Virus record (IMG/VR): IMGVR_UViG_3300042429_000905
Span: 1-52,233 of that record
Reading direction: 5' to 3' (one strand)
DNA: 52,233 bases
Origin: a virus
Shown here: piece after piece, positions 1 through 52,233 of the stretch
Numbering within the stretch: position 1 is the stretch's first letter
Layout of the letters: each line of letters opens with the position of its first letter
Notes under the pieces: generated by a model
The model's input: the letters and a program-made list of their open reading frames with translations, nothing else
What the model was told of the DNA's origin: nothing
Database searches by the model: none
Position numbers and translations under genes: made by a program

Positions 1-142
1 TGCTGCCGGTCGCGGTGCTGCCGGTCGCGGTGCTGCCGGTCGCGGTGCTGCCGGTCGCGGTGCTGCCGGTCGCGGTGCTGCCGGTCGCGGTGCTGCCGGT
101 CGCGGTGCTGCCGGTCGCGGTGCTGCCGGTCGCGGTGCTGCC
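1..142. repeat. 15-bp tandem repeat, 9 full copies plus a partial
   Basis: The unit TGCTGCCGGTCGCGG is repeated nine times without change, followed by seven more bases of the unit. It is free of stops in several frames. On the plus strand it reads as pentapeptides AAGRG, LPVAV or CCRSR. The LPVAV frame stops at 168-170 and the AAGRG frame at 194-196. It may be the 3' end of a gene entering from the left, or a repeat that broke the assembly. No start codon is present in the window to decide this. Confidence 0.95.
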
Positions 143-154
143 AAGCAAAAAAAA

Positions 155-187
155 TCCCCCCGCCGTTTAAAGCGGGGGGAAATTTTC
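155..187 (-). terminator. Bidirectional Rho-independent terminator
   Basis: A perfect 9-bp GC stem (155-163 with 172-180) has an 8-base loop. On the minus strand it is followed by eight T (positions 154-147), and on the plus strand by AATTTT. The minus-strand T run is stronger. It lies just after the last gene of the leftward island and would end that operon. It may also stop plus-strand transcription coming from the tandem repeat. Confidence 0.9.
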
Positions 188-192
188 CCTTA

Positions 193-288
193 TTAAATGG
201 GCATAGTGTGCATGTAGATGGCAAAAATTAGAGCGGCAAAAAATGCCTTTCCGATATATTCCAGTAAATCAACAGGCTGATTTTCCAT
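193..288 (-). CDS. Small single-span membrane protein (31 aa)
   Basis: This short gene begins 8 bases after the stop of the upstream 252-residue gene and ends just before the terminator. The product starts MENQPVDLLEY and has one hydrophobic segment (about residues 11-28, GKAFFAALIFAIYMHTM), so it is probably an inner-membrane peptide. The same frame is open further upstream, with Met codons at 339 and 405, but those would overlap the preceding gene by up to 110 bases, so I chose the start at 288. No family recognised and no Shine-Dalgarno is visible. Function unknown. Confidence 0.5.
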   Translation of the reverse strand: MENQPVDLLEYIGKAFFAALIFAIYMHTMPI

Positions 289-295
289 GGGATTT

Positions 296-1054
296 TTAGT
301 TGGACGCTGCTTTAATGGCGCGGGATTTTTTGGATCCATGAGGATTAATCCATATAGATGGGAGGCGGGATTTTGACAGCCCGGCGCACAATTTGCATTG
401 CGCACATGTCATTCCCTTTGCATCGGAGAGGCATTCCATGGCAGATTCCGGTTTAGTAGGGGAAACGTGAAAGGTCCGGAAGCCTAAGCCGTTCGCCAGA
501 ACACGGCTGTTTTCCGTTTCCGTGGATGCCATGAAATAATGAGCGTACTCTTTCGCCAGCGGGTTTTCCTGCCAGTCGTGAAAGTAACCCGTCCACCCAT
601 TAGACACCTCTGCAATTGCCCTTACTTTTGAGAGCGGAAGGAGCGTAGGATTGCCATACGCTCCGAATCTAATTTTCCTGCCAGCGAAAATTTCCTGATA
701 CTGGAAAGGGAAAATTTCGGGGTAAATTCCCCGGTGAAAACCGTTCCAAACCATCAAAGGAGCGTTGCCAGTATTTACGTAGCAGCCGTTCCCAGCGGCG
801 AAAACGCATCCCCGGCAAATGGTGGACGCGTCCAGCCCCGTCTTTACCCCTTTGACAGGGTCAATGTCCACCAACAAAAACCAGATTTGTACCATATCCC
901 CCGTCTTAGGGTTATTGGTTTTCATCGTTGCAATAACGACATATTTCTGCCCGCCCACGGTCCCACGGTGGATGACAAAACCACGGGGGATTTTTTTGGC
1001 GCGTGGGCGGGATTTTTTGATTTTCACGGGAGCGGTGGAGATAATTTTTTTCAT
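296..1054 (-). CDS. Conserved phage/plasmid cysteine-cluster protein
   Basis: A 252-residue protein with a basic N-terminus. It has a cysteine cluster C-x2-C-x7-C (C80, C83, C91, ending GNGCYVN), then a central RFGAYGNPT...GWTGYFHDW segment, and a second cluster near the end (TCAQCKLCAG, C217/C220/C223) followed by a WINPHG motif. I recognise this pattern (CYV cluster, LGAYGDPA, GWTGYTHQW, TCxxCxLCAG) from widespread uncharacterised phage and plasmid proteins resembling the GP88 group. The cysteines suggest metal or Fe-S binding, but the function is not known. The leader is A-rich (nine A on the coding strand) with no Shine-Dalgarno. It is the largest gene of the leftward island. Confidence 0.85.
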   Translation of the reverse strand: MKKIISTAPVKIKKSRPRAKKIPRGFVIHRGTVGGQKYVVIATMKTNNPKTGDMVQIWFLLVDIDPVKGVKTGLDASTICRGCVFAAGNGCYVNTGNAPLMVWNGFHRGIYPEIFPFQYQEIFAGRKIRFGAYGNPTLLPLSKVRAIAEVSNGWTGYFHDWQENPLAKEYAHYFMASTETENSRVLANGLGFRTFHVSPTKPESAMECLSDAKGMTCAQCKLCAGLSKSRLPSIWINPHGSKKSRAIKAASN

Positions 1055-1099
1055 GATGTATTTTTTTTTAGTTGGGAGTTTAGGGGGGGGGGGAATTAA

Positions 1100-1306
1100 T
1101 TAGGCGACGATTCCGGTTTCTTTCCAGCTTGCGAAAGTGACTGGAATTTCATCCGCCGTTATCGGGCGGGTGATCACTTCCCACGACACGCCGTGGTCCC
1201 ACTCATTTAAAACGTTGACGACGTGAGGGGCGCGGGACGATTCCACCGCGAAAGCGGTGGACCAGTCACGGGATTGACCGACAAGGGAAAAGAGGGGCGT
1301 TTTCAT
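1100..1306 (-). CDS. Small hypothetical protein of the leftward island (68 aa)
   Basis: The gene starts 32 bases downstream of promoter P1, after an A-rich leader (a run of eight A before ATG), the same leader style as the next gene at 1054. The product is soluble, mixed charge, ends KETGIVA, and matches no family I know. The G11 homopolymer at 1083-1093 lies between this gene and the next. A perfect 7-bp hairpin with a GAAA loop sits inside the coding region at 1243-1260. Real gene by context (promoter, leader, operon position) rather than by homology. Confidence 0.6.
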   Translation of the reverse strand: MKTPLFSLVGQSRDWSTAFAVESSRAPHVVNVLNEWDHGVSWEVITRPITADEIPVTFASWKETGIVA

Positions 1307-1337
1307 TTTTTTTTATTTTTGGTTGGAGTTGAGCGGT

Positions 1338-1366
1338 ATAATGAGCGCGGAATGGGCAATTGTCAA
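1338..1366 (-). promoter_or_regulatory. Leftward promoter P1 (sigma70-like)
   Basis: On the minus strand TTGACA (1366-1361) is followed after 17 bases by CATTAT (1343-1338). Transcription would begin near 1331, about 25 bases before the ATG at 1306. The -35 box lies inside the 37-bp direct repeat shared with P2, so both promoters have the same upstream DNA and are probably controlled by the same factor. Confidence 0.7.
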
Positions 1367-1398
1367 ATTACTTTTTTACTACGCTGGAAACTATTTTC
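1362..1398. repeat. 37-bp direct repeat, copy 1 (upstream of P1)
   Basis: Identical over 37 bases to 1576-1612, 214 bp away. It covers the edge of the -35 box and the upstream region of promoter P1. Weaker similarity continues through the spacer and -10 region to the GAGCGG at 1331. It is AT-rich with an A6 tract, so it could be an UP element or an activator/repressor site. Confidence 0.95.
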
Positions 1399-1525
1399 TG
1401 ACGTAATAAAAGCGGGAGGAAAGGCGGGCAATCGGGCGGGATATTACGAGCGGCAAACCCGGCACCATTGCCAGGCTGAAAAGGATATCGGAAAGACGGC
1501 GGAGGGGGTGACGTTTGAATTCCAT
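1391..1525 (-). CDS. Small basic protein (44 aa)
   Basis: The start at 1525 follows promoter P2 and an A-rich leader (AAAAAAAATGG), the same leader type as the two genes downstream. The product begins MEFKRHPLRRLS, is Arg-rich, and has a short hydrophobic stretch (ILFSLAMVPGLPLVI) that could be one membrane segment or an amphipathic helix. An upstream in-frame Met at 1573 would lie inside P2 and is rejected. No family recognised. Called a gene because of its own promoter and leader. Confidence 0.5.
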   Translation of the reverse strand: MEFKRHPLRRLSDILFSLAMVPGLPLVISRPIARLSSRFYYVRK

Positions 1526-1551
1526 TTTTTTTAAGGTATAGGTTGAGCGGC

Positions 1552-1580
1552 ATGATAAGCTTGCAACGTGCATTAGTCAA
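1552..1580 (-). promoter_or_regulatory. Leftward promoter P2 (sigma70-like)
   Basis: On the minus strand TTGACT (1580-1575), 17 bases, TATCAT (1557-1552). It is the aligned counterpart of P1 at a distance of 214 bp, with a better -10 and a slightly worse -35. The start would be near 1545, some 20 bases before the 44-residue gene. Confidence 0.7.
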
Positions 1581-1612
1581 ATTACTTTTTTACTACGCTG
1601 GAAACTATTTTC
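1576..1612. repeat. 37-bp direct repeat, copy 2 (upstream of P2)
   Basis: Second copy of the element at 1362-1398, in the same position relative to promoter P2. It lies in the divergent intergenic region shared with the rightward regulator gene at 1660, so a protein bound here could affect both directions. Confidence 0.95.
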
Positions 1613-1625
1613 CGGAATTTTCCTT

Positions 1626-1654
1626 TTGACGTGTTCCGGTTTAGTGGATTGATT
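1626..1654 (+). promoter_or_regulatory. Putative rightward promoter of the regulator pair
   Basis: TTGACG (1626-1631), 17 bases, TTGATT (1649-1654). The -35 is good and the -10 poor. If used, transcription would begin close to the ATG at 1660, giving a leaderless message. The -10 lies within the loop of the inverted repeat at 1642-1660, as expected for an autorepressed promoter. Confidence 0.4.
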
Positions 1655-1660
1655 CCACTA
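1642..1660. promoter_or_regulatory. Inverted repeat, likely operator
   Basis: Perfect 7-bp arms TAGTGGA (1642-1648) and TCCACTA (1654-1660) around TTGAT. The right arm ends on the A of the ATG of the helix-turn-helix gene. This is where an autoregulatory operator would sit. As RNA, the hairpin would occlude the start codon. Confidence 0.6.
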
Positions 1661-1863
1661 TGCCGGACGAAACTTCACCCATTAAACAACGGCGAAAGCG
1701 CCGCATTGACGAAACGTCGATTCAACATAGCCACCGAGTAATTGCGAAAGCTATCGGCGCTCACGTCCGGACCGTTCAAAACTGGCACTATGAAGGGCGG
1801 TTAAGGTATCGTATTTTGATGTATCTACTGGAACAAAATGGACTTGAAGGAGAAGGAAAATGA
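1660..1863 (+). CDS. Small helix-turn-helix DNA-binding protein
   Basis: A 67-residue protein with a basic N-terminus (KQRRKRR, residues 9-15) and a helix-turn-helix at about 24-45 (HRVIAKAIGAHVRTVQNWHY), in which AKAIGAH-VRTVQNW is the typical turn and recognition helix. Size and position fit a Cro- or excisionase-like regulator of the divergent region, which contains an inverted repeat at its start codon and two leftward promoters. It overlaps the next gene by ATGA. No Shine-Dalgarno. I infer control of the leftward island; the target is not proven. Confidence 0.75.
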   Translation: MPDETSPIKQRRKRRIDETSIQHSHRVIAKAIGAHVRTVQNWHYEGRLRYRILMYLLEQNGLEGEGK

Positions 1864-2276
1864 GCGTTGCCATCCACAACTTTTCAAGGCTTCGCGCCCT
1901 TGCCCTAGGTCCGGGGATAATCGATTTCTGCAACAGAACCGCTCCGGATTTAATGAGACGATACGATAAAGCGGCTAGTCAATTCGACACGCTGCAAAGT
2001 GAACTTGAAAAAGAGTTGAACGACTTACGAGACGAGTTGCACGAGGGAACGCGGAGTGAAGCGCTCGCCGCCGCGCTTGTTATGAGCGAAAGACTAATGG
2101 GTCTACTTGAGAAGCAAATAGCTGCCCAGCACAAATTAACCGGAGGGGGAGCAGCTGCGGTATGGGTTGGAATGGCGAGACTACCGTCCGAAAACGGACA
2201 GGCTGAGGAAACGTTAGAGCGGGACGTAACGCCCCGCCGTAGACTAGGAAGCGGCGTGCAAGTAATCGACGCATAA
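1860..2276 (+). CDS. Hypothetical coiled-coil protein coupled to the regulator
   Basis: A 138-residue protein whose ATG overlaps the stop of the helix-turn-helix gene (ATGA). It has a predicted coiled-coil or helical hairpin at about 35-90 (LQSELEKELNDLRDELHEG, then MSERLMGLLEKQIAAQHKL), a short Gly/Ala-rich turn (TGGGAAAVWVGM) and a polar C-terminus. I do not recognise the family. Translational coupling suggests it acts with the regulator, as a corepressor or as a small packaging or partition subunit, but this is only inference. Confidence 0.7.
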   Translation: MSVAIHNFSRLRALALGPGIIDFCNRTAPDLMRRYDKAASQFDTLQSELEKELNDLRDELHEGTRSEALAAALVMSERLMGLLEKQIAAQHKLTGGGAAAVWVGMARLPSENGQAEETLERDVTPRRRLGSGVQVIDA

Positions 2277-2683
2277 GTTGTTATACCATAATTACCATAA
2301 TGCGTTTTACATGACGGTCATTGTCGGAAGTTAATGCGTTGCCATTCCCCCCATGGGAAAGCCTGACAATTGGCAAGGGTGAAAGGTGAAGGGTGAAGGG
2401 TGAAGGTTCCGCCCGGCATAGCTTAGGCGATGGGTACGTAAAGAGGGGCGGGGGGACCTGCATTAGGGTCCCATACGAGCGAACGCAGCGAAGCTGTCGG
2501 GTTGCAGTTTCAGACCGGGGCCTTGGTTTCTATCCAGATTGACCACGCACCCAGATTAATTTTCCAACCCCCAATTTCATCTTCCTAACATATCACCTTA
2601 CTAACATATGCACTGAAACGCCCTCCCCCGTAATAGTTTTTTACCCGTAATTCCAGACATCCTAACATATGCATCCAGACACG
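2277..2683. other. Noncoding region with short repeats
   Basis: No convincing gene is present. It contains four tandem GGGTGAA-type heptamers (2377-2404) and three copies of CTAACATAT (2585-2593, 2601-2609, 2662-2670). A fourth, degenerate copy at 2729 includes the stop codon of the next leftward gene. No promoter stands out. Convergent transcription (rightward from 1660, leftward from 3192) would meet here. Confidence 0.6.
2377..2406. repeat. GGGTGAA heptamer tandem repeat
   Basis: Four units in a row: GGGTGAA, AGGTGAA, GGGTGAA, GGGTGAA, then GG. Slippage-prone microsatellite in noncoding DNA. No function assigned. Confidence 0.85.
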
Positions 2684-2714
2684 AAAAAACCGCCACCGGG
2701 TAGTCCGGAAGCGG
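2684..2714 (-). terminator. Rho-independent terminator of the leftward accessory operon
   Basis: On the minus strand a GC-rich imperfect stem (CCGC-TT-CCG / CGG-TG-GCGG, 2714-2690) is followed by six T (2689-2684). It starts about 15 bases after the stop codon of the last gene of the leftward operon, which supports both calls. Confidence 0.75.
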
Positions 2715-2728
2715 CTTTTCAGATCGTC

Positions 2729-2938
2729 CTAACAGATGAATACCAGCAGACCGGTGACTTCGTCCTCGTTGTAAAGACCCCACGGGTTGCCATTCTCTCC
2801 GTGGCGCTCGCGCTGCTCCCGCCCGTCTGCGGAGTGGTGGACGCGCAGGCCGTTGTCCCCGATGAACGCGTTGCAGCACTGGCAGTCTGCGGTGTGCCTG
2901 ACCGAGTCGCCAAGTGGAATTACGTGGATGATTCTCAT
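2729..2938 (-). CDS. Small cysteine/histidine-rich phage protein
   Basis: A 69-residue protein starting MRIIHVIPLGDSVRHT, then DCQCCN and a VHHSADGRE segment. This follows the pattern of small phage proteins with a HVVPxxDxxxH, a Cys cluster and a VHNSxDGRE tail, which I recognise as recurrent but uncharacterised. A metal site is possible. The start at 2938 is set by an ATGA overlap with the stop of the upstream gene, and an earlier in-frame Met at 2977 is less likely. Last gene of the operon, followed by a terminator. Confidence 0.75.
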   Translation of the reverse strand: MRIIHVIPLGDSVRHTADCQCCNAFIGDNGLRVHHSADGREQRERHGENGNPWGLYNEDEVTGLLVFIC

Positions 2939-3192
2939 GGATTTGAATCTCCTTCCAGTTCTGCCAATCTCAAACAACGCTCCTGTGAGAGGCTGAATTT
3001 AAACTCGCACGCGCAGACTGGGGCTTCCTCCCGGGCTTTCTGGAGGGCGAGCCACTCCTTGGTGCGGCGGATAAAACCGATCCCGTCCTCGTTGACGACA
3101 GGTGGGCGGTCGTAGAACGAGTTCGGGATGCTGTCATCCCACCCGTCGTAGGGGTCCAAGCCCCAGTGGGGGTCGTCAAATAATTCATACAT
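2935..3192 (-). CDS. Hypothetical acidic protein (85 aa)
   Basis: Product begins MYELFDDPHWGLDPYDGW and has a helical second half (RRTKEWLALQKAREE, CACEFKFSLSQERCL). It is acidic and Trp-rich at the N-terminus. No known family. It shares a stop/start overlap with the next gene (ATGA), and its own start faces the rightward zinc-ribbon gene 41 bp away, so a divergent promoter would have to fit in a very short gap. The Cys pair CAC could join a metal site, but that is not clear. Confidence 0.65.
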   Translation of the reverse strand: MYELFDDPHWGLDPYDGWDDSIPNSFYDRPPVVNEDGIGFIRRTKEWLALQKAREEAPVCACEFKFSLSQERCLRLAELEGDSNP

Positions 3193-3233
3193 AAAAGTTG
3201 CGGTTTGGTTAATTTAGATGATTCCTGAAATTC

Positions 3234-3506
3234 ATGGACCACTTCACATTCTCCTGCGAGAGATGCCATCGTGACTTCGAGCCGGACCCCTCCATGGTCC
3301 TGCCGGTCACATGGACGAAGCTGGAACTTGACGAGGCCGACGACGACATGGAGGACTACCTCACGCCGGAAGAACTGGCGGAGGCGTCGGTGGAGGACTT
3401 GGCGGGACTGGGGTTGACGCTGGCCGACCGGGACGCGCTACTCGCGGGAGTAGAGGTCCAAGTCGGTGCGCGGATCGTCTGTAGGAGTTGCCAGTCTGAG
3501 ATGTGA
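3234..3506 (+). CDS. Zinc-ribbon-like small protein
   Basis: A 90-residue protein with two CxxC knuckles: CERC at residues 8-11 and CRSC near 83-86, enclosing a very acidic middle (DEADDDMEDYLTPEEL). Two CxxC pairs usually coordinate one zinc. It is the only plus-strand gene in an otherwise leftward cluster, and its stop at 3506 meets the stop of the minus-strand gene at 3509, two bases apart. The acidic middle might mimic nucleic acid, but no function can be assigned. Confidence 0.65.
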   Translation: MDHFTFSCERCHRDFEPDPSMVLPVTWTKLELDEADDDMEDYLTPEELAEASVEDLAGLGLTLADRDALLAGVEVQVGARIVCRSCQSEM

Positions 3507-3508
3507 CG

Positions 3509-3610
3509 CTACCGGTCTTTGACTTCCCAGTAGGTCATGAGCAGGATGCAGGCGACGATGGTGCCGACCATCATGGAGAGGAGGCAGGTGGCGATGTCGG
3601 TTGTAGTCAT
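3509..3610 (-). CDS. Small membrane protein (33 aa)
   Basis: Very short gene whose ATG overlaps the stop of the upstream gene (ATGA at 3610-3607). The product starts MTTTDIATCLLSMMVG, has one transmembrane segment (about residues 6-26) and ends YWEVKDR. Its existence rests on the stop/start coupling shown by all its neighbours and on the clear hydrophobic segment. Function unknown. Confidence 0.55.
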   Translation of the reverse strand: MTTTDIATCLLSMMVGTIVACILLMTYWEVKDR

Positions 3611-3861
3611 GGTTTTGTGGTTGGTAATTGTGACTGATACTGGGCGACGCGCTCTCCCATGAGGCCTTCGCCGCTGGGGTCTTGGTCGTTGAGGATGGCT
3701 CGCCAGTAATCGGACGCCAGATCGGACAGAAGGATCTCGGCGTGGGCGAGGCGCTCCGCGACATCATCAAATGCTACCCAGTCGCCGTCGTCGCGCCGTT
3801 CCATTTCGCCAAGCGTGGAGCCACCTTGGTCGAAGCGGTGAATCGGGTCGTATCTCTTCAT
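3607..3861 (-). CDS. Hypothetical protein (84 aa)
   Basis: The start MKRYDPIHRFD at 3861 is chosen because its ATG overlaps the TGA of the upstream gene, and an in-frame Met at 3885 is inside that gene. The middle is helical (FDDVAERLAHAEILLSDL), and the end is polar. Similar short proteins that begin with a substrate-like Tyr/His segment are common in phage early operons, but I cannot name the family. No signal or membrane segment. Confidence 0.65.
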   Translation of the reverse strand: MKRYDPIHRFDQGGSTLGEMERRDDGDWVAFDDVAERLAHAEILLSDLASDYWRAILNDQDPSGEGLMGERVAQYQSQLPTTKP

Positions 3862-4187
3862 GGTTTTGGCTGGTCGGTTTTGCATTTGGCCAAGAAACGA
3901 TGCAGGAAGTTAAAGGAGTTTTCAGCGCGAGTCCCCCATTCGTCTTCTTTTCCGTTAGCCCAATTCACGCAGTCGTTTATTGCGGCGACGGCTTCGTCCC
4001 GCTCGCGCCTCAGAACGCACATGGGCCTGACGCAGGCATTGTGGCAGCTATGAATGCCGCGTGACCACTGGTTTTGATTGGCCGCGTTAAGCTCGCGCTC
4101 AAGCTGGCGGCAGAGGCTGAAAGCCCACTCGTCGTGCAAGCCTTCGGACCTTGCCTCACGTTCGTCTGTTCTTGGGGTGTCGCTCAT
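3858..4187 (-). CDS. Conserved phage protein of the MSDTPRTD type
   Basis: A 109-residue protein starting MSDTPRTDEREARS and containing CRQLERELNAAN, a signature I recognise from many uncharacterised phage proteins found in early and accessory operons. The rest is a helical, Cys-containing segment (HNACVRPMCVLRRERDEAVAAI). Likely a coiled-coil oligomer. Joined to both neighbours by ATGA overlaps. Biological role unknown. Confidence 0.8.
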   Translation of the reverse strand: MSDTPRTDEREARSEGLHDEWAFSLCRQLERELNAANQNQWSRGIHSCHNACVRPMCVLRRERDEAVAAINDCVNWANGKEDEWGTRAENSFNFLHRFLAKCKTDQPKP

Positions 4188-4369
4188 GGTTTAGGGCAGT
4201 GTCTGGTTTCGTCTTTGGGCCGGATGTAGAGGTCTTTCCGTGGGACGATAATCGCCACAGGGTCGCCGTCTGGGCGGAACGCCGCGCCGAACGAGTCCGA
4301 CCAATGGGTGCCGGTCATCCCGTATCTGATCCACGGGTAGGATTTGCCTACGTAGATGGCGCGTTTCAT
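4184..4369 (-). CDS. Small hypothetical protein (61 aa)
   Basis: Begins MKRAIYVGKSYPWIRYG and continues with beta-type segments (DPVAIIVPRKDLYI) ending RHCPKP. The pattern resembles a small beta-barrel (SH3-like) phage protein, but this is only shape. It overlaps both neighbours by ATGA, and the same sequence context (CATGGTT) surrounds most starts of this operon. Confidence 0.65.
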   Translation of the reverse strand: MKRAIYVGKSYPWIRYGMTGTHWSDSFGAAFRPDGDPVAIIVPRKDLYIRPKDETRHCPKP

Positions 4370-4677
4370 GGCTTGCTGCCCTCCAGTGCTTCCCGGCAGA
4401 TGTTGGCCACTACCAGTTCGATGGTGGTGTCGTCGATCAAACGGAGGGTGTCTTCGAGGGCTTTGACCCGGTCGCTAAGGTCAGCGGGGACGGGCAGCGC
4501 GGAGTACAGGGATTTGGCGGCGTCCTGCATGACGTGCATCGCCTCGGCGACGCCGGTGCGACCGGGATCGTCCTCGGGCATGTTGCTCAGTTGCGAGCTA
4601 AGTTCGGCAATGGTGAACTGGAGGGCGCAACCGGCAGCAGCAACGGCTTCGCGGGGGATAGACAGGTCGGTGTTCAT
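4366..4677 (-). CDS. Hypothetical helical protein (103 aa)
   Basis: The start at 4677 (MNTDLSIPREAVAAAG) is fixed by the ATGA overlap with the gene upstream. The protein is almost wholly helical: a Ser/Leu-rich helix (ELSSQLSNMPEDD), a middle helix (VAEAMHVMQDAAKSLYSAL) and a heptad-like segment (LSDRVKALEDTLRLIDD). No known domain. Probably a small oligomeric phage protein. Confidence 0.6.
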   Translation of the reverse strand: MNTDLSIPREAVAAAGCALQFTIAELSSQLSNMPEDDPGRTGVAEAMHVMQDAAKSLYSALPVPADLSDRVKALEDTLRLIDDTTIELVVANICREALEGSKP

Positions 4678-5108
4678 GGTTGGAGGGCTTCTACTTGTTC
4701 TCGGGTGAGTCCGGTGAGTTCCAGCACTTCCCCCCACTTGGCTCCCGATTTACGCATGGCAAGGGCGAGTCGGAGATCCGACAGAAGTGCGGCAAGGACG
4801 GCGAGTTCTGCGGTGGTGGGTTTGGAGGGGTAGAGGTTCTCGCGGGGTTTGCGTGGGGCCGCTGATGCGGTCCGGGTGACTGGGTTCAGACGGACGACGG
4901 CCTTGCGGCTGATGGTGTCGCCAGCACCGCATCCGCAGGAGTTGGACCTGCCGGACCGGAGGTTGGCCCCTTTACACAGTTTGACCACGCCACAGATGCA
5001 CTTGACCTCCCAGTAGTTGTTGCCTTTGACGGAGACTGGGGTGGCGCTGGTCGTGGTGTAAAACCCGAACTGGGTTCCCTTGGGGATCATGACGGGGGCG
5101 CAACTCAT
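4674..5108 (-). CDS. Phage zinc-ribbon and helix-turn-helix-like protein
   Basis: A 144-residue protein (start MSCAPVMIPKG at 5108, ATGA overlap). Residues about 24-62 form a zinc-ribbon of a common phage type: WEVKCICGVVK, then RSGRSNSCGCG. The C-terminal part carries a helical segment and GEVLELTGLTREQVEAL, which looks like a short helix-turn-helix. The zinc-ribbon is also found at the N-terminus of phage HNH proteins, but there is no HNH core here. A DNA-binding accessory protein is likely. Confidence 0.7.
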   Translation of the reverse strand: MSCAPVMIPKGTQFGFYTTTSATPVSVKGNNYWEVKCICGVVKLCKGANLRSGRSNSCGCGAGDTISRKAVVRLNPVTRTASAAPRKPRENLYPSKPTTAELAVLAALLSDLRLALAMRKSGAKWGEVLELTGLTREQVEALQP

Positions 5109-5641
5109 GGTGTGATGGGTTCTTTGACGCGGATGTCGGGGAAGAGGCGTGCGCGGTCGGCATAGAATGCCGGGTGCTGCGTGGGTGCGTCCCAGCAACG
5201 CTGCTCGCGGTCGTAGACCTCGAACGGCAGGTTCTGCTCGGCGATGTCCGCCAGCCTGCGGAGGCGGTCGGTGGGTGACCAGCAGGAGTTCCGTGCTGCA
5301 ACGTCGTCAAGGGTGACGGTGCGGGCGCTCATCCACGCGTCGAAGGTCTCCGAAACGACCGGGGGCGGGACTACCACGGGCTTGGTGGCGAGTTCACCGG
5401 CACAGGCGAGGTAACCAGCCCCGTCCACGTAGGAGTCGGCGTGAGAGGGGTTGTGCTGAAGGCGGGCGATCTTCATGAGGGCCAGCAGGGTGCCGACCTG
5501 CGGACCATCGAGTGGGACTCCGAGGTAGGTGGACCAGTAGGAGGCGATGACGGAGAAGGAGTCCTCGGGAGGACCATAGGTGTTGTTGCGGTCCTGCGTG
5601 ACGCAGGCGGATGCAGCGGATAGGATGTCAGAACGGGTCAT
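5105..5641 (-). CDS. DUF6378-domain protein
   Basis: A 178-residue protein. The first half carries the DUF6378 signature: DRNNTYGPPEDSFSVIA at about residues 17-33, then TLLALMKIARLQHNPSHADS and a GYLACAGE. This domain is frequent in phage early regions, often near MazG-like nucleotide hydrolases, and is thought to be nucleotide-related, but its activity is unproven. The C-terminal half (ends RLFPDIRVKEPITP) has no known domain. It is the first gene of the leftward operon and lies directly behind a promoter-like sequence, with a start near or at the transcription start. Confidence 0.85.
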   Translation of the reverse strand: MTRSDILSAASACVTQDRNNTYGPPEDSFSVIASYWSTYLGVPLDGPQVGTLLALMKIARLQHNPSHADSYVDGAGYLACAGELATKPVVVPPPVVSETFDAWMSARTVTLDDVAARNSCWSPTDRLRRLADIAEQNLPFEVYDREQRCWDAPTQHPAFYADRARLFPDIRVKEPITP

Positions 5642-5650
5642 GAGAAAGTC

Positions 5651-5678
5651 ACTATGAACAGGGTTGTCGAGGTGTCAA
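5651..5678 (-). promoter_or_regulatory. Leftward promoter of the accessory operon
   Basis: On the minus strand TTGACA (5678-5673), 16 bases, CATAGT (5656-5651). Initiation would fall near 5644, three bases from the ATG at 5641, so the message would be almost leaderless. It drives the run of genes from 5641 to 2729. Confidence 0.6.
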
Positions 5679-5705
5679 GTTGGTTTTGGTGGTTTTTTAA
5701 AGAAA

Positions 5706-5865
5706 GTTAAAATCCAAATGGGCGACTTAAAACGGTTTTGGATATGTTAAGATGGATTTTAGTGGGACTTAAAATTGGCTCGGCGGACGGTTTTACGGCA
5801 GGTGAGGCACAAAATGGACTTAAATTTAACTTTTGGACTTAAAATCAAATTATGGTAATTAAAAT
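5706..5865. repeat. Iteron-like GACTTAAAAT repeats
   Basis: Related decamers occur at 5706 (GTTAAAATCC), 5724 (GACTTAAAAC), 5766 (GACTTAAAAT), 5817 (GACTTAAATT), 5836 (GACTTAAAAT) and 5856 (TAATTAAAAT), all in the same orientation, several preceded by G. Spacings are irregular (about 18, 42, 51, 19, 20). They could bind an initiator or a regulator. Confidence 0.7.
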
Positions 5866-5885
5866 CTATGAGAAATCGCGTCGCC

Positions 5886-5904
5886 AAACATACGAAATAT
5901 GTTT
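5886..5904. promoter_or_regulatory. Palindrome, possible operator
   Basis: Perfect arms AAACATA and TATGTTT around CGAAA. Placed in the middle of the presumed origin/divergent promoter region. Typical size and symmetry for a dimeric regulator site. Confidence 0.5.
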
Positions 5905-6254
5905 CTCTCCGGACAGAAATGTGAAAATCCGTTCATTTCCACTACTAGGTACTATCGGCGCGTCACCGCCGACCGACAGGGTAACCAAGTTGTAAAATCT
6001 GAATTTCCCCGTAGAACGCCAAAAAAAATCCTAAAATTAAGCTAAAATTACTCAATTACTACTACTACTATATACTCAAATCTATAGGGAAAAATAGAAA
6101 TTCGTGATTGTAAGTAATGACGAGAAATTTTCTATATCCCCGCTGCGTTCAAAAGCACTATGTAGTAGCAGTGTACCTAGTACCTCCCGTAATTTTTAAT
6201 TTAAAATCCGGCTCCGCGTCGGGGGAATGGAGGAGCCTCTCCGGAAAAAACATG

Positions 6255-6283
6255 TTGACGCCCAAACGCTCAGGGGGTAAACA
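6255..6283 (+). promoter_or_regulatory. Possible rightward promoter of the replication block
   Basis: TTGACG (6255-6260), 17 bases, TAAACA (6278-6283). The -35 is good and the -10 is weak. The start would be near 6290, at the base of the hairpin 6288-6320. Confidence 0.4.
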
Positions 6284-6287
6284 GAAC

Positions 6288-6320
6288 GCGGGCCAGTCCT
6301 CGCGAAAGGATCTGGCCCGC
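6288..6320 (+). promoter_or_regulatory. Strong hairpin in the 5' leader of the primase-helicase gene
   Basis: GCGGGCCAG (6288-6296) pairs with CTGGCCCGC (6312-6320), and the inner TCCT/AGGA extends the stem to about 13 bp with one bulged T. No T run follows, so it is not a simple terminator. It lies 23 bases before the ATG at 6343 and could stabilise or regulate the message. Confidence 0.7.
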
Positions 6321-6342
6321 TGAAGTCCTGCACACTCTGTTT

Positions 6343-8898
6343 ATGCAAAACTCTGTCGAATCCCCTACCCCACCACCTTCCGCTGGTCAAGTCCGTTATT
6401 TTGGCGGACCGGACATCACCTCCGGCCTTGAGCTTCTGCCGCCCCGCAACTTCGGGGAGCTTTTCCGCTCATACTTCCTCAGTCCCGCCACGCTGAAGAT
6501 CGACCGGACCGCGTTTCTCCTGCTGACCAAACCGGAGCAGGCGCTTCTCAAGCGACAGCGCTACATCGTGGCAGGCACGGCGACGGGACCCGGCCCCCGC
6601 ACCCAAGACCGGATGCCGTTCTGCTCCCTCGTGATCGTGGACGTGGACGTGCATGAGGACGCCCGCCACTTCATCGACGAGGAAAGCGCCCTCCCCCGGC
6701 TGCTGCCCTACAATTTCATCCTGTACCGCACGCTGTCCTCCGCACCCGGAGCAGCGCGGGTCCGGGTCATCATCGACGCGCAGCCCTTCCCCTCCGCCGA
6801 CTACCCCAAGGCTGTCCGCTACGTCTGCGCCAGCCTCGGCATCGCCGCCAACCCGGAGAGTCTCCGTTGGGGCCAGCCGATGTTCATCCCCACTGCCTGC
6901 AACGACGATCCGAACCCCCTGATCTGCTACAACCTCGAACGTGGCCCCCTCCCCCACGATGCTTTCCGTGACTACGAGATCCCGGCAAACGTGGCCTCCC
7001 CGGAGACGGCGTTCGTTAAGGTCGTCTCCGAAGAGCCACCACTGGTGGACATCGAACTGGAAGACATTGAGGAGATGCTGCGCCACATCGACCCGGATAC
7101 CAGCTACGAGGAGTGGTTCCGCATCCTGTGCGCCATCCGGCACCAATGTGGGCAGGGGAACAAGGACTACGACGACGCCGGATTCGCCATTTTCAACGAT
7201 TGGAGCAGCCAAGGGGTGAAATACACCTCAGAACAGGACCTACGAGCCAAATGGCGCTCGTTCAGACCCTCTCCCAAGGCGGGGAGCCCAGTCACCACCC
7301 TCCGGACGCTCCTGAGGCTCGCCAAGGCCGCAGGATGGGGCAAGGCGCACGGCGCTCTCAAGACCTTGACCACGTTTCAGGACGAAATTGCCGCTGAGGA
7401 GGACACCGACGCTCTGATCAACCGCTATCCCGGCCTGATCGCCGAGGCCAGCCACCTGACCCTGCCCGACACCGAGGTCCTCGTGGTGGCCGTGGCATCC
7501 CGCTTGGCCAAGTTGGGGGTCAAACTGGGCGTCCCCACCGTCCGCAAGGCCGTCGCCGCAGCCAAACGCATCGCTGCGGAGGCGTACGGGAGCGAGGGGG
7601 GCACCGTCCCCTCGTGGGCGGCAGGATGGACCTTTTTGGCCACCGAGAACAGATTCGTCCACAGCCACAAAGGCACCGTCTACCCGGTGGAGGGATTCAC
7701 AGGGGCGTTCAAAATGCTGGTCGAACCCGACGAGGAGGGCAAACGGGACCGACCGGCGGACCTTGTCCTCTCCATCCCCTCATTTCCACGGGTGGACGGG
7801 TTCAGATACCGCCCCGACCGGGGTGACGAGCGAATCATCACCGAGGACGGCGACAACTTCATCAACAGCTATCGCGCCACCGGCGCGGACGCGGATAAAT
7901 CCACCTCCAAGGAAGCCGGAGACCTGATTGAATTTCACACGGGGTCCAACTTCCCCGGCGACGAGGTATGCCAGAAGCTGCTCATCAGCTTCCTCGCCCA
8001 CATCGTGCAGTTCCCCGGCAAGAAGATCAAATGGGCGGTCTTCATGCAAGGAGTGGAGGGGTCTGGGAAGGGCGTTTACATGGACATGATGGAGGCGGTT
8101 CTCGGCAGTTCAAACTACGTCGCGGTAGGGGATGACGCCATCGAAAGCAAGTTCAACGAGTGGGCTGCGGACAAGCAACTGATCTTTTACGACGAGGTAA
8201 TCCAAGGCAACATGAAGCAGGACCGGATGAACAACTTGAAGGCCAAGATCACCAATCCGGGGCTGACCATTGCGCAGAAGAACAAGGACACCCGCACCAT
8301 TCCAAACACCGCCAACGACTTTTTCGCATCCAATTCCGCCAGCGGCATTCGGATCGACGACAATGACCGGAGGTACTTCATTCTCCAGTCCATCTTTCAG
8401 ACCAAAAAGGACATCACCGCGTTCAAAGCGGCCAACCCCGGTCACTTCACCCAGATGTTCCGGTTGAAGGACGAGTTGGCCGGGGGTGCCAAACACTACC
8501 TGCTGAACTACCCCATCCACCCCACGTTCAACCCCAATGGTGAGGCACCCCTCACCTCCGCCCGAAGCAACGTCGTCAATGCCGGGAGGTCGGACATCGA
8601 GTGGACCATCCAAGAAATCATCGACGAAGGCAACGCATCCATAGTGTTTCCGGACATCATCTCGTCTAGCGCGTTGCAGGCAGAACTCCGGGCGAGGGGA
8701 GAGAAGCAGCACAACGTCAGGGCGGTCTCAATGGCGCTCCGCAAGATGGGGTTCACCAACGTCGGTCAGCACGGAGTTGGCCACAACCGCCACTCTCTGT
8801 GGGTTACCGACGACTTGGTGGGTGCCAGCTACGGGGGGATCATCAAAGAGCGGCAGCTTATCCGCGACCTCCTCGAAGGCGACACCGACCTGCTTTGA
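6343..8898 (+). CDS. Primase-helicase (AEP-like primase, PriCT-2, SF3 helicase)
   Basis: An 851-residue replication protein that would prime and unwind DNA at the fork. The N-terminal part resembles an archaeo-eukaryotic primase: VIVDVDVHE with D100 and D102 as candidate metal ligands. Residues about 240-310 match the PriCT-2 primase C-terminal domain (EEMLRHIDP, YEEWFRILCAIRHQ, KWRSF). The C-terminal superfamily 3 helicase has Walker A GVEGSGKG (K576), Walker B LIFYDEV (D617/E618), motif C FFASNS (N664) and an arginine finger in DDNDRR (R676/R677), as in D5/DUF5906 proteins. First gene of the replication block, behind the candidate origin. Start ATG has no Shine-Dalgarno. Confidence 0.93.
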   Translation: MQNSVESPTPPPSAGQVRYFGGPDITSGLELLPPRNFGELFRSYFLSPATLKIDRTAFLLLTKPEQALLKRQRYIVAGTATGPGPRTQDRMPFCSLVIVDVDVHEDARHFIDEESALPRLLPYNFILYRTLSSAPGAARVRVIIDAQPFPSADYPKAVRYVCASLGIAANPESLRWGQPMFIPTACNDDPNPLICYNLERGPLPHDAFRDYEIPANVASPETAFVKVVSEEPPLVDIELEDIEEMLRHIDPDTSYEEWFRILCAIRHQCGQGNKDYDDAGFAIFNDWSSQGVKYTSEQDLRAKWRSFRPSPKAGSPVTTLRTLLRLAKAAGWGKAHGALKTLTTFQDEIAAEEDTDALINRYPGLIAEASHLTLPDTEVLVVAVASRLAKLGVKLGVPTVRKAVAAAKRIAAEAYGSEGGTVPSWAAGWTFLATENRFVHSHKGTVYPVEGFTGAFKMLVEPDEEGKRDRPADLVLSIPSFPRVDGFRYRPDRGDERIITEDGDNFINSYRATGADADKSTSKEAGDLIEFHTGSNFPGDEVCQKLLISFLAHIVQFPGKKIKWAVFMQGVEGSGKGVYMDMMEAVLGSSNYVAVGDDAIESKFNEWAADKQLIFYDEVIQGNMKQDRMNNLKAKITNPGLTIAQKNKDTRTIPNTANDFFASNSASGIRIDDNDRRYFILQSIFQTKKDITAFKAANPGHFTQMFRLKDELAGGAKHYLLNYPIHPTFNPNGEAPLTSARSNVVNAGRSDIEWTIQEIIDEGNASIVFPDIISSSALQAELRARGEKQHNVRAVSMALRKMGFTNVGQHGVGHNRHSLWVTDDLVGASYGGIIKERQLIRDLLEGDTDLL

Positions 8899-8948
8899 CA
8901 AGTTTTGCACCTTGACAACGCCACAACCCCACACTACATCGCGGAACT

Positions 8949-9320
8949 ATGACAAAAGAAAACGCACATTTATATCTCCCGCTTGTCCAAGCTCTTGCCG
9001 ACGGAAAAACGATTGAGATTCTTGCCAACAGAAAGGGCCGTGAAGATTGGGAAGAAGTACTTGACTTTACTTGTTCCTGCCCTCCTAGCACATACCGCAT
9101 CAAACCCGGGCCAGTAACTGTGCCGCTGGGGCCGGAGGATGTGCCGCCGGGGAGCGTGATCAGGGGTATCGGATTTTCCGAATGGTGGATGGTAACAAGC
9201 GTCGCAAAAATCCAGATTTACTGTGGGGAAAGAACTTGGTCAACCTACGAGTCTCTTCAGAAAAATTGTGAGATCAAACGCCCCGGCGAGGACTGGATGC
9301 CCTGTCACAAACCAGCCTGA
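8949..9320 (+). CDS. Small phage protein with a YRIKP motif
   Basis: A 123-residue protein. The first half (LVQALADGKTIEIL, W-E-V, then STYRIKPG at about 47-54) follows a pattern common to short phage proteins in which a beta-rich segment ends in YRIKP. The second half, EDVPPGSVIRGIGFSEWWMV, is a compact beta segment. Function unknown. Its stop is followed by a 13-base gap before the next start. Confidence 0.75.
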   Translation: MTKENAHLYLPLVQALADGKTIEILANRKGREDWEEVLDFTCSCPPSTYRIKPGPVTVPLGPEDVPPGSVIRGIGFSEWWMVTSVAKIQIYCGERTWSTYESLQKNCEIKRPGEDWMPCHKPA

Positions 9321-9333
9321 ACCGCCGAAAACC

Positions 9334-9966
9334 ATGCGAAACGTCAACTGTCCCAAGACCAAAATCTTCATCCGTGCCGACGCGTTTGGCGGACCAGCCG
9401 ACCGTTATGAGCCCGCGTGGCTCGTCTCCGTCCGCGCCATGCGCAACAGACCCTTCGCTTTTCAGGCGTGGATTGAGAAGTATGCCGCCTGCTACGATAA
9501 GATCCCGCCTCAGTGTGTCTACTGGTACGAGCCCGAGGACGACCATAAACCGCTGCCGCTGCACAAAGTGCAGATGTGGGAGTGCCTCTCCGGGAGCATC
9601 GAGGTCTGGCGCAAGGACCAACTCACTGACGTGCCGGTCATCGTCAACCTCGGCAAGGGAATGCCCCCGATTCGCGGCCACTACTGGTTCACCGTTGACT
9701 TCATGCCCGAGGGACAGGCACAGGGCATCCTTGACGTTGGCGACTCGGAACTGCTAGAGGAGCACAAGGAGGGAAACGTGATCAAGCTCGAAAACGGGCA
9801 GATTGCGATCTACCCCAACAACCGCATCAAATGGCTCCCGGTCTCACTCACCGGCAAGGACGCCGCCGCTGCCATTCCCGACTGGGACGTCGCCACCAAC
9901 GCGCAGTGGGACGAGTGGTGGATGGACTCCGACGAGATCCTCGGCGACTCGAAATGGGCCTACTGA
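9334..9966 (+). CDS. Hypothetical protein of the replication block (210 aa)
   Basis: Start MRNVNCPKTKIFIRAD at 9334, chosen because earlier in-frame Met codons lie in the upstream gene. The protein is Trp/Tyr-rich (QCVYWYEPEDD, HYWFTVDFMPEG), acidic, with a beta-rich middle that includes GNVIKLENGQIAIYPNNRIKWLP, a likely small beta-barrel. It ends DEWWMDSDEILGDSKWAY. I do not recognise a family. Position between the primase-helicase and the nuclease genes suggests a replication or nucleotide role, unproven. Confidence 0.7.
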   Translation: MRNVNCPKTKIFIRADAFGGPADRYEPAWLVSVRAMRNRPFAFQAWIEKYAACYDKIPPQCVYWYEPEDDHKPLPLHKVQMWECLSGSIEVWRKDQLTDVPVIVNLGKGMPPIRGHYWFTVDFMPEGQAQGILDVGDSELLEEHKEGNVIKLENGQIAIYPNNRIKWLPVSLTGKDAAAAIPDWDVATNAQWDEWWMDSDEILGDSKWAY

Positions 9967-10038
9967 AAAGATTTTCTGAAATACTTCTTTACAACACCAC
10001 AACCCCGCTACAAGGTAACCTCATCACCAACTAAAACA

Positions 10039-10698
10039 ATGACTGAACTCGAACAAACACTCGCTGACACGATCCTGATCCAAGCCAACAATCTGTCCCA
10101 CGATACCAAAGTGGTCCTCCGGATGACTCAGGCGTACCAGACCCTTCAGGACGCCGTCGCCACCCGCGTCCGCTCCGTCAACTACCATAACGCATACGTC
10201 AAGCTGCAAAGCCAGTCGACGCCACTCTGGGGCTGCGGAGACGCCGAACCGAGCGTCTGCACCACGCCACTCTGGGTTTGCCCGGAAGAAGAGGCACCAG
10301 CACCGCCCGAGACTGCGGTTACCGACGCCAAACCCAAGCGGACTCGCCGGACCAAGGAGCAGATCGCCGCCGACGAGGCCGCTGCCGCTGCGGCAACCGC
10401 CGAGGTCGCCTCGGAGCCCGCTTCCGCGACCGAGGAGCCAGTTGCCGAGCTTGATTCGCTCGACGATGACCTCGCCGACGAGCCAGAACCCGAAGTGCCC
10501 ACCATCACGCGGGGACAGGTCCAAGAACTGTTCACACACAAGCTCAAGGTCATCGGGGCTGGCGGAGTAGCCCCCGTCAATGCCTTCAAGGGCAAGGTGC
10601 GTGAACTCCTCGCCAAGTACGAAGCCCCCGGCGGTGTCTCCACCGTCCCCGACGCGAACCTCGTGGCGTTCCACGCCGAGTTGGCCAACCTCGCATAA
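10039..10698 (+). CDS. Hypothetical protein with Ala/Glu-rich linker
   Basis: A 219-residue protein in three parts: an N-terminal helical domain (residues 1-65), a low-complexity middle rich in A, E, P, T with a basic patch PKRTRRTKEQIAA (about 98-145), and a C-terminal globular segment (ITRGQVQELFTHKL, NAFKGKVRELLAKY, LVAFHAELANL). The C-terminal segment looks like the short helical tail domain seen after linkers in several phage replication proteins. Unknown function. The 166 bases after it hold no gene, but GGCAGG/CCTGCC complements at 10739 and 10839 suggest some RNA structure. Confidence 0.7.
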   Translation: MTELEQTLADTILIQANNLSHDTKVVLRMTQAYQTLQDAVATRVRSVNYHNAYVKLQSQSTPLWGCGDAEPSVCTTPLWVCPEEEAPAPPETAVTDAKPKRTRRTKEQIAADEAAAAAATAEVASEPASATEEPVAELDSLDDDLADEPEPEVPTITRGQVQELFTHKLKVIGAGGVAPVNAFKGKVRELLAKYEAPGGVSTVPDANLVAFHAELANLA

Positions 10699-10864
10699 AC
10701 AATTTCCGGGCTGTCGCTTCCCTTAATAACCAAAACCTGGGCAGGTAGCGGTGGGGACAGCGGCAGTCGCGGACCAATCTGGGGGTGGTAGCCGGTGAGC
10801 CTCCCGAGTAGGACTGGACAACCGAAAGCCCAGGACACCCTGCCACCCCCTCCCTTTTTCCAAC

Positions 10865-11065
10865 ATGGACATCCAAGCCGCCATTTACGCGTCTATCTGC
10901 TACTTAACTGCGGTCTTCTGCGCCTTCGTTGTCGGTCAAAATTCAGCCCTTAACAAGGCCAACCGCATCCTCGCCCAGCGCCGTGAGAAATGGCTGCGGG
11001 TGATGGCGCGGCAAGACACCGTCCTCGGCGAAGCCGTTATCGACACCACCAAACCAATTTTATAA
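10865..11065 (+). CDS. Small membrane protein with basic tail (66 aa)
   Basis: An N-terminal transmembrane segment (about residues 6-26, AIYASICYLTAVFCAFVVG) is followed by a basic helix (NKANRILAQRREKWLRVMARQD). One membrane span with the basic part inside is likely. It ends one base before the start of the DUF2800 nuclease gene. No family recognised. Confidence 0.65.
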   Translation: MDIQAAIYASICYLTAVFCAFVVGQNSALNKANRILAQRREKWLRVMARQDTVLGEAVIDTTKPIL

Positions 11066-11066
11066 C

Positions 11067-12290
11067 ATGCCGCCCTCCACCCACTCAAAGCTTTCTCCCT
11101 CTTCCGCCTCGTGCTGGTCAAAATGTACGGCGTCCATCGCGTTCACCGAAGCCTGCCGCCAGTCCCCTGACCCAGCCATCCGCAAGGTGGTGGCCAACGC
11201 CGAGCGTGGTAGCATCTACGCCGACGAGGGTACTCAAGCCCACGACTACGCCGAGCAGATCCTCCTTGGCAAGCTGAAGGAGAAGGACCTGCCCAAGGAT
11301 TTCGCTCCCGTCCTCGACTACACCCGGCTCTGCCAGACTCTGGCCAACCGCTGGGAGGGTCAAGTCCTCGTGGAGACCAAAGTGCCGCTGTTCTACTTCC
11401 CACAGGACACCGGGACCGTCGATCACGCCATCATCAGCCCCGAGATGATCTGCGTCACCGACCTCAAATACGGCATCGGAGTCCCCGTTGAGGCCGAGCA
11501 TAACGAGCAGTTGGCGATCTACGCCTACAGCCTGATTCTCAACCACCCCACTACTTTCCCTGACTCCACCCCCGTGGAGATCCGCATCTGCCAGCCCCGC
11601 TACACTGGCGGCGAGACCGAGAAGCTCTGGCAGCTTACTATCGGCGAGCTTCGCGCCAGCATCAGCCACGTCACCGCTGCTGCGGACGTCATTCTCAACG
11701 GCCCCGAGGCCGCACTCGACTTCGCCCCAGACTTCAAGACCTGCCGGTGGTGCAAGGCCAAGGAAGTCTGCCACGTCAGGGCCGCAGAGCCGCTGGCCCG
11801 GATCGACCCCAAGCTGCTCGACGCCTTCGAGTGCGAATTGGAACTGGTGGATACCATCGACATCCCGGTGCTGGCCACCCTCACGCAGCAGCAGATCCTC
11901 GGCATCCACCAACGGTCCGAGGAGTTGATCGGCCTGATCGAAGGCTGCGCCAAGTACCTCCACCAGCAGGCCATGGAGGGCAATCCCGTCAGAGGCACCA
12001 AGCTCGTGGAAGGCCGTCAAGGCAACCGCGCTTGGGCCGACGAGGAGTCCGCCGTCAAGGCCGTCAAGGGACTGCTTTCCGAGGACCAGCTTTTCACCCG
12101 CAAACTCGTCTCACCAACTCAGGTTGCAAAGTTGCTTAAAGACTGCAAGGTTCCGAAAGAAATCCTTACGGCGGTAGATGCTTTAACAGTTAGGGCAAAC
12201 GGAAAGCCAGTTTTGGCCCTTTCCGGAGACAAGCGCCCAGCCATTCCCGCCCCAACCGAAGGATTCACCACCACCGATGATCAAGATTGA
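11067..12290 (+). CDS. DUF2800 RecB/Cas4-like exonuclease
   Basis: A 407-residue protein of the DUF2800 family, PD-(D/E)XK nucleases found in phage replication and recombination modules. The start MPPSTHSKLSPSSAS matches the typical N-terminus of the family. Catalytic residues are visible: GTVDHAII (D119), TDLKYG (D132, K134) and the following Q-containing helix NEQLAIYAY. A Cys cluster CRWCKAKEVC (C226, C229, C235) suggests an iron-sulphur cluster as in Cas4 and AddB. It lies next to the DUF2815 single-strand binding protein, its usual partner. Confidence 0.92.
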   Translation: MPPSTHSKLSPSSASCWSKCTASIAFTEACRQSPDPAIRKVVANAERGSIYADEGTQAHDYAEQILLGKLKEKDLPKDFAPVLDYTRLCQTLANRWEGQVLVETKVPLFYFPQDTGTVDHAIISPEMICVTDLKYGIGVPVEAEHNEQLAIYAYSLILNHPTTFPDSTPVEIRICQPRYTGGETEKLWQLTIGELRASISHVTAAADVILNGPEAALDFAPDFKTCRWCKAKEVCHVRAAEPLARIDPKLLDAFECELELVDTIDIPVLATLTQQQILGIHQRSEELIGLIEGCAKYLHQQAMEGNPVRGTKLVEGRQGNRAWADEESAVKAVKGLLSEDQLFTRKLVSPTQVAKLLKDCKVPKEILTAVDALTVRANGKPVLALSGDKRPAIPAPTEGFTTTDDQD

Positions 12291-12504
12291 ACGGCAAATA
12301 AAACCACCCACCCGCATCCACGTCCGCCGCAAGCTCATGTTTGACGCCCTGCAAATCGGGGAGACCCTGTTTGAACCCGGCGACGGACTGAACCTCAAAG
12401 CCTACACTTCGCGCTACCAGAAGAACTCCAGTTTCAAAACCTTCATCACTTGGTTGAATGAAGAGGCTGGCGTCAAAGGGCGCTTTGTCCAACGGACCAC
12501 CTAA
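12277..12504 (+). CDS. Small phage protein, RKxxFDxLxxGE type
   Basis: A 75-residue protein starting MIKIERQIKPPTR and containing RKLMFDALQIGETLFEPG, then NLKAYTSRY and GVKGRFVQR. This matches the pattern of short phage proteins (PF-x-M-x-VGDSF ... sARxxA ... VWR) that may be nucleic-acid binding. It overlaps the nuclease gene by 14 bases. A related protein is encoded on the minus strand at 38771-39103. Role unknown. Confidence 0.75.
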   Translation: MIKIERQIKPPTRIHVRRKLMFDALQIGETLFEPGDGLNLKAYTSRYQKNSSFKTFITWLNEEAGVKGRFVQRTT

Positions 12505-12571
12505 ACTTTCCAGCACACGCTGAAAACCTCCTGCCGGTGAGGAACCCAACCGGCAAAAATAAATAACTCAG

Positions 12572-13168
12572 ATGAATACTACACTCACATTGAAAAACGT
12601 CCGTCTCGCCTTCAGCGACAGCCTGACCGAGGCCAAAGCCATCCAAGGGGGCAAACCCCGCTACGGCTGCACCCTCATCATTGAGGATGACGCCACCCTG
12701 AAGGAAGTGGAAGCGGCCATCAAGGCCATCGCCACGGCAGAGTTCAAAGGCAATGTCCCTCCCGGCAAGGACAGCGCCCTGCGCGACGGCAACCTGAATA
12801 CCAACAAGGAAGATGAGGTCTACAAAGGCTTCGAGAACAAGTGGTTCTTGAGCGCCAACCGCGCTGACTCCCTTGGTGCCCCGCTCATCCTCGACAACAA
12901 GCGTGATCCCTCCACCGGGAAACCGCGTGTCATCACCGACAAGACGGACATCAAGTACCCCGAGGCCGGAGACTACGTCAACGCCCGCATCAACCTGTTC
13001 TCATTGAACGGGAAAAGTGATAGGAAAGCCAATCCGGCCTACGGCAAGAAGATCTGCTGCGGACTGGAGGTAATTCAGTTTGCCGCCAAGGGCGAACCCT
13101 TTGGTGCCAGCAAGCCTACCGCCGACGGCTTCGACGCCGAGGACGAGGACATGGACGACCTCTCCTAA
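12572..13168 (+). CDS. DUF2815 single-stranded DNA-binding protein
   Basis: A 198-residue DUF2815 protein, the phage SSB type that accompanies DUF2800 nucleases. Visible features: N-terminal TLTLKNVRLAFSD, LRDGNLNTNKEDEVYKGF, KWFLSANRAD, GDYVNARINLFSLNG, GLEVIQFAAKGEPFG, and an acidic C-terminal tail (DAEDEDMDDLS) typical of SSBs that recruit partners. It would coat single-stranded DNA during replication and recombination. Start has no Shine-Dalgarno. Confidence 0.93.
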   Translation: MNTTLTLKNVRLAFSDSLTEAKAIQGGKPRYGCTLIIEDDATLKEVEAAIKAIATAEFKGNVPPGKDSALRDGNLNTNKEDEVYKGFENKWFLSANRADSLGAPLILDNKRDPSTGKPRVITDKTDIKYPEAGDYVNARINLFSLNGKSDRKANPAYGKKICCGLEVIQFAAKGEPFGASKPTADGFDAEDEDMDDLS

Positions 13169-13223
13169 GCATCAGATCCCGGCACCGCAGCGGTCTCTGC
13201 GGTAATTTTAACCAGATAACAAA

Positions 13224-13439
13224 ATGAGCGACAACATTGACTACGCCCTGAGAGACTTGGAGGAGTACTTTGACTCTTTCCCGGAAACGGCCATCTCAAT
13301 CATCTTCGGTTTCCACGACGATGACGATGACGAAACCGGCTCCTACGTGTTCGCCGCCGGGAAGCGCCGGTTTCCCAGTGCGCCCACCATGTCCGGGGCC
13401 ATCCTCAATGCACACGCAGAACTTTTCTCAGCTAACTAA
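13224..13439 (+). CDS. Small acidic protein (71 aa)
   Basis: Starts MSDNIDYALRDLEEYFDSF, has five consecutive Asp (HDDDDDET) and a short C-terminal helix. Strongly acidic. No family recognised. It lies between the SSB and polymerase genes with short gaps (55 and 4 bases), so it belongs to the same operon. Confidence 0.65.
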   Translation: MSDNIDYALRDLEEYFDSFPETAISIIFGFHDDDDDETGSYVFAAGKRRFPSAPTMSGAILNAHAELFSAN

Positions 13440-13443
13440 ATAT

Positions 13444-13647
13444 ATGAATCCAGAACAACGACGCAAACGGGCCGCAGAACTCGCGGACGAGATCAATTCC
13501 AACCACCTGCTTCAGGACGACCTCCGGTTCCTGCTGACGGACCTGACGATGGCACGGATGTCCACGGCGGACAACGAGCGGGAGCGCACGATGCGACGCT
13601 CGCACGACATCAACCCGACCACCCCACGCCCCCAGTTCTCCTACTGA
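13444..13647 (+). CDS. Small charged helical protein (67 aa)
   Basis: Start MNPEQRRKRAAELADEIN at 13444 and stop TGA one base before the polymerase ATG. The protein is charged and mainly helical (LLQDDLRFLLTDLTMARM, ADNERERTMRRSHD). Earlier in-frame Met codons lie in the preceding gene and are rejected. No known family. Tight spacing with the polymerase gene suggests translational coupling. Confidence 0.65.
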   Translation: MNPEQRRKRAAELADEINSNHLLQDDLRFLLTDLTMARMSTADNERERTMRRSHDINPTTPRPQFSY

Positions 13648-13648
13648 C

Positions 13649-16600
13649 ATGAGCGTGTTCCATTGCGACTTTGAAACTTTTGGGAGCGAGGACCTCAAGT
13701 CCTACGGCGCGTTCAAATACGCCTCGGGCGAGGACACCGAGATCGTCCTCTGCGCGATCTGCAAGGACAACGGTCCGGTCGAGATCTGGGACCGCTACGC
13801 TAAGGACAACACCGCAGCCCTCATGCTGCTCAGAGAAGCCTGCGTCTCCGGAGGCATTATTGCGTCTCACAATGTGGGTTTTGAAATAGCAATTTCGGCA
13901 TACCAGTGGCAGCGGACTTTCAAATTCAAGCAGCCAGCCTTGACCCAGTGGCGATGCACCGCCGCCATGGCCCGAGTGGCAGGCATCCCCTACTCCTTGG
14001 AGAAAGCCGCCGAGTTCCTCAAACTGGCAGACCAGAAGGACAAGGTGGGCTCCGCGCTGATCAGGATCTTCAGCATCCCCGACAGCAAGACCGGCAAGCG
14101 GCGCTTCCCGACCGACCCCGGCACCGTCACCGTAGCAGGCGAGAAGCTGACCTACCCGCAGGCGTGGGCCAAGTTCAGCGATTACTGCCGCAAGGACGTG
14201 GAGGTTGAGCGCGGCATCCACAGCAAGCTCAAGTCCCTCGAACTGGAGGGGTTCCTGCTCGACAGCTTCCAACTGGATTTGCGGATGAACTGCACCGGCA
14301 TCCCGATCAACGTCCCGGCGGTGATCGAAGCGGAGAAGCTGGTGGACGCGTTCAACTTGACCGCTGGGGAGGAGTTCCGGGAGATCACCGGCTACAACTC
14401 CGGCCAGACGGCCAAGGTGCTGGCGTGGCTCAAGGAGCGCGGCTACCCCGGCGACGACATGAGAGCCACCACCGTCAGCCGCATCCTCACCGGCGAGGTC
14501 GAGGACGAAGACGGCGAGTCTACCGGAGAGACCGTGCAGCCCGAGTGGGCCGCGATGACTACCGAGGCCGTCAAGGCGCTCAAGCTGCGAGCCCTCCTCT
14601 CCTTCGCTGCGCTGAAGAAGCTACCCACCATGCGCGGGGCCGTCTGCCCGGACAACAAAGTCCGGGGGGCGCTCCTCTGGTACGGAGCCTCGCGCACGGG
14701 AAGGCATTCCGGGAAGATCATTCAGATCCAGAACTTCCGCCGCCCGTCCATCGACAACACCCACGAGTGCTACGACCTGATCCGCAGCGGTTGCGCCGAC
14801 CCCGAGTTGCTGGAGTTGGCCTACGGGAGTCCCTTGGAGGCCATCGCCTCCTGCATCCGGCACTTCATCCACCCCGCCGACGGCCAGTTCCTCGACATCG
14901 ACTTGGCACAGATCGAAGCGCGGGTGGTGGCGTGGCTCTCTGGCCATGATGAGTTGCTCCAGTCCTTCCGTGACGGCAAGGACCTCTACAAGACCACGGC
15001 GTCGCTGGTGTTCGGCGTCCCATACGACAAGGTAGACAAAGAGTTAAGATTTCTCGGCAAGACGTTAGCACTAGCATGTAATTATGCCGGGGGCTACCGC
15101 GCCTTTGCCACCATGGCCAAGAACTTCGGGACCGAGGTGCCCAAGAAGAAGGCCAAAGAGGTGGTCAAGCTTTACCGCTCCGCCAACAAGGCCATCACCG
15201 GCTTCTGGAGCGCCATGCAGGACGCCGCCGTTGCGGCCATCGAGGCCCCCGGAACATGGCAGGTCGTCAACGACAAGATCCGGTTCGGTTGTCACCGCAA
15301 GCTCGGCTACCTGAACATGGTGATGGAGCTTCCCTCCGGTCGCCGGTTGAACTACCCTCTGCCCGAGGTCACCACCGTCTACAAATACGGCAAGAAGGTC
15401 GTGGACGCCGACGGCGAGGAGGACACCGAGTGGATGCCTATCGACAAATGGCGGGCGCTCAACTCAGACGGCACCGTCCGCGAAGGCATCTGGGCGTCCA
15501 GCGAGATCAGCTACCACGGTCCGATTACACAGGCGATGTGGGGCCGAGTCCGGACCTCGGGCGGAGTGTTAGTGGAGAACTGTCTTGGCCACGAGACCGA
15601 AGTTCTGACAGAGGATGGGTGGGTAGTCATAACTGGCATAAAAAACCAGCGGGTTTTTGACGGAGTTGAATTTGTCAGTCATAAAGGCTTGCGCTCAATC
15701 GACAAAGGTGCCACCATTGACTTCGACGGACTGGAAATTACTCCTGACCACCTGATTCTGACAGCGGAAGGCTGGTCCCCGTCAGAGAACACAAATTATG
15801 AAAAAGCCTACGAATGCTGCAACTCGCTATGTCGGGAGAATTTACGGGAACCTCACGGTGCTGGAGAGGCACGACTGCCCGGACGGGAAACACTGGAGAT
15901 GGAGAGCATCGTGCAAGTGTGGAGGGGAGAGGCTGATGCACGAGACGGACATGGGTCCGACGACGAAGGCAAAGTTCTGTTCCAAGAACTGCCCATTTCT
16001 GTCATCATACATCAGCAAGAACAGGACATCGCACGGAATGTCCCGTCACCCAGCATACGCAGTGTGGAGAAGTATGACGGACAGGTGCAAACTTCCGACA
16101 CACCAAGCGTGGCACAACTACGGGGCCAGAGGGATAACAGTGTGCAAGCGGTGGGCGGACTTTACGAAGTTCTGGGAGGACATGGGGGCGACCTACGTTC
16201 ACGGGTTGGACTTGGACAGAGAGAACAACAATGGGAACTACACCCCCAAGAATTGCAGGTGGACTACCAGGCGGATCAACACCAGAAACCGTCGGAAGTC
16301 TGTTTACGTGGAATCCCCTTGGGGGAGGATCAATCTGGCCGAGGCAGTGGAGAAATCGGGGATAGGTCACACCACGCTGCTTTACCGGTTGTCGAGGGGG
16401 ATCACAGATTCAGATCTGTTGTTTGTGAAGCCAAACGTGAAACACAAGTTTACGACATCATCAGTTGTGGTCCGAGGAGAAGGTTCGTCGTCCGAGGGAA
16501 AAAGAAAAAGGCGCTGATCGTCCACAACTGCTGCCAAGCCACTGCTGCGGATTTCCTCACCCACGGCGTCCTGAACGCTGAGAAACACGGATACGAGCCT

Positions 16601-16756
16601 TGCTTCGTGGTCCACGATCAGTTGATCTGCAACCACCACCCCGAGCGCGGCAACACCATGGAGGAACTGACCAGCCTGTTCTGCGCCATACCCTCGTGGG
16701 CACCCGGATTCCCTCTTGAAGCCGCCGGAGCCATTACCCCATACTACACCAAATGA
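13649..16756 (+). CDS. Family A DNA polymerase with 3'-5' exonuclease, interrupted by an intein
   Basis: A 1035-residue precursor; the exteins alone make 719 residues. The exonuclease is seen in CDFETFG (D7, E9), ASHNVGFE and YCRKDVEVE. The polymerase has motif A DIDLAQIEAR (D418), motif B RFLGKTLALACNYAGG (R467, K471, Y479) and motif C VVHDQ (H989, D990). Motif C reads HDQ rather than the usual HDE, which may be normal for this phage subfamily. An intein (residues 645-960) splits VEN from CCQATAADFL, between motifs B and C, so splicing is needed for activity. Start ATG lies one base after the stop of the preceding gene. Confidence 0.95.
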   Translation: MSVFHCDFETFGSEDLKSYGAFKYASGEDTEIVLCAICKDNGPVEIWDRYAKDNTAALMLLREACVSGGIIASHNVGFEIAISAYQWQRTFKFKQPALTQWRCTAAMARVAGIPYSLEKAAEFLKLADQKDKVGSALIRIFSIPDSKTGKRRFPTDPGTVTVAGEKLTYPQAWAKFSDYCRKDVEVERGIHSKLKSLELEGFLLDSFQLDLRMNCTGIPINVPAVIEAEKLVDAFNLTAGEEFREITGYNSGQTAKVLAWLKERGYPGDDMRATTVSRILTGEVEDEDGESTGETVQPEWAAMTTEAVKALKLRALLSFAALKKLPTMRGAVCPDNKVRGALLWYGASRTGRHSGKIIQIQNFRRPSIDNTHECYDLIRSGCADPELLELAYGSPLEAIASCIRHFIHPADGQFLDIDLAQIEARVVAWLSGHDELLQSFRDGKDLYKTTASLVFGVPYDKVDKELRFLGKTLALACNYAGGYRAFATMAKNFGTEVPKKKAKEVVKLYRSANKAITGFWSAMQDAAVAAIEAPGTWQVVNDKIRFGCHRKLGYLNMVMELPSGRRLNYPLPEVTTVYKYGKKVVDADGEEDTEWMPIDKWRALNSDGTVREGIWASSEISYHGPITQAMWGRVRTSGGVLVENCLGHETEVLTEDGWVVITGIKNQRVFDGVEFVSHKGLRSIDKGATIDFDGLEITPDHLILTAEGWSPSENTNYEKAYECCNSLCRENLREPHGAGEARLPGRETLEMESIVQVWRGEADARDGHGSDDEGKVLFQELPISVIIHQQEQDIARNVPSPSIRSVEKYDGQVQTSDTPSVAQLRGQRDNSVQAVGGLYEVLGGHGGDLRSRVGLGQREQQWELHPQELQVDYQADQHQKPSEVCLRGIPLGEDQSGRGSGEIGDRSHHAALPVVEGDHRFRSVVCEAKRETQVYDIISCGPRRRFVVRGKKKKALIVHNCCQATAADFLTHGVLNAEKHGYEPCFVVHDQLICNHHPERGNTMEELTSLFCAIPSWAPGFPLEAAGAITPYYTK
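15581..16528 (+). other. Intein in the DNA polymerase (316 residues)
   Basis: In frame with the polymerase. It begins with Cys1 (CLGHETEVLTEDGW, block A), has block B GLEITPDHLIL with the TxxH motif, block F TQVYDIISCGPRRRFVV, and block G ALIVHN followed by Cys as the +1 extein residue. These are the Hint splicing residues (Cys1, TxxH, terminal His-Asn, Cys+1), so splicing competence is likely. The about 200 residues between blocks B and F show no LAGLIDADG or HNH motif in this frame. They are Gln/Gly/Arg-rich and look like a frame-shifted copy of the HNH gene that overlaps them. Confidence 0.92.
15798..16517 (+). CDS. HNH homing endonuclease nested out of frame inside the intein
   Basis: A 239-residue protein in the +1 frame relative to the polymerase. 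It has its own ATG and a free-standing N-terminus (GRIYGNLTVLERHDCPDG, then WRWRASCKCGGE), followed by HGMSRHPAYAVWRSM, YGARGITVCKRWADF and the core LDLDRENNNGNYTPKNCRW, then INTRNRR. This is the complete plan of phage self-standing HNH endonucleases. The last part (INLAEAVEKSGIGHTTLLYRL) is a DNA-recognition helix-turn-helix. The stop at 16517 lies within intein block G. It covers 720 of the 948 intein bases. A weak AGAGAA lies before the ATG. Expression needs internal initiation, which is not proven. Confidence 0.85.
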   Translation: MKKPTNAATRYVGRIYGNLTVLERHDCPDGKHWRWRASCKCGGERLMHETDMGPTTKAKFCSKNCPFLSSYISKNRTSHGMSRHPAYAVWRSMTDRCKLPTHQAWHNYGARGITVCKRWADFTKFWEDMGATYVHGLDLDRENNNGNYTPKNCRWTTRRINTRNRRKSVYVESPWGRINLAEAVEKSGIGHTTLLYRLSRGITDSDLLFVKPNVKHKFTTSSVVVRGEGSSSEGKRKRR

Positions 16757-16875
16757 CCAAACTGTAAGCCGTGCAGAGCATTGCGGGAGGGGGTTTACTT
16801 GTTGTCCTCCTAGAACTGCGCGTCCGGGGCAGCGCGTCCGCCATCCACGGAGCCCCACCCAACTACCTAACAACT

Positions 16876-17295
16876 ATGAACGCATCCGAACTAAACGAAC
16901 GCTCCATCTATCTTCGCCGTCTTGCCGACCAGATCGACAACCTCGCGCTGGACCAAATCGCCATCGACAACCGACGCAGCGAGTTGCTGCAAGACTTGAG
17001 CCGGTTTGTGCCGACGACGGTCAACAAGCCAACCGAGAAACTGGAAAGTGCTCCCGATGAGCCTAGAAAATCCTTCAGCTTTGTAAGCTACGTCAGCCCG
17101 GAGTCGGTAACGTGTACCGCCATCATGAAGCAGTTCAAAGCCAAGCATCCGGCACCAATACATCGCCGCAGCATCGTGACGGACGTTGACGCCAACTCCA
17201 TCAGCTTCTACCTTTCCAGCCTCAAGCGTCACGGCCTGATAAATAACCCCACCCGTGGATTCTGGACGTTGACCGAGAAAGGAATCAAGGCGTGA
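16876..17295 (+). CDS. Winged-helix-like protein of the replication block
   Basis: A 139-residue protein. The N-terminus is a helical, coiled-coil-like segment (LRRLADQIDNLAL, DNRRSELLQDL). The C-terminal half looks like a winged helix: HRRSIVTDVDANSISFYLSSLKRHGLINN, then RGFWTLTEKG, where VDANSISFYLSSLKRHGLI fits a recognition helix with the wing following. Start at 16876 chosen over upstream Met codons because these lie in noncoding DNA without a signal. Probably a DNA-binding regulator or replication accessory. It overlaps the next gene (GTGA). Confidence 0.7.
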   Translation: MNASELNERSIYLRRLADQIDNLALDQIAIDNRRSELLQDLSRFVPTTVNKPTEKLESAPDEPRKSFSFVSYVSPESVTCTAIMKQFKAKHPAPIHRRSIVTDVDANSISFYLSSLKRHGLINNPTRGFWTLTEKGIKA

Positions 17296-17567
17296 GAGAG
17301 GCAACACTGGAAAAAGCTCTCTGCGACTATGCGCGGAAGAAGGGGTATCTGGGCTACAAATTCGTCAGCCCCCAGCATAAAGGAGTCCCGGACCGGATCT
17401 TCATCTCCCCCAGCGGACAAGTAGTTTTCATTGAGGTCAAAGCTCCCGGTAAAAAACCGACGGAGTTGCAGTACCGCGAGATCAAAAAGCTGCTGGCCCA
17501 AGGCGTCCCTGCCTACTACTGCGATAGTCTGGCCACCGGGATGATTCTTCTGGAGGCACACAAATGA
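17292..17567 (+). CDS. VRR-NUC domain nuclease
   Basis: A 91-residue single-domain VRR-NUC protein, starting with GTG whose bases overlap the TGA of the gene before. Core motifs are visible: REATLEKALCDYARKKGY, HKGVPDRIFI with D34, VFIEVKAPG with E48 and K50, and TELQYREIKKLLAQGVPAYY. These are the PD-(D/E)XK catalytic residues of VRR-NUC (virus-type replication-repair nuclease), thought to cut branched DNA. It overlaps the helicase gene by ATGA, a pair often found together in phages. Confidence 0.93.
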   Translation: MREATLEKALCDYARKKGYLGYKFVSPQHKGVPDRIFISPSGQVVFIEVKAPGKKPTELQYREIKKLLAQGVPAYYCDSLATGMILLEAHK

Positions 17568-18916
17568 AACTTCCCCCCCTGCCTCAGCAGATTTGCATGA
17601 CCCAGTTCATCCTCGACCACCACGAGGCCGCGATTGACGCAGGCATGGGTCTTGGAAAAACGAGGGCCACTCTAGACGCCATTGACTTCCTCATTAACGA
17701 CTGTGCTATCACGGGAGCGCTTATCGTCAGCCCTCTGTGGGTGTCGATTTTGACGTGGCCCGCCGAGATCGCCCGGTGGACGCCCCATCTGCGGTATGTC
17801 AGCCTGCGCACCGAGGAGGGCATGAAAGCATGGAGGGAAGGCACTGCGGACATCTACCTCATCAACTTTGAGATGTTGCAAACCTTCGAGAAAAACGGGC
17901 TTTTAAAACGCAAGTCGATTGCAGCAGACATGCTGGTCATCGACGAAATCAGCAAGTTTCGGGACCCTTCCTCCAAACGAGCCAAAGTAGTGAAGACCCA
18001 CAGGCACCATTTCCGACGGTGCGTAGGACTCACCGGAACACCGGTCCCCAATTCTCACCTCGACCTGTGGGGTCAGTACCGCGTCATGGATGGAGGCGTC
18101 CGGCTGGGCACGGCGTTCAGCAGGTTTCGCAGCAGGTTCTTTGAGTCGGACTATATGGGGTACTCCTTCACGGTACGTCCGGGGGCCAAGGAAATGATCG
18201 AGCAATCCATCGCTGACATCACGCTCGTGATGCGCTCCGAGGACTATCTCAACATTCCGCCCACCACGATTGTGGACGTGGACGTGGCCATCCCGGACGC
18301 CGCCCGCAAAGTCTACAAAACGCTGGAGAAGGAGTTACTGGCCGAGGTCTCCGACAAGGAAGTGGTGGCATTGTCCGCCGCCACTCTTGTGACCAAACTT
18401 CGACAAGTCACGTCGGGGGCGGTAATTTCCGAAGACGGGGTGGTATGGGTTCACGACGCCAAGGTGGATGCACTCAAGAAACTGCACAAGGACCTAAAGC
18501 AGCGCCCTCTCCTCGTGGCGACCAACTACATCCACGAGCGCGACCGCATCCTCGCCGCCATTCCGTGCGCCCAAGAGTTCGACGCCAAACGGCTGGACGA
18601 CTGGAACGCGGGCAAAATCCCAATGTGGGTGGTTCACGTCAACTCGGTGTCGCACGGCCTCCAGATGCAGGGCACCTGCTGCGAGATCGCGTGGTTCAGT
18701 TTGAACTACTCCAACGAGATTTTCATGCAACTCAATGCGCGCGTGGCGAGGACGGGACAAACCCGGCCAACCACAGTTTACCGCCTGATGGTGCCCGATT
18801 CGGTGGACTGGGCCATGGCGGATGTGTTGGAGTCAAAGAATCTCAACGAACAAGGAATGCTCAAGAATCTCGTCGCCAACGTGAAAATGCTTGCGCAATC
18901 ACGCGAGTCCGCGTAA
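17564..18916 (+). CDS. SNF2-type superfamily 2 helicase
   Basis: A 450-residue SF2 ATPase of the SNF2 type. Motif I is MGLGKT (K32, residues 28-33), motif II VIDEIS (D127, E128), motif III LTGTP (residues 156-160), and motif VI is QLNARVARTGQ near residue 388-398, with VHVNSVSHGLQMQ as motif V. Such proteins accompany VRR-NUC in phages and probably remodel or unwind branched replication intermediates. GGAGG lies 8 bases before the ATG, though inside the preceding gene. Last gene of the replication block, followed by two terminators. Confidence 0.93.
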   Translation: MKLPPLPQQICMTQFILDHHEAAIDAGMGLGKTRATLDAIDFLINDCAITGALIVSPLWVSILTWPAEIARWTPHLRYVSLRTEEGMKAWREGTADIYLINFEMLQTFEKNGLLKRKSIAADMLVIDEISKFRDPSSKRAKVVKTHRHHFRRCVGLTGTPVPNSHLDLWGQYRVMDGGVRLGTAFSRFRSRFFESDYMGYSFTVRPGAKEMIEQSIADITLVMRSEDYLNIPPTTIVDVDVAIPDAARKVYKTLEKELLAEVSDKEVVALSAATLVTKLRQVTSGAVISEDGVVWVHDAKVDALKKLHKDLKQRPLLVATNYIHERDRILAAIPCAQEFDAKRLDDWNAGKIPMWVVHVNSVSHGLQMQGTCCEIAWFSLNYSNEIFMQLNARVARTGQTRPTTVYRLMVPDSVDWAMADVLESKNLNEQGMLKNLVANVKMLAQSRESA

Positions 18917-18946
18917 ACTGGAAGCTCGGATTGTTGACATAGTTGG

Positions 18947-18978
18947 CCGTCCACCGGGTCACTCCGGTGGGCGGTTTT
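18947..18978 (+). terminator. Terminator after the replication block
   Basis: CCACCGG (18951-18957) and CCGGTGG (18964-18970) pair with a 6-base loop. The stem extends with GCCG/CGGT through one mismatch and is followed by TTTT. Good GC stem, short T run. Confidence 0.7.
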
Positions 18979-19045
18979 AACGAAAACCAAAGGCCCGTTT
19001 GCTACATCGCCCGTTACATTGCCCGCTGCATTGGCTTGATCAGAA

Positions 19046-19082
19046 CGGCTGCTCGCTTTTCAGGGGCGAGCAGCCGTTTTTC
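19046..19082 (+). terminator. Strong Rho-independent terminator
   Basis: Perfect 11-bp stem CGGCTGCTCGC (19046-19056) with GCGAGCAGCCG (19066-19076), 9-base loop, then TTTTT. Second terminator in tandem, insulating replication genes from the virion genes. Confidence 0.92.
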
Positions 19083-19086
19083 GTCA

Positions 19087-19115
19087 TTGCGCCAGCAAGG
19101 ATTTACCCGTAGAAT
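19087..19115 (+). promoter_or_regulatory. Putative promoter of the virion operon
   Basis: TTGCGC (19087-19092), 17 bases, TAGAAT (19110-19115). It lies between the terminator and the first structural gene. The transcription start would be near 19122, three bases from the ATG, giving an almost leaderless message. Confidence 0.55.
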
Positions 19116-19124
19116 CCCCCGGTC

Positions 19125-20312
19125 ATGGCCTGCACTTCCTGCTCCTCCTCTTCTCCTGTCGTCTCTTACACGTCGTCCGGATGTGGCGCGGCGCTCGGAA
19201 CCACCGTCTCCTGCGTGATGCCTCGACGGGTCAGCACCCCCTCGGTAACCCCGGTGGCGTTCACATGGATTCCCTCCATGATTCAAGCCGAATCGGGCAA
19301 AGCAGTCATCGCCAACGGTGAAGACTTCAATGTCCTTGACTGCTCCTACGACGGCCCCGTTGTTTTCGATTCCGCTTCCGGCAAGATCTACGTCGGCACC
19401 AGCAGCGCCTCGACCGTGGTGGCCGACAACTTCGCCTGCGAGACGTCCACCCTCTACGGGTTCCCAGTCTATGCGCTTGACCCCGGTTGCCGGGAAGTCG
19501 GAGCCAACCCGGACCGCAACATGGCGGTCGTCCGCCCAGTGGAGAGCACCACCGGCATCCTTTTCGGTCACCGCCATACCTGCTCCTCCAACACCGCGAT
19601 GTCCGAGGAGATCAGCCCGGTGGAGATCGTTCCGGGACCCATGCCTGCCATGTTCCCGGACGACGTGAGTCTGCTCGCCTACCGCGTTGTCCCCTCGACT
19701 GACTCTTGCGCCCCGCAAACCGTCGAGTATTTCAACCACGACGGGGTGCCAGTGGTCGAGGAAGCCGTACTGGCCGACTTGGAGCAGACCAGAGCAGGTC
19801 TGGCGGACACCGCCACGGACAACTTCGGGTTTGCCATGTGGGACAAGATCAGCGGCAAATGGAAGCTCAAGCGCCTGACCAAAGCGTCTTTCCTCGATAT
19901 GATCACGGAGAACTCCGAGGCTATTCCGACGTTCACCCACTTAATTTCGCGAATCACGATGTATTTTCGCGCCAACACTGCGGCGCAAGGGTTTACCACC
20001 GTTCTCACTAATTACAACCTGACATCGGTAGTAGGGTACGACGCCAAGTACAGTTCCGTGCTAATCAGCGTCGAGTTGGCTAGTTCTGGAGGAACCCGGT
20101 CTACGCTGTACGAAATCAAAATCGGCGACCAGCAGTACGCGCTGATCGGAAGCGGTTCAACGGTGGGAGTGGACCGAGTCACCAACCAAGTGGTGGTGCC
20201 TATCCCGGCCAGCAAGCAGATCAAGATTGAGGCTACAGAGATTACCCCTAGTGTTACTGGAACTTACGGGTCCACCACCATATCGGTACTTCTGGACGCT
20301 TTCGTTATCTAA
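19125..20312 (+). CDS. Putative virion protein (395 aa)
   Basis: First gene of the rightward virion operon. The N-terminus is Cys/Ser-rich (MACTSCSSSSPVVSY, then SGCGAALGTTVSC), which recalls the Cys-rich end of the capsid protein. The rest is beta-rich with segments such as GPVVFDSASGKIYVGTS and a C-terminal domain ending SVLLDAFVI, without a membrane or signal segment. A structural beta-sandwich protein is likely, either a head-decoration or a tail part. I do not recognise a family. Start ATG lacks a Shine-Dalgarno. Confidence 0.65.
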   Translation: MACTSCSSSSPVVSYTSSGCGAALGTTVSCVMPRRVSTPSVTPVAFTWIPSMIQAESGKAVIANGEDFNVLDCSYDGPVVFDSASGKIYVGTSSASTVVADNFACETSTLYGFPVYALDPGCREVGANPDRNMAVVRPVESTTGILFGHRHTCSSNTAMSEEISPVEIVPGPMPAMFPDDVSLLAYRVVPSTDSCAPQTVEYFNHDGVPVVEEAVLADLEQTRAGLADTATDNFGFAMWDKISGKWKLKRLTKASFLDMITENSEAIPTFTHLISRITMYFRANTAAQGFTTVLTNYNLTSVVGYDAKYSSVLISVELASSGGTRSTLYEIKIGDQQYALIGSGSTVGVDRVTNQVVVPIPASKQIKIEATEITPSVTGTYGSTTISVLLDAFVI

Positions 20313-20313
20313 T

Positions 20314-22098
20314 ATGTCTGCTGACCCCCTGTCCATCGCGCTGCCGTCTGTTGGAATTTTCCAAGACGACTCCATTGCGCTTTTCAGCCAGGAGGCCCGT
20401 TCGGCGGGGATCAGCTTCATCTACAGCACGACCAACCTCCACATCCGCGAGCGCCGGTTCCAGACCCGCTCGACGTGGGTGGAGTACGCCTGCACCAGCG
20501 CCCCCGAGGAGTGGTCGGCCACCAACACCCAAGGAGCCATCGCCTACGACCCCCGGATCGGCAGCACCTCGCAACTGCGTCCGACCGGCGAGACAGGCAT
20601 CATCGAGTCCGCCGCCGGGAAACTTTACCGAATCACTCCGGAAGCCAACACCTTCAAGGTGGAGGACATCTCCGACGGATACGAAGGCCGCGCACCCATG
20701 CGGCTGGCGTGGCTTGCCCAAGCGGCCAACTACGTCATCCGCACCGACGGCGTGAGCAACACGCAGATCTGGGACGGTGTCCAGACACTTACCTCTACCG
20801 GATACAACTCCAACGCTCCGGCGTCCTCACGACTCCCCAACTTTGCGGGACCGGTGCTCTACAGCGACCGCATCTGGATCGTCAACCGTGGCAACGAACT
20901 CATCGCCGGTGACCACATCCACCGGCTGAACTTGACCGGGAACACCGACCTGCTCCTTACTAGCGACCAATCTTATGATCTGACATCTGTTAGCTTCCCT
21001 GCGCCGCAGGAGATGGGAGACATCGTCAGCCTGCACATGGTCACCTCCGCCCGTGGCGGCGGACTGGCATCGCAGGCGGAGATCGTGGCAGGCACCCAAG
21101 GCCCCGGCATGTGGGGCGTGCTCGCCGGAACTCCCAGAGCCCAGTGGGCTACCACCTCGATGCGCCGCGTCGTCCACGAGAGTGTCGGCCCCACCGGTCC
21201 CTACGCCGCGTGGCCGGGGAAGGACGAACTCCTGATGCGGACCGCCGAGGGGATCACCTCGCTCAAGTACGTCACCCAAGAGGGTGCCCAGCCGGGTAAC
21301 CCCCACGTCAACCTCGGTCAGGAGATCAAGCCCCTGCTCGACCGCGACCCGCAGGACCTCCTGCTGTTCACCTCGCTGCACGTCGCGTCCCGGCAGCAGC
21401 GTCTTGCCTGCACCGTCTACCCGGTCACCGACGGTCCCAACCGCTGGCACCGGGGCTACGTCACCGCCGCCCTCGCGCCCGGTCGCACCCGCTCGCCCGA
21501 GGCCATGGTCTGGGAAGGCATCACCACCCTGCCCGCCGCCATGGGGGAGGTCATCCAGTTCGTCGAGGTCCGCGACACCGGCACCAAGACCCGCATCTTC
21601 GCCATCCTGCGCAAAGCAGACGGCACCAAGGGACTCGCCGAGTGGACCAGCCAGTGGGGCGACGACATCCTCGCCGACGGCACCCCGGTCCAGATCCCTT
21701 GGCAGATCCTGACCCGCCGCCTTTCACGTGGGGGCGAGTATAACCCATCTTCTTGGGGCGATGTCTATTTGTCCCTCACAGACATCCGCGATAAAGTAGG
21801 CGTAGAAATCTATGCACGCTCGAATGGTAAGGACCCGTTCAAGCAGGTGTACAGCAACACCTTCACCAACACCACTTGGGAGACCAGCGGATACGCTGAT
21901 GCGGAGCCGCTTACCCTTGGTTCCATCTTCCGGGATTTCAAATCCCCGTGGATTCAAATTCTGATCAAAGGCACCGGCAGCGCAGTCGTCGATCTTGCTA
22001 TCGGCGGACTCGGTAGCGGCAAGTCCGGCACCTCCCCACCCAACTCTTGTCTGCAAGGGAATCTCCTTTGCCAATACGACCCTTTCATGCGAGCATAA
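20314..22098 (+). CDS. Putative tail nozzle / beta-propeller structural protein (594 aa)
   Basis: A 594-residue protein beginning MSADPLSIALPSVGIF. It is beta-rich with repeated motifs of the type LAQAANYVIRTDGVSNTQIW, LYSDRIWIVNRGNE and GKDELLMRTAEGITSL, spaced like propeller blades. Size, place after the first structural gene and before the adaptor-like gene, and content suggest a tail nozzle or hub (T7 gp12-like role). The assignment is by context, with no family signature certain. It starts one base after the preceding stop, and its own stop is 4 bases before the next start. Confidence 0.55.
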   Translation: MSADPLSIALPSVGIFQDDSIALFSQEARSAGISFIYSTTNLHIRERRFQTRSTWVEYACTSAPEEWSATNTQGAIAYDPRIGSTSQLRPTGETGIIESAAGKLYRITPEANTFKVEDISDGYEGRAPMRLAWLAQAANYVIRTDGVSNTQIWDGVQTLTSTGYNSNAPASSRLPNFAGPVLYSDRIWIVNRGNELIAGDHIHRLNLTGNTDLLLTSDQSYDLTSVSFPAPQEMGDIVSLHMVTSARGGGLASQAEIVAGTQGPGMWGVLAGTPRAQWATTSMRRVVHESVGPTGPYAAWPGKDELLMRTAEGITSLKYVTQEGAQPGNPHVNLGQEIKPLLDRDPQDLLLFTSLHVASRQQRLACTVYPVTDGPNRWHRGYVTAALAPGRTRSPEAMVWEGITTLPAAMGEVIQFVEVRDTGTKTRIFAILRKADGTKGLAEWTSQWGDDILADGTPVQIPWQILTRRLSRGGEYNPSSWGDVYLSLTDIRDKVGVEIYARSNGKDPFKQVYSNTFTNTTWETSGYADAEPLTLGSIFRDFKSPWIQILIKGTGSAVVDLAIGGLGSGKSGTSPPNSCLQGNLLCQYDPFMRA

Positions 22099-22102
22099 TC
22101 AT

Positions 22103-22630
22103 ATGGCAGTCAATCAGGATTCCGAAACCTCCGGCGTACCGGTGCGTGTTTACTTCACGCCCCAGGCTTCGGCCTGTCTGCCACCGTCCTTGATGGATGC
22201 GTTCATCCGCGCCAACTGGAGGGTGGACATCCCCGCCACGACCACCACGTCGTCCGGGACCATCCGCGCTTCCACCTTGCAAGACAACATCACCAGCATC
22301 GACTCCGAGGGTGCCGTCTACACCCCCGGCATCGTCAAGGTGGAGTTGCAGGAGCAGTCCATTACGCTGACCACCACTACCGGTCCTGGCGTGCCGGTCG
22401 AGGTTGCTTTCGAGGCCCCCGGCGTGTCCGACCTCCAGAACGCCTTGCGCAACATCGACTGGACCCTCGAACCGCCCGAGGCCCCGGTCAACATCGGCCC
22501 CGCCCGGTTGGTCGGCCAGCAGATCCGCTACAGCATCTACCGCATCGCCACCACCGACACCGATCCCTTCGACGAGATCATCGTCCGGGGCAGCGGTCGC
22601 CTCTTCGTCATCCCCTCCCCACCCACATGA
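22103..22630 (+). CDS. Hypothetical virion protein (175 aa)
   Basis: Begins MAVNQDSETSGVPVRVYF and consists of beta segments (IVKVELQEQSITLTTTTGPG, RYSIYRIATTDTDPFDEIIVRG). Soluble, no membrane segment. It is coupled to the next gene by an ATGA overlap. Probably a small structural or connector protein of the tail. Function unknown. Confidence 0.6.
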   Translation: MAVNQDSETSGVPVRVYFTPQASACLPPSLMDAFIRANWRVDIPATTTTSSGTIRASTLQDNITSIDSEGAVYTPGIVKVELQEQSITLTTTTGPGVPVEVAFEAPGVSDLQNALRNIDWTLEPPEAPVNIGPARLVGQQIRYSIYRIATTDTDPFDEIIVRGSGRLFVIPSPPT

Positions 22631-23655
22631 CCCCAGCGCCCCTCTCCAAAGTCATCCGGGTGGTCGCCAAAGCCACCAGTAAGGACCCCGTTGCCAACCG
22701 CGATGAGATCGTGGACCTGATCAACGGGACTCTCGACATGCTCTACCGCACCGAGTCGTTGGTGTGGCTCTACTTCAAGTCCGACGGCTGCGCGATCACC
22801 GAGACGTTCACCGAGAACTGCCGCAACGGGGCGTTCACCTGCTTCACCGCCGTGGTGATGCCCGCGCAGTTGCAGAACATCCGCGAACTCCGCGCCGACG
22901 CTTACAAATACGAGATCACCGCCAAGCGGGTGGCCACCGACTTCGCCTTGGGCCGGGACTACCTGACCGGAAGCGACTACCCGCTCGTCCGGGGCTGCGA
23001 ACTCAAAGCCGAACACCTTCCTCCCCGGTTGCTGTCCCGCGACATCCCGAGCAACGACTCGCGGGTGGTCACGTTCCGGTCCGACAGTCAGGAAGACTGC
23101 GGCAAGCTGATCGGCGTCAAGTACTACGACCTGAACAACCGCGAGCAGCGGATCGACATCGTGCTCGGACCGGGCCGCGTCTCCACCGGGACCTCGGTCG
23201 GCGAGTTCGTGGAGATCGTCTTCCCCGAACGCTGTGGGTGGATCACCGTCGAGACCGACAACGGCACTGAGTTGGGGCGATACCATCCCTCCATCCTGAC
23301 TCCGGTCCACGAGTGGTTCCGGCTCCAAGGCACCTTGCCCGGACGCAAGATCCACTACTACGGCCTGCGCGAGCCCATGCCGCTGGTGTTTGATACCGAC
23401 CTCGCGCCGTTCTCCGACAACACCCTCTGGCGGTTGGCGCTCAAAGCGTACGAGCACGTCGATACCCTCGAACTGACCGCAGGGCAGCAGCAGGGGCTCA
23501 ACCGGATCTACGCGTCACTGGCCGCTGTCACCGCCGCCGACCAGCGCAACGACAACATGAATTTTAACACGCTCCTCATGCCGGAGTCCGGGCGGACCAT
23601 GCTGTCCACCGGAAGGGCCATGATGAGGAGAACCCGCCGCTATGTCCGATACTGA
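22627..23655 (+). CDS. Putative head-tail adaptor / tail tube protein (342 aa)
   Basis: A 342-residue protein with an N-terminal helical segment (NRDEIVDLINGTLDMLY), resembling the beginning of tail tubular A/adaptor proteins that hold the portal. It has a beta-rich centre with LREPMPLVF, and a helical C-terminus NTLWRLALKAYEHVDTLEL, which fits a structural subunit. It ends in Arg-rich MMRRTRRYVRY. Coupling (ATGA) to the preceding gene and a 14-base overlap with the cupin gene place it in the operon. The adaptor role is inferred from order (adaptor, nozzle, ejection proteins). Confidence 0.5.
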   Translation: MTPAPLSKVIRVVAKATSKDPVANRDEIVDLINGTLDMLYRTESLVWLYFKSDGCAITETFTENCRNGAFTCFTAVVMPAQLQNIRELRADAYKYEITAKRVATDFALGRDYLTGSDYPLVRGCELKAEHLPPRLLSRDIPSNDSRVVTFRSDSQEDCGKLIGVKYYDLNNREQRIDIVLGPGRVSTGTSVGEFVEIVFPERCGWITVETDNGTELGRYHPSILTPVHEWFRLQGTLPGRKIHYYGLREPMPLVFDTDLAPFSDNTLWRLALKAYEHVDTLELTAGQQQGLNRIYASLAAVTAADQRNDNMNFNTLLMPESGRTMLSTGRAMMRRTRRYVRY

Positions 23656-24097
23656 CTTAACCGAGGCCATCGAAGCCTTCGGGGCTTCAGGACTAGACCT
23701 CTCCCCACAGGAGTTGGTGGACCATGTCGAGCACCAGATGGTGACCCACTACCCGTTGACGGAGAACCCGGTCACCCACGCGTTTACTCCGGGGATGTAC
23801 TGCCGGACCATGTACATGGCGGGAGGGACGCTTGCTACGTCGAAAATCCACAATCAGGAGCACCAGTACGTCATCGTCAGCGGGTCATTATCCGTATGGA
23901 CAAAGGAGACCGGTGCCGTTACCATTCACGCACCGTTCCACGGCATCACCAAACCGGGAACCCGCCGTGTTGTGTACGCCCACACCGACGTGTGCTGGCT
24001 TACTTTCCACCCCACTGACGAAACCGACTTGGCCGTTATCGAAGATCAAATTATCATGAAGCACACCAACATTTTGCTGGAAGGGAGTCCGTCATGA
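23642..24097 (+). CDS. Cupin-fold protein
   Basis: A 151-residue protein with a cupin pattern: HAFTPGMYCRTMYMAGGTL, then SKIHNQEHQYVIVSGSLSVW, then VTIHAPFHGITKPGTRRVVY and CWLTFHP. The two His in HNQEH and the final His could bind a metal. Cupins in this place occur in phage virion operons and may be small structural proteins or sugar binders for receptor or capsule. It overlaps the preceding gene by 14 bases and the next by ATGA. Confidence 0.75.
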   Translation: MSDTDLTEAIEAFGASGLDLSPQELVDHVEHQMVTHYPLTENPVTHAFTPGMYCRTMYMAGGTLATSKIHNQEHQYVIVSGSLSVWTKETGAVTIHAPFHGITKPGTRRVVYAHTDVCWLTFHPTDETDLAVIEDQIIMKHTNILLEGSPS

Positions 24098-25194
24098 CTT
24101 GGGTAGGAGTTGCCGTAAGTGTGGGCGGAGGCGTAGTTAGCTCCGCAATGTCTGCCGGTTCTGCCAACAAGCGTGCCAACGCCGCGTCCAAAGGACTCGA
24201 CGAAGCCGTGGCCTACGCCCGCGCCAACCCTTCCGCGTTTGGCGAGAAGCTCGACTGGTCAGGTGTCGATTACAGTCCGATGTTCAAGTCCGATCCCGGA
24301 TATGGCAACATCGCGGGCAGCACCATCGCAGGGAACCAGCGCAATCTTCCGGCGAACTTGAACCTGATGCGGGAGACCAATCAGGCCATCACTAGGGACT
24401 CGATGGACCGGATCAACACCCTGTATCCGGGGTTTGCTGCCGCAGTGGGCCAGCAGTCGCAGAACACGCAGAACTTCCTGCGCGGTCAACTCCCCATGGA
24501 GGACCAGAACATGATCACTTCCCGGCGCACCGAGGCTCAGTCCCTCGGCGGCGGGAATGCCAACGCCCAGCAGGTCGCTGCCGACCTCGGACTCGCTCGC
24601 ATGGACCTGATGAACCAAGGGCAGGCGGGAATGAACAATCTCGTCAACATGTTCAATGCGGTCGATCCGGTAAACCGCCGGGTGAACCCGCAGTCCATGT
24701 TCGTGGACGTCGGTCAGGCCATCAGCAACTCCATTGCGGAGAACCAGTTTGGGGCTCAATTTGCCCAGTCTGAGCGCAACGCCGAGTTGGCGTTCGGGAT
24801 GCAGCCCGATCCGCAGAAGGCCGGACTGCTGAACCTCATCGCTGGACGAGGCGGTCTGCAAGCGGCTAACCAGCCGACCAGTGTCGCCGGTGCCGCCCTC
24901 ACAGGTGGTATCAATGCAGGCATTGCAGGGTACACACGGCAGGCGGACCAGCAAGCGCTCCAGAACCTGTTGCAGCCACAAGCTCCTCCGATGGGCTACC
25001 AGCAGGCGGTGACCAGCTTTGGTGCTCCGTCGGCGGCGGTGAACGGATTCCGCAACCTCTCCGGCGGCTACGACATCACCGGCGGACAAGCACCCGGTGT
25101 GGCAGGACAGGGGGCGCTGTCCACTAGTTTTGTGGGACCTCCAGATTACAGGTATACCCAAGCCAGCAATAAACCTTGGCCCAAAGTCTCTTAA
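24094..25194 (+). CDS. Putative ejection protein 1 (366 aa)
   Basis: The N-terminus is a Gly/Val/Ala-rich hydrophobic segment (VGVAVSVGGGVVSSAMSAG), followed by long Gln/Asn-rich helices and a C-terminal part with FGAPSAAVNGFRNLSGGYDITGG. This is the plan of phage internal or injection proteins (T7 gp14, P22 gp7 type) that enter the host envelope. It is the first of three increasingly large proteins in a row. ATG overlaps the cupin stop. Confidence 0.6.
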   Translation: MTWVGVAVSVGGGVVSSAMSAGSANKRANAASKGLDEAVAYARANPSAFGEKLDWSGVDYSPMFKSDPGYGNIAGSTIAGNQRNLPANLNLMRETNQAITRDSMDRINTLYPGFAAAVGQQSQNTQNFLRGQLPMEDQNMITSRRTEAQSLGGGNANAQQVAADLGLARMDLMNQGQAGMNNLVNMFNAVDPVNRRVNPQSMFVDVGQAISNSIAENQFGAQFAQSERNAELAFGMQPDPQKAGLLNLIAGRGGLQAANQPTSVAGAALTGGINAGIAGYTRQADQQALQNLLQPQAPPMGYQQAVTSFGAPSAAVNGFRNLSGGYDITGGQAPGVAGQGALSTSFVGPPDYRYTQASNKPWPKVS

Positions 25195-25198
25195 CATC

Positions 25199-27346
25199 AT
25201 GGCTGTTACTCCAGATCCCGTCGGCGCATATAACCAGTCTTTCCAGACGGCGGACACCTCCCGCCGCGACTACGAGCGTCTTGAGATGCAGCGCCAGTTG
25301 CAAGCTGAGGCTGCGATCCAGCGTGCCCGCGAGCAGAAGGCGAGCGACTTCAAGATGATGATGGAGGCGATTGGTCGCCGGGACGATCTGAAGCAGCGGG
25401 TTTTCGAGAACGACATCAGAACCAAGCAGCTTGCCAACGACACCGTGACGGCGCAGGCGAACGCCTACCGCGCCCGCAACCCGATTTCCCGCAGCGGGCA
25501 GGGCTTACGCGAATTTTCTCTTTCAGGGGTTCCGCAACCTGCCATTCCGGGAGATGGCACTACGTCATCTACGGTTCCGCCTATGGGGGAAGGAAGCGTA
25601 AATGCGAGTGGCTCATCAGCAAATGGTGCGGAGGCCGATTTACCGATGACAGCCGGAGTTAACACCAATTTTCTGATCCCATTTACTGTTCCGCCGACTG
25701 CTGCGTCCGGTACTGTTCCTGATCTGCTCCCCGGAGAACTGATGTTGCCTCCGCAAGCGCCGACGGACAACACCCCGCCCGCCACCCCGCCTAGCTCTCC
25801 CGGCCTTTTGCCGGTCAGCACCCCTGCTTTTACACCGACTCCCTCTGCGCTCAACGCGGGGCTGATGCCGCGCACTGTTGCGCTTGCTCCTACTGCGGTT
25901 CCAGCAATGGACGTCCCAAATACCGCTCCTGCTACGAGTCCGCAGGCCATGCCACAGCTTCCAGCCGCGTCTACTACCGCGCCCGCCGTGTCCGCACCTG
26001 TGCCGCGACGCAACGATTTGATGGGGTACATGCTGAATAGAACCGACCCTTACACCGACAGAATTGACATTCCACGCGTTGCGCAGATGCCGGAAGTCCC
26101 AGTGTTTGGCCAAGCCGACATCGCCGCCGAAGGACGCGATCAATTAAACAAACTGGCCGAGTTTCAAGCGCAGGCACAAGTGGGGGCCACTTTAGCTTCC
26201 AGAAATGTCGATAAAGCAACTCGAGAGCTAATGTCCGGAGAATTAACCCCGAACGGCGTTCAAGAGGCACAGAAATATATTGCACAGCAAACACTCGCCG
26301 CCACGCAGGCTTCCCGCGCAGATGCAAAAGCAGGCCAGCAAATAGCCCAAAACGAGGAAGTTTTAAAAGGGATTGAATTGCGTCAAGGTGCCCTTAACCG
26401 CTTGGGTAACCTCAACGGCGTGCTGCCAATAGGGGATCGCAGGCAAATCTACCAAGAAGCGTCAGACCCCAGAATGGCGCAGTTGGCAGAGCAGAAAATC
26501 GCCGTCCTTACCGAGTACGACGCCTTTCGGCAGCTTAATGGGATCACCAATGCCAGCCGTGGATACAGCACGGCAGAGCAAGTGGTGCGGGCAAAACGAG
26601 AACTCGATTCGCCCGATGCCATCAAGGACCGCAAATTGGTTGAGGACTCCCAAGCATATCAAGCTGACATCAAAGCACGTCCTGATATGGATGAGCAAAC
26701 AAAAGCGGATTTTGAATTGGAAATCAGAAAAGCTAACCCCGCACAGACAAGGCAGAACCGGCTTATTACCCGACTCAACGACGCGCTTAAAGCCGACAGG
26801 CTACCGACGAGGCCACCAGCAACAGCGGCTGTCAAACCGGAAGACATCAGGGTAAACCCTGCTACCGGAACTGCCGCCGCGCCCGGAATCGACCGCAGCG
26901 GGGGCAGAGACATTCTGAGCAATCAGCAGAAAGTCGATCAAGCCAACCAAACTGCTAGGAACGAATACTGGGGGGCAAACACCGCCGACGTCGCCCGGCA
27001 AGTCTTCATGGACGGTGGCAGGGACGAAGAAGGCAACATCGTTCCGCCGTTCAGCATCGCGCTTTTGGAGAAGATTGCAGAAGGCAAAACCAGTGGGCCA
27101 GGTTTCAGGGGTGGACAAGCAGGCGCACCCCAGTACGCGGACACCATCGTCAAACAAAATCTCTCCAACTGGACGCCGACTAAAGGCGACCGTGTCAACT
27201 GGGGTCGGGAAACGCAGCCCACCGCGCAAGACTTCCTCAAAATTGCAGCCCGAGATAGATTAGACAAAATCAAGGCGGGCGCGGTTGCAAACGGGCCTCT
27301 CTCCCCCGAGAAGAAGAAAGAAGCAGAACAATTTCCTATAAAATGA
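25199..27346 (+). CDS. Putative ejection protein 2 (715 aa)
   Basis: Starts MAVTPDPVGAYNQSF, followed by a helical segment (DYERLEMQRQLQAEAAIQRA). The middle is Pro/Thr/Ala-rich (TDNTPPATPPSSPG, PTAVPAMDVPN), a flexible linker, and the C-terminal half is helical and charged. No enzyme motif. Position and composition fit a T7 gp15-like internal virion protein that extends the ejection channel. Coupled to the giant gene by ATGA at 27343. Confidence 0.6.
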   Translation: MAVTPDPVGAYNQSFQTADTSRRDYERLEMQRQLQAEAAIQRAREQKASDFKMMMEAIGRRDDLKQRVFENDIRTKQLANDTVTAQANAYRARNPISRSGQGLREFSLSGVPQPAIPGDGTTSSTVPPMGEGSVNASGSSANGAEADLPMTAGVNTNFLIPFTVPPTAASGTVPDLLPGELMLPPQAPTDNTPPATPPSSPGLLPVSTPAFTPTPSALNAGLMPRTVALAPTAVPAMDVPNTAPATSPQAMPQLPAASTTAPAVSAPVPRRNDLMGYMLNRTDPYTDRIDIPRVAQMPEVPVFGQADIAAEGRDQLNKLAEFQAQAQVGATLASRNVDKATRELMSGELTPNGVQEAQKYIAQQTLAATQASRADAKAGQQIAQNEEVLKGIELRQGALNRLGNLNGVLPIGDRRQIYQEASDPRMAQLAEQKIAVLTEYDAFRQLNGITNASRGYSTAEQVVRAKRELDSPDAIKDRKLVEDSQAYQADIKARPDMDEQTKADFELEIRKANPAQTRQNRLITRLNDALKADRLPTRPPATAAVKPEDIRVNPATGTAAAPGIDRSGGRDILSNQQKVDQANQTARNEYWGANTADVARQVFMDGGRDEEGNIVPPFSIALLEKIAEGKTSGPGFRGGQAGAPQYADTIVKQNLSNWTPTKGDRVNWGRETQPTAQDFLKIAARDRLDKIKAGAVANGPLSPEKKKEAEQFPIK

Positions 27347-30300
27347 ACTGGTCCGAAGTCATAGAAAAACCCGGGTTCTCCGATCTTAGCACTTCCCAGC
27401 AGGACATTGTTCGGCAGCGGTGGGTGGATGAGGTCTACATGCCGCAGGCTGTCAAAGCCGGGTGGAATGAATCGGACATGTCCGCGCTGCGACAAGAACA
27501 AATTTCCAACTACGACAACGGCCAAGGGTACATCTCGTCCTTCGCCAGCGCCGCCGGACGTGGCGCGGCCTCCACCTTCACCTCCGCCGTGCAAGGTGTC
27601 GGTGCCCTCACCGGCAGCGAAGCCATTGAGCAAGCTGCCCGCGAGATGGACACGGCGGTCACGGAGAACCTGACGGTCAACCCGTCCATGGGGAAGACCA
27701 ACTTCACCGGCAACGTGCTTGGCAACGTGGCCGGGTTCCTCGCGCCCGGTATGGCAGGGATGAGGATCGGCAGAGCACTGGGTGCCGGGGCCGAGTTGGT
27801 AGGCGGAACTGCCGCCGAGGTCGCCGCCCAAACTGCCGCCCGAGCCGCCAGCGCCCAGTTGGGCGGGCGAATCGCCGCCAACACCACCATGCTTGCCTCG
27901 GGCGCAGGCAGCGGGGCGCAACAGGCCGACCGATACGGCATCGAAGGTCCGGAGCGCATGGGCATGGTCCTTGGTAACGCGGCCACCGAGATGCTTTCTG
28001 AGAACATCTTCGGCCTTGGTTCTGAGTTGAACACGATGAGCAGGCTCGCCGGACTTGGCGGACTTGGGGCAAACGCGGCAAGAAGGACCGGCGGGTTCCT
28101 CGCCGACGTGGGAGAGAACACGGTGGAAGAAATTGCTGCCAACGTGGGGTCCAACCTCGTCGCTTCAACCTTCGCTCCAGAAGGAGTGCAGACCCCCGGA
28201 ATACTTGAGAACAACGTCGAAGCAGGAGCTGGTGGTGCCATTGGCGGCGCGTTCTTCGGCGGCATCAACCTGATGCGTCCCCTTCCGCCCGTTGCTCCGA
28301 GACCTTCCGAGGCCATCAGCGCTGGGGTGGCCCAGCAAGCGGCAGCGGCTAACGATCCTGAAGCTGCGGCTGCACATCCGGGAGCCAAGTTCCAACCTAC
28401 CCCTGCTCCGCAAGTTCCGGGGGCTATTGCGTTTGATCCTACCATCGCTGACCCGTTGGCACCTGCTGCCGGGGCGCTACCTCCGCCACCCGGATTTGCA
28501 GAGACAACTCCTGCGGAGGCATTTCCAGCAGCCTTGCCGCAAGGGTTACCTGCGGCGGCGGCAGTTCCGGGAGCCGTGCCAGAAGCATTTCCTGCGGCGG
28601 AGACGCTACCCGCAGCGCCCGCTGGGGCACTACCTGCGGCAGAGGCGCTTCCCGAGTTGGACATCTCGCTTCAGGCGGGCGCGTACACGGGGGATCTGCT
28701 GCAAGGAAAAGAAGTCATAGGGGAGGGTTCCGAATCCACAGTTTACAGGGACGGAGACTCGGTCATCAAAGTGTCCGAGCCCTACAACGATAACTCAGAA
28801 GAAACATTCCAAGCGCGGGTGGACCGCGCAATGGACATTGATAATTTGATAGGGGATGGAACCTTGTCAGTCGAAGGATTTTACCGGTCGAAGAACGGCA
28901 CAAAAAACCCAGTGTTCCGCCAAACTTTTGCGGAAGGTCGGCCAGCTACCCGTGAGGAGATACAGGCATACATGGAGTCCCGTGGGTTCCAAGTTAAAGA
29001 AGCTGGAACTACCACGGACACGTTTGTAAAAGTATCCGATGGTGTGGAAATCACCGCATCCGATTTAGACGGAGCCAACGTGGTGGTAGGGACTGACGGC
29101 AAATTCCACGTAATTGACGCCGACTTGGTTCGGAGACCTGCACCAACCCAAACTGCGCCTGTGACGGCACCAGCGGGTGCGGTGCCGCCCGTCGGCGAGC
29201 CCCTCGTGGCAGGGCGTTTTACGGGAGTCACCGAAGCCCCTCCCACAGAGCTGTTCCACTCGGGAGAACTTCCTGAAGGGCTGGATAGCATCGACCCAAT
29301 GCGGACGACCGGAGCAAAACAAGGCAAACGTGGAAGAGACTTCGGTGGGTTCTACGCAGGGCCAGCCGAAACCGCCGCCAAATACAAAGGACCGAAAAAC
29401 CGGCTGGCTATTGCTCCGGGAGCGCGGGCCATGCGGGTCGCAGCCAGAGGAGCCATCGAAAGGCTCAGTCTCAAAGACCGGCAGGATCTCCTTGACCAAG
29501 GCGTGGACATTATTTCAGGCATCGACATCAGGGGTCTCCCTGAGTCCGTGATCCTTAACAAAGACGTGATCCTGTCGGTTGAGTTGGACACGCAAACGGC
29601 ACCAGCGGCGACACCTGTGACAGCACCAGCGGGTGCGGTCCCTCCCATGACGGAGCAGGCACCGCCCGTCGCGCCGCAAACGCCTGCGGTCCCGCCAGCG
29701 GCTCCAGCAGTGGCGTCACAAGGAGCCACCCCCAGCGACCTGATCGACCAGACTGGCAGGCTGACTGTCGAGGGTGCGCAGAGCATGATCGAGGCGATCC
29801 AATCGCTCGGCCTTACCACCGCTCCGTTCGTCATCAACAACACCGGAGTGGCTCCCGGCGTCATCGCCCCTCCTGTCGCAGGATCGACCACCCCGGTGGA
29901 CGGTAAGCCTGTCGTCTTTTTGAACCAAGAAAGGATGACTCTGGACACGCCGCTCCACGAGACGACCCATCTGCTCACCCCCACTTTATTTGCCGAGCAG
30001 CGGGCGCTTTACGATGTAGGAGCCGCGCTGCTGGCCGACTCCCCTTTGCGTCAGGCCATCGTCAACCGGTATGTCACCGAGGCTGGCATGACCATGACCG
30101 ACGAGCAGATCACCGAGGAGGCAATGGTGACCGGGTTGGCCAACAACGGAGCCGAGTGGCTCAGAGCCTACGCGGGCAACGCCAAAATGACACGGGCCAT
30201 CAAGGAGTTCCTCGCCAAGGTGCGCGAGTGGTTCGACGACCTGATGTACTCCAAGGGGTTTAACCCCAACATGAGTCTTGAACAGTTCTACAAGAAGGTG

Positions 30301-33300
30301 AACCGGCAGATTCTGGCTGGGAAGCTGCAACAGCGGGCGACGAACGCGCCGGTGCAGGCAATGTCACTGGCGGACATCGAGAAGCTGAAAAGCCCGACTG
30401 GCATCCCACTGGCGGCGTTTGCGTCCAGATACGCCAAGGACATCAAGCCAGCGGACAAAACCTTGGCAGATGCGGATCGGATCGCTTCCGAGAAGCTGAA
30501 CGAAGTAAACCAAAATCCGGGTTCGCTCCTTCCGACCGCAACCGCACAAGGGGTCAGGGAGTACCACACCCGCATTCTGATCCAGCCTGATGGTAAAACT
30601 TACGACCCCAACAACCTCAACCATGCGGATGCCACTCCGGAAGTACTAGCCATCTATCAAATGCGGCAGAACGGTTCCGCTGCGGCAATGGAGCAGCAGG
30701 AAGCGGACAGAGTAAATCAGATACGGCAGGACGACCTCAAGAAACTGACGGATTACCTGAAGGAAAACACGGATTACTCCCCATCCGAGGCGATGGTAAT
30801 GGTTCTCGCCGCCAGCAAATACGGAGTCAGGTCCAAGAAGACGGACGACGTGGTGACTTTTACCGCCGTGGAGATTACGGACAAAAACCAAGTGATGGTC
30901 CCGGTGGTAGACGGGACGATGGTCCCGCGCCTGCGCGATAAGATGGCCACTGGGATGTCCATGAAGAAAGCCTTGGAGGCTGCTTACACGGACGCCATGG
31001 ACGCTCAAGTCCAAGCCAACCGCGACAACAGGTACGAGGGACTGGTAAAATTCAGACAAAGTCAGAATTACGAGGACGCCGTGGCGCTGAACAAAGCCTG
31101 CGCCGGAACGCCATGGTGTACGGGAGCTTCTACCACCACGGCGGAGACCCACATCAACGGCGGAGACTTCTACGTGTATTTTGAGGGTGGCATTGCTCAA
31201 GTAGCGTTCCGTATGGACGGGAACGACAAACTGGCAGAGCCTCCACGGGGAAATTATGAAGGCCAAGCTCTTAACGAGCGGCAGGCAGAGATTGCAGATA
31301 AAGTTTTGCGCGGCGGGGAGATACCCGGAGGACAAGGATTTTTATCGGACAGGGACTTTATCAGCAAGGTCAAGAACGACCTTGCGGGTATGACCGACGA
31401 CGAAGTGTTTATGGGAATGTTCGCCAGCCGAAAGTCTGAAAACGGATATGGTCCAAACGCACGTAAATTCCCGGAATCGGTAAAAATCGCATTGGAAGGG
31501 CAATACAACCTCCGAGATCTTCGCGCAAAAGGGTACTACATGTTGAGCGACGACTACCCATCAACAGCGGTAGCTGTTTACAGTTTAATGGGACGACGTA
31601 CATTTTACCCAAATCTACGGCTTGTTGCACTGGACGTGTCCAACAACGAAGGGGAGCTAAACTTGCCCGCGCTTACAACGGTCGGAGGAAATGTATCTGG
31701 CAACGTAGGGGATATTAAGTTTCCCAATCTAATCACAATTGGCGGGGGGATGTCGTCCAACAAAGGGAGCATAAACCTACCCGCGCTTACCACAATTGGC
31801 GGAGAGGTGTCCAGCAACGAAAAAGACATAAACCTACCCGCGCTTACCACGGTCGGCAAGAGCGTGTGGTTTAACAAAGGGGACATTAACCTACCTGCCC
31901 TTACCACGATTGGTGCGTCTGCATCCTTTAACAATGGAGATTTAAATTTTCCAGAGCTAACTAAGGTTAGCGGATCTGTGTCTAACAACGCAGGTAATCT
32001 TAACTTCCCTACGCTGACCACGGTGGGCGGGGAAGTGGCTCGCAACACAAAAGATCTAAACTTTACTGCGCTTACCACTGTTGCAGGGGGCGTGTCCATT
32101 AACTATGGAGATCTGAACTTTCCTGCGCTTATCACTGTCGGAGATTCTGTAAACGACAACAATGGAAATCTGAATTTTCCAAAGTTAACCACAATTAGGG
32201 TGGACGTGTCCAGAAATACAAAAGATCTAAACTTCCCTGCGCTTACCACTGTCGGAGGGGATGTAGCCCACAACAGCGGCATTATCTTTCCCGCGCTGGC
32301 CACGGTTGGTGGGGGAGTTTACCGCAATAGTTGGAACCTTGACTTCCCCTCGCTGACCACGGTTGGTGAGGGCGTTTACAACAACGACGGAAACCTGAAC
32401 TTCCTTGCGCTTACAACGATTGGCGGAAACTTAACCAGCAACTTAGGAGAACTAAATTTTCCTTCGCTCACCACAGTTGGCGAAAAAATATCTCGCAACG
32501 TAAACGACCTTAATTTACCTAAGCTAACGACGGTCGGTACGGATGTGTCTAACAACGAAGGAAGTCTTAACTTCCCTGCACTTACCACGGTTGGCGGGTC
32601 AGTGTATCGCAACGAAAAAAATCTTAATTTCCCCAAGTTAACAAAGGTTGGTGCGGATGTATCCAGCAACACAGGGGATCTTAACATGCCCGTTCTTGCC
32701 ACAGTCGGCGGGATCGTGTCCAGAAACACCGGGGACCTTAACATGCCCCTGCTGGAGACGGAACCCGTTTTCACCGGTAAGTACGCCGAACAAACCGGCG
32801 CGTCGCAGGCTCCCGACACCCGCTTCTCCCTCGCCCCCGCCACTCCGACACCTCAGTCTGCGCGGCACGCAGCACTGGAAGCCAAGCACAACGACGGGAC
32901 CATCACCCCGGCGGAGACGGCGGAGGCGCAAGCTCTGGTGGACGAGGTGGCAAAAGCTGCCGGGTTTATAACTGGATTAAACCATTTTAGTAAATCTACT
33001 GGGTTTACCACTTTTGAACCCAAGAAAGCGCTTCACATCGGTCATCACTTCGGTCCTCTGCATCAAGCTGCGGCTATTGAAAGGCAAGTGACACGCGACG
33101 GCAGACAGGGCAAAATGTTTAACGTCGCACTAAGCGTCAAGAATCCACTCAGAGTAGCCGATGGAGGCGATTCGGTGTACAAGTCATCCGAAATAGAATT
33201 CAACGGGGTGACTTATTACAACCAAGGATGGGGGTATAACGTAGCGGACGCGCTTCAAGCAGCAGGTAAAACAAAAGCTGCCAAAGAGGTCGTGCAAATC

Positions 33301-36300
33301 ACCAAAAAGGTGAAATTCAACCCGCCAGTCATGGAGTCGGACGGCGACATGGAAGCGTCCGCAGAAATTAGGAAAGTCCTTCTGCGGGAAGGATTTGACT
33401 CGGTGGTTTATGAAAACATCGCGGAGGGGTCTTCGTCACCTTCAGATTTTTTCAAAATCGAAGCATCAGCCGGAATTCAGCCAACTGCTGCCCTGACCGG
33501 AAAGCCGCCTGAAGGAGTTGTTGTAAAAAAAGACGAGAATGGGGCATGGAACGCATTCAAGGGCGACAAATCGCAGTACGGAAGCCAAGCCAAAAGGACG
33601 AAGGAAGACGTCATACGGATGGCCGAACTTAATGAAATGGAGGATTCTGGAGTCAAGATACTTGAAGATTCAATCGCCGTACTTACTGCTGAACAGGTCA
33701 AATCCGCCGACCCCTTCACCGGCGTCCCGCTCGATCAGCGGTTTAACACCACATCCCCGGACATCCGTTTCTCCCTCGCCCCCGCCGCACCCAATCTTGT
33801 TAGTGTTTACAGAGGAGGAGCATCAAGGTCATCGACGTCTCCGATGGCGTATTATACGACCAGCCCCGACTACGCCAAGACTTACGGAGAAGATGTCGGA
33901 GAAAAGGTAATCGACGATAAGCGCGTATTAGATTTGACCGGGTTAGACACCCGCAGCGTTACGCTGTCATATCTCGTAAAGGAACTTCGCAAAGGTGGCG
34001 TAGAAGTTAGTTCCAGCGATTTCAAACAAGAAGGTGACTACCCACTGTGGTCTCATTTCCAGAGCGTCAGGCAAGGCGACTTTCTTGAAAAACTTAAAGC
34101 CGCCGGGTTTAACGGAGTAAAGTTTATGGAGTACGGCCCTCCGTCTGGGGAGTACGGAGCGCAACAAAAAGCAGAAGCGTACCTGTTGGATAAAGCTGAC
34201 ATTGCCACTCCAGACATCCGCTTCTCCCTCGCCCCCGCCGTCACCAAGCCTTCCAACGTGGCTCGCAACCAAGCGGGCACGCGGGTGCGCGTGCTGATGG
34301 AAAACCAGACCTACGAGGGGCAGACCATGGACGATGCCAGAGACCAAGCGCTCTCGCTTTACAACGACAACGTGGACAAGGGTTTTACAGTGGCCCAGCA
34401 CATGGCGTTCATTCAGGACTTGCGGACCAACGCCGGACGCAAGTACCAAGACATGACCTACGGCGCTTACGGCGGCATGTACGTGAGGGATTTGATGGAC
34501 GAGTCCACCAACCCTGAGACTGACCCAATGTCCCAAGCGTTCGCCAAGCGCGAGGCCGACCGGGTCGCCGCCATGATGGCAGAAGAAGCCGCCATTGGTG
34601 GTCGTCAAGCCAAGGCGTTTGACCTCTACGACCGCATTGCCAACACCCCCGCGATGACGGTGCGGCAGTACGAGCAACTGCTGCCCTTCGACGGCAAGCA
34701 GAACGTCAAGAACGACTTCGACAAAGCCGCCACGACCGTCAGAGAGGAGATGGAGGGTCTAGGCAACGAGGCGATCAACACCGCCCCCGAGGACGCCATG
34801 ACGTCCATGCTCGGCCAGCGGGTAGCCGCCGTGGTGAGGGGGGAAGAAACCTCCAACGTCGGCGAGGTGGTCCTCGACGAGGTCAAACCTGCCGAGACGA
34901 TGGAGGATCTCCCGGCGTGGTTTTTGGAGGGGCAAGCTACCCTCGGAGCAGAACTGAGCGCCGACATCGACGAAATCACTACTTTACTCGCGTTTAAAGC
35001 CTACCTGAAACGCAAGGACGGGACTTACTCGCTCACCCCGGAGGAGCGCAGCGCCCAACTTGCGGCCATGATCAAACAGATGGAGGACAGCGGTCAGACC
35101 GTTGCCGACGCCGTCGCCGCCACCGACAAGCGCCTCGCCGAGTTGACCGGCAAGTTCAAAAAGCCTCAACCAAAAGCCAAACCGAAAGCTGCACCGATCC
35201 CGAAAGAGGCTCCTCCCGAGGGGGAAATCCAAGACATCGTCGCCGCCCGGATCAACCGCTTGCTCGACAAGATCGTCAAGCCATCCACCAGTCCCGCCAA
35301 AACCCGGACGGACAAAGAGATCCTTGTGGACGCCATCGTCTCCACCATGATGTCCAAGGCTGGGCTCCCCGCCGACCTCAAAGCTGGCGGCGACAACGTC
35401 ACCCTCGCCTTCGGCCTCGTGGTGGCCAACCCGCAACTGGCAGCGCAGTCGGTGCAGGCCGTTTACGACCTGCTCCAGTCTGATCCTGCATCTGCCAACA
35501 TCACCAGTTCCGACAAGATCCGTGGGTTCATGCAGATGCTGACCGGCCAGTCGTTCGCCGACGGCAAAGCCTACGGCGAGAAGCAACTCAACACGGTGCT
35601 GAAGAACGAACTGAAGCGCCTCAAGATCAGCGTCAACGACGTGGCCATGGACGCCGCTCTGACCGGCAAGACGGTCGAGCAACTGGAAGCCTCGCTGCGT
35701 GATCCTAGCCGCGAACTGAGCAAGGTCCTTTCCCCCGACGCCCTCAACAAGGTCGTGGCCGCAGTGACCGGAGAGTTCCGCAAGAGCGCTGCCGAACGGG
35801 CTGACGGGATTCGCAGCCAGCAGGCGCAGGCCCGCGCCCTTCAGGACATGATCGACGAGAAGAACATGGTCATCGCCGACTTCAAAGCCGCCCGTGCTAA
35901 GAAAAAGAAGGCTGCGGAAGACGCCAAAAAGAAGACCAAGGAGTATGAGGACCTCTGGACACGGCTCAAAAACGGAGAGGACAAAGCTGCCATCCGGCAA
36001 GCCGAGAGCCAAGTCCGTGCCGCGCAGGCTGCGGACATGAAAGCGGAAGCCGACTGGGTAGCCCACCAGTCCGCTGAATCTGAAGCAATCAGCATGGAGG
36101 CGCAACGCTCGTCCCGCGATTTGATGGAGCAACAGAATAAACTCAATGCCACGGACCGCAAATTCCGGCTCGCAATTAACCGCAAAAACCGCAAGGCGAT
36201 GCGCCGCAAGCTGGCCAAGCGTGGCGGGTTTATGATTCCTCTCGACCAATCCGAGGCCGAGGAACTGCTCGACCAGAAGCCCAAGACCGTACTGCAATAC

Positions 36301-38814
36301 CTCGCCCGCGAGTATGGATTCAGCCTTGCAGACATCATCGGCATGGCCCGCGATCAGGACCGCCAGACCACCCTCGAAGCGAAGGTCGGCAATCTCGCTC
36401 AAGCCCTCGGCCTGACTAAAGAGCAGGCCGACAAATTCATGGGGCCGGTCATTGCCGAGGCGATGAAGTACATCTCCGAAGCCCGTAAAAAAGAGGTGTC
36501 CCAGCGCATCAACCGGGTGCTCACGCCTGTCATCGGCAAGAAGAAGACGCAGAAGACCGAGGCCGAGAAGCTCATCAAGCTGGCAGAGATGGGGGGCCTG
36601 ACTGCGGACAACGTGGAGAAACTGCTGCTCAACAGCAAGGACGCCAAGGAGTTCACTGATGAGTTCCGGCAGGAGTTGATCGACCTGATCGCCCAAGCCA
36701 ATGACCCTCACCTGACAGAGGAGACCAGGGACATCATGAAAGGGAAGTTCCTCGACGCGATTTCCGCCGCCCGTGGAATCACCGCCCTCGGCTTGCTGGG
36801 AGAATGGACCATGTCCAACATCTTCATGAGCATCCTATCGACGTTCAAAGTGAACTTCATCTGGGGGTTCATCAAGGCTGCGAGCGACAGTGGTATCTTC
36901 ATCACAATTTCTGGTCCGGCAGCGGCCCGAGCCGACGCTATCGCCAAGGGAGTGACTCCGGCCCCCAGCCTCGCTGTCGCCAAAGTTCTCTTCCGGCAGT
37001 GGCTTCGCGGCTACGCCGTCAACATGCAGCATAACGCCTCCTTCATGTGGTCTGAGGGCAGGGCCAAGGACGAGAGTGACTACACCTCCCAGTTTGCCAA
37101 CACCGGGATGGAACTGTTGTCGCGCATCAAAGACGCGCAGATCCTGTGGTCCAAGGACGGCAAAGCGCTGCCACAGAGCGCACAGAAAGTCGTCAAGGCC
37201 ATGGCGGCGTTCGGCAAATACACCCGCCGGACCATGGTGGCATCTGACTTGCTCAACCGGACCTCCGCCTACGAAATGTCCAAGGTCCTCGAAGCCGTCA
37301 AGGTGATGCAGGCCAAGGGCGGAGCGGCCAGTACGGCCACCATCCAGCGGGAGATTGACGACGCACTTTACGGCGGCAGTTTCAAGGATGCCTTCGCCAA
37401 GGCTAACAAGCAGGCCGACGACGAGATCGCCGAGAAGAGACTAGGCACGCCTGAGCGTGGCATCCGCGTGGGGCGGATCATGGACGAGATGCTGGGCAAG
37501 AACCTCGGGTTGAACACAAAGCAGATGCAGGAAGTCTTGGAGGACGCCCGCGAGAACGCCAAACGCTGGTCGCTCGCCAACCAGACCGAAGGTATTTTCG
37601 GGGAGGTCAGCAACCTGATGCTGGCGGCTACCCGGAAAATTCCTGCCCTGAAGTTCCTCTTGCCCGCCATCCGGATGCCTATTGCGGCGTTTTCGCAGAC
37701 GCTTGATTGGATGCCTTACGGATTCCTCCGTCTCTACGCCATCAACAAAAATAACAACGAGACCGAGAGCTTTACCAATTATCTCTTAAACAGTAAGAAT
37801 GAGTACGGCAACTGGAACAAGCCCGTGGGCGGAGTCCCTGCCTACCGGAAGACCGACCTCATGGCCAAGGCGTCCATTGGATCGCTGATTATGCTCGGGC
37901 TGTTTATCAAAACGGCTATTAGCTTTGACGAGGACGAGGACGAGGCTGAGTTTTACATCACGGGATTGGGTCCGTCCGATCCAGCGGAGAACAAGGCATG
38001 GCGGGAGAAGGGCAATGCACCGTTCACCTTCCGCTTTAACGGCGGCACCGGCTTCCGCTTCCAAGAGTCCCCGTTCTACGGGATGCTGGCCCCCATCGCC
38101 GCATGGTCCGACGCCAACCGCTACGGCAAACCCGGCGAGGCCGAGTCCGACCGCATAGCCTACGCGATTGGCAAGACGGTCTCGGGCTTCCAAGAAGCGG
38201 TGGTCATGAAGAACCTCTCTGACATTCTGGCGGGTGGCTCGTCCTACTCTGCGGACGGTCAGTTGCGCAACTGGTCCAAAGCCAGTTCCCGGCTGGCGTC
38301 CAACGTCCTGATGCCTCGCCTTGGCGGTGAGATCAACACCATCCTCTACGGACCGCAGGACCAGAAAGCCCTCGGCTGGGGAGGTCGGGCGCTGGCCAAC
38401 GTGCCGTTCGTCCCGTCCTTCAATAACAAACCCGCACAGGATTTCCTCGGGCGCGAGATCCACACCAAGCGGGAAGGGATGCTCGGAGAGATCTATCCGG
38501 CGCTGGCCCACCGGGTTATCGCCCCGTCACTCGACGATCCTATCCTGAACTTCGTCGCCAAGATGAGCCCCAACTTCCTCGCCACCACCCGGCGCTTCAA
38601 AGACGGCACGCGGGTGATGGACAATTACGAGTTCGTCCGCAAATGGAACGCCGCCGCCGGGGTCAAGATCCGCGAGTACCTCACCCCTGAGCGGATGGCG
38701 TCTTACGAGCGGAAGCTGGCCAAGGACAAGCCAGATGCCCAGACCGAGTTTAACGTCGAGATCAACAAGATCAGGACTGCGGCGCTTCGGAAGTTTTCCG
38801 AGGTGCAGTTTTAG
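27343..38814 (+). CDS. Giant polyvalent ejection protein (3823 aa)
   Basis: The largest gene, and third of the ejection set. Domains in order: Gly/Ala-rich hydrophobic helices (66-310); Ala/Pro linker with LPAA repeats (313-443); Kinase-PolyVal-like module (446-599, EGSESTVYRDG, VIDADL); ADP-ribosyltransferase-like module 1 (625-750); zinc metalloprotease with HETTH (872-876); a WCTG module (about 1256); 19-residue solenoid repeats (1438-1806); ADP-ribosyltransferase-like modules 2 (1873-2046) and 3 (2150-2286); three DIRFSLAPA linkers (1825, 2140, 2291); coiled coil (2820-2966); LPD38-like C-terminus with a membrane segment near 3511. Polyvalent proteins of this sort enter the host with the DNA and attack host targets. 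Individual activities are inferred from motifs. Confidence 0.85.
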   Translation: MNWSEVIEKPGFSDLSTSQQDIVRQRWVDEVYMPQAVKAGWNESDMSALRQEQISNYDNGQGYISSFASAAGRGAASTFTSAVQGVGALTGSEAIEQAAREMDTAVTENLTVNPSMGKTNFTGNVLGNVAGFLAPGMAGMRIGRALGAGAELVGGTAAEVAAQTAARAASAQLGGRIAANTTMLASGAGSGAQQADRYGIEGPERMGMVLGNAATEMLSENIFGLGSELNTMSRLAGLGGLGANAARRTGGFLADVGENTVEEIAANVGSNLVASTFAPEGVQTPGILENNVEAGAGGAIGGAFFGGINLMRPLPPVAPRPSEAISAGVAQQAAAANDPEAAAAHPGAKFQPTPAPQVPGAIAFDPTIADPLAPAAGALPPPPGFAETTPAEAFPAALPQGLPAAAAVPGAVPEAFPAAETLPAAPAGALPAAEALPELDISLQAGAYTGDLLQGKEVIGEGSESTVYRDGDSVIKVSEPYNDNSEETFQARVDRAMDIDNLIGDGTLSVEGFYRSKNGTKNPVFRQTFAEGRPATREEIQAYMESRGFQVKEAGTTTDTFVKVSDGVEITASDLDGANVVVGTDGKFHVIDADLVRRPAPTQTAPVTAPAGAVPPVGEPLVAGRFTGVTEAPPTELFHSGELPEGLDSIDPMRTTGAKQGKRGRDFGGFYAGPAETAAKYKGPKNRLAIAPGARAMRVAARGAIERLSLKDRQDLLDQGVDIISGIDIRGLPESVILNKDVILSVELDTQTAPAATPVTAPAGAVPPMTEQAPPVAPQTPAVPPAAPAVASQGATPSDLIDQTGRLTVEGAQSMIEAIQSLGLTTAPFVINNTGVAPGVIAPPVAGSTTPVDGKPVVFLNQERMTLDTPLHETTHLLTPTLFAEQRALYDVGAALLADSPLRQAIVNRYVTEAGMTMTDEQITEEAMVTGLANNGAEWLRAYAGNAKMTRAIKEFLAKVREWFDDLMYSKGFNPNMSLEQFYKKVNRQILAGKLQQRATNAPVQAMSLADIEKLKSPTGIPLAAFASRYAKDIKPADKTLADADRIASEKLNEVNQNPGSLLPTATAQGVREYHTRILIQPDGKTYDPNNLNHADATPEVLAIYQMRQNGSAAAMEQQEADRVNQIRQDDLKKLTDYLKENTDYSPSEAMVMVLAASKYGVRSKKTDDVVTFTAVEITDKNQVMVPVVDGTMVPRLRDKMATGMSMKKALEAAYTDAMDAQVQANRDNRYEGLVKFRQSQNYEDAVALNKACAGTPWCTGASTTTAETHINGGDFYVYFEGGIAQVAFRMDGNDKLAEPPRGNYEGQALNERQAEIADKVLRGGEIPGGQGFLSDRDFISKVKNDLAGMTDDEVFMGMFASRKSENGYGPNARKFPESVKIALEGQYNLRDLRAKGYYMLSDDYPSTAVAVYSLMGRRTFYPNLRLVALDVSNNEGELNLPALTTVGGNVSGNVGDIKFPNLITIGGGMSSNKGSINLPALTTIGGEVSSNEKDINLPALTTVGKSVWFNKGDINLPALTTIGASASFNNGDLNFPELTKVSGSVSNNAGNLNFPTLTTVGGEVARNTKDLNFTALTTVAGGVSINYGDLNFPALITVGDSVNDNNGNLNFPKLTTIRVDVSRNTKDLNFPALTTVGGDVAHNSGIIFPALATVGGGVYRNSWNLDFPSLTTVGEGVYNNDGNLNFLALTTIGGNLTSNLGELNFPSLTTVGEKISRNVNDLNLPKLTTVGTDVSNNEGSLNFPALTTVGGSVYRNEKNLNFPKLTKVGADVSSNTGDLNMPVLATVGGIVSRNTGDLNMPLLETEPVFTGKYAEQTGASQAPDTRFSLAPATPTPQSARHAALEAKHNDGTITPAETAEAQALVDEVAKAAGFITGLNHFSKSTGFTTFEPKKALHIGHHFGPLHQAAAIERQVTRDGRQGKMFNVALSVKNPLRVADGGDSVYKSSEIEFNGVTYYNQGWGYNVADALQAAGKTKAAKEVVQITKKVKFNPPVMESDGDMEASAEIRKVLLREGFDSVVYENIAEGSSSPSDFFKIEASAGIQPTAALTGKPPEGVVVKKDENGAWNAFKGDKSQYGSQAKRTKEDVIRMAELNEMEDSGVKILEDSIAVLTAEQVKSADPFTGVPLDQRFNTTSPDIRFSLAPAAPNLVSVYRGGASRSSTSPMAYYTTSPDYAKTYGEDVGEKVIDDKRVLDLTGLDTRSVTLSYLVKELRKGGVEVSSSDFKQEGDYPLWSHFQSVRQGDFLEKLKAAGFNGVKFMEYGPPSGEYGAQQKAEAYLLDKADIATPDIRFSLAPAVTKPSNVARNQAGTRVRVLMENQTYEGQTMDDARDQALSLYNDNVDKGFTVAQHMAFIQDLRTNAGRKYQDMTYGAYGGMYVRDLMDESTNPETDPMSQAFAKREADRVAAMMAEEAAIGGRQAKAFDLYDRIANTPAMTVRQYEQLLPFDGKQNVKNDFDKAATTVREEMEGLGNEAINTAPEDAMTSMLGQRVAAVVRGEETSNVGEVVLDEVKPAETMEDLPAWFLEGQATLGAELSADIDEITTLLAFKAYLKRKDGTYSLTPEERSAQLAAMIKQMEDSGQTVADAVAATDKRLAELTGKFKKPQPKAKPKAAPIPKEAPPEGEIQDIVAARINRLLDKIVKPSTSPAKTRTDKEILVDAIVSTMMSKAGLPADLKAGGDNVTLAFGLVVANPQLAAQSVQAVYDLLQSDPASANITSSDKIRGFMQMLTGQSFADGKAYGEKQLNTVLKNELKRLKISVNDVAMDAALTGKTVEQLEASLRDPSRELSKVLSPDALNKVVAAVTGEFRKSAAERADGIRSQQAQARALQDMIDEKNMVIADFKAARAKKKKAAEDAKKKTKEYEDLWTRLKNGEDKAAIRQAESQVRAAQAADMKAEADWVAHQSAESEAISMEAQRSSRDLMEQQNKLNATDRKFRLAINRKNRKAMRRKLAKRGGFMIPLDQSEAEELLDQKPKTVLQYLAREYGFSLADIIGMARDQDRQTTLEAKVGNLAQALGLTKEQADKFMGPVIAEAMKYISEARKKEVSQRINRVLTPVIGKKKTQKTEAEKLIKLAEMGGLTADNVEKLLLNSKDAKEFTDEFRQELIDLIAQANDPHLTEETRDIMKGKFLDAISAARGITALGLLGEWTMSNIFMSILSTFKVNFIWGFIKAASDSGIFITISGPAAARADAIAKGVTPAPSLAVAKVLFRQWLRGYAVNMQHNASFMWSEGRAKDESDYTSQFANTGMELLSRIKDAQILWSKDGKALPQSAQKVVKAMAAFGKYTRRTMVASDLLNRTSAYEMSKVLEAVKVMQAKGGAASTATIQREIDDALYGGSFKDAFAKANKQADDEIAEKRLGTPERGIRVGRIMDEMLGKNLGLNTKQMQEVLEDARENAKRWSLANQTEGIFGEVSNLMLAATRKIPALKFLLPAIRMPIAAFSQTLDWMPYGFLRLYAINKNNNETESFTNYLLNSKNEYGNWNKPVGGVPAYRKTDLMAKASIGSLIMLGLFIKTAISFDEDEDEAEFYITGLGPSDPAENKAWREKGNAPFTFRFNGGTGFRFQESPFYGMLAPIAAWSDANRYGKPGEAESDRIAYAIGKTVSGFQEAVVMKNLSDILAGGSSYSADGQLRNWSKASSRLASNVLMPRLGGEINTILYGPQDQKALGWGGRALANVPFVPSFNNKPAQDFLGREIHTKREGMLGEIYPALAHRVIAPSLDDPILNFVAKMSPNFLATTRRFKDGTRVMDNYEFVRKWNAAAGVKIREYLTPERMASYERKLAKDKPDAQTEFNVEINKIRTAALRKFSEVQF
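31654..32760 (+). repeat. 19-residue solenoid (leucine-rich-like) repeats within the giant protein
   Basis: Nineteen repeats of a 57-bp/19-residue unit with consensus DLNFPALTTVGGSVSNNxG, plus a partial twentieth. One copy lacks one residue. The LxF-P-L-V pattern with Asn ladder fits a leucine-rich-repeat-like or beta-solenoid domain. The DNA here is AT-richer than its neighbours, as if acquired or diverged by repeat turnover. Confidence 0.9.
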
Positions 38815-39103
38815 GCGGCTTGGCCTTCTTCGGCCCGCGCTTGGTCACCTCTCGCGGCGTGACACGCTCGGCTCCCATCGCCCATCCGACCACCAGCCCG
38901 GCGTCGGTGTGGGAGATGGTGAGCGGGTCGCCGTGGAGGCGTCGCCACCGTGAGACGGCAAACTTGACCTTGGCGAGGTCATTTGCTGCGTATGGTGGCT
39001 CAATGCACTCGCCCTCCACGAGCATCTCAAACGGGTACTTGCGGTTCCCCCGGTAATTAGCGGGAGGGCAGTAGACGTATCCGGGTTTGGTGGTGCGGGT
39101 CAT
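38771..39103 (-). CDS. Small phage protein, PFxMLxxGE type
   Basis: A 110-residue protein starting MTRTTKPGYVYCPPANY, then YPFEMLVEGECIEPP, LAKVKFAVSRWRR and a basic, Pro-rich tail (RGPKKAKPPKTAPRK). The PFEMLVEGE segment resembles that of the 75-residue protein at 12277. Its stop lies 44 bases inside the 3' end of the giant gene, so the two are convergent and overlapping. It is joined to the scaffold gene by ATGA. Confidence 0.7.
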   Translation of the reverse strand: MTRTTKPGYVYCPPANYRGNRKYPFEMLVEGECIEPPYAANDLAKVKFAVSRWRRLHGDPLTISHTDAGLVVGWAMGAERVTPREVTKRGPKKAKPPKTAPRKTSEAPQS

Positions 39104-40473
39104 TGTTTCAGAAGGTGAGCGTATTTACCGTAAGCCCCGAACTCACTGTCCTGACGGACAGGATCGCCGACGCCATCTCCGGAGCCGACGGCACCCGGTT
39201 CGGACTGCATCCGCGTGCGCGAGGCTTCCTCTTCCAGCGCGGCCAGTTTCTTTTTCAGGTCGGCGATCTCGGAGTGCTGTTTTAGCACCAAGGATTTCAA
39301 CACGGGTGCCAGCGGAGCGTTGACGGCACGCTGACCGATCCGGTGCAAGTGAGCCTGCGCCGTCTTGTTGCGGGACTCCAGATCAGACTCGACCAAATCC
39401 AACTGCGGACGGTAGTGTCCGTTCAGGGCGGCTTCGGCCTCCATGTTGGCGTTGAGTTCTTGGAGGAGTTCGGGGTGGGACTCCATCAACTCCATCACCT
39501 TTAGGTTCTGGTTCCCCGGAGTCTTAGCCAGCGCGGCTTTCAAGGTGTCGCCGGTCACGCCGACGCCGGTGTCCTTGAACAGCTTGCGGGTGGTATCGGC
39601 GCGGGATTGGACCACCGAGGAGAACGACTCGCGTTTGTTCTCAATGGCCGCAGCCTGCACGCTGCCGACCTGCTGGCGGGCTGCGATGAAGGGCCGGACC
39701 GATGCCTTCAGGTGTTTGTACACCGGATGGCGGGTTGACAAAACTGGGTACTCCACCCCGTCGATCTCCTTCAAGTCAAAGTTACCGGAAGGGACGCCAA
39801 GCTGGCTGGCGATATTGCTCAAGGCGACGTGCTGGATTTCAGCGCGGCGGGCGGCGTTGATGCCGCTGTTGAACTCAGCCTTCTCCCAGTGGTCCAACAT
39901 GCTGCGAACGACCGAGGACTTCTCAGGCGTCAGGGATGCTGGCTCGAACCGCAGATCCGGCTCGTCGGCATCCGGGTTGCTGATGTCCACGGGGAACAGC
40001 GCCTGCGTGGCCGTCTCAAAGTTAGCCTGCGCGGCCTTTACTTCCGGCAGTTCGTAAACAAGGTCCGGGCTGAAGGCGTCGGCTTCGTTCTTCCACGCCT
40101 CCTCCAGTTCCTTGGCGCGTGCCGCCCGCTGCTCGGCGAGCGTCCGGGTCTCCACCAGTTGGTTCTCCAGTTCTGGCAGCTTGGACTTCAGCGGTTCATG
40201 CTCGGCATAAAGCTCCTCGTACTTCTGCTTCCACTCTTTCTCGGCCAGACGCTTGCGGACGTGCTCCTTGTGAGGGGGTTCAGCGGCAGGGACGGGCGCT
40301 TCGGCCTTGGGAGTTTCTCCCGGCATGGCGGGAGCATCGGCAGGTGGCGGAGTGTCGCCGGAGATGTCCACCCCAAGCTGCGAAGCCAAGGCAGAGTAGT
40401 CACGTTCAACGGGTGGAGGAGAATCTCCGTTGGAGAGTTCCGGTTCAGGGGGGAGTTCGGTATCGAGTGCCAT
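39100..40473 (-). CDS. Head scaffolding protein
   Basis: A 457-residue protein with an acidic, Pro-rich N-terminus (LPPEPELSNGDSPPP), a long coiled coil at about 70-130 (VRKRLAEKEWKQKYEELYAE, LPELENQLVETRTLAEQRAA) and a second near 395-412 (LKKKLAALEEEASRTRMQ), the usual architecture of phage scaffolds, which guide capsid assembly and are then lost. It lies next to the portal on the same strand. Coupled to the following small gene by ATGA. Assignment is by composition and gene order. Confidence 0.75.
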   Translation of the reverse strand: MALDTELPPEPELSNGDSPPPVERDYSALASQLGVDISGDTPPPADAPAMPGETPKAEAPVPAAEPPHKEHVRKRLAEKEWKQKYEELYAEHEPLKSKLPELENQLVETRTLAEQRAARAKELEEAWKNEADAFSPDLVYELPEVKAAQANFETATQALFPVDISNPDADEPDLRFEPASLTPEKSSVVRSMLDHWEKAEFNSGINAARRAEIQHVALSNIASQLGVPSGNFDLKEIDGVEYPVLSTRHPVYKHLKASVRPFIAARQQVGSVQAAAIENKRESFSSVVQSRADTTRKLFKDTGVGVTGDTLKAALAKTPGNQNLKVMELMESHPELLQELNANMEAEAALNGHYRPQLDLVESDLESRNKTAQAHLHRIGQRAVNAPLAPVLKSLVLKQHSEIADLKKKLAALEEEASRTRMQSEPGAVGSGDGVGDPVRQDSEFGAYGKYAHLLKQ

Positions 40474-40476
40474 AAA

Positions 40477-40743
40477 TTAGACGGGTGCGTAACCTGAGCG
40501 GAGTTCAGGCTCCTTGGAAGCTGCCTGAAGCGAGGAGGTAACGATGCCCTCAATCTGCGCCAATGCCTTCAGCATCTCGCCGTCGGTCGGGTTGTTCAGG
40601 CGGAAGTAAGCCGCCAGCCGCAGTGTGTAGACACACAGTGGACGTCGGAATTCCGGCTTGAGGGACAGGAGGAACATCTCCGGACTCGCCACAAAGGCGT
40701 CCTCAGAGATTAGCGGGGGCAAAGGCGGCGTTGTCGGCGTCAT
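40477..40743 (-). CDS. Small hypothetical protein between portal and scaffold (88 aa)
   Basis: Begins MTPTTPPLPPLISEDAF and has a helical core (RRPLCVYTLRLAAYFRLN, GEMLKALAQIEGIVTSSL). Overlaps the 3' end of the portal gene by 41 bases if the first ATG is used. An alternative start at 40677 (MFLLSLKPEF), with no overlap, is also possible. Possibly a small head assembly protein. No known family. Confidence 0.6.
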   Translation of the reverse strand: MTPTTPPLPPLISEDAFVASPEMFLLSLKPEFRRPLCVYTLRLAAYFRLNNPTDGEMLKALAQIEGIVTSSLQAASKEPELRSGYAPV

Positions 40744-43105
40744 TCAGGTCAATTTCCATGTCCTGATACATCTTGGCCCGCTGAGTGGCAAGCGTTTTCT
40801 GCTGCGCGTCCATTGCTCGCTCGGTGTTCGCCATGCTGCGCATCTTCATCATGTCATCAATCTCTTTGTGCTTCCACTTGTTCGCTCCGTCTTGTTGCAA
40901 GCGTTGCTGATTGGCCATCTTGATCTGCGCATCCATCTTCTCCTTCTCGGTCATGGCACCCTCTTGTTGAGGCTGTTGCACCGGCACCGACTGGATGGCT
41001 TGACCCATCTGCTGGATCTGCTCCATGGCCGGTTTGGCAAGCTGCTCAGGCAGACGCTGGACGTGGGCGGCGGCGTAGGCCAGCACCGCCATGACGCCGA
41101 CGACCTCGGACGGGGAGACGATCCCTGCGGAGGTGGCGGCTTTGATGTGACCCTGCGCGACTTCCGACGCGATCTTGGAGTGAAGCATCGGATCGTCCAT
41201 CGGTTGAGGAGGCAAAGGTTGGCCGGTGACAAACGCAGCGGTGACGGCGTACATCGCGTTCTTCTGTTGCGACTGATCCTGCTCCTCCTGCGGAGTGGTG
41301 AGTTGCTCGGCGACCACGTCGCCCAAGGTTGCCCGCAGAATCTCCTTGGCCAAAAAAGGCAGGATGGAAGGCATCACTGGACCCACGGTCTGCATCAACC
41401 CGGTGTTGACGGCGATGGACTGCTGGCGGGTCAACGATCCTGCCAAGCGCCGCGCCTTGAACTTCCATCGGTCGGCGTCCCACTCGTCCTCGTGGATGCC
41501 ATACTCCATCTTCAGGATCATGCGCAGCCGCGCCGCGTCTTGATAACAAGGGAACTCACGTTTTTGTTTCGGCCAGTGGCGGCACAGGGTGGTGGCTACC
41601 ATCTCGATGTACTTGTCGAGCGTCAGCAGCCAGTTCAGGCTGCGGCGGGACGAGGTGATCTGCTTGCCTGCCAACTCGGCCTGCGCCTGCGCGGCGAACT
41701 CCTGCTGTGTCCCGCCGAACGTGCCGGTGGCGTTGGCCGTGGAGTCGGCGGAGACGCTGTTGTCCAGCATCCGGATGGCACCCATGGCGGCGTTCATGCC
41801 AGTCATGGAGTTGTTCTTCTCCATCGGCCTGATCCCGTCCGGGAACGCCTGTCCGCTGCGGAGCCCACCCCGCTGGAGTTGGTCCATGTACTCCTGCCCG
41901 ACACCAGGCTTGACCGCCCACGTCACTTGGTTGGCGAAGGACAGACCGCCAATCAAGTCGGTTAGCAAACCCTCCATCACCGCGAGCTTGGGCATGGCAG
42001 TCTTGCCGGTGCCACGGACTTCCCGCAGTTTCTGGTCGCCGCTGATGGCGGCGTCGTCCACATGGAGGATCAGACACTCCTCCACCGAGCGGAACAATGA
42101 CGGCATGAAGAAGATGAGGCGTTCGTTGCGGTCGCTGGCTTCCTTCTGCTCGCCTGTCTTGCTGCGGCGCTTGGCCTCAAAGCGGTCGAGTGCCGTCTCG
42201 TTATCGTAGCCGCCGACCCGCAAGGACTTCAGGCGCATGTTGTACTCGATCTTCTCCTCCACGGCCATTTCGCCTCCGAAACGGCTGACGCAGTAAAGGT
42301 CAATCTCCTCGTGGCCACCGTAACGAGGGTCGTTCTTGGTCAGGTTTCCGTTCTTTCTGAAATACCAGTAAACATCTACCGGCTCGGCAAAGCAGTCAGT
42401 GGAGGCGTCAATCGCAAGCCACGCGTCTGGATCGTAGTCGCTCATCCACTCCTCGGTGTTGCGCTCGCCGTACTTCTCCGCCTCAGAGGCCATGATCCAC
42501 AGCTTGAGCTTCTCCAGTCCTTCCTTCTGCCAGCCGTACTTGCCACTGGAGGCTACCTTGAGCCGCTCCTCGATGTCACGCAGGCTGATCTTCTCCGCGA
42601 ACGCCCACTCCCGGAACTCTCCGTCCAACACGTCGATCCCGGCGTCCTTGGGGTGGATCAAGCGGCCCGACTTGGGGAAGCACTCGTTGGGAGACTTGCG
42701 GAACAGATAGGCCCGCCCAGTCACAGTCGAGCGTCCGGCGGCGTTTTGCAAAATAGGCATGACGCGGGACATCACCGCTGCGTTCAGTGCGGCGTTGAAC
42801 TGCGTCTGCACCTGCATGGTGCGGGCAGGCATCTTGACCGCTGGCTGGTTCAGGAAGCAGTGGAAGACACCGGGCTCCATCAACAGCGGGTCCAGCAGAA
42901 CCCCCATCTCCTTGCTCATGAATGCCTGCGCGTATCCCAGCGGGACGATGTCGTCTTCGCAGGTGTCGTCGTCCGAAGGGGGAGGACCACCATTGGCGTA
43001 GGCTTCGATCTTTCGCTCCAGATCCCACGAGGGGAACAGTTCGCGGCGGAATTTATCTACGGAGGTGACGATCTTGTCCGCGTCGATCTGCTGGAGTTTT
43101 GTCAT
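40703..43105 (-). CDS. Portal protein
   Basis: An 800-residue protein with start at 43105 (MTKLQQIDADKIVTS), chosen because the ATG overlaps the stop of the upstream gene. Portal-like segments include GYDNETALDRFEAKRR, LLTDLIGGLSFANQVTWAVKPG, ALNAAVMSRVMPILQNAAGRS and a C-terminal helical, Gln-rich tail with MTEKEKMDAQIKMANQQR. The size and tail resemble large podovirus portals. It would form the dodecameric vertex ring. Located on the opposite strand from the capsid gene, which is unusual. Confidence rests on size, composition and scaffold neighbour. Confidence 0.75.
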   Translation of the reverse strand: MTKLQQIDADKIVTSVDKFRRELFPSWDLERKIEAYANGGPPPSDDDTCEDDIVPLGYAQAFMSKEMGVLLDPLLMEPGVFHCFLNQPAVKMPARTMQVQTQFNAALNAAVMSRVMPILQNAAGRSTVTGRAYLFRKSPNECFPKSGRLIHPKDAGIDVLDGEFREWAFAEKISLRDIEERLKVASSGKYGWQKEGLEKLKLWIMASEAEKYGERNTEEWMSDYDPDAWLAIDASTDCFAEPVDVYWYFRKNGNLTKNDPRYGGHEEIDLYCVSRFGGEMAVEEKIEYNMRLKSLRVGGYDNETALDRFEAKRRSKTGEQKEASDRNERLIFFMPSLFRSVEECLILHVDDAAISGDQKLREVRGTGKTAMPKLAVMEGLLTDLIGGLSFANQVTWAVKPGVGQEYMDQLQRGGLRSGQAFPDGIRPMEKNNSMTGMNAAMGAIRMLDNSVSADSTANATGTFGGTQQEFAAQAQAELAGKQITSSRRSLNWLLTLDKYIEMVATTLCRHWPKQKREFPCYQDAARLRMILKMEYGIHEDEWDADRWKFKARRLAGSLTRQQSIAVNTGLMQTVGPVMPSILPFLAKEILRATLGDVVAEQLTTPQEEQDQSQQKNAMYAVTAAFVTGQPLPPQPMDDPMLHSKIASEVAQGHIKAATSAGIVSPSEVVGVMAVLAYAAAHVQRLPEQLAKPAMEQIQQMGQAIQSVPVQQPQQEGAMTEKEKMDAQIKMANQQRLQQDGANKWKHKEIDDMMKMRSMANTERAMDAQQKTLATQRAKMYQDMEIDLNDADNAAFAPANL

Positions 43106-43725
43106 GTGGGGAGTGTCCAATTAAATTTTGCAGCCACAATGGCGAACGGCGTGGGCGACTTGCCATCCCGCGTCTCGTTGTGGATGTCCACCAGCCAGTG
43201 TCTGGCTTGTTGTAAAGTAAGGGAAGCAGGCAGCGGGCTGTTCATCAAGGCTACTGACCAATGGGACGCGCAGACGATACAACCGTCAGGCCCGTTAATC
43301 AAGGTTGTGAGGTTGCTTATAATATCGGCCAGTGCCGCTCGTGCATCCACGTCGCTCAAACCGTTATACAGCGCCCGGTTGGCAGACTCCCACGCCTCGC
43401 GTGCCCACGGCAGAATTGCCTTTGGAGCGCCGCTCTGGAAGCCTTTGCAAAGGCGAGGTTGCGGCGAGCACCACTGCTCGATGGAGATCATTTTGATTTC
43501 ATCGGTCAACGCGTTGGAAGTCATCCCGTTGGCAGCGAGGAAGTCAATCATCGACTGCCACGCCGCCTTGGCGTTCTTGGGGCGGTACGGGTGCATCGCC
43601 CAAATGCCGGAGAGATGCTGGGCAGACTCTGGCAGGACGAGAATCTTCCACCCTGATTCCGGGGCAGCAAGTACCGCTCCCCGCAATACGAAGTCGTTCA
43701 TTTTACACACTGCTAATACGCACAT
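43102..43725 (-). CDS. Erv/Alr-like putative thiol-oxidase fold protein
   Basis: A 207-residue protein (start at 43725, or 43701 if the second Met is used). Its C-terminal third reads GCIVCASHWS (C149, C152), then ARHWLVDIHNETRDGKSPTPF with the HN pair at about 182-183. A CxxC followed by H-x-x-W and later by W-x-x-D-x-HN-x-x-R is the arrangement of Erv1/Alr sulfhydryl oxidases. Such a protein could oxidise thiols in capsid proteins, of which one here is Cys-rich at its C-terminus. The first 140 residues have no known domain. Fold assignment is tentative. Confidence 0.45.
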   Translation of the reverse strand: MCVLAVCKMNDFVLRGAVLAAPESGWKILVLPESAQHLSGIWAMHPYRPKNAKAAWQSMIDFLAANGMTSNALTDEIKMISIEQWCSPQPRLCKGFQSGAPKAILPWAREAWESANRALYNGLSDVDARAALADIISNLTTLINGPDGCIVCASHWSVALMNSPLPASLTLQQARHWLVDIHNETRDGKSPTPFAIVAAKFNWTLPT

Positions 43726-43727
43726 AA

Positions 43728-44393
43728 TTAATTAAACGCCAAAATGTTGAGAGCAGAGTCTGCGGCCTTTTTTGCCGCAGTTTTAGCCGCGATGTATTTT
43801 TTGCGGCCATCCATCATTTTTGCAAGGGACTCCGCAGAAATCGGGCGTCCAGCCCTCACCTTACTCATTTTTGCACGAGTTTCATCTGAACAAACACGCC
43901 CTGCGCTGGAGGCCCCTATTTTCAGGCGCGTCTCCAACGAAGCTGTTTTTCCTGTATTAGCATTCTTAATTTTCATTCGCGTTTCCAGAGTGTGGGTACT
44001 CCCTATTTTTGCCGCACTCATTTTTTCACGCGTTTCTGCGGACGCCACTTTACCGGTGGAGGCTAAACTCATCCGCTTACGTGTTTCCAGAGTGCGCTTT
44101 GTTCGCCCCAACACGCCCCCTCCGTCTTTGTTCAGAAGGTTCGCTCCCAGAAATCTGAGATACATAATCAAGAAAATCTCTTCTTCCTCCCATTCCGCGA
44201 TGGGGGTTTCGCTGAGAACCTCCATTTCGGGTTTCAATCCGCGTGATTTTAGGTCGCTAATCCACGCCGCTTTTTCCACGTTGTCCGTTTTACAGCAGTG
44301 TTCGTTGAAACGCTGTTTCGGATTATTCGTCGCGCCAACCCAACGGACAAGCCCCGTGCTCGGATCTGATAAAAGATAAATGAATTTGTCCAT
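43728..44393 (-). CDS. GIY-YIG homing endonuclease with NUMOD3 repeats
   Basis: A 221-residue free-standing endonuclease. The start MDKFIYLLSDP at 44393 matches the beginning of the GIY-YIG domain: IYLL, then VRWVGATNNPKQRFNEH, with catalytic R/H and a later conserved Glu (EWEEEEIFLI). After residue 95 there are about six NUMOD3-type repeats (ETRxKMSxAxxG), which bind DNA. It lies alone between the Erv-like gene and the capsid gene, presumably inserted between head genes by homing. AT-richer than its neighbours, which fits transfer. Confidence 0.92.
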   Translation of the reverse strand: MDKFIYLLSDPSTGLVRWVGATNNPKQRFNEHCCKTDNVEKAAWISDLKSRGLKPEMEVLSETPIAEWEEEEIFLIMYLRFLGANLLNKDGGGVLGRTKRTLETRKRMSLASTGKVASAETREKMSAAKIGSTHTLETRMKIKNANTGKTASLETRLKIGASSAGRVCSDETRAKMSKVRAGRPISAESLAKMMDGRKKYIAAKTAAKKAADSALNILAFN

Positions 44394-44593
44394 CTCCGGC
44401 ACTATCCCACAAGTTCTTGACAAGTGCAACCTTTGTGACGACTGTGCATCAAGCACTGTAAAGGACACTTCGTGCAGGTCTTTGGAAAACATCAGGTGTA
44501 AAGCGGGAACCCTGGCCGCAAAGCAGATGGCACGACGTGCCTCTTTCCCATTGCTCAACACAGAGCCACCACAATATACCCACTACAAATACC

Positions 44594-46615
44594 ATGGCCA
44601 CTATCAATATCGGTCCAGGAGGCGTCGCTATTTCAGCCGCCGACTCCTGCTCCAGCAATGACCTCCTCGCCTCCCAAGGCAACCCCCTCGGCGCTCTGAT
44701 TGAGTCCGTTGAGGTGCAGCAGATCACCGGCATTAAGCGGATGATGTATCCCTCTCTCGCAGAGTCGATTGATCGTCACATGCCGATGCGTCCTTCCAGT
44801 GCCACCCGAATCAACGGTGTCACCGAGTACCACACCGCTGTCGGTTACGACGGTCTGCTCAACCTTGGTGGGTTGATCGACATCACCCCCGGTTCCGGCG
44901 ACTACACCAACACGGTGAGCCTGCTCAACTCCGATGGGACCCGCCGCAACAAGGGAATCACCTCCGACGCCAACACCAACGCCGAAGCCTGTAACCCTGC
45001 CATTGATGGTGCGGTGCCAAACCTCGGGCGTGAAGGCTACGGTCGTCGTGCTTACACCCGCCGCCTGCCGATCCCTCCGATCTGTTTTGGTGACTGGACT
45101 CACGGCAAAGAAGAGTTCTACGCCCACTTCACCGCCATTCACGACTCCGTGAAGAACGGTTTGATGGCGCAGTTCGCTGCTGACCAATACCGCTGGCAGA
45201 TCAGCAAGGCCCGCTTCAACGCAGCCCCGATCCAAGTCGCCCAAGGCAGTGGCAAGGCCAAGCTCCCCGTGAGCGGAGACCTCTACACCGCCGCCAACTT
45301 TGGCCGGATGCCCCAGCACTGGGGTTCTGCTGACTGGATGGCCGGAATGCTCCGTGAGTCCGAGATCGACCCCCGCGAGAACCTGCGCGTCGAACTGCCT
45401 GCTTCCATCTTTGTGAAGTACAAGGAACAGCTTGCCTCCATCGTCGGAGTCAACTTCTACGAAGGTGCCGGTAACATCACCCGCGCCCTCAACGCCTTCG
45501 ACGTCAGCATCCAGAACGAGACCCTGATCTACCAAGACAAGGTCACTGGCCGCAAGATCACCTTCGTCGCCACGGACAAGCCCGTGTACGTCGAAGTGGA
45601 AGACACCGGCACCGCTGGCGGTCAATGGCAGTTCCAAGAGCCTTGGATCTGGCGCAACTCCGAGACCTCCGGTCAGATCATGCCCCGGCACAATCCGAAG
45701 TATGGGGTCGCTTGCAGCGTGCCTAACAAGGTGCTTGCCGCTATCGTCTCCGTGTCTGCCGATGGTGCCACTCCTTTCTACAAGGAGCCCCTCCCCGGCA
45801 ACAACCCGGCGGCTGGCCTGCGTGCCCTGATCCAGAAGTATGGTGCCACCGGCGAACGCCCAGTGAACACCAACCTCGCGGAGATCTACCCAAGCTCCAT
45901 CACCACCACCATCCTGACCGGCGCTGAGTTCCAACTCTACGTCGCCAGCGTGCAGAACCAACGCTACCGCGATGCAGGCTGGGGTTGCGACGTGATGAGC
46001 AACATCAAAAACACCTGGATGGGTGGTTTTGCCGAGATCAGCGCCGTATTTGGTGAGCGTCGTCCCCGTGAGGTCGTCAACTTCATGTTGAAGGTTCCTC
46101 AAGTCGATTACTGCTACGACTTGGCCGTGGATTGCGCCGACACCCCTGACATCCCTGCTGCTCTCGACTTCGAGCCAGCCACAGCGGAAGTTGGTAAACA
46201 AGAGGTGCCGATCCCTGCTCCTGTTGCTGCGGTTCCTGAAGCGGCTGGTAAAGTGATCGTGATTGGCCAGTCCACCACGATCCTTGCTGACTGCAACAAC
46301 CTCCGCACCGTGAGCATTCCGTTCCGCCGGATCGGTGGAACCGCTGGTGCCATCAGCATCACCATCGCCGGTACCCCAAGCACCCACGCGAACACCCTGC
46401 CTACCACGGTGTCCTTCGCGGACGGCGTGACCGAAGCAGTGGCCACGTTCACCATCGACGCCTGGCAGGCCACGGACGCGACTTCCGAGTCGTTCGTCCT
46501 GACCTTCAGCGGTGCCTCCCTCGATGCGGGCTCCTACACCACCCGGACCATCCGCATCCGCGCCAACACCACCTGCTCGCTCGACGAGACGGCTGGCGAC
46601 TGCGCTTCCTGCTAA
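44594..46615 (+). CDS. Major capsid protein with C-terminal Ig/Calx-beta-like domain
   Basis: A 673-residue protein. Residues 1 to about 500 have the features of a HK97-like shell protein (IDRHMPMRPSSATRINGV, KEQLASIVGVNFYEGAG, SVSADGATPFYKEPLPGN). From about 560 there is a beta-sandwich (VSIPFRRIGGTAGAISITIAG, TTVSFADGVTEAVATFTIDA, SFVLTFSGASLDAGSY) typical of Calx-beta or Ig-like decoration domains that bind outside surfaces. The last residues are Cys-rich (CSLDETAGDCASC). Called capsid because it is large, next to portal/scaffold and begins a structural block. Followed by a terminator at 46634. Confidence 0.75.
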   Translation: MATINIGPGGVAISAADSCSSNDLLASQGNPLGALIESVEVQQITGIKRMMYPSLAESIDRHMPMRPSSATRINGVTEYHTAVGYDGLLNLGGLIDITPGSGDYTNTVSLLNSDGTRRNKGITSDANTNAEACNPAIDGAVPNLGREGYGRRAYTRRLPIPPICFGDWTHGKEEFYAHFTAIHDSVKNGLMAQFAADQYRWQISKARFNAAPIQVAQGSGKAKLPVSGDLYTAANFGRMPQHWGSADWMAGMLRESEIDPRENLRVELPASIFVKYKEQLASIVGVNFYEGAGNITRALNAFDVSIQNETLIYQDKVTGRKITFVATDKPVYVEVEDTGTAGGQWQFQEPWIWRNSETSGQIMPRHNPKYGVACSVPNKVLAAIVSVSADGATPFYKEPLPGNNPAAGLRALIQKYGATGERPVNTNLAEIYPSSITTTILTGAEFQLYVASVQNQRYRDAGWGCDVMSNIKNTWMGGFAEISAVFGERRPREVVNFMLKVPQVDYCYDLAVDCADTPDIPAALDFEPATAEVGKQEVPIPAPVAAVPEAAGKVIVIGQSTTILADCNNLRTVSIPFRRIGGTAGAISITIAGTPSTHANTLPTTVSFADGVTEAVATFTIDAWQATDATSESFVLTFSGASLDAGSYTTRTIRIRANTTCSLDETAGDCASC

Positions 46616-46633
46616 GATCGGAAACCCCACATT

Positions 46634-46662
46634 GCCGGGGGAGGGTAACCTCCCCCGGCTTT
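46634..46662 (+). terminator. Terminator/attenuator after the capsid gene
   Basis: Perfect 11-bp stem GCCGGGGGAGG (46634-46644) with CCTCCCCCGGC (46649-46659), a 4-base GTAA loop, then TTT. A strong stem and short T run, so probably leaky: the lysis genes downstream have no other evident promoter. Confidence 0.85.
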
Positions 46663-46667
46663 CTCCG

Positions 46668-47042
46668 ATGAAAGCACTCCTTTTTTCCCTGTTCATGCTT
46701 CCGGCCTGCACTGTCAGGCCCGTTATCCGTTCCGGCGACCAACTGGTTCTGCTCGGCGGTTCAATTTTCTCAAAGTCGTCTGGCGAGACCGCCAGCTACT
46801 CCGGCCCTCTGGGCAATCTCTCCTACACCGACACGGCCAAGGACGAGACCATCATCCCCGGCAAGGTCGTCAACTACTGGGGTGTCAAAGCCGCAACCGA
46901 AGCTGCTACCTCCATGTGGCGCACATCCGAAAGCACCACCCGCATTCTGGCCAAGGAGGAGACCTCGCGGGCCGCGACGTCGTCCGCCGCAGAGGTGGAA
47001 AAACTCAAGATCCTCAACCCGGTTGAACCTGTTGCACCATGA
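46668..47042 (+). CDS. Small lipoprotein of the lysis cassette (124 aa)
   Basis: Start MKALLFSLFMLPACTV with a signal and lipobox LPAC (Cys14), so it is exported and lipidated. The mature part is beta-rich (SGDQLVLLGGSIFS, NLSYTDTAKDETI) with a helical end. Position at the head of a cassette with a second lipoprotein, a membrane protein and an endolysin suggests a role in lysis, for example an o-spanin. It is coupled by ATGA to the next gene. Confidence 0.7.
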   Translation: MKALLFSLFMLPACTVRPVIRSGDQLVLLGGSIFSKSSGETASYSGPLGNLSYTDTAKDETIIPGKVVNYWGVKAATEAATSMWRTSESTTRILAKEETSRAATSSAAEVEKLKILNPVEPVAP

Positions 47043-47302
47043 CTTTTGACGATACTGAAATCATCAAGACGGCGATAGGATGGGTTGCCACCATTGGCAC
47101 TACCTTGACCGGTGCTGTCACTTATTTATTTTTCCAAGTCGTCAACCTGAACCGCAAGGTTGGAAGGATGGAAGCAGAGATTCAGGAGTACAAAGCCGAC
47201 ATCGAGGAGTACAAGAACTGCCCGATCCCCCAGTGCTATTTCCGCGTCCGCAGACTTCAACGTGACCAAACCGAAACCATCCCCAACGGCATAAAAATAT
47301 GA
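47039..47302 (+). CDS. Membrane protein with coiled coil, i-spanin/holin-like (87 aa)
   Basis: One N-terminal transmembrane segment (about residues 9-33, AIGWVATIGTTLTGAVTYLFF) followed by a coiled coil (NRKVGRMEAEIQEYKADIEEY) and CPIPQCYFRVRR. This is the layout of an i-spanin or a single-span holin. Coupled to the lipoprotein gene before it (ATGA) and to the next gene (ATGA). An i-spanin/o-spanin pair with the lipoprotein is likely but unproven. Confidence 0.65.
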   Translation: MTFDDTEIIKTAIGWVATIGTTLTGAVTYLFFQVVNLNRKVGRMEAEIQEYKADIEEYKNCPIPQCYFRVRRLQRDQTETIPNGIKI

Positions 47303-47667
47303 TCAACACCCCAGAACTCTCCGAAGTTGTCAACGCAGTCGCGCTCATCCTCCACGGGGTGAACGAGGCCAAGGCCGACGATGGCCGCATCTCCGTGCCA
47401 GAAGCGCTCTCGCTGTTTGCCGCTGCCATCCCCTCGGTGGCGCGTGCCGTCAGCGGGGCTCGCGGCATCCCCGACGAGTTGACCGGCATGACGCAGGACG
47501 ACATGGACTCGATGTACTTTGGGTTCCTCAAAACCCTCCAGTGGGACCCGACGGACGACACCCGCGACCGCTTCGCCGTCTGCTACGAGGTGGCGTCTTG
47601 TCTGATCATTTCTGGAATTAAGTGGAGGAATACCGTCAAGCCTCCTGTCGCCGAGGTCATCCCGTAA
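47299..47667 (+). CDS. Hypothetical protein of the lysis cassette (122 aa)
   Basis: Helical protein beginning MINTPELSEVVNAVALIL. It contains EALSLFAAAIPSVARAVSG, which might be membrane-active, and an acidic centre (GMTQDDMDSMYFGFLKTLQW). It ends with CYEVASCLIISGIKW. Coupled upstream by ATGA. Might be a holin or antiholin; no family recognised. Confidence 0.6.
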   Translation: MINTPELSEVVNAVALILHGVNEAKADDGRISVPEALSLFAAAIPSVARAVSGARGIPDELTGMTQDDMDSMYFGFLKTLQWDPTDDTRDRFAVCYEVASCLIISGIKWRNTVKPPVAEVIP

Positions 47668-47685
47668 CCCCTACGTGATTCCAGT

Positions 47686-47871
47686 ATGAGATTTTTACCC
47701 TTGCTGACCGCAGTTTTATTTGTGCTGCCTTCTTGCGCTTCTCGTGAAAAAGGGGTAATGCTCAATGGGCAGGAGACTCTCCTGCTGCCTTTTCCTGATG
47801 ATTTACAGCAGGCCGAGGACGCTTACCTGATCCGCCGCAGCCCAACCTTCGCCCCCCTCTGGAAACCATGA
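47686..47871 (+). CDS. Second small lipoprotein (61 aa), possible o-spanin
   Basis: Start MRFLPLLTAVLFVLPSCAS has a signal peptide with lipobox LPSC (Cys17). The mature part is short and polar (REKGVMLNGQETLLLPFPDD). Short lipoproteins of this sort next to an i-spanin-like protein and an endolysin are typical o-spanins. Its ATG is not coupled, but its stop overlaps the next gene (ATGA). Confidence 0.7.
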   Translation: MRFLPLLTAVLFVLPSCASREKGVMLNGQETLLLPFPDDLQQAEDAYLIRRSPTFAPLWKP

Positions 47872-48167
47872 AAGACTTCCTAGCCAAACTCTTCAAACGG
47901 GAGTCACCTGTTTCTGCTTACCTGCGCGACCAGTTCTTCAAGCTGTCCATGGCAGACGGCAAACCGGGCCTCGGCCTCGGTGACTTGGAAGCCATCCTCG
48001 GTCGCGTCAAGAACGCCTCCGTCACCTTGCACACCAACCGGGAGAAGGCCGAGGCTGTCGCCTTGTGGGTCAACGCCAAGTTTGGCAACCAAGTGGCTCC
48101 GTGGGTCATCGTCCAACTCGTCCAGATCGGCTACCTCTTCGCCAAGGAAAAAGGCATCGTAAAATGA
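47868..48167 (+). CDS. Hypothetical small protein with hydrophobic C-terminus (99 aa)
   Basis: Begins MKDFLAKLFKRESPVSAYL. A helical core (LGDLEAILGRVKNASVTLHTN, AEAVALWVNAKFGNQ) precedes a hydrophobic end APWVIVQLVQIGYLFAKEKG, which could be one membrane span. A holin-like function is possible from position just before the endolysin. Overlaps both neighbours (ATGA). Confidence 0.6.
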   Translation: MKDFLAKLFKRESPVSAYLRDQFFKLSMADGKPGLGLGDLEAILGRVKNASVTLHTNREKAEAVALWVNAKFGNQVAPWVIVQLVQIGYLFAKEKGIVK

Positions 48168-48712
48168 GCACGTTTGAATTGCGCAAAAAGTTTCTCGCTA
48201 TTGCCCGCACCAACGTGGGCAAGGTAGAGACTAGCAAAAATCAAGCAAGCTGGATTAAGCCGTTGTGGACAGCCACCAATTACCCAGCAGGGTATGCGGA
48301 GCGCCAACCGTATTGTGCCGCCGGGATGGCGTGGGCGTTGCGCGAGTGGCTGAAAGACCCGGAAGTCTTGAAGGCTTTGAACCTCACCGCCGCGCAGGCG
48401 GAGAAGTGGCGGTGCAAGTCGGCCAGTTGCTTCCACGCCGACAACTCGTGGGAGACATGGGCGCGTCAGAACAGTCTGCTCCTGCCTAAGACCACGGTAG
48501 TCCTCCACGCCGGGGACTTGATCATTTACTCCTTCAGCCACATCGAGATGTACGTGGACGACCTCCCCGGCAACAAGTTCACGGCGATTGGCTACAACAC
48601 TGGGGGTGGACCGGTGTCACCCGACGGCACCGTGTCCCGCGACGGCGATGGCTGCTTCGAGAAGCCGCGCAGCCGCGCCAAGATCCGTTCCATCATCCGT
48701 ATGCTGCCATGA
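48164..48712 (+). CDS. Endolysin, CHAP/NlpC-P60-like peptidase
   Basis: A 182-residue protein starting MSTFELRKKFLAIARTNVG, with catalytic Cys51 in PYCAAGMAWAL and His126 in AGDLIIYSFSHIEMYVDD, the Cys-His pattern of a CHAP-type amidase or endopeptidase that cuts peptidoglycan peptide bonds. No signal peptide, so release needs a holin. The start is fixed by ATGA with the preceding gene. Confidence in lysis role is high; the exact bond cut is unknown. Confidence 0.85.
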   Translation: MSTFELRKKFLAIARTNVGKVETSKNQASWIKPLWTATNYPAGYAERQPYCAAGMAWALREWLKDPEVLKALNLTAAQAEKWRCKSASCFHADNSWETWARQNSLLLPKTTVVLHAGDLIIYSFSHIEMYVDDLPGNKFTAIGYNTGGGPVSPDGTVSRDGDGCFEKPRSRAKIRSIIRMLP

Positions 48713-48801
48713 CCGCGTACAAACTTTTACAGAAATACCTCTGCCTCCGCAAACGGCTCCGCCGTTTGAAGGAGCGGGTTGCTGCCCTCGAAACGACATG
48801 A
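48709..48801 (+). CDS. Very small coiled-coil protein (30 aa)
   Basis: MTAYKLLQKYLCLRKRLRRL followed by KERVAALETT: a basic helix with a heptad pattern ending LExRVAALE, like the 51-residue protein that follows. It is coupled to both neighbours by ATGA overlaps, which supports translation. Role unknown; it may be a truncated member of the fibre-associated small family. Confidence 0.5.
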   Translation: MTAYKLLQKYLCLRKRLRRLKERVAALETT

Positions 48802-48953
48802 GCCTCCTTACCGACCTGCTGTTGAATCTGCGCTGCCTCTGCCGGGGGACCGCCAGTTTGGAGGTGCGTGTCGCCGCCCTTGAAGCGTCGAGCCAACTGC
48901 TTTACAATGGTGTCGGTATAACCTACAACGGCACCCCAATCCAATACAACTAA
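48798..48953 (+). CDS. Small coiled-coil protein, fibre-associated (51 aa)
   Basis: Starts MSLLTDLLLNLRCLCRGTAS and carries LEVRVAALEAS and a C-terminal YNGVGITYNGTPIQYN. It is the paralogue of the 54-residue protein at 50089, which has the same MSLLTDxL start and LExRLxxLE coil. Each stands just before a fibre-like gene (gaps of 4 bases here and 4 bases there), so they probably act with the fibres, for example as trimerisation or chaperone parts. Coupled upstream by ATGA. Confidence 0.65.
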   Translation: MSLLTDLLLNLRCLCRGTASLEVRVAALEASSQLLYNGVGITYNGTPIQYN

Positions 48954-48957
48954 TTTT

Positions 48958-50073
48958 ATGCCAATCGACATCGGAGACATCCCAACCGGAACGCCACCAA
49001 CGACTGGCGAGAAGCTACAAATCCGCACCGCCATCGGCCTAGGCCAAACGGACGCGCCGACGTTCCTGGCGCAAACCCTGACCGGAGCTTTGACTGCTTC
49101 AGAAACAGGGGCGTCAAAAAACCCGGCGGTGGCTTTTCCAGTTTCTGGATCTTATGCTGTCGGTGTCTGGAGTCCGGCTCAATATACTATTCAGCTTGCA
49201 ATGGCCCCGGCTGGCACATTAACTAATACTACCGCCTACACTGGGTTGCAGTATGAAATGACTGCGGGAACACTAAGCTGGGGGGTTAGCTCACAAACCA
49301 TTAAGCTCGCCCGAGACGCAGACGGAATCCTAGCCCAGCGGAACGGGACAGCAGCGCAGGCGTTTCGGGTTTATAACACATTCCCCGGAACGACCGCAAA
49401 CGAGTGGTTTGAGATTGATTGGAAGACGACAGCAAACACCGTGCGGCTCTTTACCAACCAAGGCGGGACAGGTGGAGCAAGGGCCATGGACATTTCAGCC
49501 GGGGCGACTTTGTTCTTGGGTGCTGGGTCAAGTTCACCAATCCGAATGTATTCCGGTGGAGTTGAGCGTTGGCAGATTTCTGCTAATGGGCATTTGATGA
49601 GCGCGGGAGTGACAGACAACCTCTACGACATCGGCGCGAGTGGGGCGAATAGGCCGAGGGATGTTTATGCTGGCGGCAATGGTATTTTTGGGGGGGTAGT
49701 CTCAGCGGCATTTGGATTTAGAGCGCCAAGTAGTTCGCAAATTATTGCATCTTCAGATGGTATTTGGAGGCTTACAAATTCTAGTGTAAATGACTTTAAT
49801 CGCCTGCAATTTGGCAGCACCACAGACGCATTCCCCGCAATCGCCCGTGATGGCGCAGGCATTAAATTCACCGGAGCCGCAGCAGGCTCAACGTCTTGGA
49901 TCAAGGTGCCTCCGGTTGCCGTTGCCTCGCTTCCCTCCGCTGCAACTGCTGGCGTGGGTGCGAGGGCATTCGTCAATAACGCACTTAATCCGGTATTTGG
50001 AAATGCGGTTGTAGGTTCCGGGCTGTCCACAGTTCCGGTCTACAGCGACGGAACTAATTGGAACGTCGGCTAA
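48958..50073 (+). CDS. Tail fibre-like protein 1 (371 aa)
   Basis: A 371-residue beta-rich, Gly/Thr/Ala-rich protein starting MPIDIGDIPTGTPP, with ATGLGQTDAPTFL-like start of the shaft, short repeats (TTANTVRLFTNQGGTGG) and a C-terminal end NAVVGSGLSTVPVYSDGTNW. The end PVYSDGTNW is a common close of phage fibre tip proteins. It shares exact 47-bp and 37-bp DNA repeats with the second fibre gene. Likely receptor-binding structure. Confidence 0.7.
   Translation: MPIDIGDIPTGTPPTTGEKLQIRTAIGLGQTDAPTFLAQTLTGALTASETGASKNPAVAFPVSGSYAVGVWSPAQYTIQLAMAPAGTLTNTTAYTGLQYEMTAGTLSWGVSSQTIKLARDADGILAQRNGTAAQAFRVYNTFPGTTANEWFEIDWKTTANTVRLFTNQGGTGGARAMDISAGATLFLGAGSSSPIRMYSGGVERWQISANGHLMSAGVTDNLYDIGASGANRPRDVYAGGNGIFGGVVSAAFGFRAPSSSQIIASSDGIWRLTNSSVNDFNRLQFGSTTDAFPAIARDGAGIKFTGAAAGSTSWIKVPPVAVASLPSAATAGVGARAFVNNALNPVFGNAVVGSGLSTVPVYSDGTNWNVG
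49021..49067 (+). repeat. 47-bp direct repeat shared by fibre genes (copy 1)
   Basis: Identical to 50321-50367. Encodes IRTAIGLGQTDAPTF near the N-terminus of both fibre proteins. A 1300-bp spacing allows recombination or shuffling between the fibre genes. Confidence 0.95.
49323..49359 (+). repeat. 37-bp direct repeat shared by fibre genes (copy 1)
   Basis: Identical to 50713-50749. Encodes GILAQRNGTAAQ in both fibre proteins, a second near-identical island within otherwise diverged sequence. Confidence 0.95.
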
Positions 50074-50088
50074 TTATTCTACACACCC

Positions 50089-50253
50089 ATGAGCCTCCTC
50101 ACCGACATCCTTGACCAGATGTGCTGCCTCGACAGCAAGCTGGACGCGCTGGAGGCGCGGCTTGACATCCTCGAAGATGTCTCTACGTACATCCAGTCAG
50201 ACGGTACCAACTACTTCCAGCCCGACGGTTCATCCCTTTACCTGATCCCATAA
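50089..50253 (+). CDS. Small coiled-coil protein, fibre-associated (54 aa)
   Basis: MSLLTDILDQMCCLDSKLDA, then LEARLDILEDV and a polar tail with SDGTNYFQPDGSSLYLIP. Paralogue of the protein at 48798, with the same position before a fibre gene. Coiled coil likely. No Shine-Dalgarno. Its stop and the next start are 4 bases apart. Confidence 0.7.
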   Translation: MSLLTDILDQMCCLDSKLDALEARLDILEDVSTYIQSDGTNYFQPDGSSLYLIP

Positions 50254-50257
50254 TTTT

Positions 50258-51169
50258 ATGCCTGACTACACCGTAAAAGCCGATGTTGATTCGATGCTCC
50301 GTGCCGACAACGACGCAGGAATCCGCACCGCCATCGGCCTAGGCCAAACGGACGCGCCGACGTTCCTAGCGGCATCCCTGACCGGCCAATCGCTGACCGG
50401 GACGCAAGCGACGAGTCTGGTTGATCTGGCGACTACTTGGTTAAGCACGACCGGGACGCCTACTGCCATCAAGATGAACGTCATAGACACGGCAAATGTA
50501 CCTACTGCGTCTCTGCTGATGGACTTGCAGGTGGGTGGGGTGAGTAAGTTCAGCGTTCGTAAAGATGGGCTTGTTGCATTAACTTCTATCAATTTAGGTG
50601 GAGGCGCATACGGAGGAGACGCAAACTGGTTTTCGGTCGCTGGACTCAATTTATCAAGTTCTTCTTATCTAAGTTTTGGGGCTGCTGATATTCGCGTATA
50701 CCGAGACGCCGCCGGAATCCTAGCCCAGCGGAACGGGACAGCAGCGCAGACGTTCCGGGTTTATGATTCCTACGACACAGCAGGAACCAATTACGAGCGA
50801 GCGACGTTTGGATTCCCAACAGGCACCAACACGCTTCGGATCGGGACGGAGCAGGCCGGGACTGGAGCTTCGCAGCCGATTGATTTTGTGACTGGCGGGG
50901 TGGTGCGGATGACAATTCAATCAGGTGGCAATATTTCAATTCCTAATGGTCTTTTTGTAACTGGAAACATTGCTGTTGGCTATCTTTTAAAATTAACAGC
51001 ATTGACTGTGGCTACGTTGCCAGCAGCAGCATCAAATGCATTTCCATCATTGGTTGGAGTTAGTGACGCAACTATGACCGCCGCACTTGGTAAAGGGACC
51101 ACGGTTGTCGGAGGTGGCGCAAATAAGGTAATCGTCATGAGCGACGGAACCAACTGGGTTATCCTCTAA
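50258..51169 (+). CDS. Tail fibre-like protein 2 (303 aa)
   Basis: Starts MPDYTVKADVDSMLRADNDAG, carries the shared IRTAIGLGQTDAPTF and GILAQRNGTAAQ segments and ends KGTTVVGGGANKVIVMSDGTNW. It is a diverged paralogue of fibre 1, with the same domain order but different middle. Tail fibre or receptor-binding function is inferred from composition and paralogy. Confidence 0.7.
   Translation: MPDYTVKADVDSMLRADNDAGIRTAIGLGQTDAPTFLAASLTGQSLTGTQATSLVDLATTWLSTTGTPTAIKMNVIDTANVPTASLLMDLQVGGVSKFSVRKDGLVALTSINLGGGAYGGDANWFSVAGLNLSSSSYLSFGAADIRVYRDAAGILAQRNGTAAQTFRVYDSYDTAGTNYERATFGFPTGTNTLRIGTEQAGTGASQPIDFVTGGVVRMTIQSGGNISIPNGLFVTGNIAVGYLLKLTALTVATLPAAASNAFPSLVGVSDATMTAALGKGTTVVGGGANKVIVMSDGTNWVIL
50321..50367 (+). 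repeat. 47-bp direct repeat shared by fibre genes (copy 2)
   Basis: Identical to 49021-49067, at the corresponding place in the second fibre gene. Confidence 0.95.
50713..50749 (+). repeat. 37-bp direct repeat shared by fibre genes (copy 2)
   Basis: Identical to 49323-49359, at the corresponding place in the second fibre gene. Confidence 0.95.
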
Positions 51170-51193
51170 GTCGCTAAATAACAATCCCCACAC

Positions 51194-51382
51194 ATGACCC
51201 CAACCTACAAACAAAACCTAGTCACCAGTCGCAACGCCAACCTCGCCGAGCAGCATGATCTGCGGGAGCGGCTTAAGCAGTTGGAATCCGAAGAGACGCA
51301 GCTCAAAGGAGCAATCGCCATCCTGACTCAGATCGATCAAGCCGAAGCCGACAAGGCCAAGGCTGAACAACCCACTACCTAA
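51194..51382 (+). CDS. Small coiled-coil protein (62 aa)
   Basis: Starts MTPTYKQNLVTSRNANLAEQ, followed by a heptad-rich helix LRERLKQLESEETQLKGAIA and AEADKAKAEQPTT. A small coiled-coil protein, 24 bases after the second fibre gene. Probably a tail or fibre accessory. No family recognised. Confidence 0.65.
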   Translation: MTPTYKQNLVTSRNANLAEQHDLRERLKQLESEETQLKGAIAILTQIDQAEADKAKAEQPTT

Positions 51383-51388
51383 TAACAT

Positions 51389-51730
51389 ATGGCCACTATT
51401 ACCATCCCACTCGATACTCCGGCAGAACGTCCTGAAGTTCCGTCGAAAGTTTACAACGAAATCTACATCATGGACCTTGCCATCAGTGCGCGTTCCATGG
51501 GCGAACAAGATTCAATTTATGTTGAGTATGTCCCATTTGACCAAGCTACCGGCGACCGGCTTTTGTCTGATCGGCGGGAAGTGAGGCTTCCGTTTTGGGA
51601 GGCTGTGAATTTGATTCCTTCCGCTGCCGAAGCCTTTGCTGCCGTCGCGCTCTGCCTGCCGGACCTCATCGCCTATCAGGCGGAGAAGAATAAGCCGGTG
51701 GTTCCTGAGCCGGTGGTTCCTGCTGAGTAA
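51389..51730 (+). CDS. Hypothetical protein (113 aa)
   Basis: Starts MATITIPLDTPAERPEVPSK, beta-rich with SIYVEYVPFDQATGDRLL and a helical end, closing with a doubled PVVPEPVVPAE. Likely a small virion or fibre accessory. It follows the small coiled-coil gene with a 6-base gap and is followed by a terminator. Function unknown. Confidence 0.65.
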   Translation: MATITIPLDTPAERPEVPSKVYNEIYIMDLAISARSMGEQDSIYVEYVPFDQATGDRLLSDRREVRLPFWEAVNLIPSAAEAFAAVALCLPDLIAYQAEKNKPVVPEPVVPAE

Positions 51731-51738
51731 ACTAACGA

Positions 51739-51771
51739 GTGCCGCTGGAAACCCCAGCGGCACTTTTTCTT
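51739..51771 (+). terminator. Rho-independent terminator
   Basis: Perfect 10-bp stem GTGCCGCTGG (51739-51748) with CCAGCGGCAC (51754-51763), 5-base loop, then TTTTTCTT. Ends the fibre operon. Confidence 0.92.
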
Positions 51772-51875
51772 GATACGCCGCAGGAGCAGGAAACAAAAAC
51801 CTAAATATTCCCTTTTTATTTTCCTGAAACGACGTACATTCCGTCAGATCATACAACCCTCCACACCTTACTACC

Positions 51876-52233
51876 ATGCCCCGCACTCTTTTGCCCCTCG
51901 ACGCTGATCCCAGCCAAGCCTACCTGAAAATCCACTCCGACGAGTTCGTCAACGAGACGTTTATCGTCCCGCTGTCCAGCGTGTCCATGGACATCGATAG
52001 CGGCGACCTCGCCTCCACGGACGACACCTACCAAGGTGCCGTGATCACTGGCTTCTCCGCCGGTGCCACCATCGCCCAATGGGAGTCTGTCTATCTCAGT
52101 GCTGCTGGGACTTGGCTCCTCGCTGACGCCGATGGCTCCGGCACCTTCCCTTCACGCGGCATCGCCGTCGCTGCTGGCAGTGTTGCCTTGGGTGAACTGG
52201 TCGTTCTCCGCGAAGGCAAAGCCCGCAACGACG
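51876..52233 (+). CDS. Putative head-decoration or structural protein, cut by the window end
   Basis: The first 119 codons are present. The product starts MPRTLLPLDADPSQAYLKIH, then VITGFSAGATIAQWESVYLS, WLLADADGSGTFPSRGIAVA and ELVVLREGKARND. The pattern resembles phage proteins of the DUF2190 or decoration type, which follow with a Trp-rich segment and a beta-sandwich, so most of the gene is missing. It has an own promoter region after a terminator. If the last base joined the window start, the frame would run into LPVAV repeats, but this would truncate the domain. Confidence 0.6.
   Translation, partial: MPRTLLPLDADPSQAYLKIHSDEFVNETFIVPLSSVSMDIDSGDLASTDDTYQGAVITGFSAGATIAQWESVYLSAAGTWLLADADGSGTFPSRGIAVAAGSVALGELVVLREGKARND

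Follow-up and report, generated by a model that had tools for sequence, protein, structure and literature searches.

A divergent Erv/ALR-like protein encoded ahead of a portal-labelled gene in a bacteriophage genome

Does a bacteriophage carry a sulfhydryl oxidase of the Erv/ALR type? Erv enzymes are described as seemingly present in all eukaryotes and as strongly conserved in the large DNA viruses of eukaryotes (PMC3509050). Among bacteria, Erv1/Alr has been reported in few groups, including Verrucomicrobiaceae and Pirellula (PMC10598087), and a bacterial source of a phage gene is therefore possible. Among the open-licence PMC papers that our searches listed, no title or abstract opening reports an Erv/ALR enzyme in a bacteriophage. 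The question is raised by IMG/VR record IMGVR_UViG_3300042429_000905, analysed here as a single window of 52,233 nucleotides. An initial annotation, made from the letters alone, had pointed to a CxxC protein in a presumed head operon and proposed that it may introduce disulfides into the virion.

Gene, strand and relatives

The gene lies at 43102..43725 on the minus strand and encodes a protein of 207 residues with six cysteines. Both motifs that had drawn attention to it are indeed present in this frame: GCIVCASHW spans residues 148-156 and ARHWLVDIHNETR residues 174-186. Downstream, the ATG of a portal-labelled gene (40703..43105, minus strand, 800 residues) overlaps the stop codon of the Erv-like gene within the tetranucleotide ATGA. 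Directly upstream, the gene of a GIY-YIG/NUMOD3 homing endonuclease (43728..44393, minus strand) stops 2 nt before the Erv-like ATG. A GIY-YIG homing endonuclease gene also occupies this site in the relative L001 (4405-4998); the two proteins share only 39% identity, with flanking DNA about 97% identical, and one endonuclease seems to have taken the place of another.

The plus strand of 43102-43725 contains stops in the frame read. A longer plus-strand ORF, at 42311-43735, was rejected as a real gene: it also runs antisense to the portal-labelled gene, which differs from that of a relative by 75 synonymous changes and a single amino-acid change. This ORF and the minus frame have third codon positions in common, and the antisense frame of the Erv-like gene gives a dN/dS of 0.077 against L001, so that dN/dS alone leaves the strand unfixed. 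Our assignment to the minus strand follows from the Pfam match described below and from the way the ORF overlaps the portal-labelled gene.

IMG/VR was scanned with the Erv-like, portal-labelled, capsid-labelled, helicase and TerL-like proteins and with two Erv alignments. The Erv-like gene occurs in only two other records, 3300042358_000052 and 3300042445_002485, with proteins 99% identical; a further record, 3300034022_000863, is matched by the helicase only and has no Erv-like gene. Both relatives share the same changed codons and therefore count as one further sequence. Between the window and L001 the gene shows 11 synonymous and four amino-acid-changing differences (dN/dS 0.11), and all six cysteines are kept. 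A DNA pattern for C-x2-C-[AS]-x-H-x21-W-x4-H-N with fixed spacing matched six stretches in all of IMG/VR: the two relatives, three stretches with internal stop codons and one open frame that shows, by eye, no other Erv likeness. No relative of the protein was found in the genome contigs scanned, nor by tblastn among 50,697 phage records and 72,556 plasmids. The Erv-like protein is thus real and conserved within a small clade, represented by effectively one further sequence.

Likeness to Erv/ALR enzymes

Evr1_Alr (PF04777) is the sole Pfam match of the protein at E-values up to 10, with 14.5 bits (E 0.048) for the whole protein and 15.8 bits (E 0.018) for its last 109 residues. Every Erv score of the 207-residue protein stays under the curated family cut-offs, which for Evr1_Alr is 27.6 bits. 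The top PDB match by sequence is Arabidopsis Erv1 (2hj3; E 0.29 and 0.13). When all six frames of the window were scanned with PF04777 as the only query, the Erv-like ORF alone was matched (15.6 bits, E 7.9e-4). The same scan of 16 records matched three, the window and its two relatives, with no match in 12 unrelated virus or phage records or in a kindred record (G003) without this gene region. Among 14 well-known control genomes, six had a match at E up to 10 and none a match above the cut-off.

With an HMM built from three Erv cores, the Erv-like ORF ranks first among 402 six-frame segments, with 9.4 bits against 4.4 for the runner-up. The real domain scores 10.8 bits, which none of 20,000 domain shuffles reached, 15,678 of these having a reported score. 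Results with hhalign are weaker (probability 7%, P 0.0048; one shuffle in 300 as high). The independence of all these figures is overstated, because the idea came from reading the same residues.

The likeness resides in the C-terminal domain, residues 96-207 (43105..43440, minus strand), to which correspond the Pfam match of E 0.018, obtained on a slightly shorter stretch, and the helices of a low-confidence model. Its roughly 100 last residues read R-x2-W ... C-x2-C-A-x-H-W ... W-x4-H-N ... F ... W, a series that follows the order of Erv/ALR proteins and comes close to their spacing. Arabidopsis Erv1 (2hj3), yeast Erv1 (4e0h) and yeast Erv2 (1jr8) share with it R-x2-W, C-x2-C-[AS]-x-[HD]-aromatic and W-x4-H-N, as well as a Phe or Tyr 12 residues after the His and, in the Erv1 types, a Trp nine residues further; 37 residues instead of 35 separate the first Trp from the first Cys. 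The candidate FAD-proximal redox pair C149-x-x-C152 (43270..43281, minus strand) is followed by A153-x-H155-W156, and thus shows the helix-3 feature of a CxxC with a subsequent His or Asp and an aromatic residue; W156 stands where yeast Erv1 has F137. The candidate helix-4 site for the FAD adenine, W177-x4-H182-N183, lies at 43177..43197 on the minus strand, and appears in both the Pfam and PDB alignments.

In yeast Erv1, 13 residues contribute to FAD binding (PMC4721541). Six of them are identical in the phage protein (R109, W112, C152, H182, F194 and W203), as against 5 of the 84 other aligned positions, in an alignment that allowed one gap of two residues and one of a single residue. This enrichment is significant (Fisher p 0.0006, or 0.009 with the two anchor residues left out). 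Outside the CxxC...HN segment, the flank residues R109, W112, F194 and W203 fall at the expected places more often than in shuffles (p 0.006 with an ungapped C-terminal side, 0.025 if a shift of 2 is permitted); taken by itself, the N-terminal flank does not reach significance (p 0.12).

Several hallmarks are absent. A helix-1 Trp and His (W-x3-H) and a helix-4 His with two Asn are described as Erv/ALR features (PMC3616962): in the phage protein W112 is present with N116 in place of the His, and H182 and N183 are present with R186 in place of the second Asn. Within the K-x2-F/Y element between helices 4 and 5, F194 is at the exact spacing and the counterpart of Lys171 is displaced, K189 standing five residues before F194 and not three. 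Tyr128, and with it the Tyr-Pro before the CxxC, and Arg182 have no counterpart, the phage protein having D147 in the first case and, before its last Trp, N202 in the second. Cys159, Val165 and Gly91 are likewise unmatched (V179, T185 and A108).

These residues bear on the stronger of two rival explanations: the protein would belong to the head module, be specific to the phage and have another fold, zinc would be bound by C149, C152 and a His (H155, H176 or H182), and the Erv likeness would be due to chance. The identities are indeed limited to few residues, several FAD residues being missing, and Pfam-wide E-values of 0.02-0.05 are of chance size over a few dozen proteins; the helicase of the window has itself a probably spurious SKI match at E 0.036. 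Yet no zinc-domain family occurs among the matches up to E 10, Evr1_Alr is silent in the unrelated records, and a zinc site would give no reason to expect that F194 and W203, which lie outside the HMM match, agree as well. We give this explanation a minority chance of being right.

Altogether, the sequence comparisons indicate a resemblance to Erv/ALR that is beyond chance under a test named beforehand, yet short of the family cut-off and of several hallmarks, and which does not amount to proof. The closeness to the Erv1/Alr pattern noted at the outset is thereby retained as regards the best Pfam and PDB matches and the FAD-contact residues, and qualified by the missing ones.

Structure prediction, proposed initially as a check of the helical Erv fold, gave pLDDT values below 50 for both models. 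The AlphaFold model of the whole protein, from one sequence (pLDDT 43.7), has helices at 100-120, 125-143, 148-151/155-161, 171-186 and 193-200, which is the Erv order. In the model of the domain alone, from two sequences (pLDDT 48.4), the CxxC stretch is unstructured and outside any helix. Foldseek and VIA-align with these two models returned no Erv among the matches listed. At this level of confidence, neither the fold nor the fold searches count for or against an Erv protein.

A possible phage sulfhydryl oxidase

Our best explanation, with a probability of about one half, is that the ORF encodes a very divergent bacteriophage sulfhydryl oxidase of the Erv/ALR type; its fold, FAD binding, activity and shuttle are inferred. 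By alignment, residues 106-203 would form a five-helix FAD-binding unit. The redox pair would be C149-x-x-C152, where helix 3 begins, with H155 and W156 beside it; W112 on helix 1 would lie against the flavin, and H182-N183 on helix 4, together with F194 and W203, would be at the adenine. Upstream of the domain, C86-x6-C93 (43447..43470, minus strand), both of whose cysteines are kept in the relatives, is a possible shuttle disulfide. A second extra pair, C2-x4-C7 (43705..43722, minus strand), requires the first ATG as start. Substrate thiols would reduce C86/C93, and perhaps C2/C7, from which electrons would pass to C149-C152, then to FAD and finally to oxygen or another acceptor.

The second rival keeps the descent and removes the chemistry: a true Erv descendant would have given up flavin chemistry and would now serve the portal-labelled protein as a partner in structure or assembly. 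The loss of the helix-1 His, the second Asn, the Tyr and the Arg speaks for it, as do the precedent of a pseudo-Erv domain in QSOX (PMC3616962) and a faster amino-acid change (dN/dS 0.110, compared to 0.004 for the portal-labelled and 0.017 for the capsid-labelled protein), but the retained CxxC, W112, H155 and H182 would be needless in a dead domain and the comparison covers effectively one other sequence, and we consider it improbable.

An active oxidase would have parallels among known Ervs. Extra Cys pairs outside the core are shared with Erv1/ALR; they are common in Ervs, and viral members are known to carry extra domains as well as such pairs around the core (PMC3509050). Mimivirus R596 and baculovirus Ac92 are likewise viral and have additional domain-sized segments (PMC3509050); beyond the family motif, neither shows a direct sequence match to the phage protein. 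The extra pair of R596 (PMC3509050) follows helix 5 as CX9C, whereas the phage pairs precede helix 1. With the Erv domain of QSOX the phage protein shares the His and aromatic residue after the CxxC and the His-Asn of helix 4 (PMC3616962); unlike QSOX, it has no thioredoxin domain and no C-terminal CxxC. From Erv1/ALR proteins in general it differs in being phage-encoded and in its scores below the cut-off.

Virion proteins and phage lineage

What would such an enzyme oxidize? Its translation would immediately precede that of the portal-labelled protein, and this position suggests that it may work at a late stage, with virion proteins as substrates. The head operon assumed initially does not hold with respect to the capsid: the capsid-labelled gene (44594..46615) is divergent, on the plus strand, and therefore outside the operon of the Erv-like gene. 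The presumed head genes switch strand between the portal-labelled and capsid-labelled genes.

The idea of Cys-rich structural termini survives in part. The capsid-labelled protein ends in CSLDETAGDCASC, with C660, C669 and C672 in a C-x8-C-x2-C arrangement, that is, three cysteines in its last 13 residues (p 0.0009, a mild and post hoc figure). A 395-residue protein encoded at 19125..20312 on the plus strand starts with MACTSCSSSS and has four cysteines, C3, C6, C20 and C30, within its first 30 residues (p 0.003, equally mild and post hoc). All of these terminal cysteines are kept in the relatives compared. A general richness in cysteine is rejected: the portal-labelled, capsid-labelled and 19125 proteins contain 28 in 1868 residues (1.50%), and five replication proteins 53 in 2941 (1.80%). 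DUF6945, also considered as a link, has no match in the window.

The labels 'head operon', 'capsid' and 'first virion gene' receive no support from family searches, nor do the names capsid and portal from phage or PDB searches; for the portal-labelled protein, Pfam, PHROGs, NCBIfam and the PDB gave no noteworthy match. As cysteine content is not raised and these searches do not support the capsid and portal names, the virion role is a suggestion from position, with indirect support from the ATGA shared with the portal-labelled gene and from the conserved cysteines at two termini. We regard it as unlikely that the Erv-like protein puts disulfides into the virion. The fuller scenario, in which an Erv-type FAD-dependent oxidase of the phage itself, with its shuttle pair, is made just ahead of the portal and forms disulfides of the particle in the reducing cytoplasm of a bacterium, like nucleocytoplasmic large DNA viruses in that of eukaryotes, seems rather unlikely to us. 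If true, a phage Erv in a head module would mean that an unrelated virus has arrived at the same answer to disulfide formation in a reducing cytoplasm, and would bear on the origin of viral Ervs.

These searches show an isolated phage lineage. None of the 50,697 phage records matches its presumed structural proteins or a relative's TerL-like protein, while the polymerase and helicase find many matches there, at below 60% identity. The presumed head genes match no Pfam or NCBIfam family and no PHROGs family convincingly.

Two further proteins of the window are of note for their cysteines. A 252-residue protein encoded at 296-1054 on the minus strand has seven, and matches DUF7227 weakly (E 0.0041, under the cut-off). 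A polyvalent protein of 3823 residues (27343-38814), with Kinase-PolyVal and toastrack domains, has only two cysteines, six residues apart, and a set of five proteins that includes it totals two in 5320 residues. The injected RNA polymerase of N4-like phages is Cys-free (PMC3915230), and because of this parallel the polyvalent protein may be ejected into the host.
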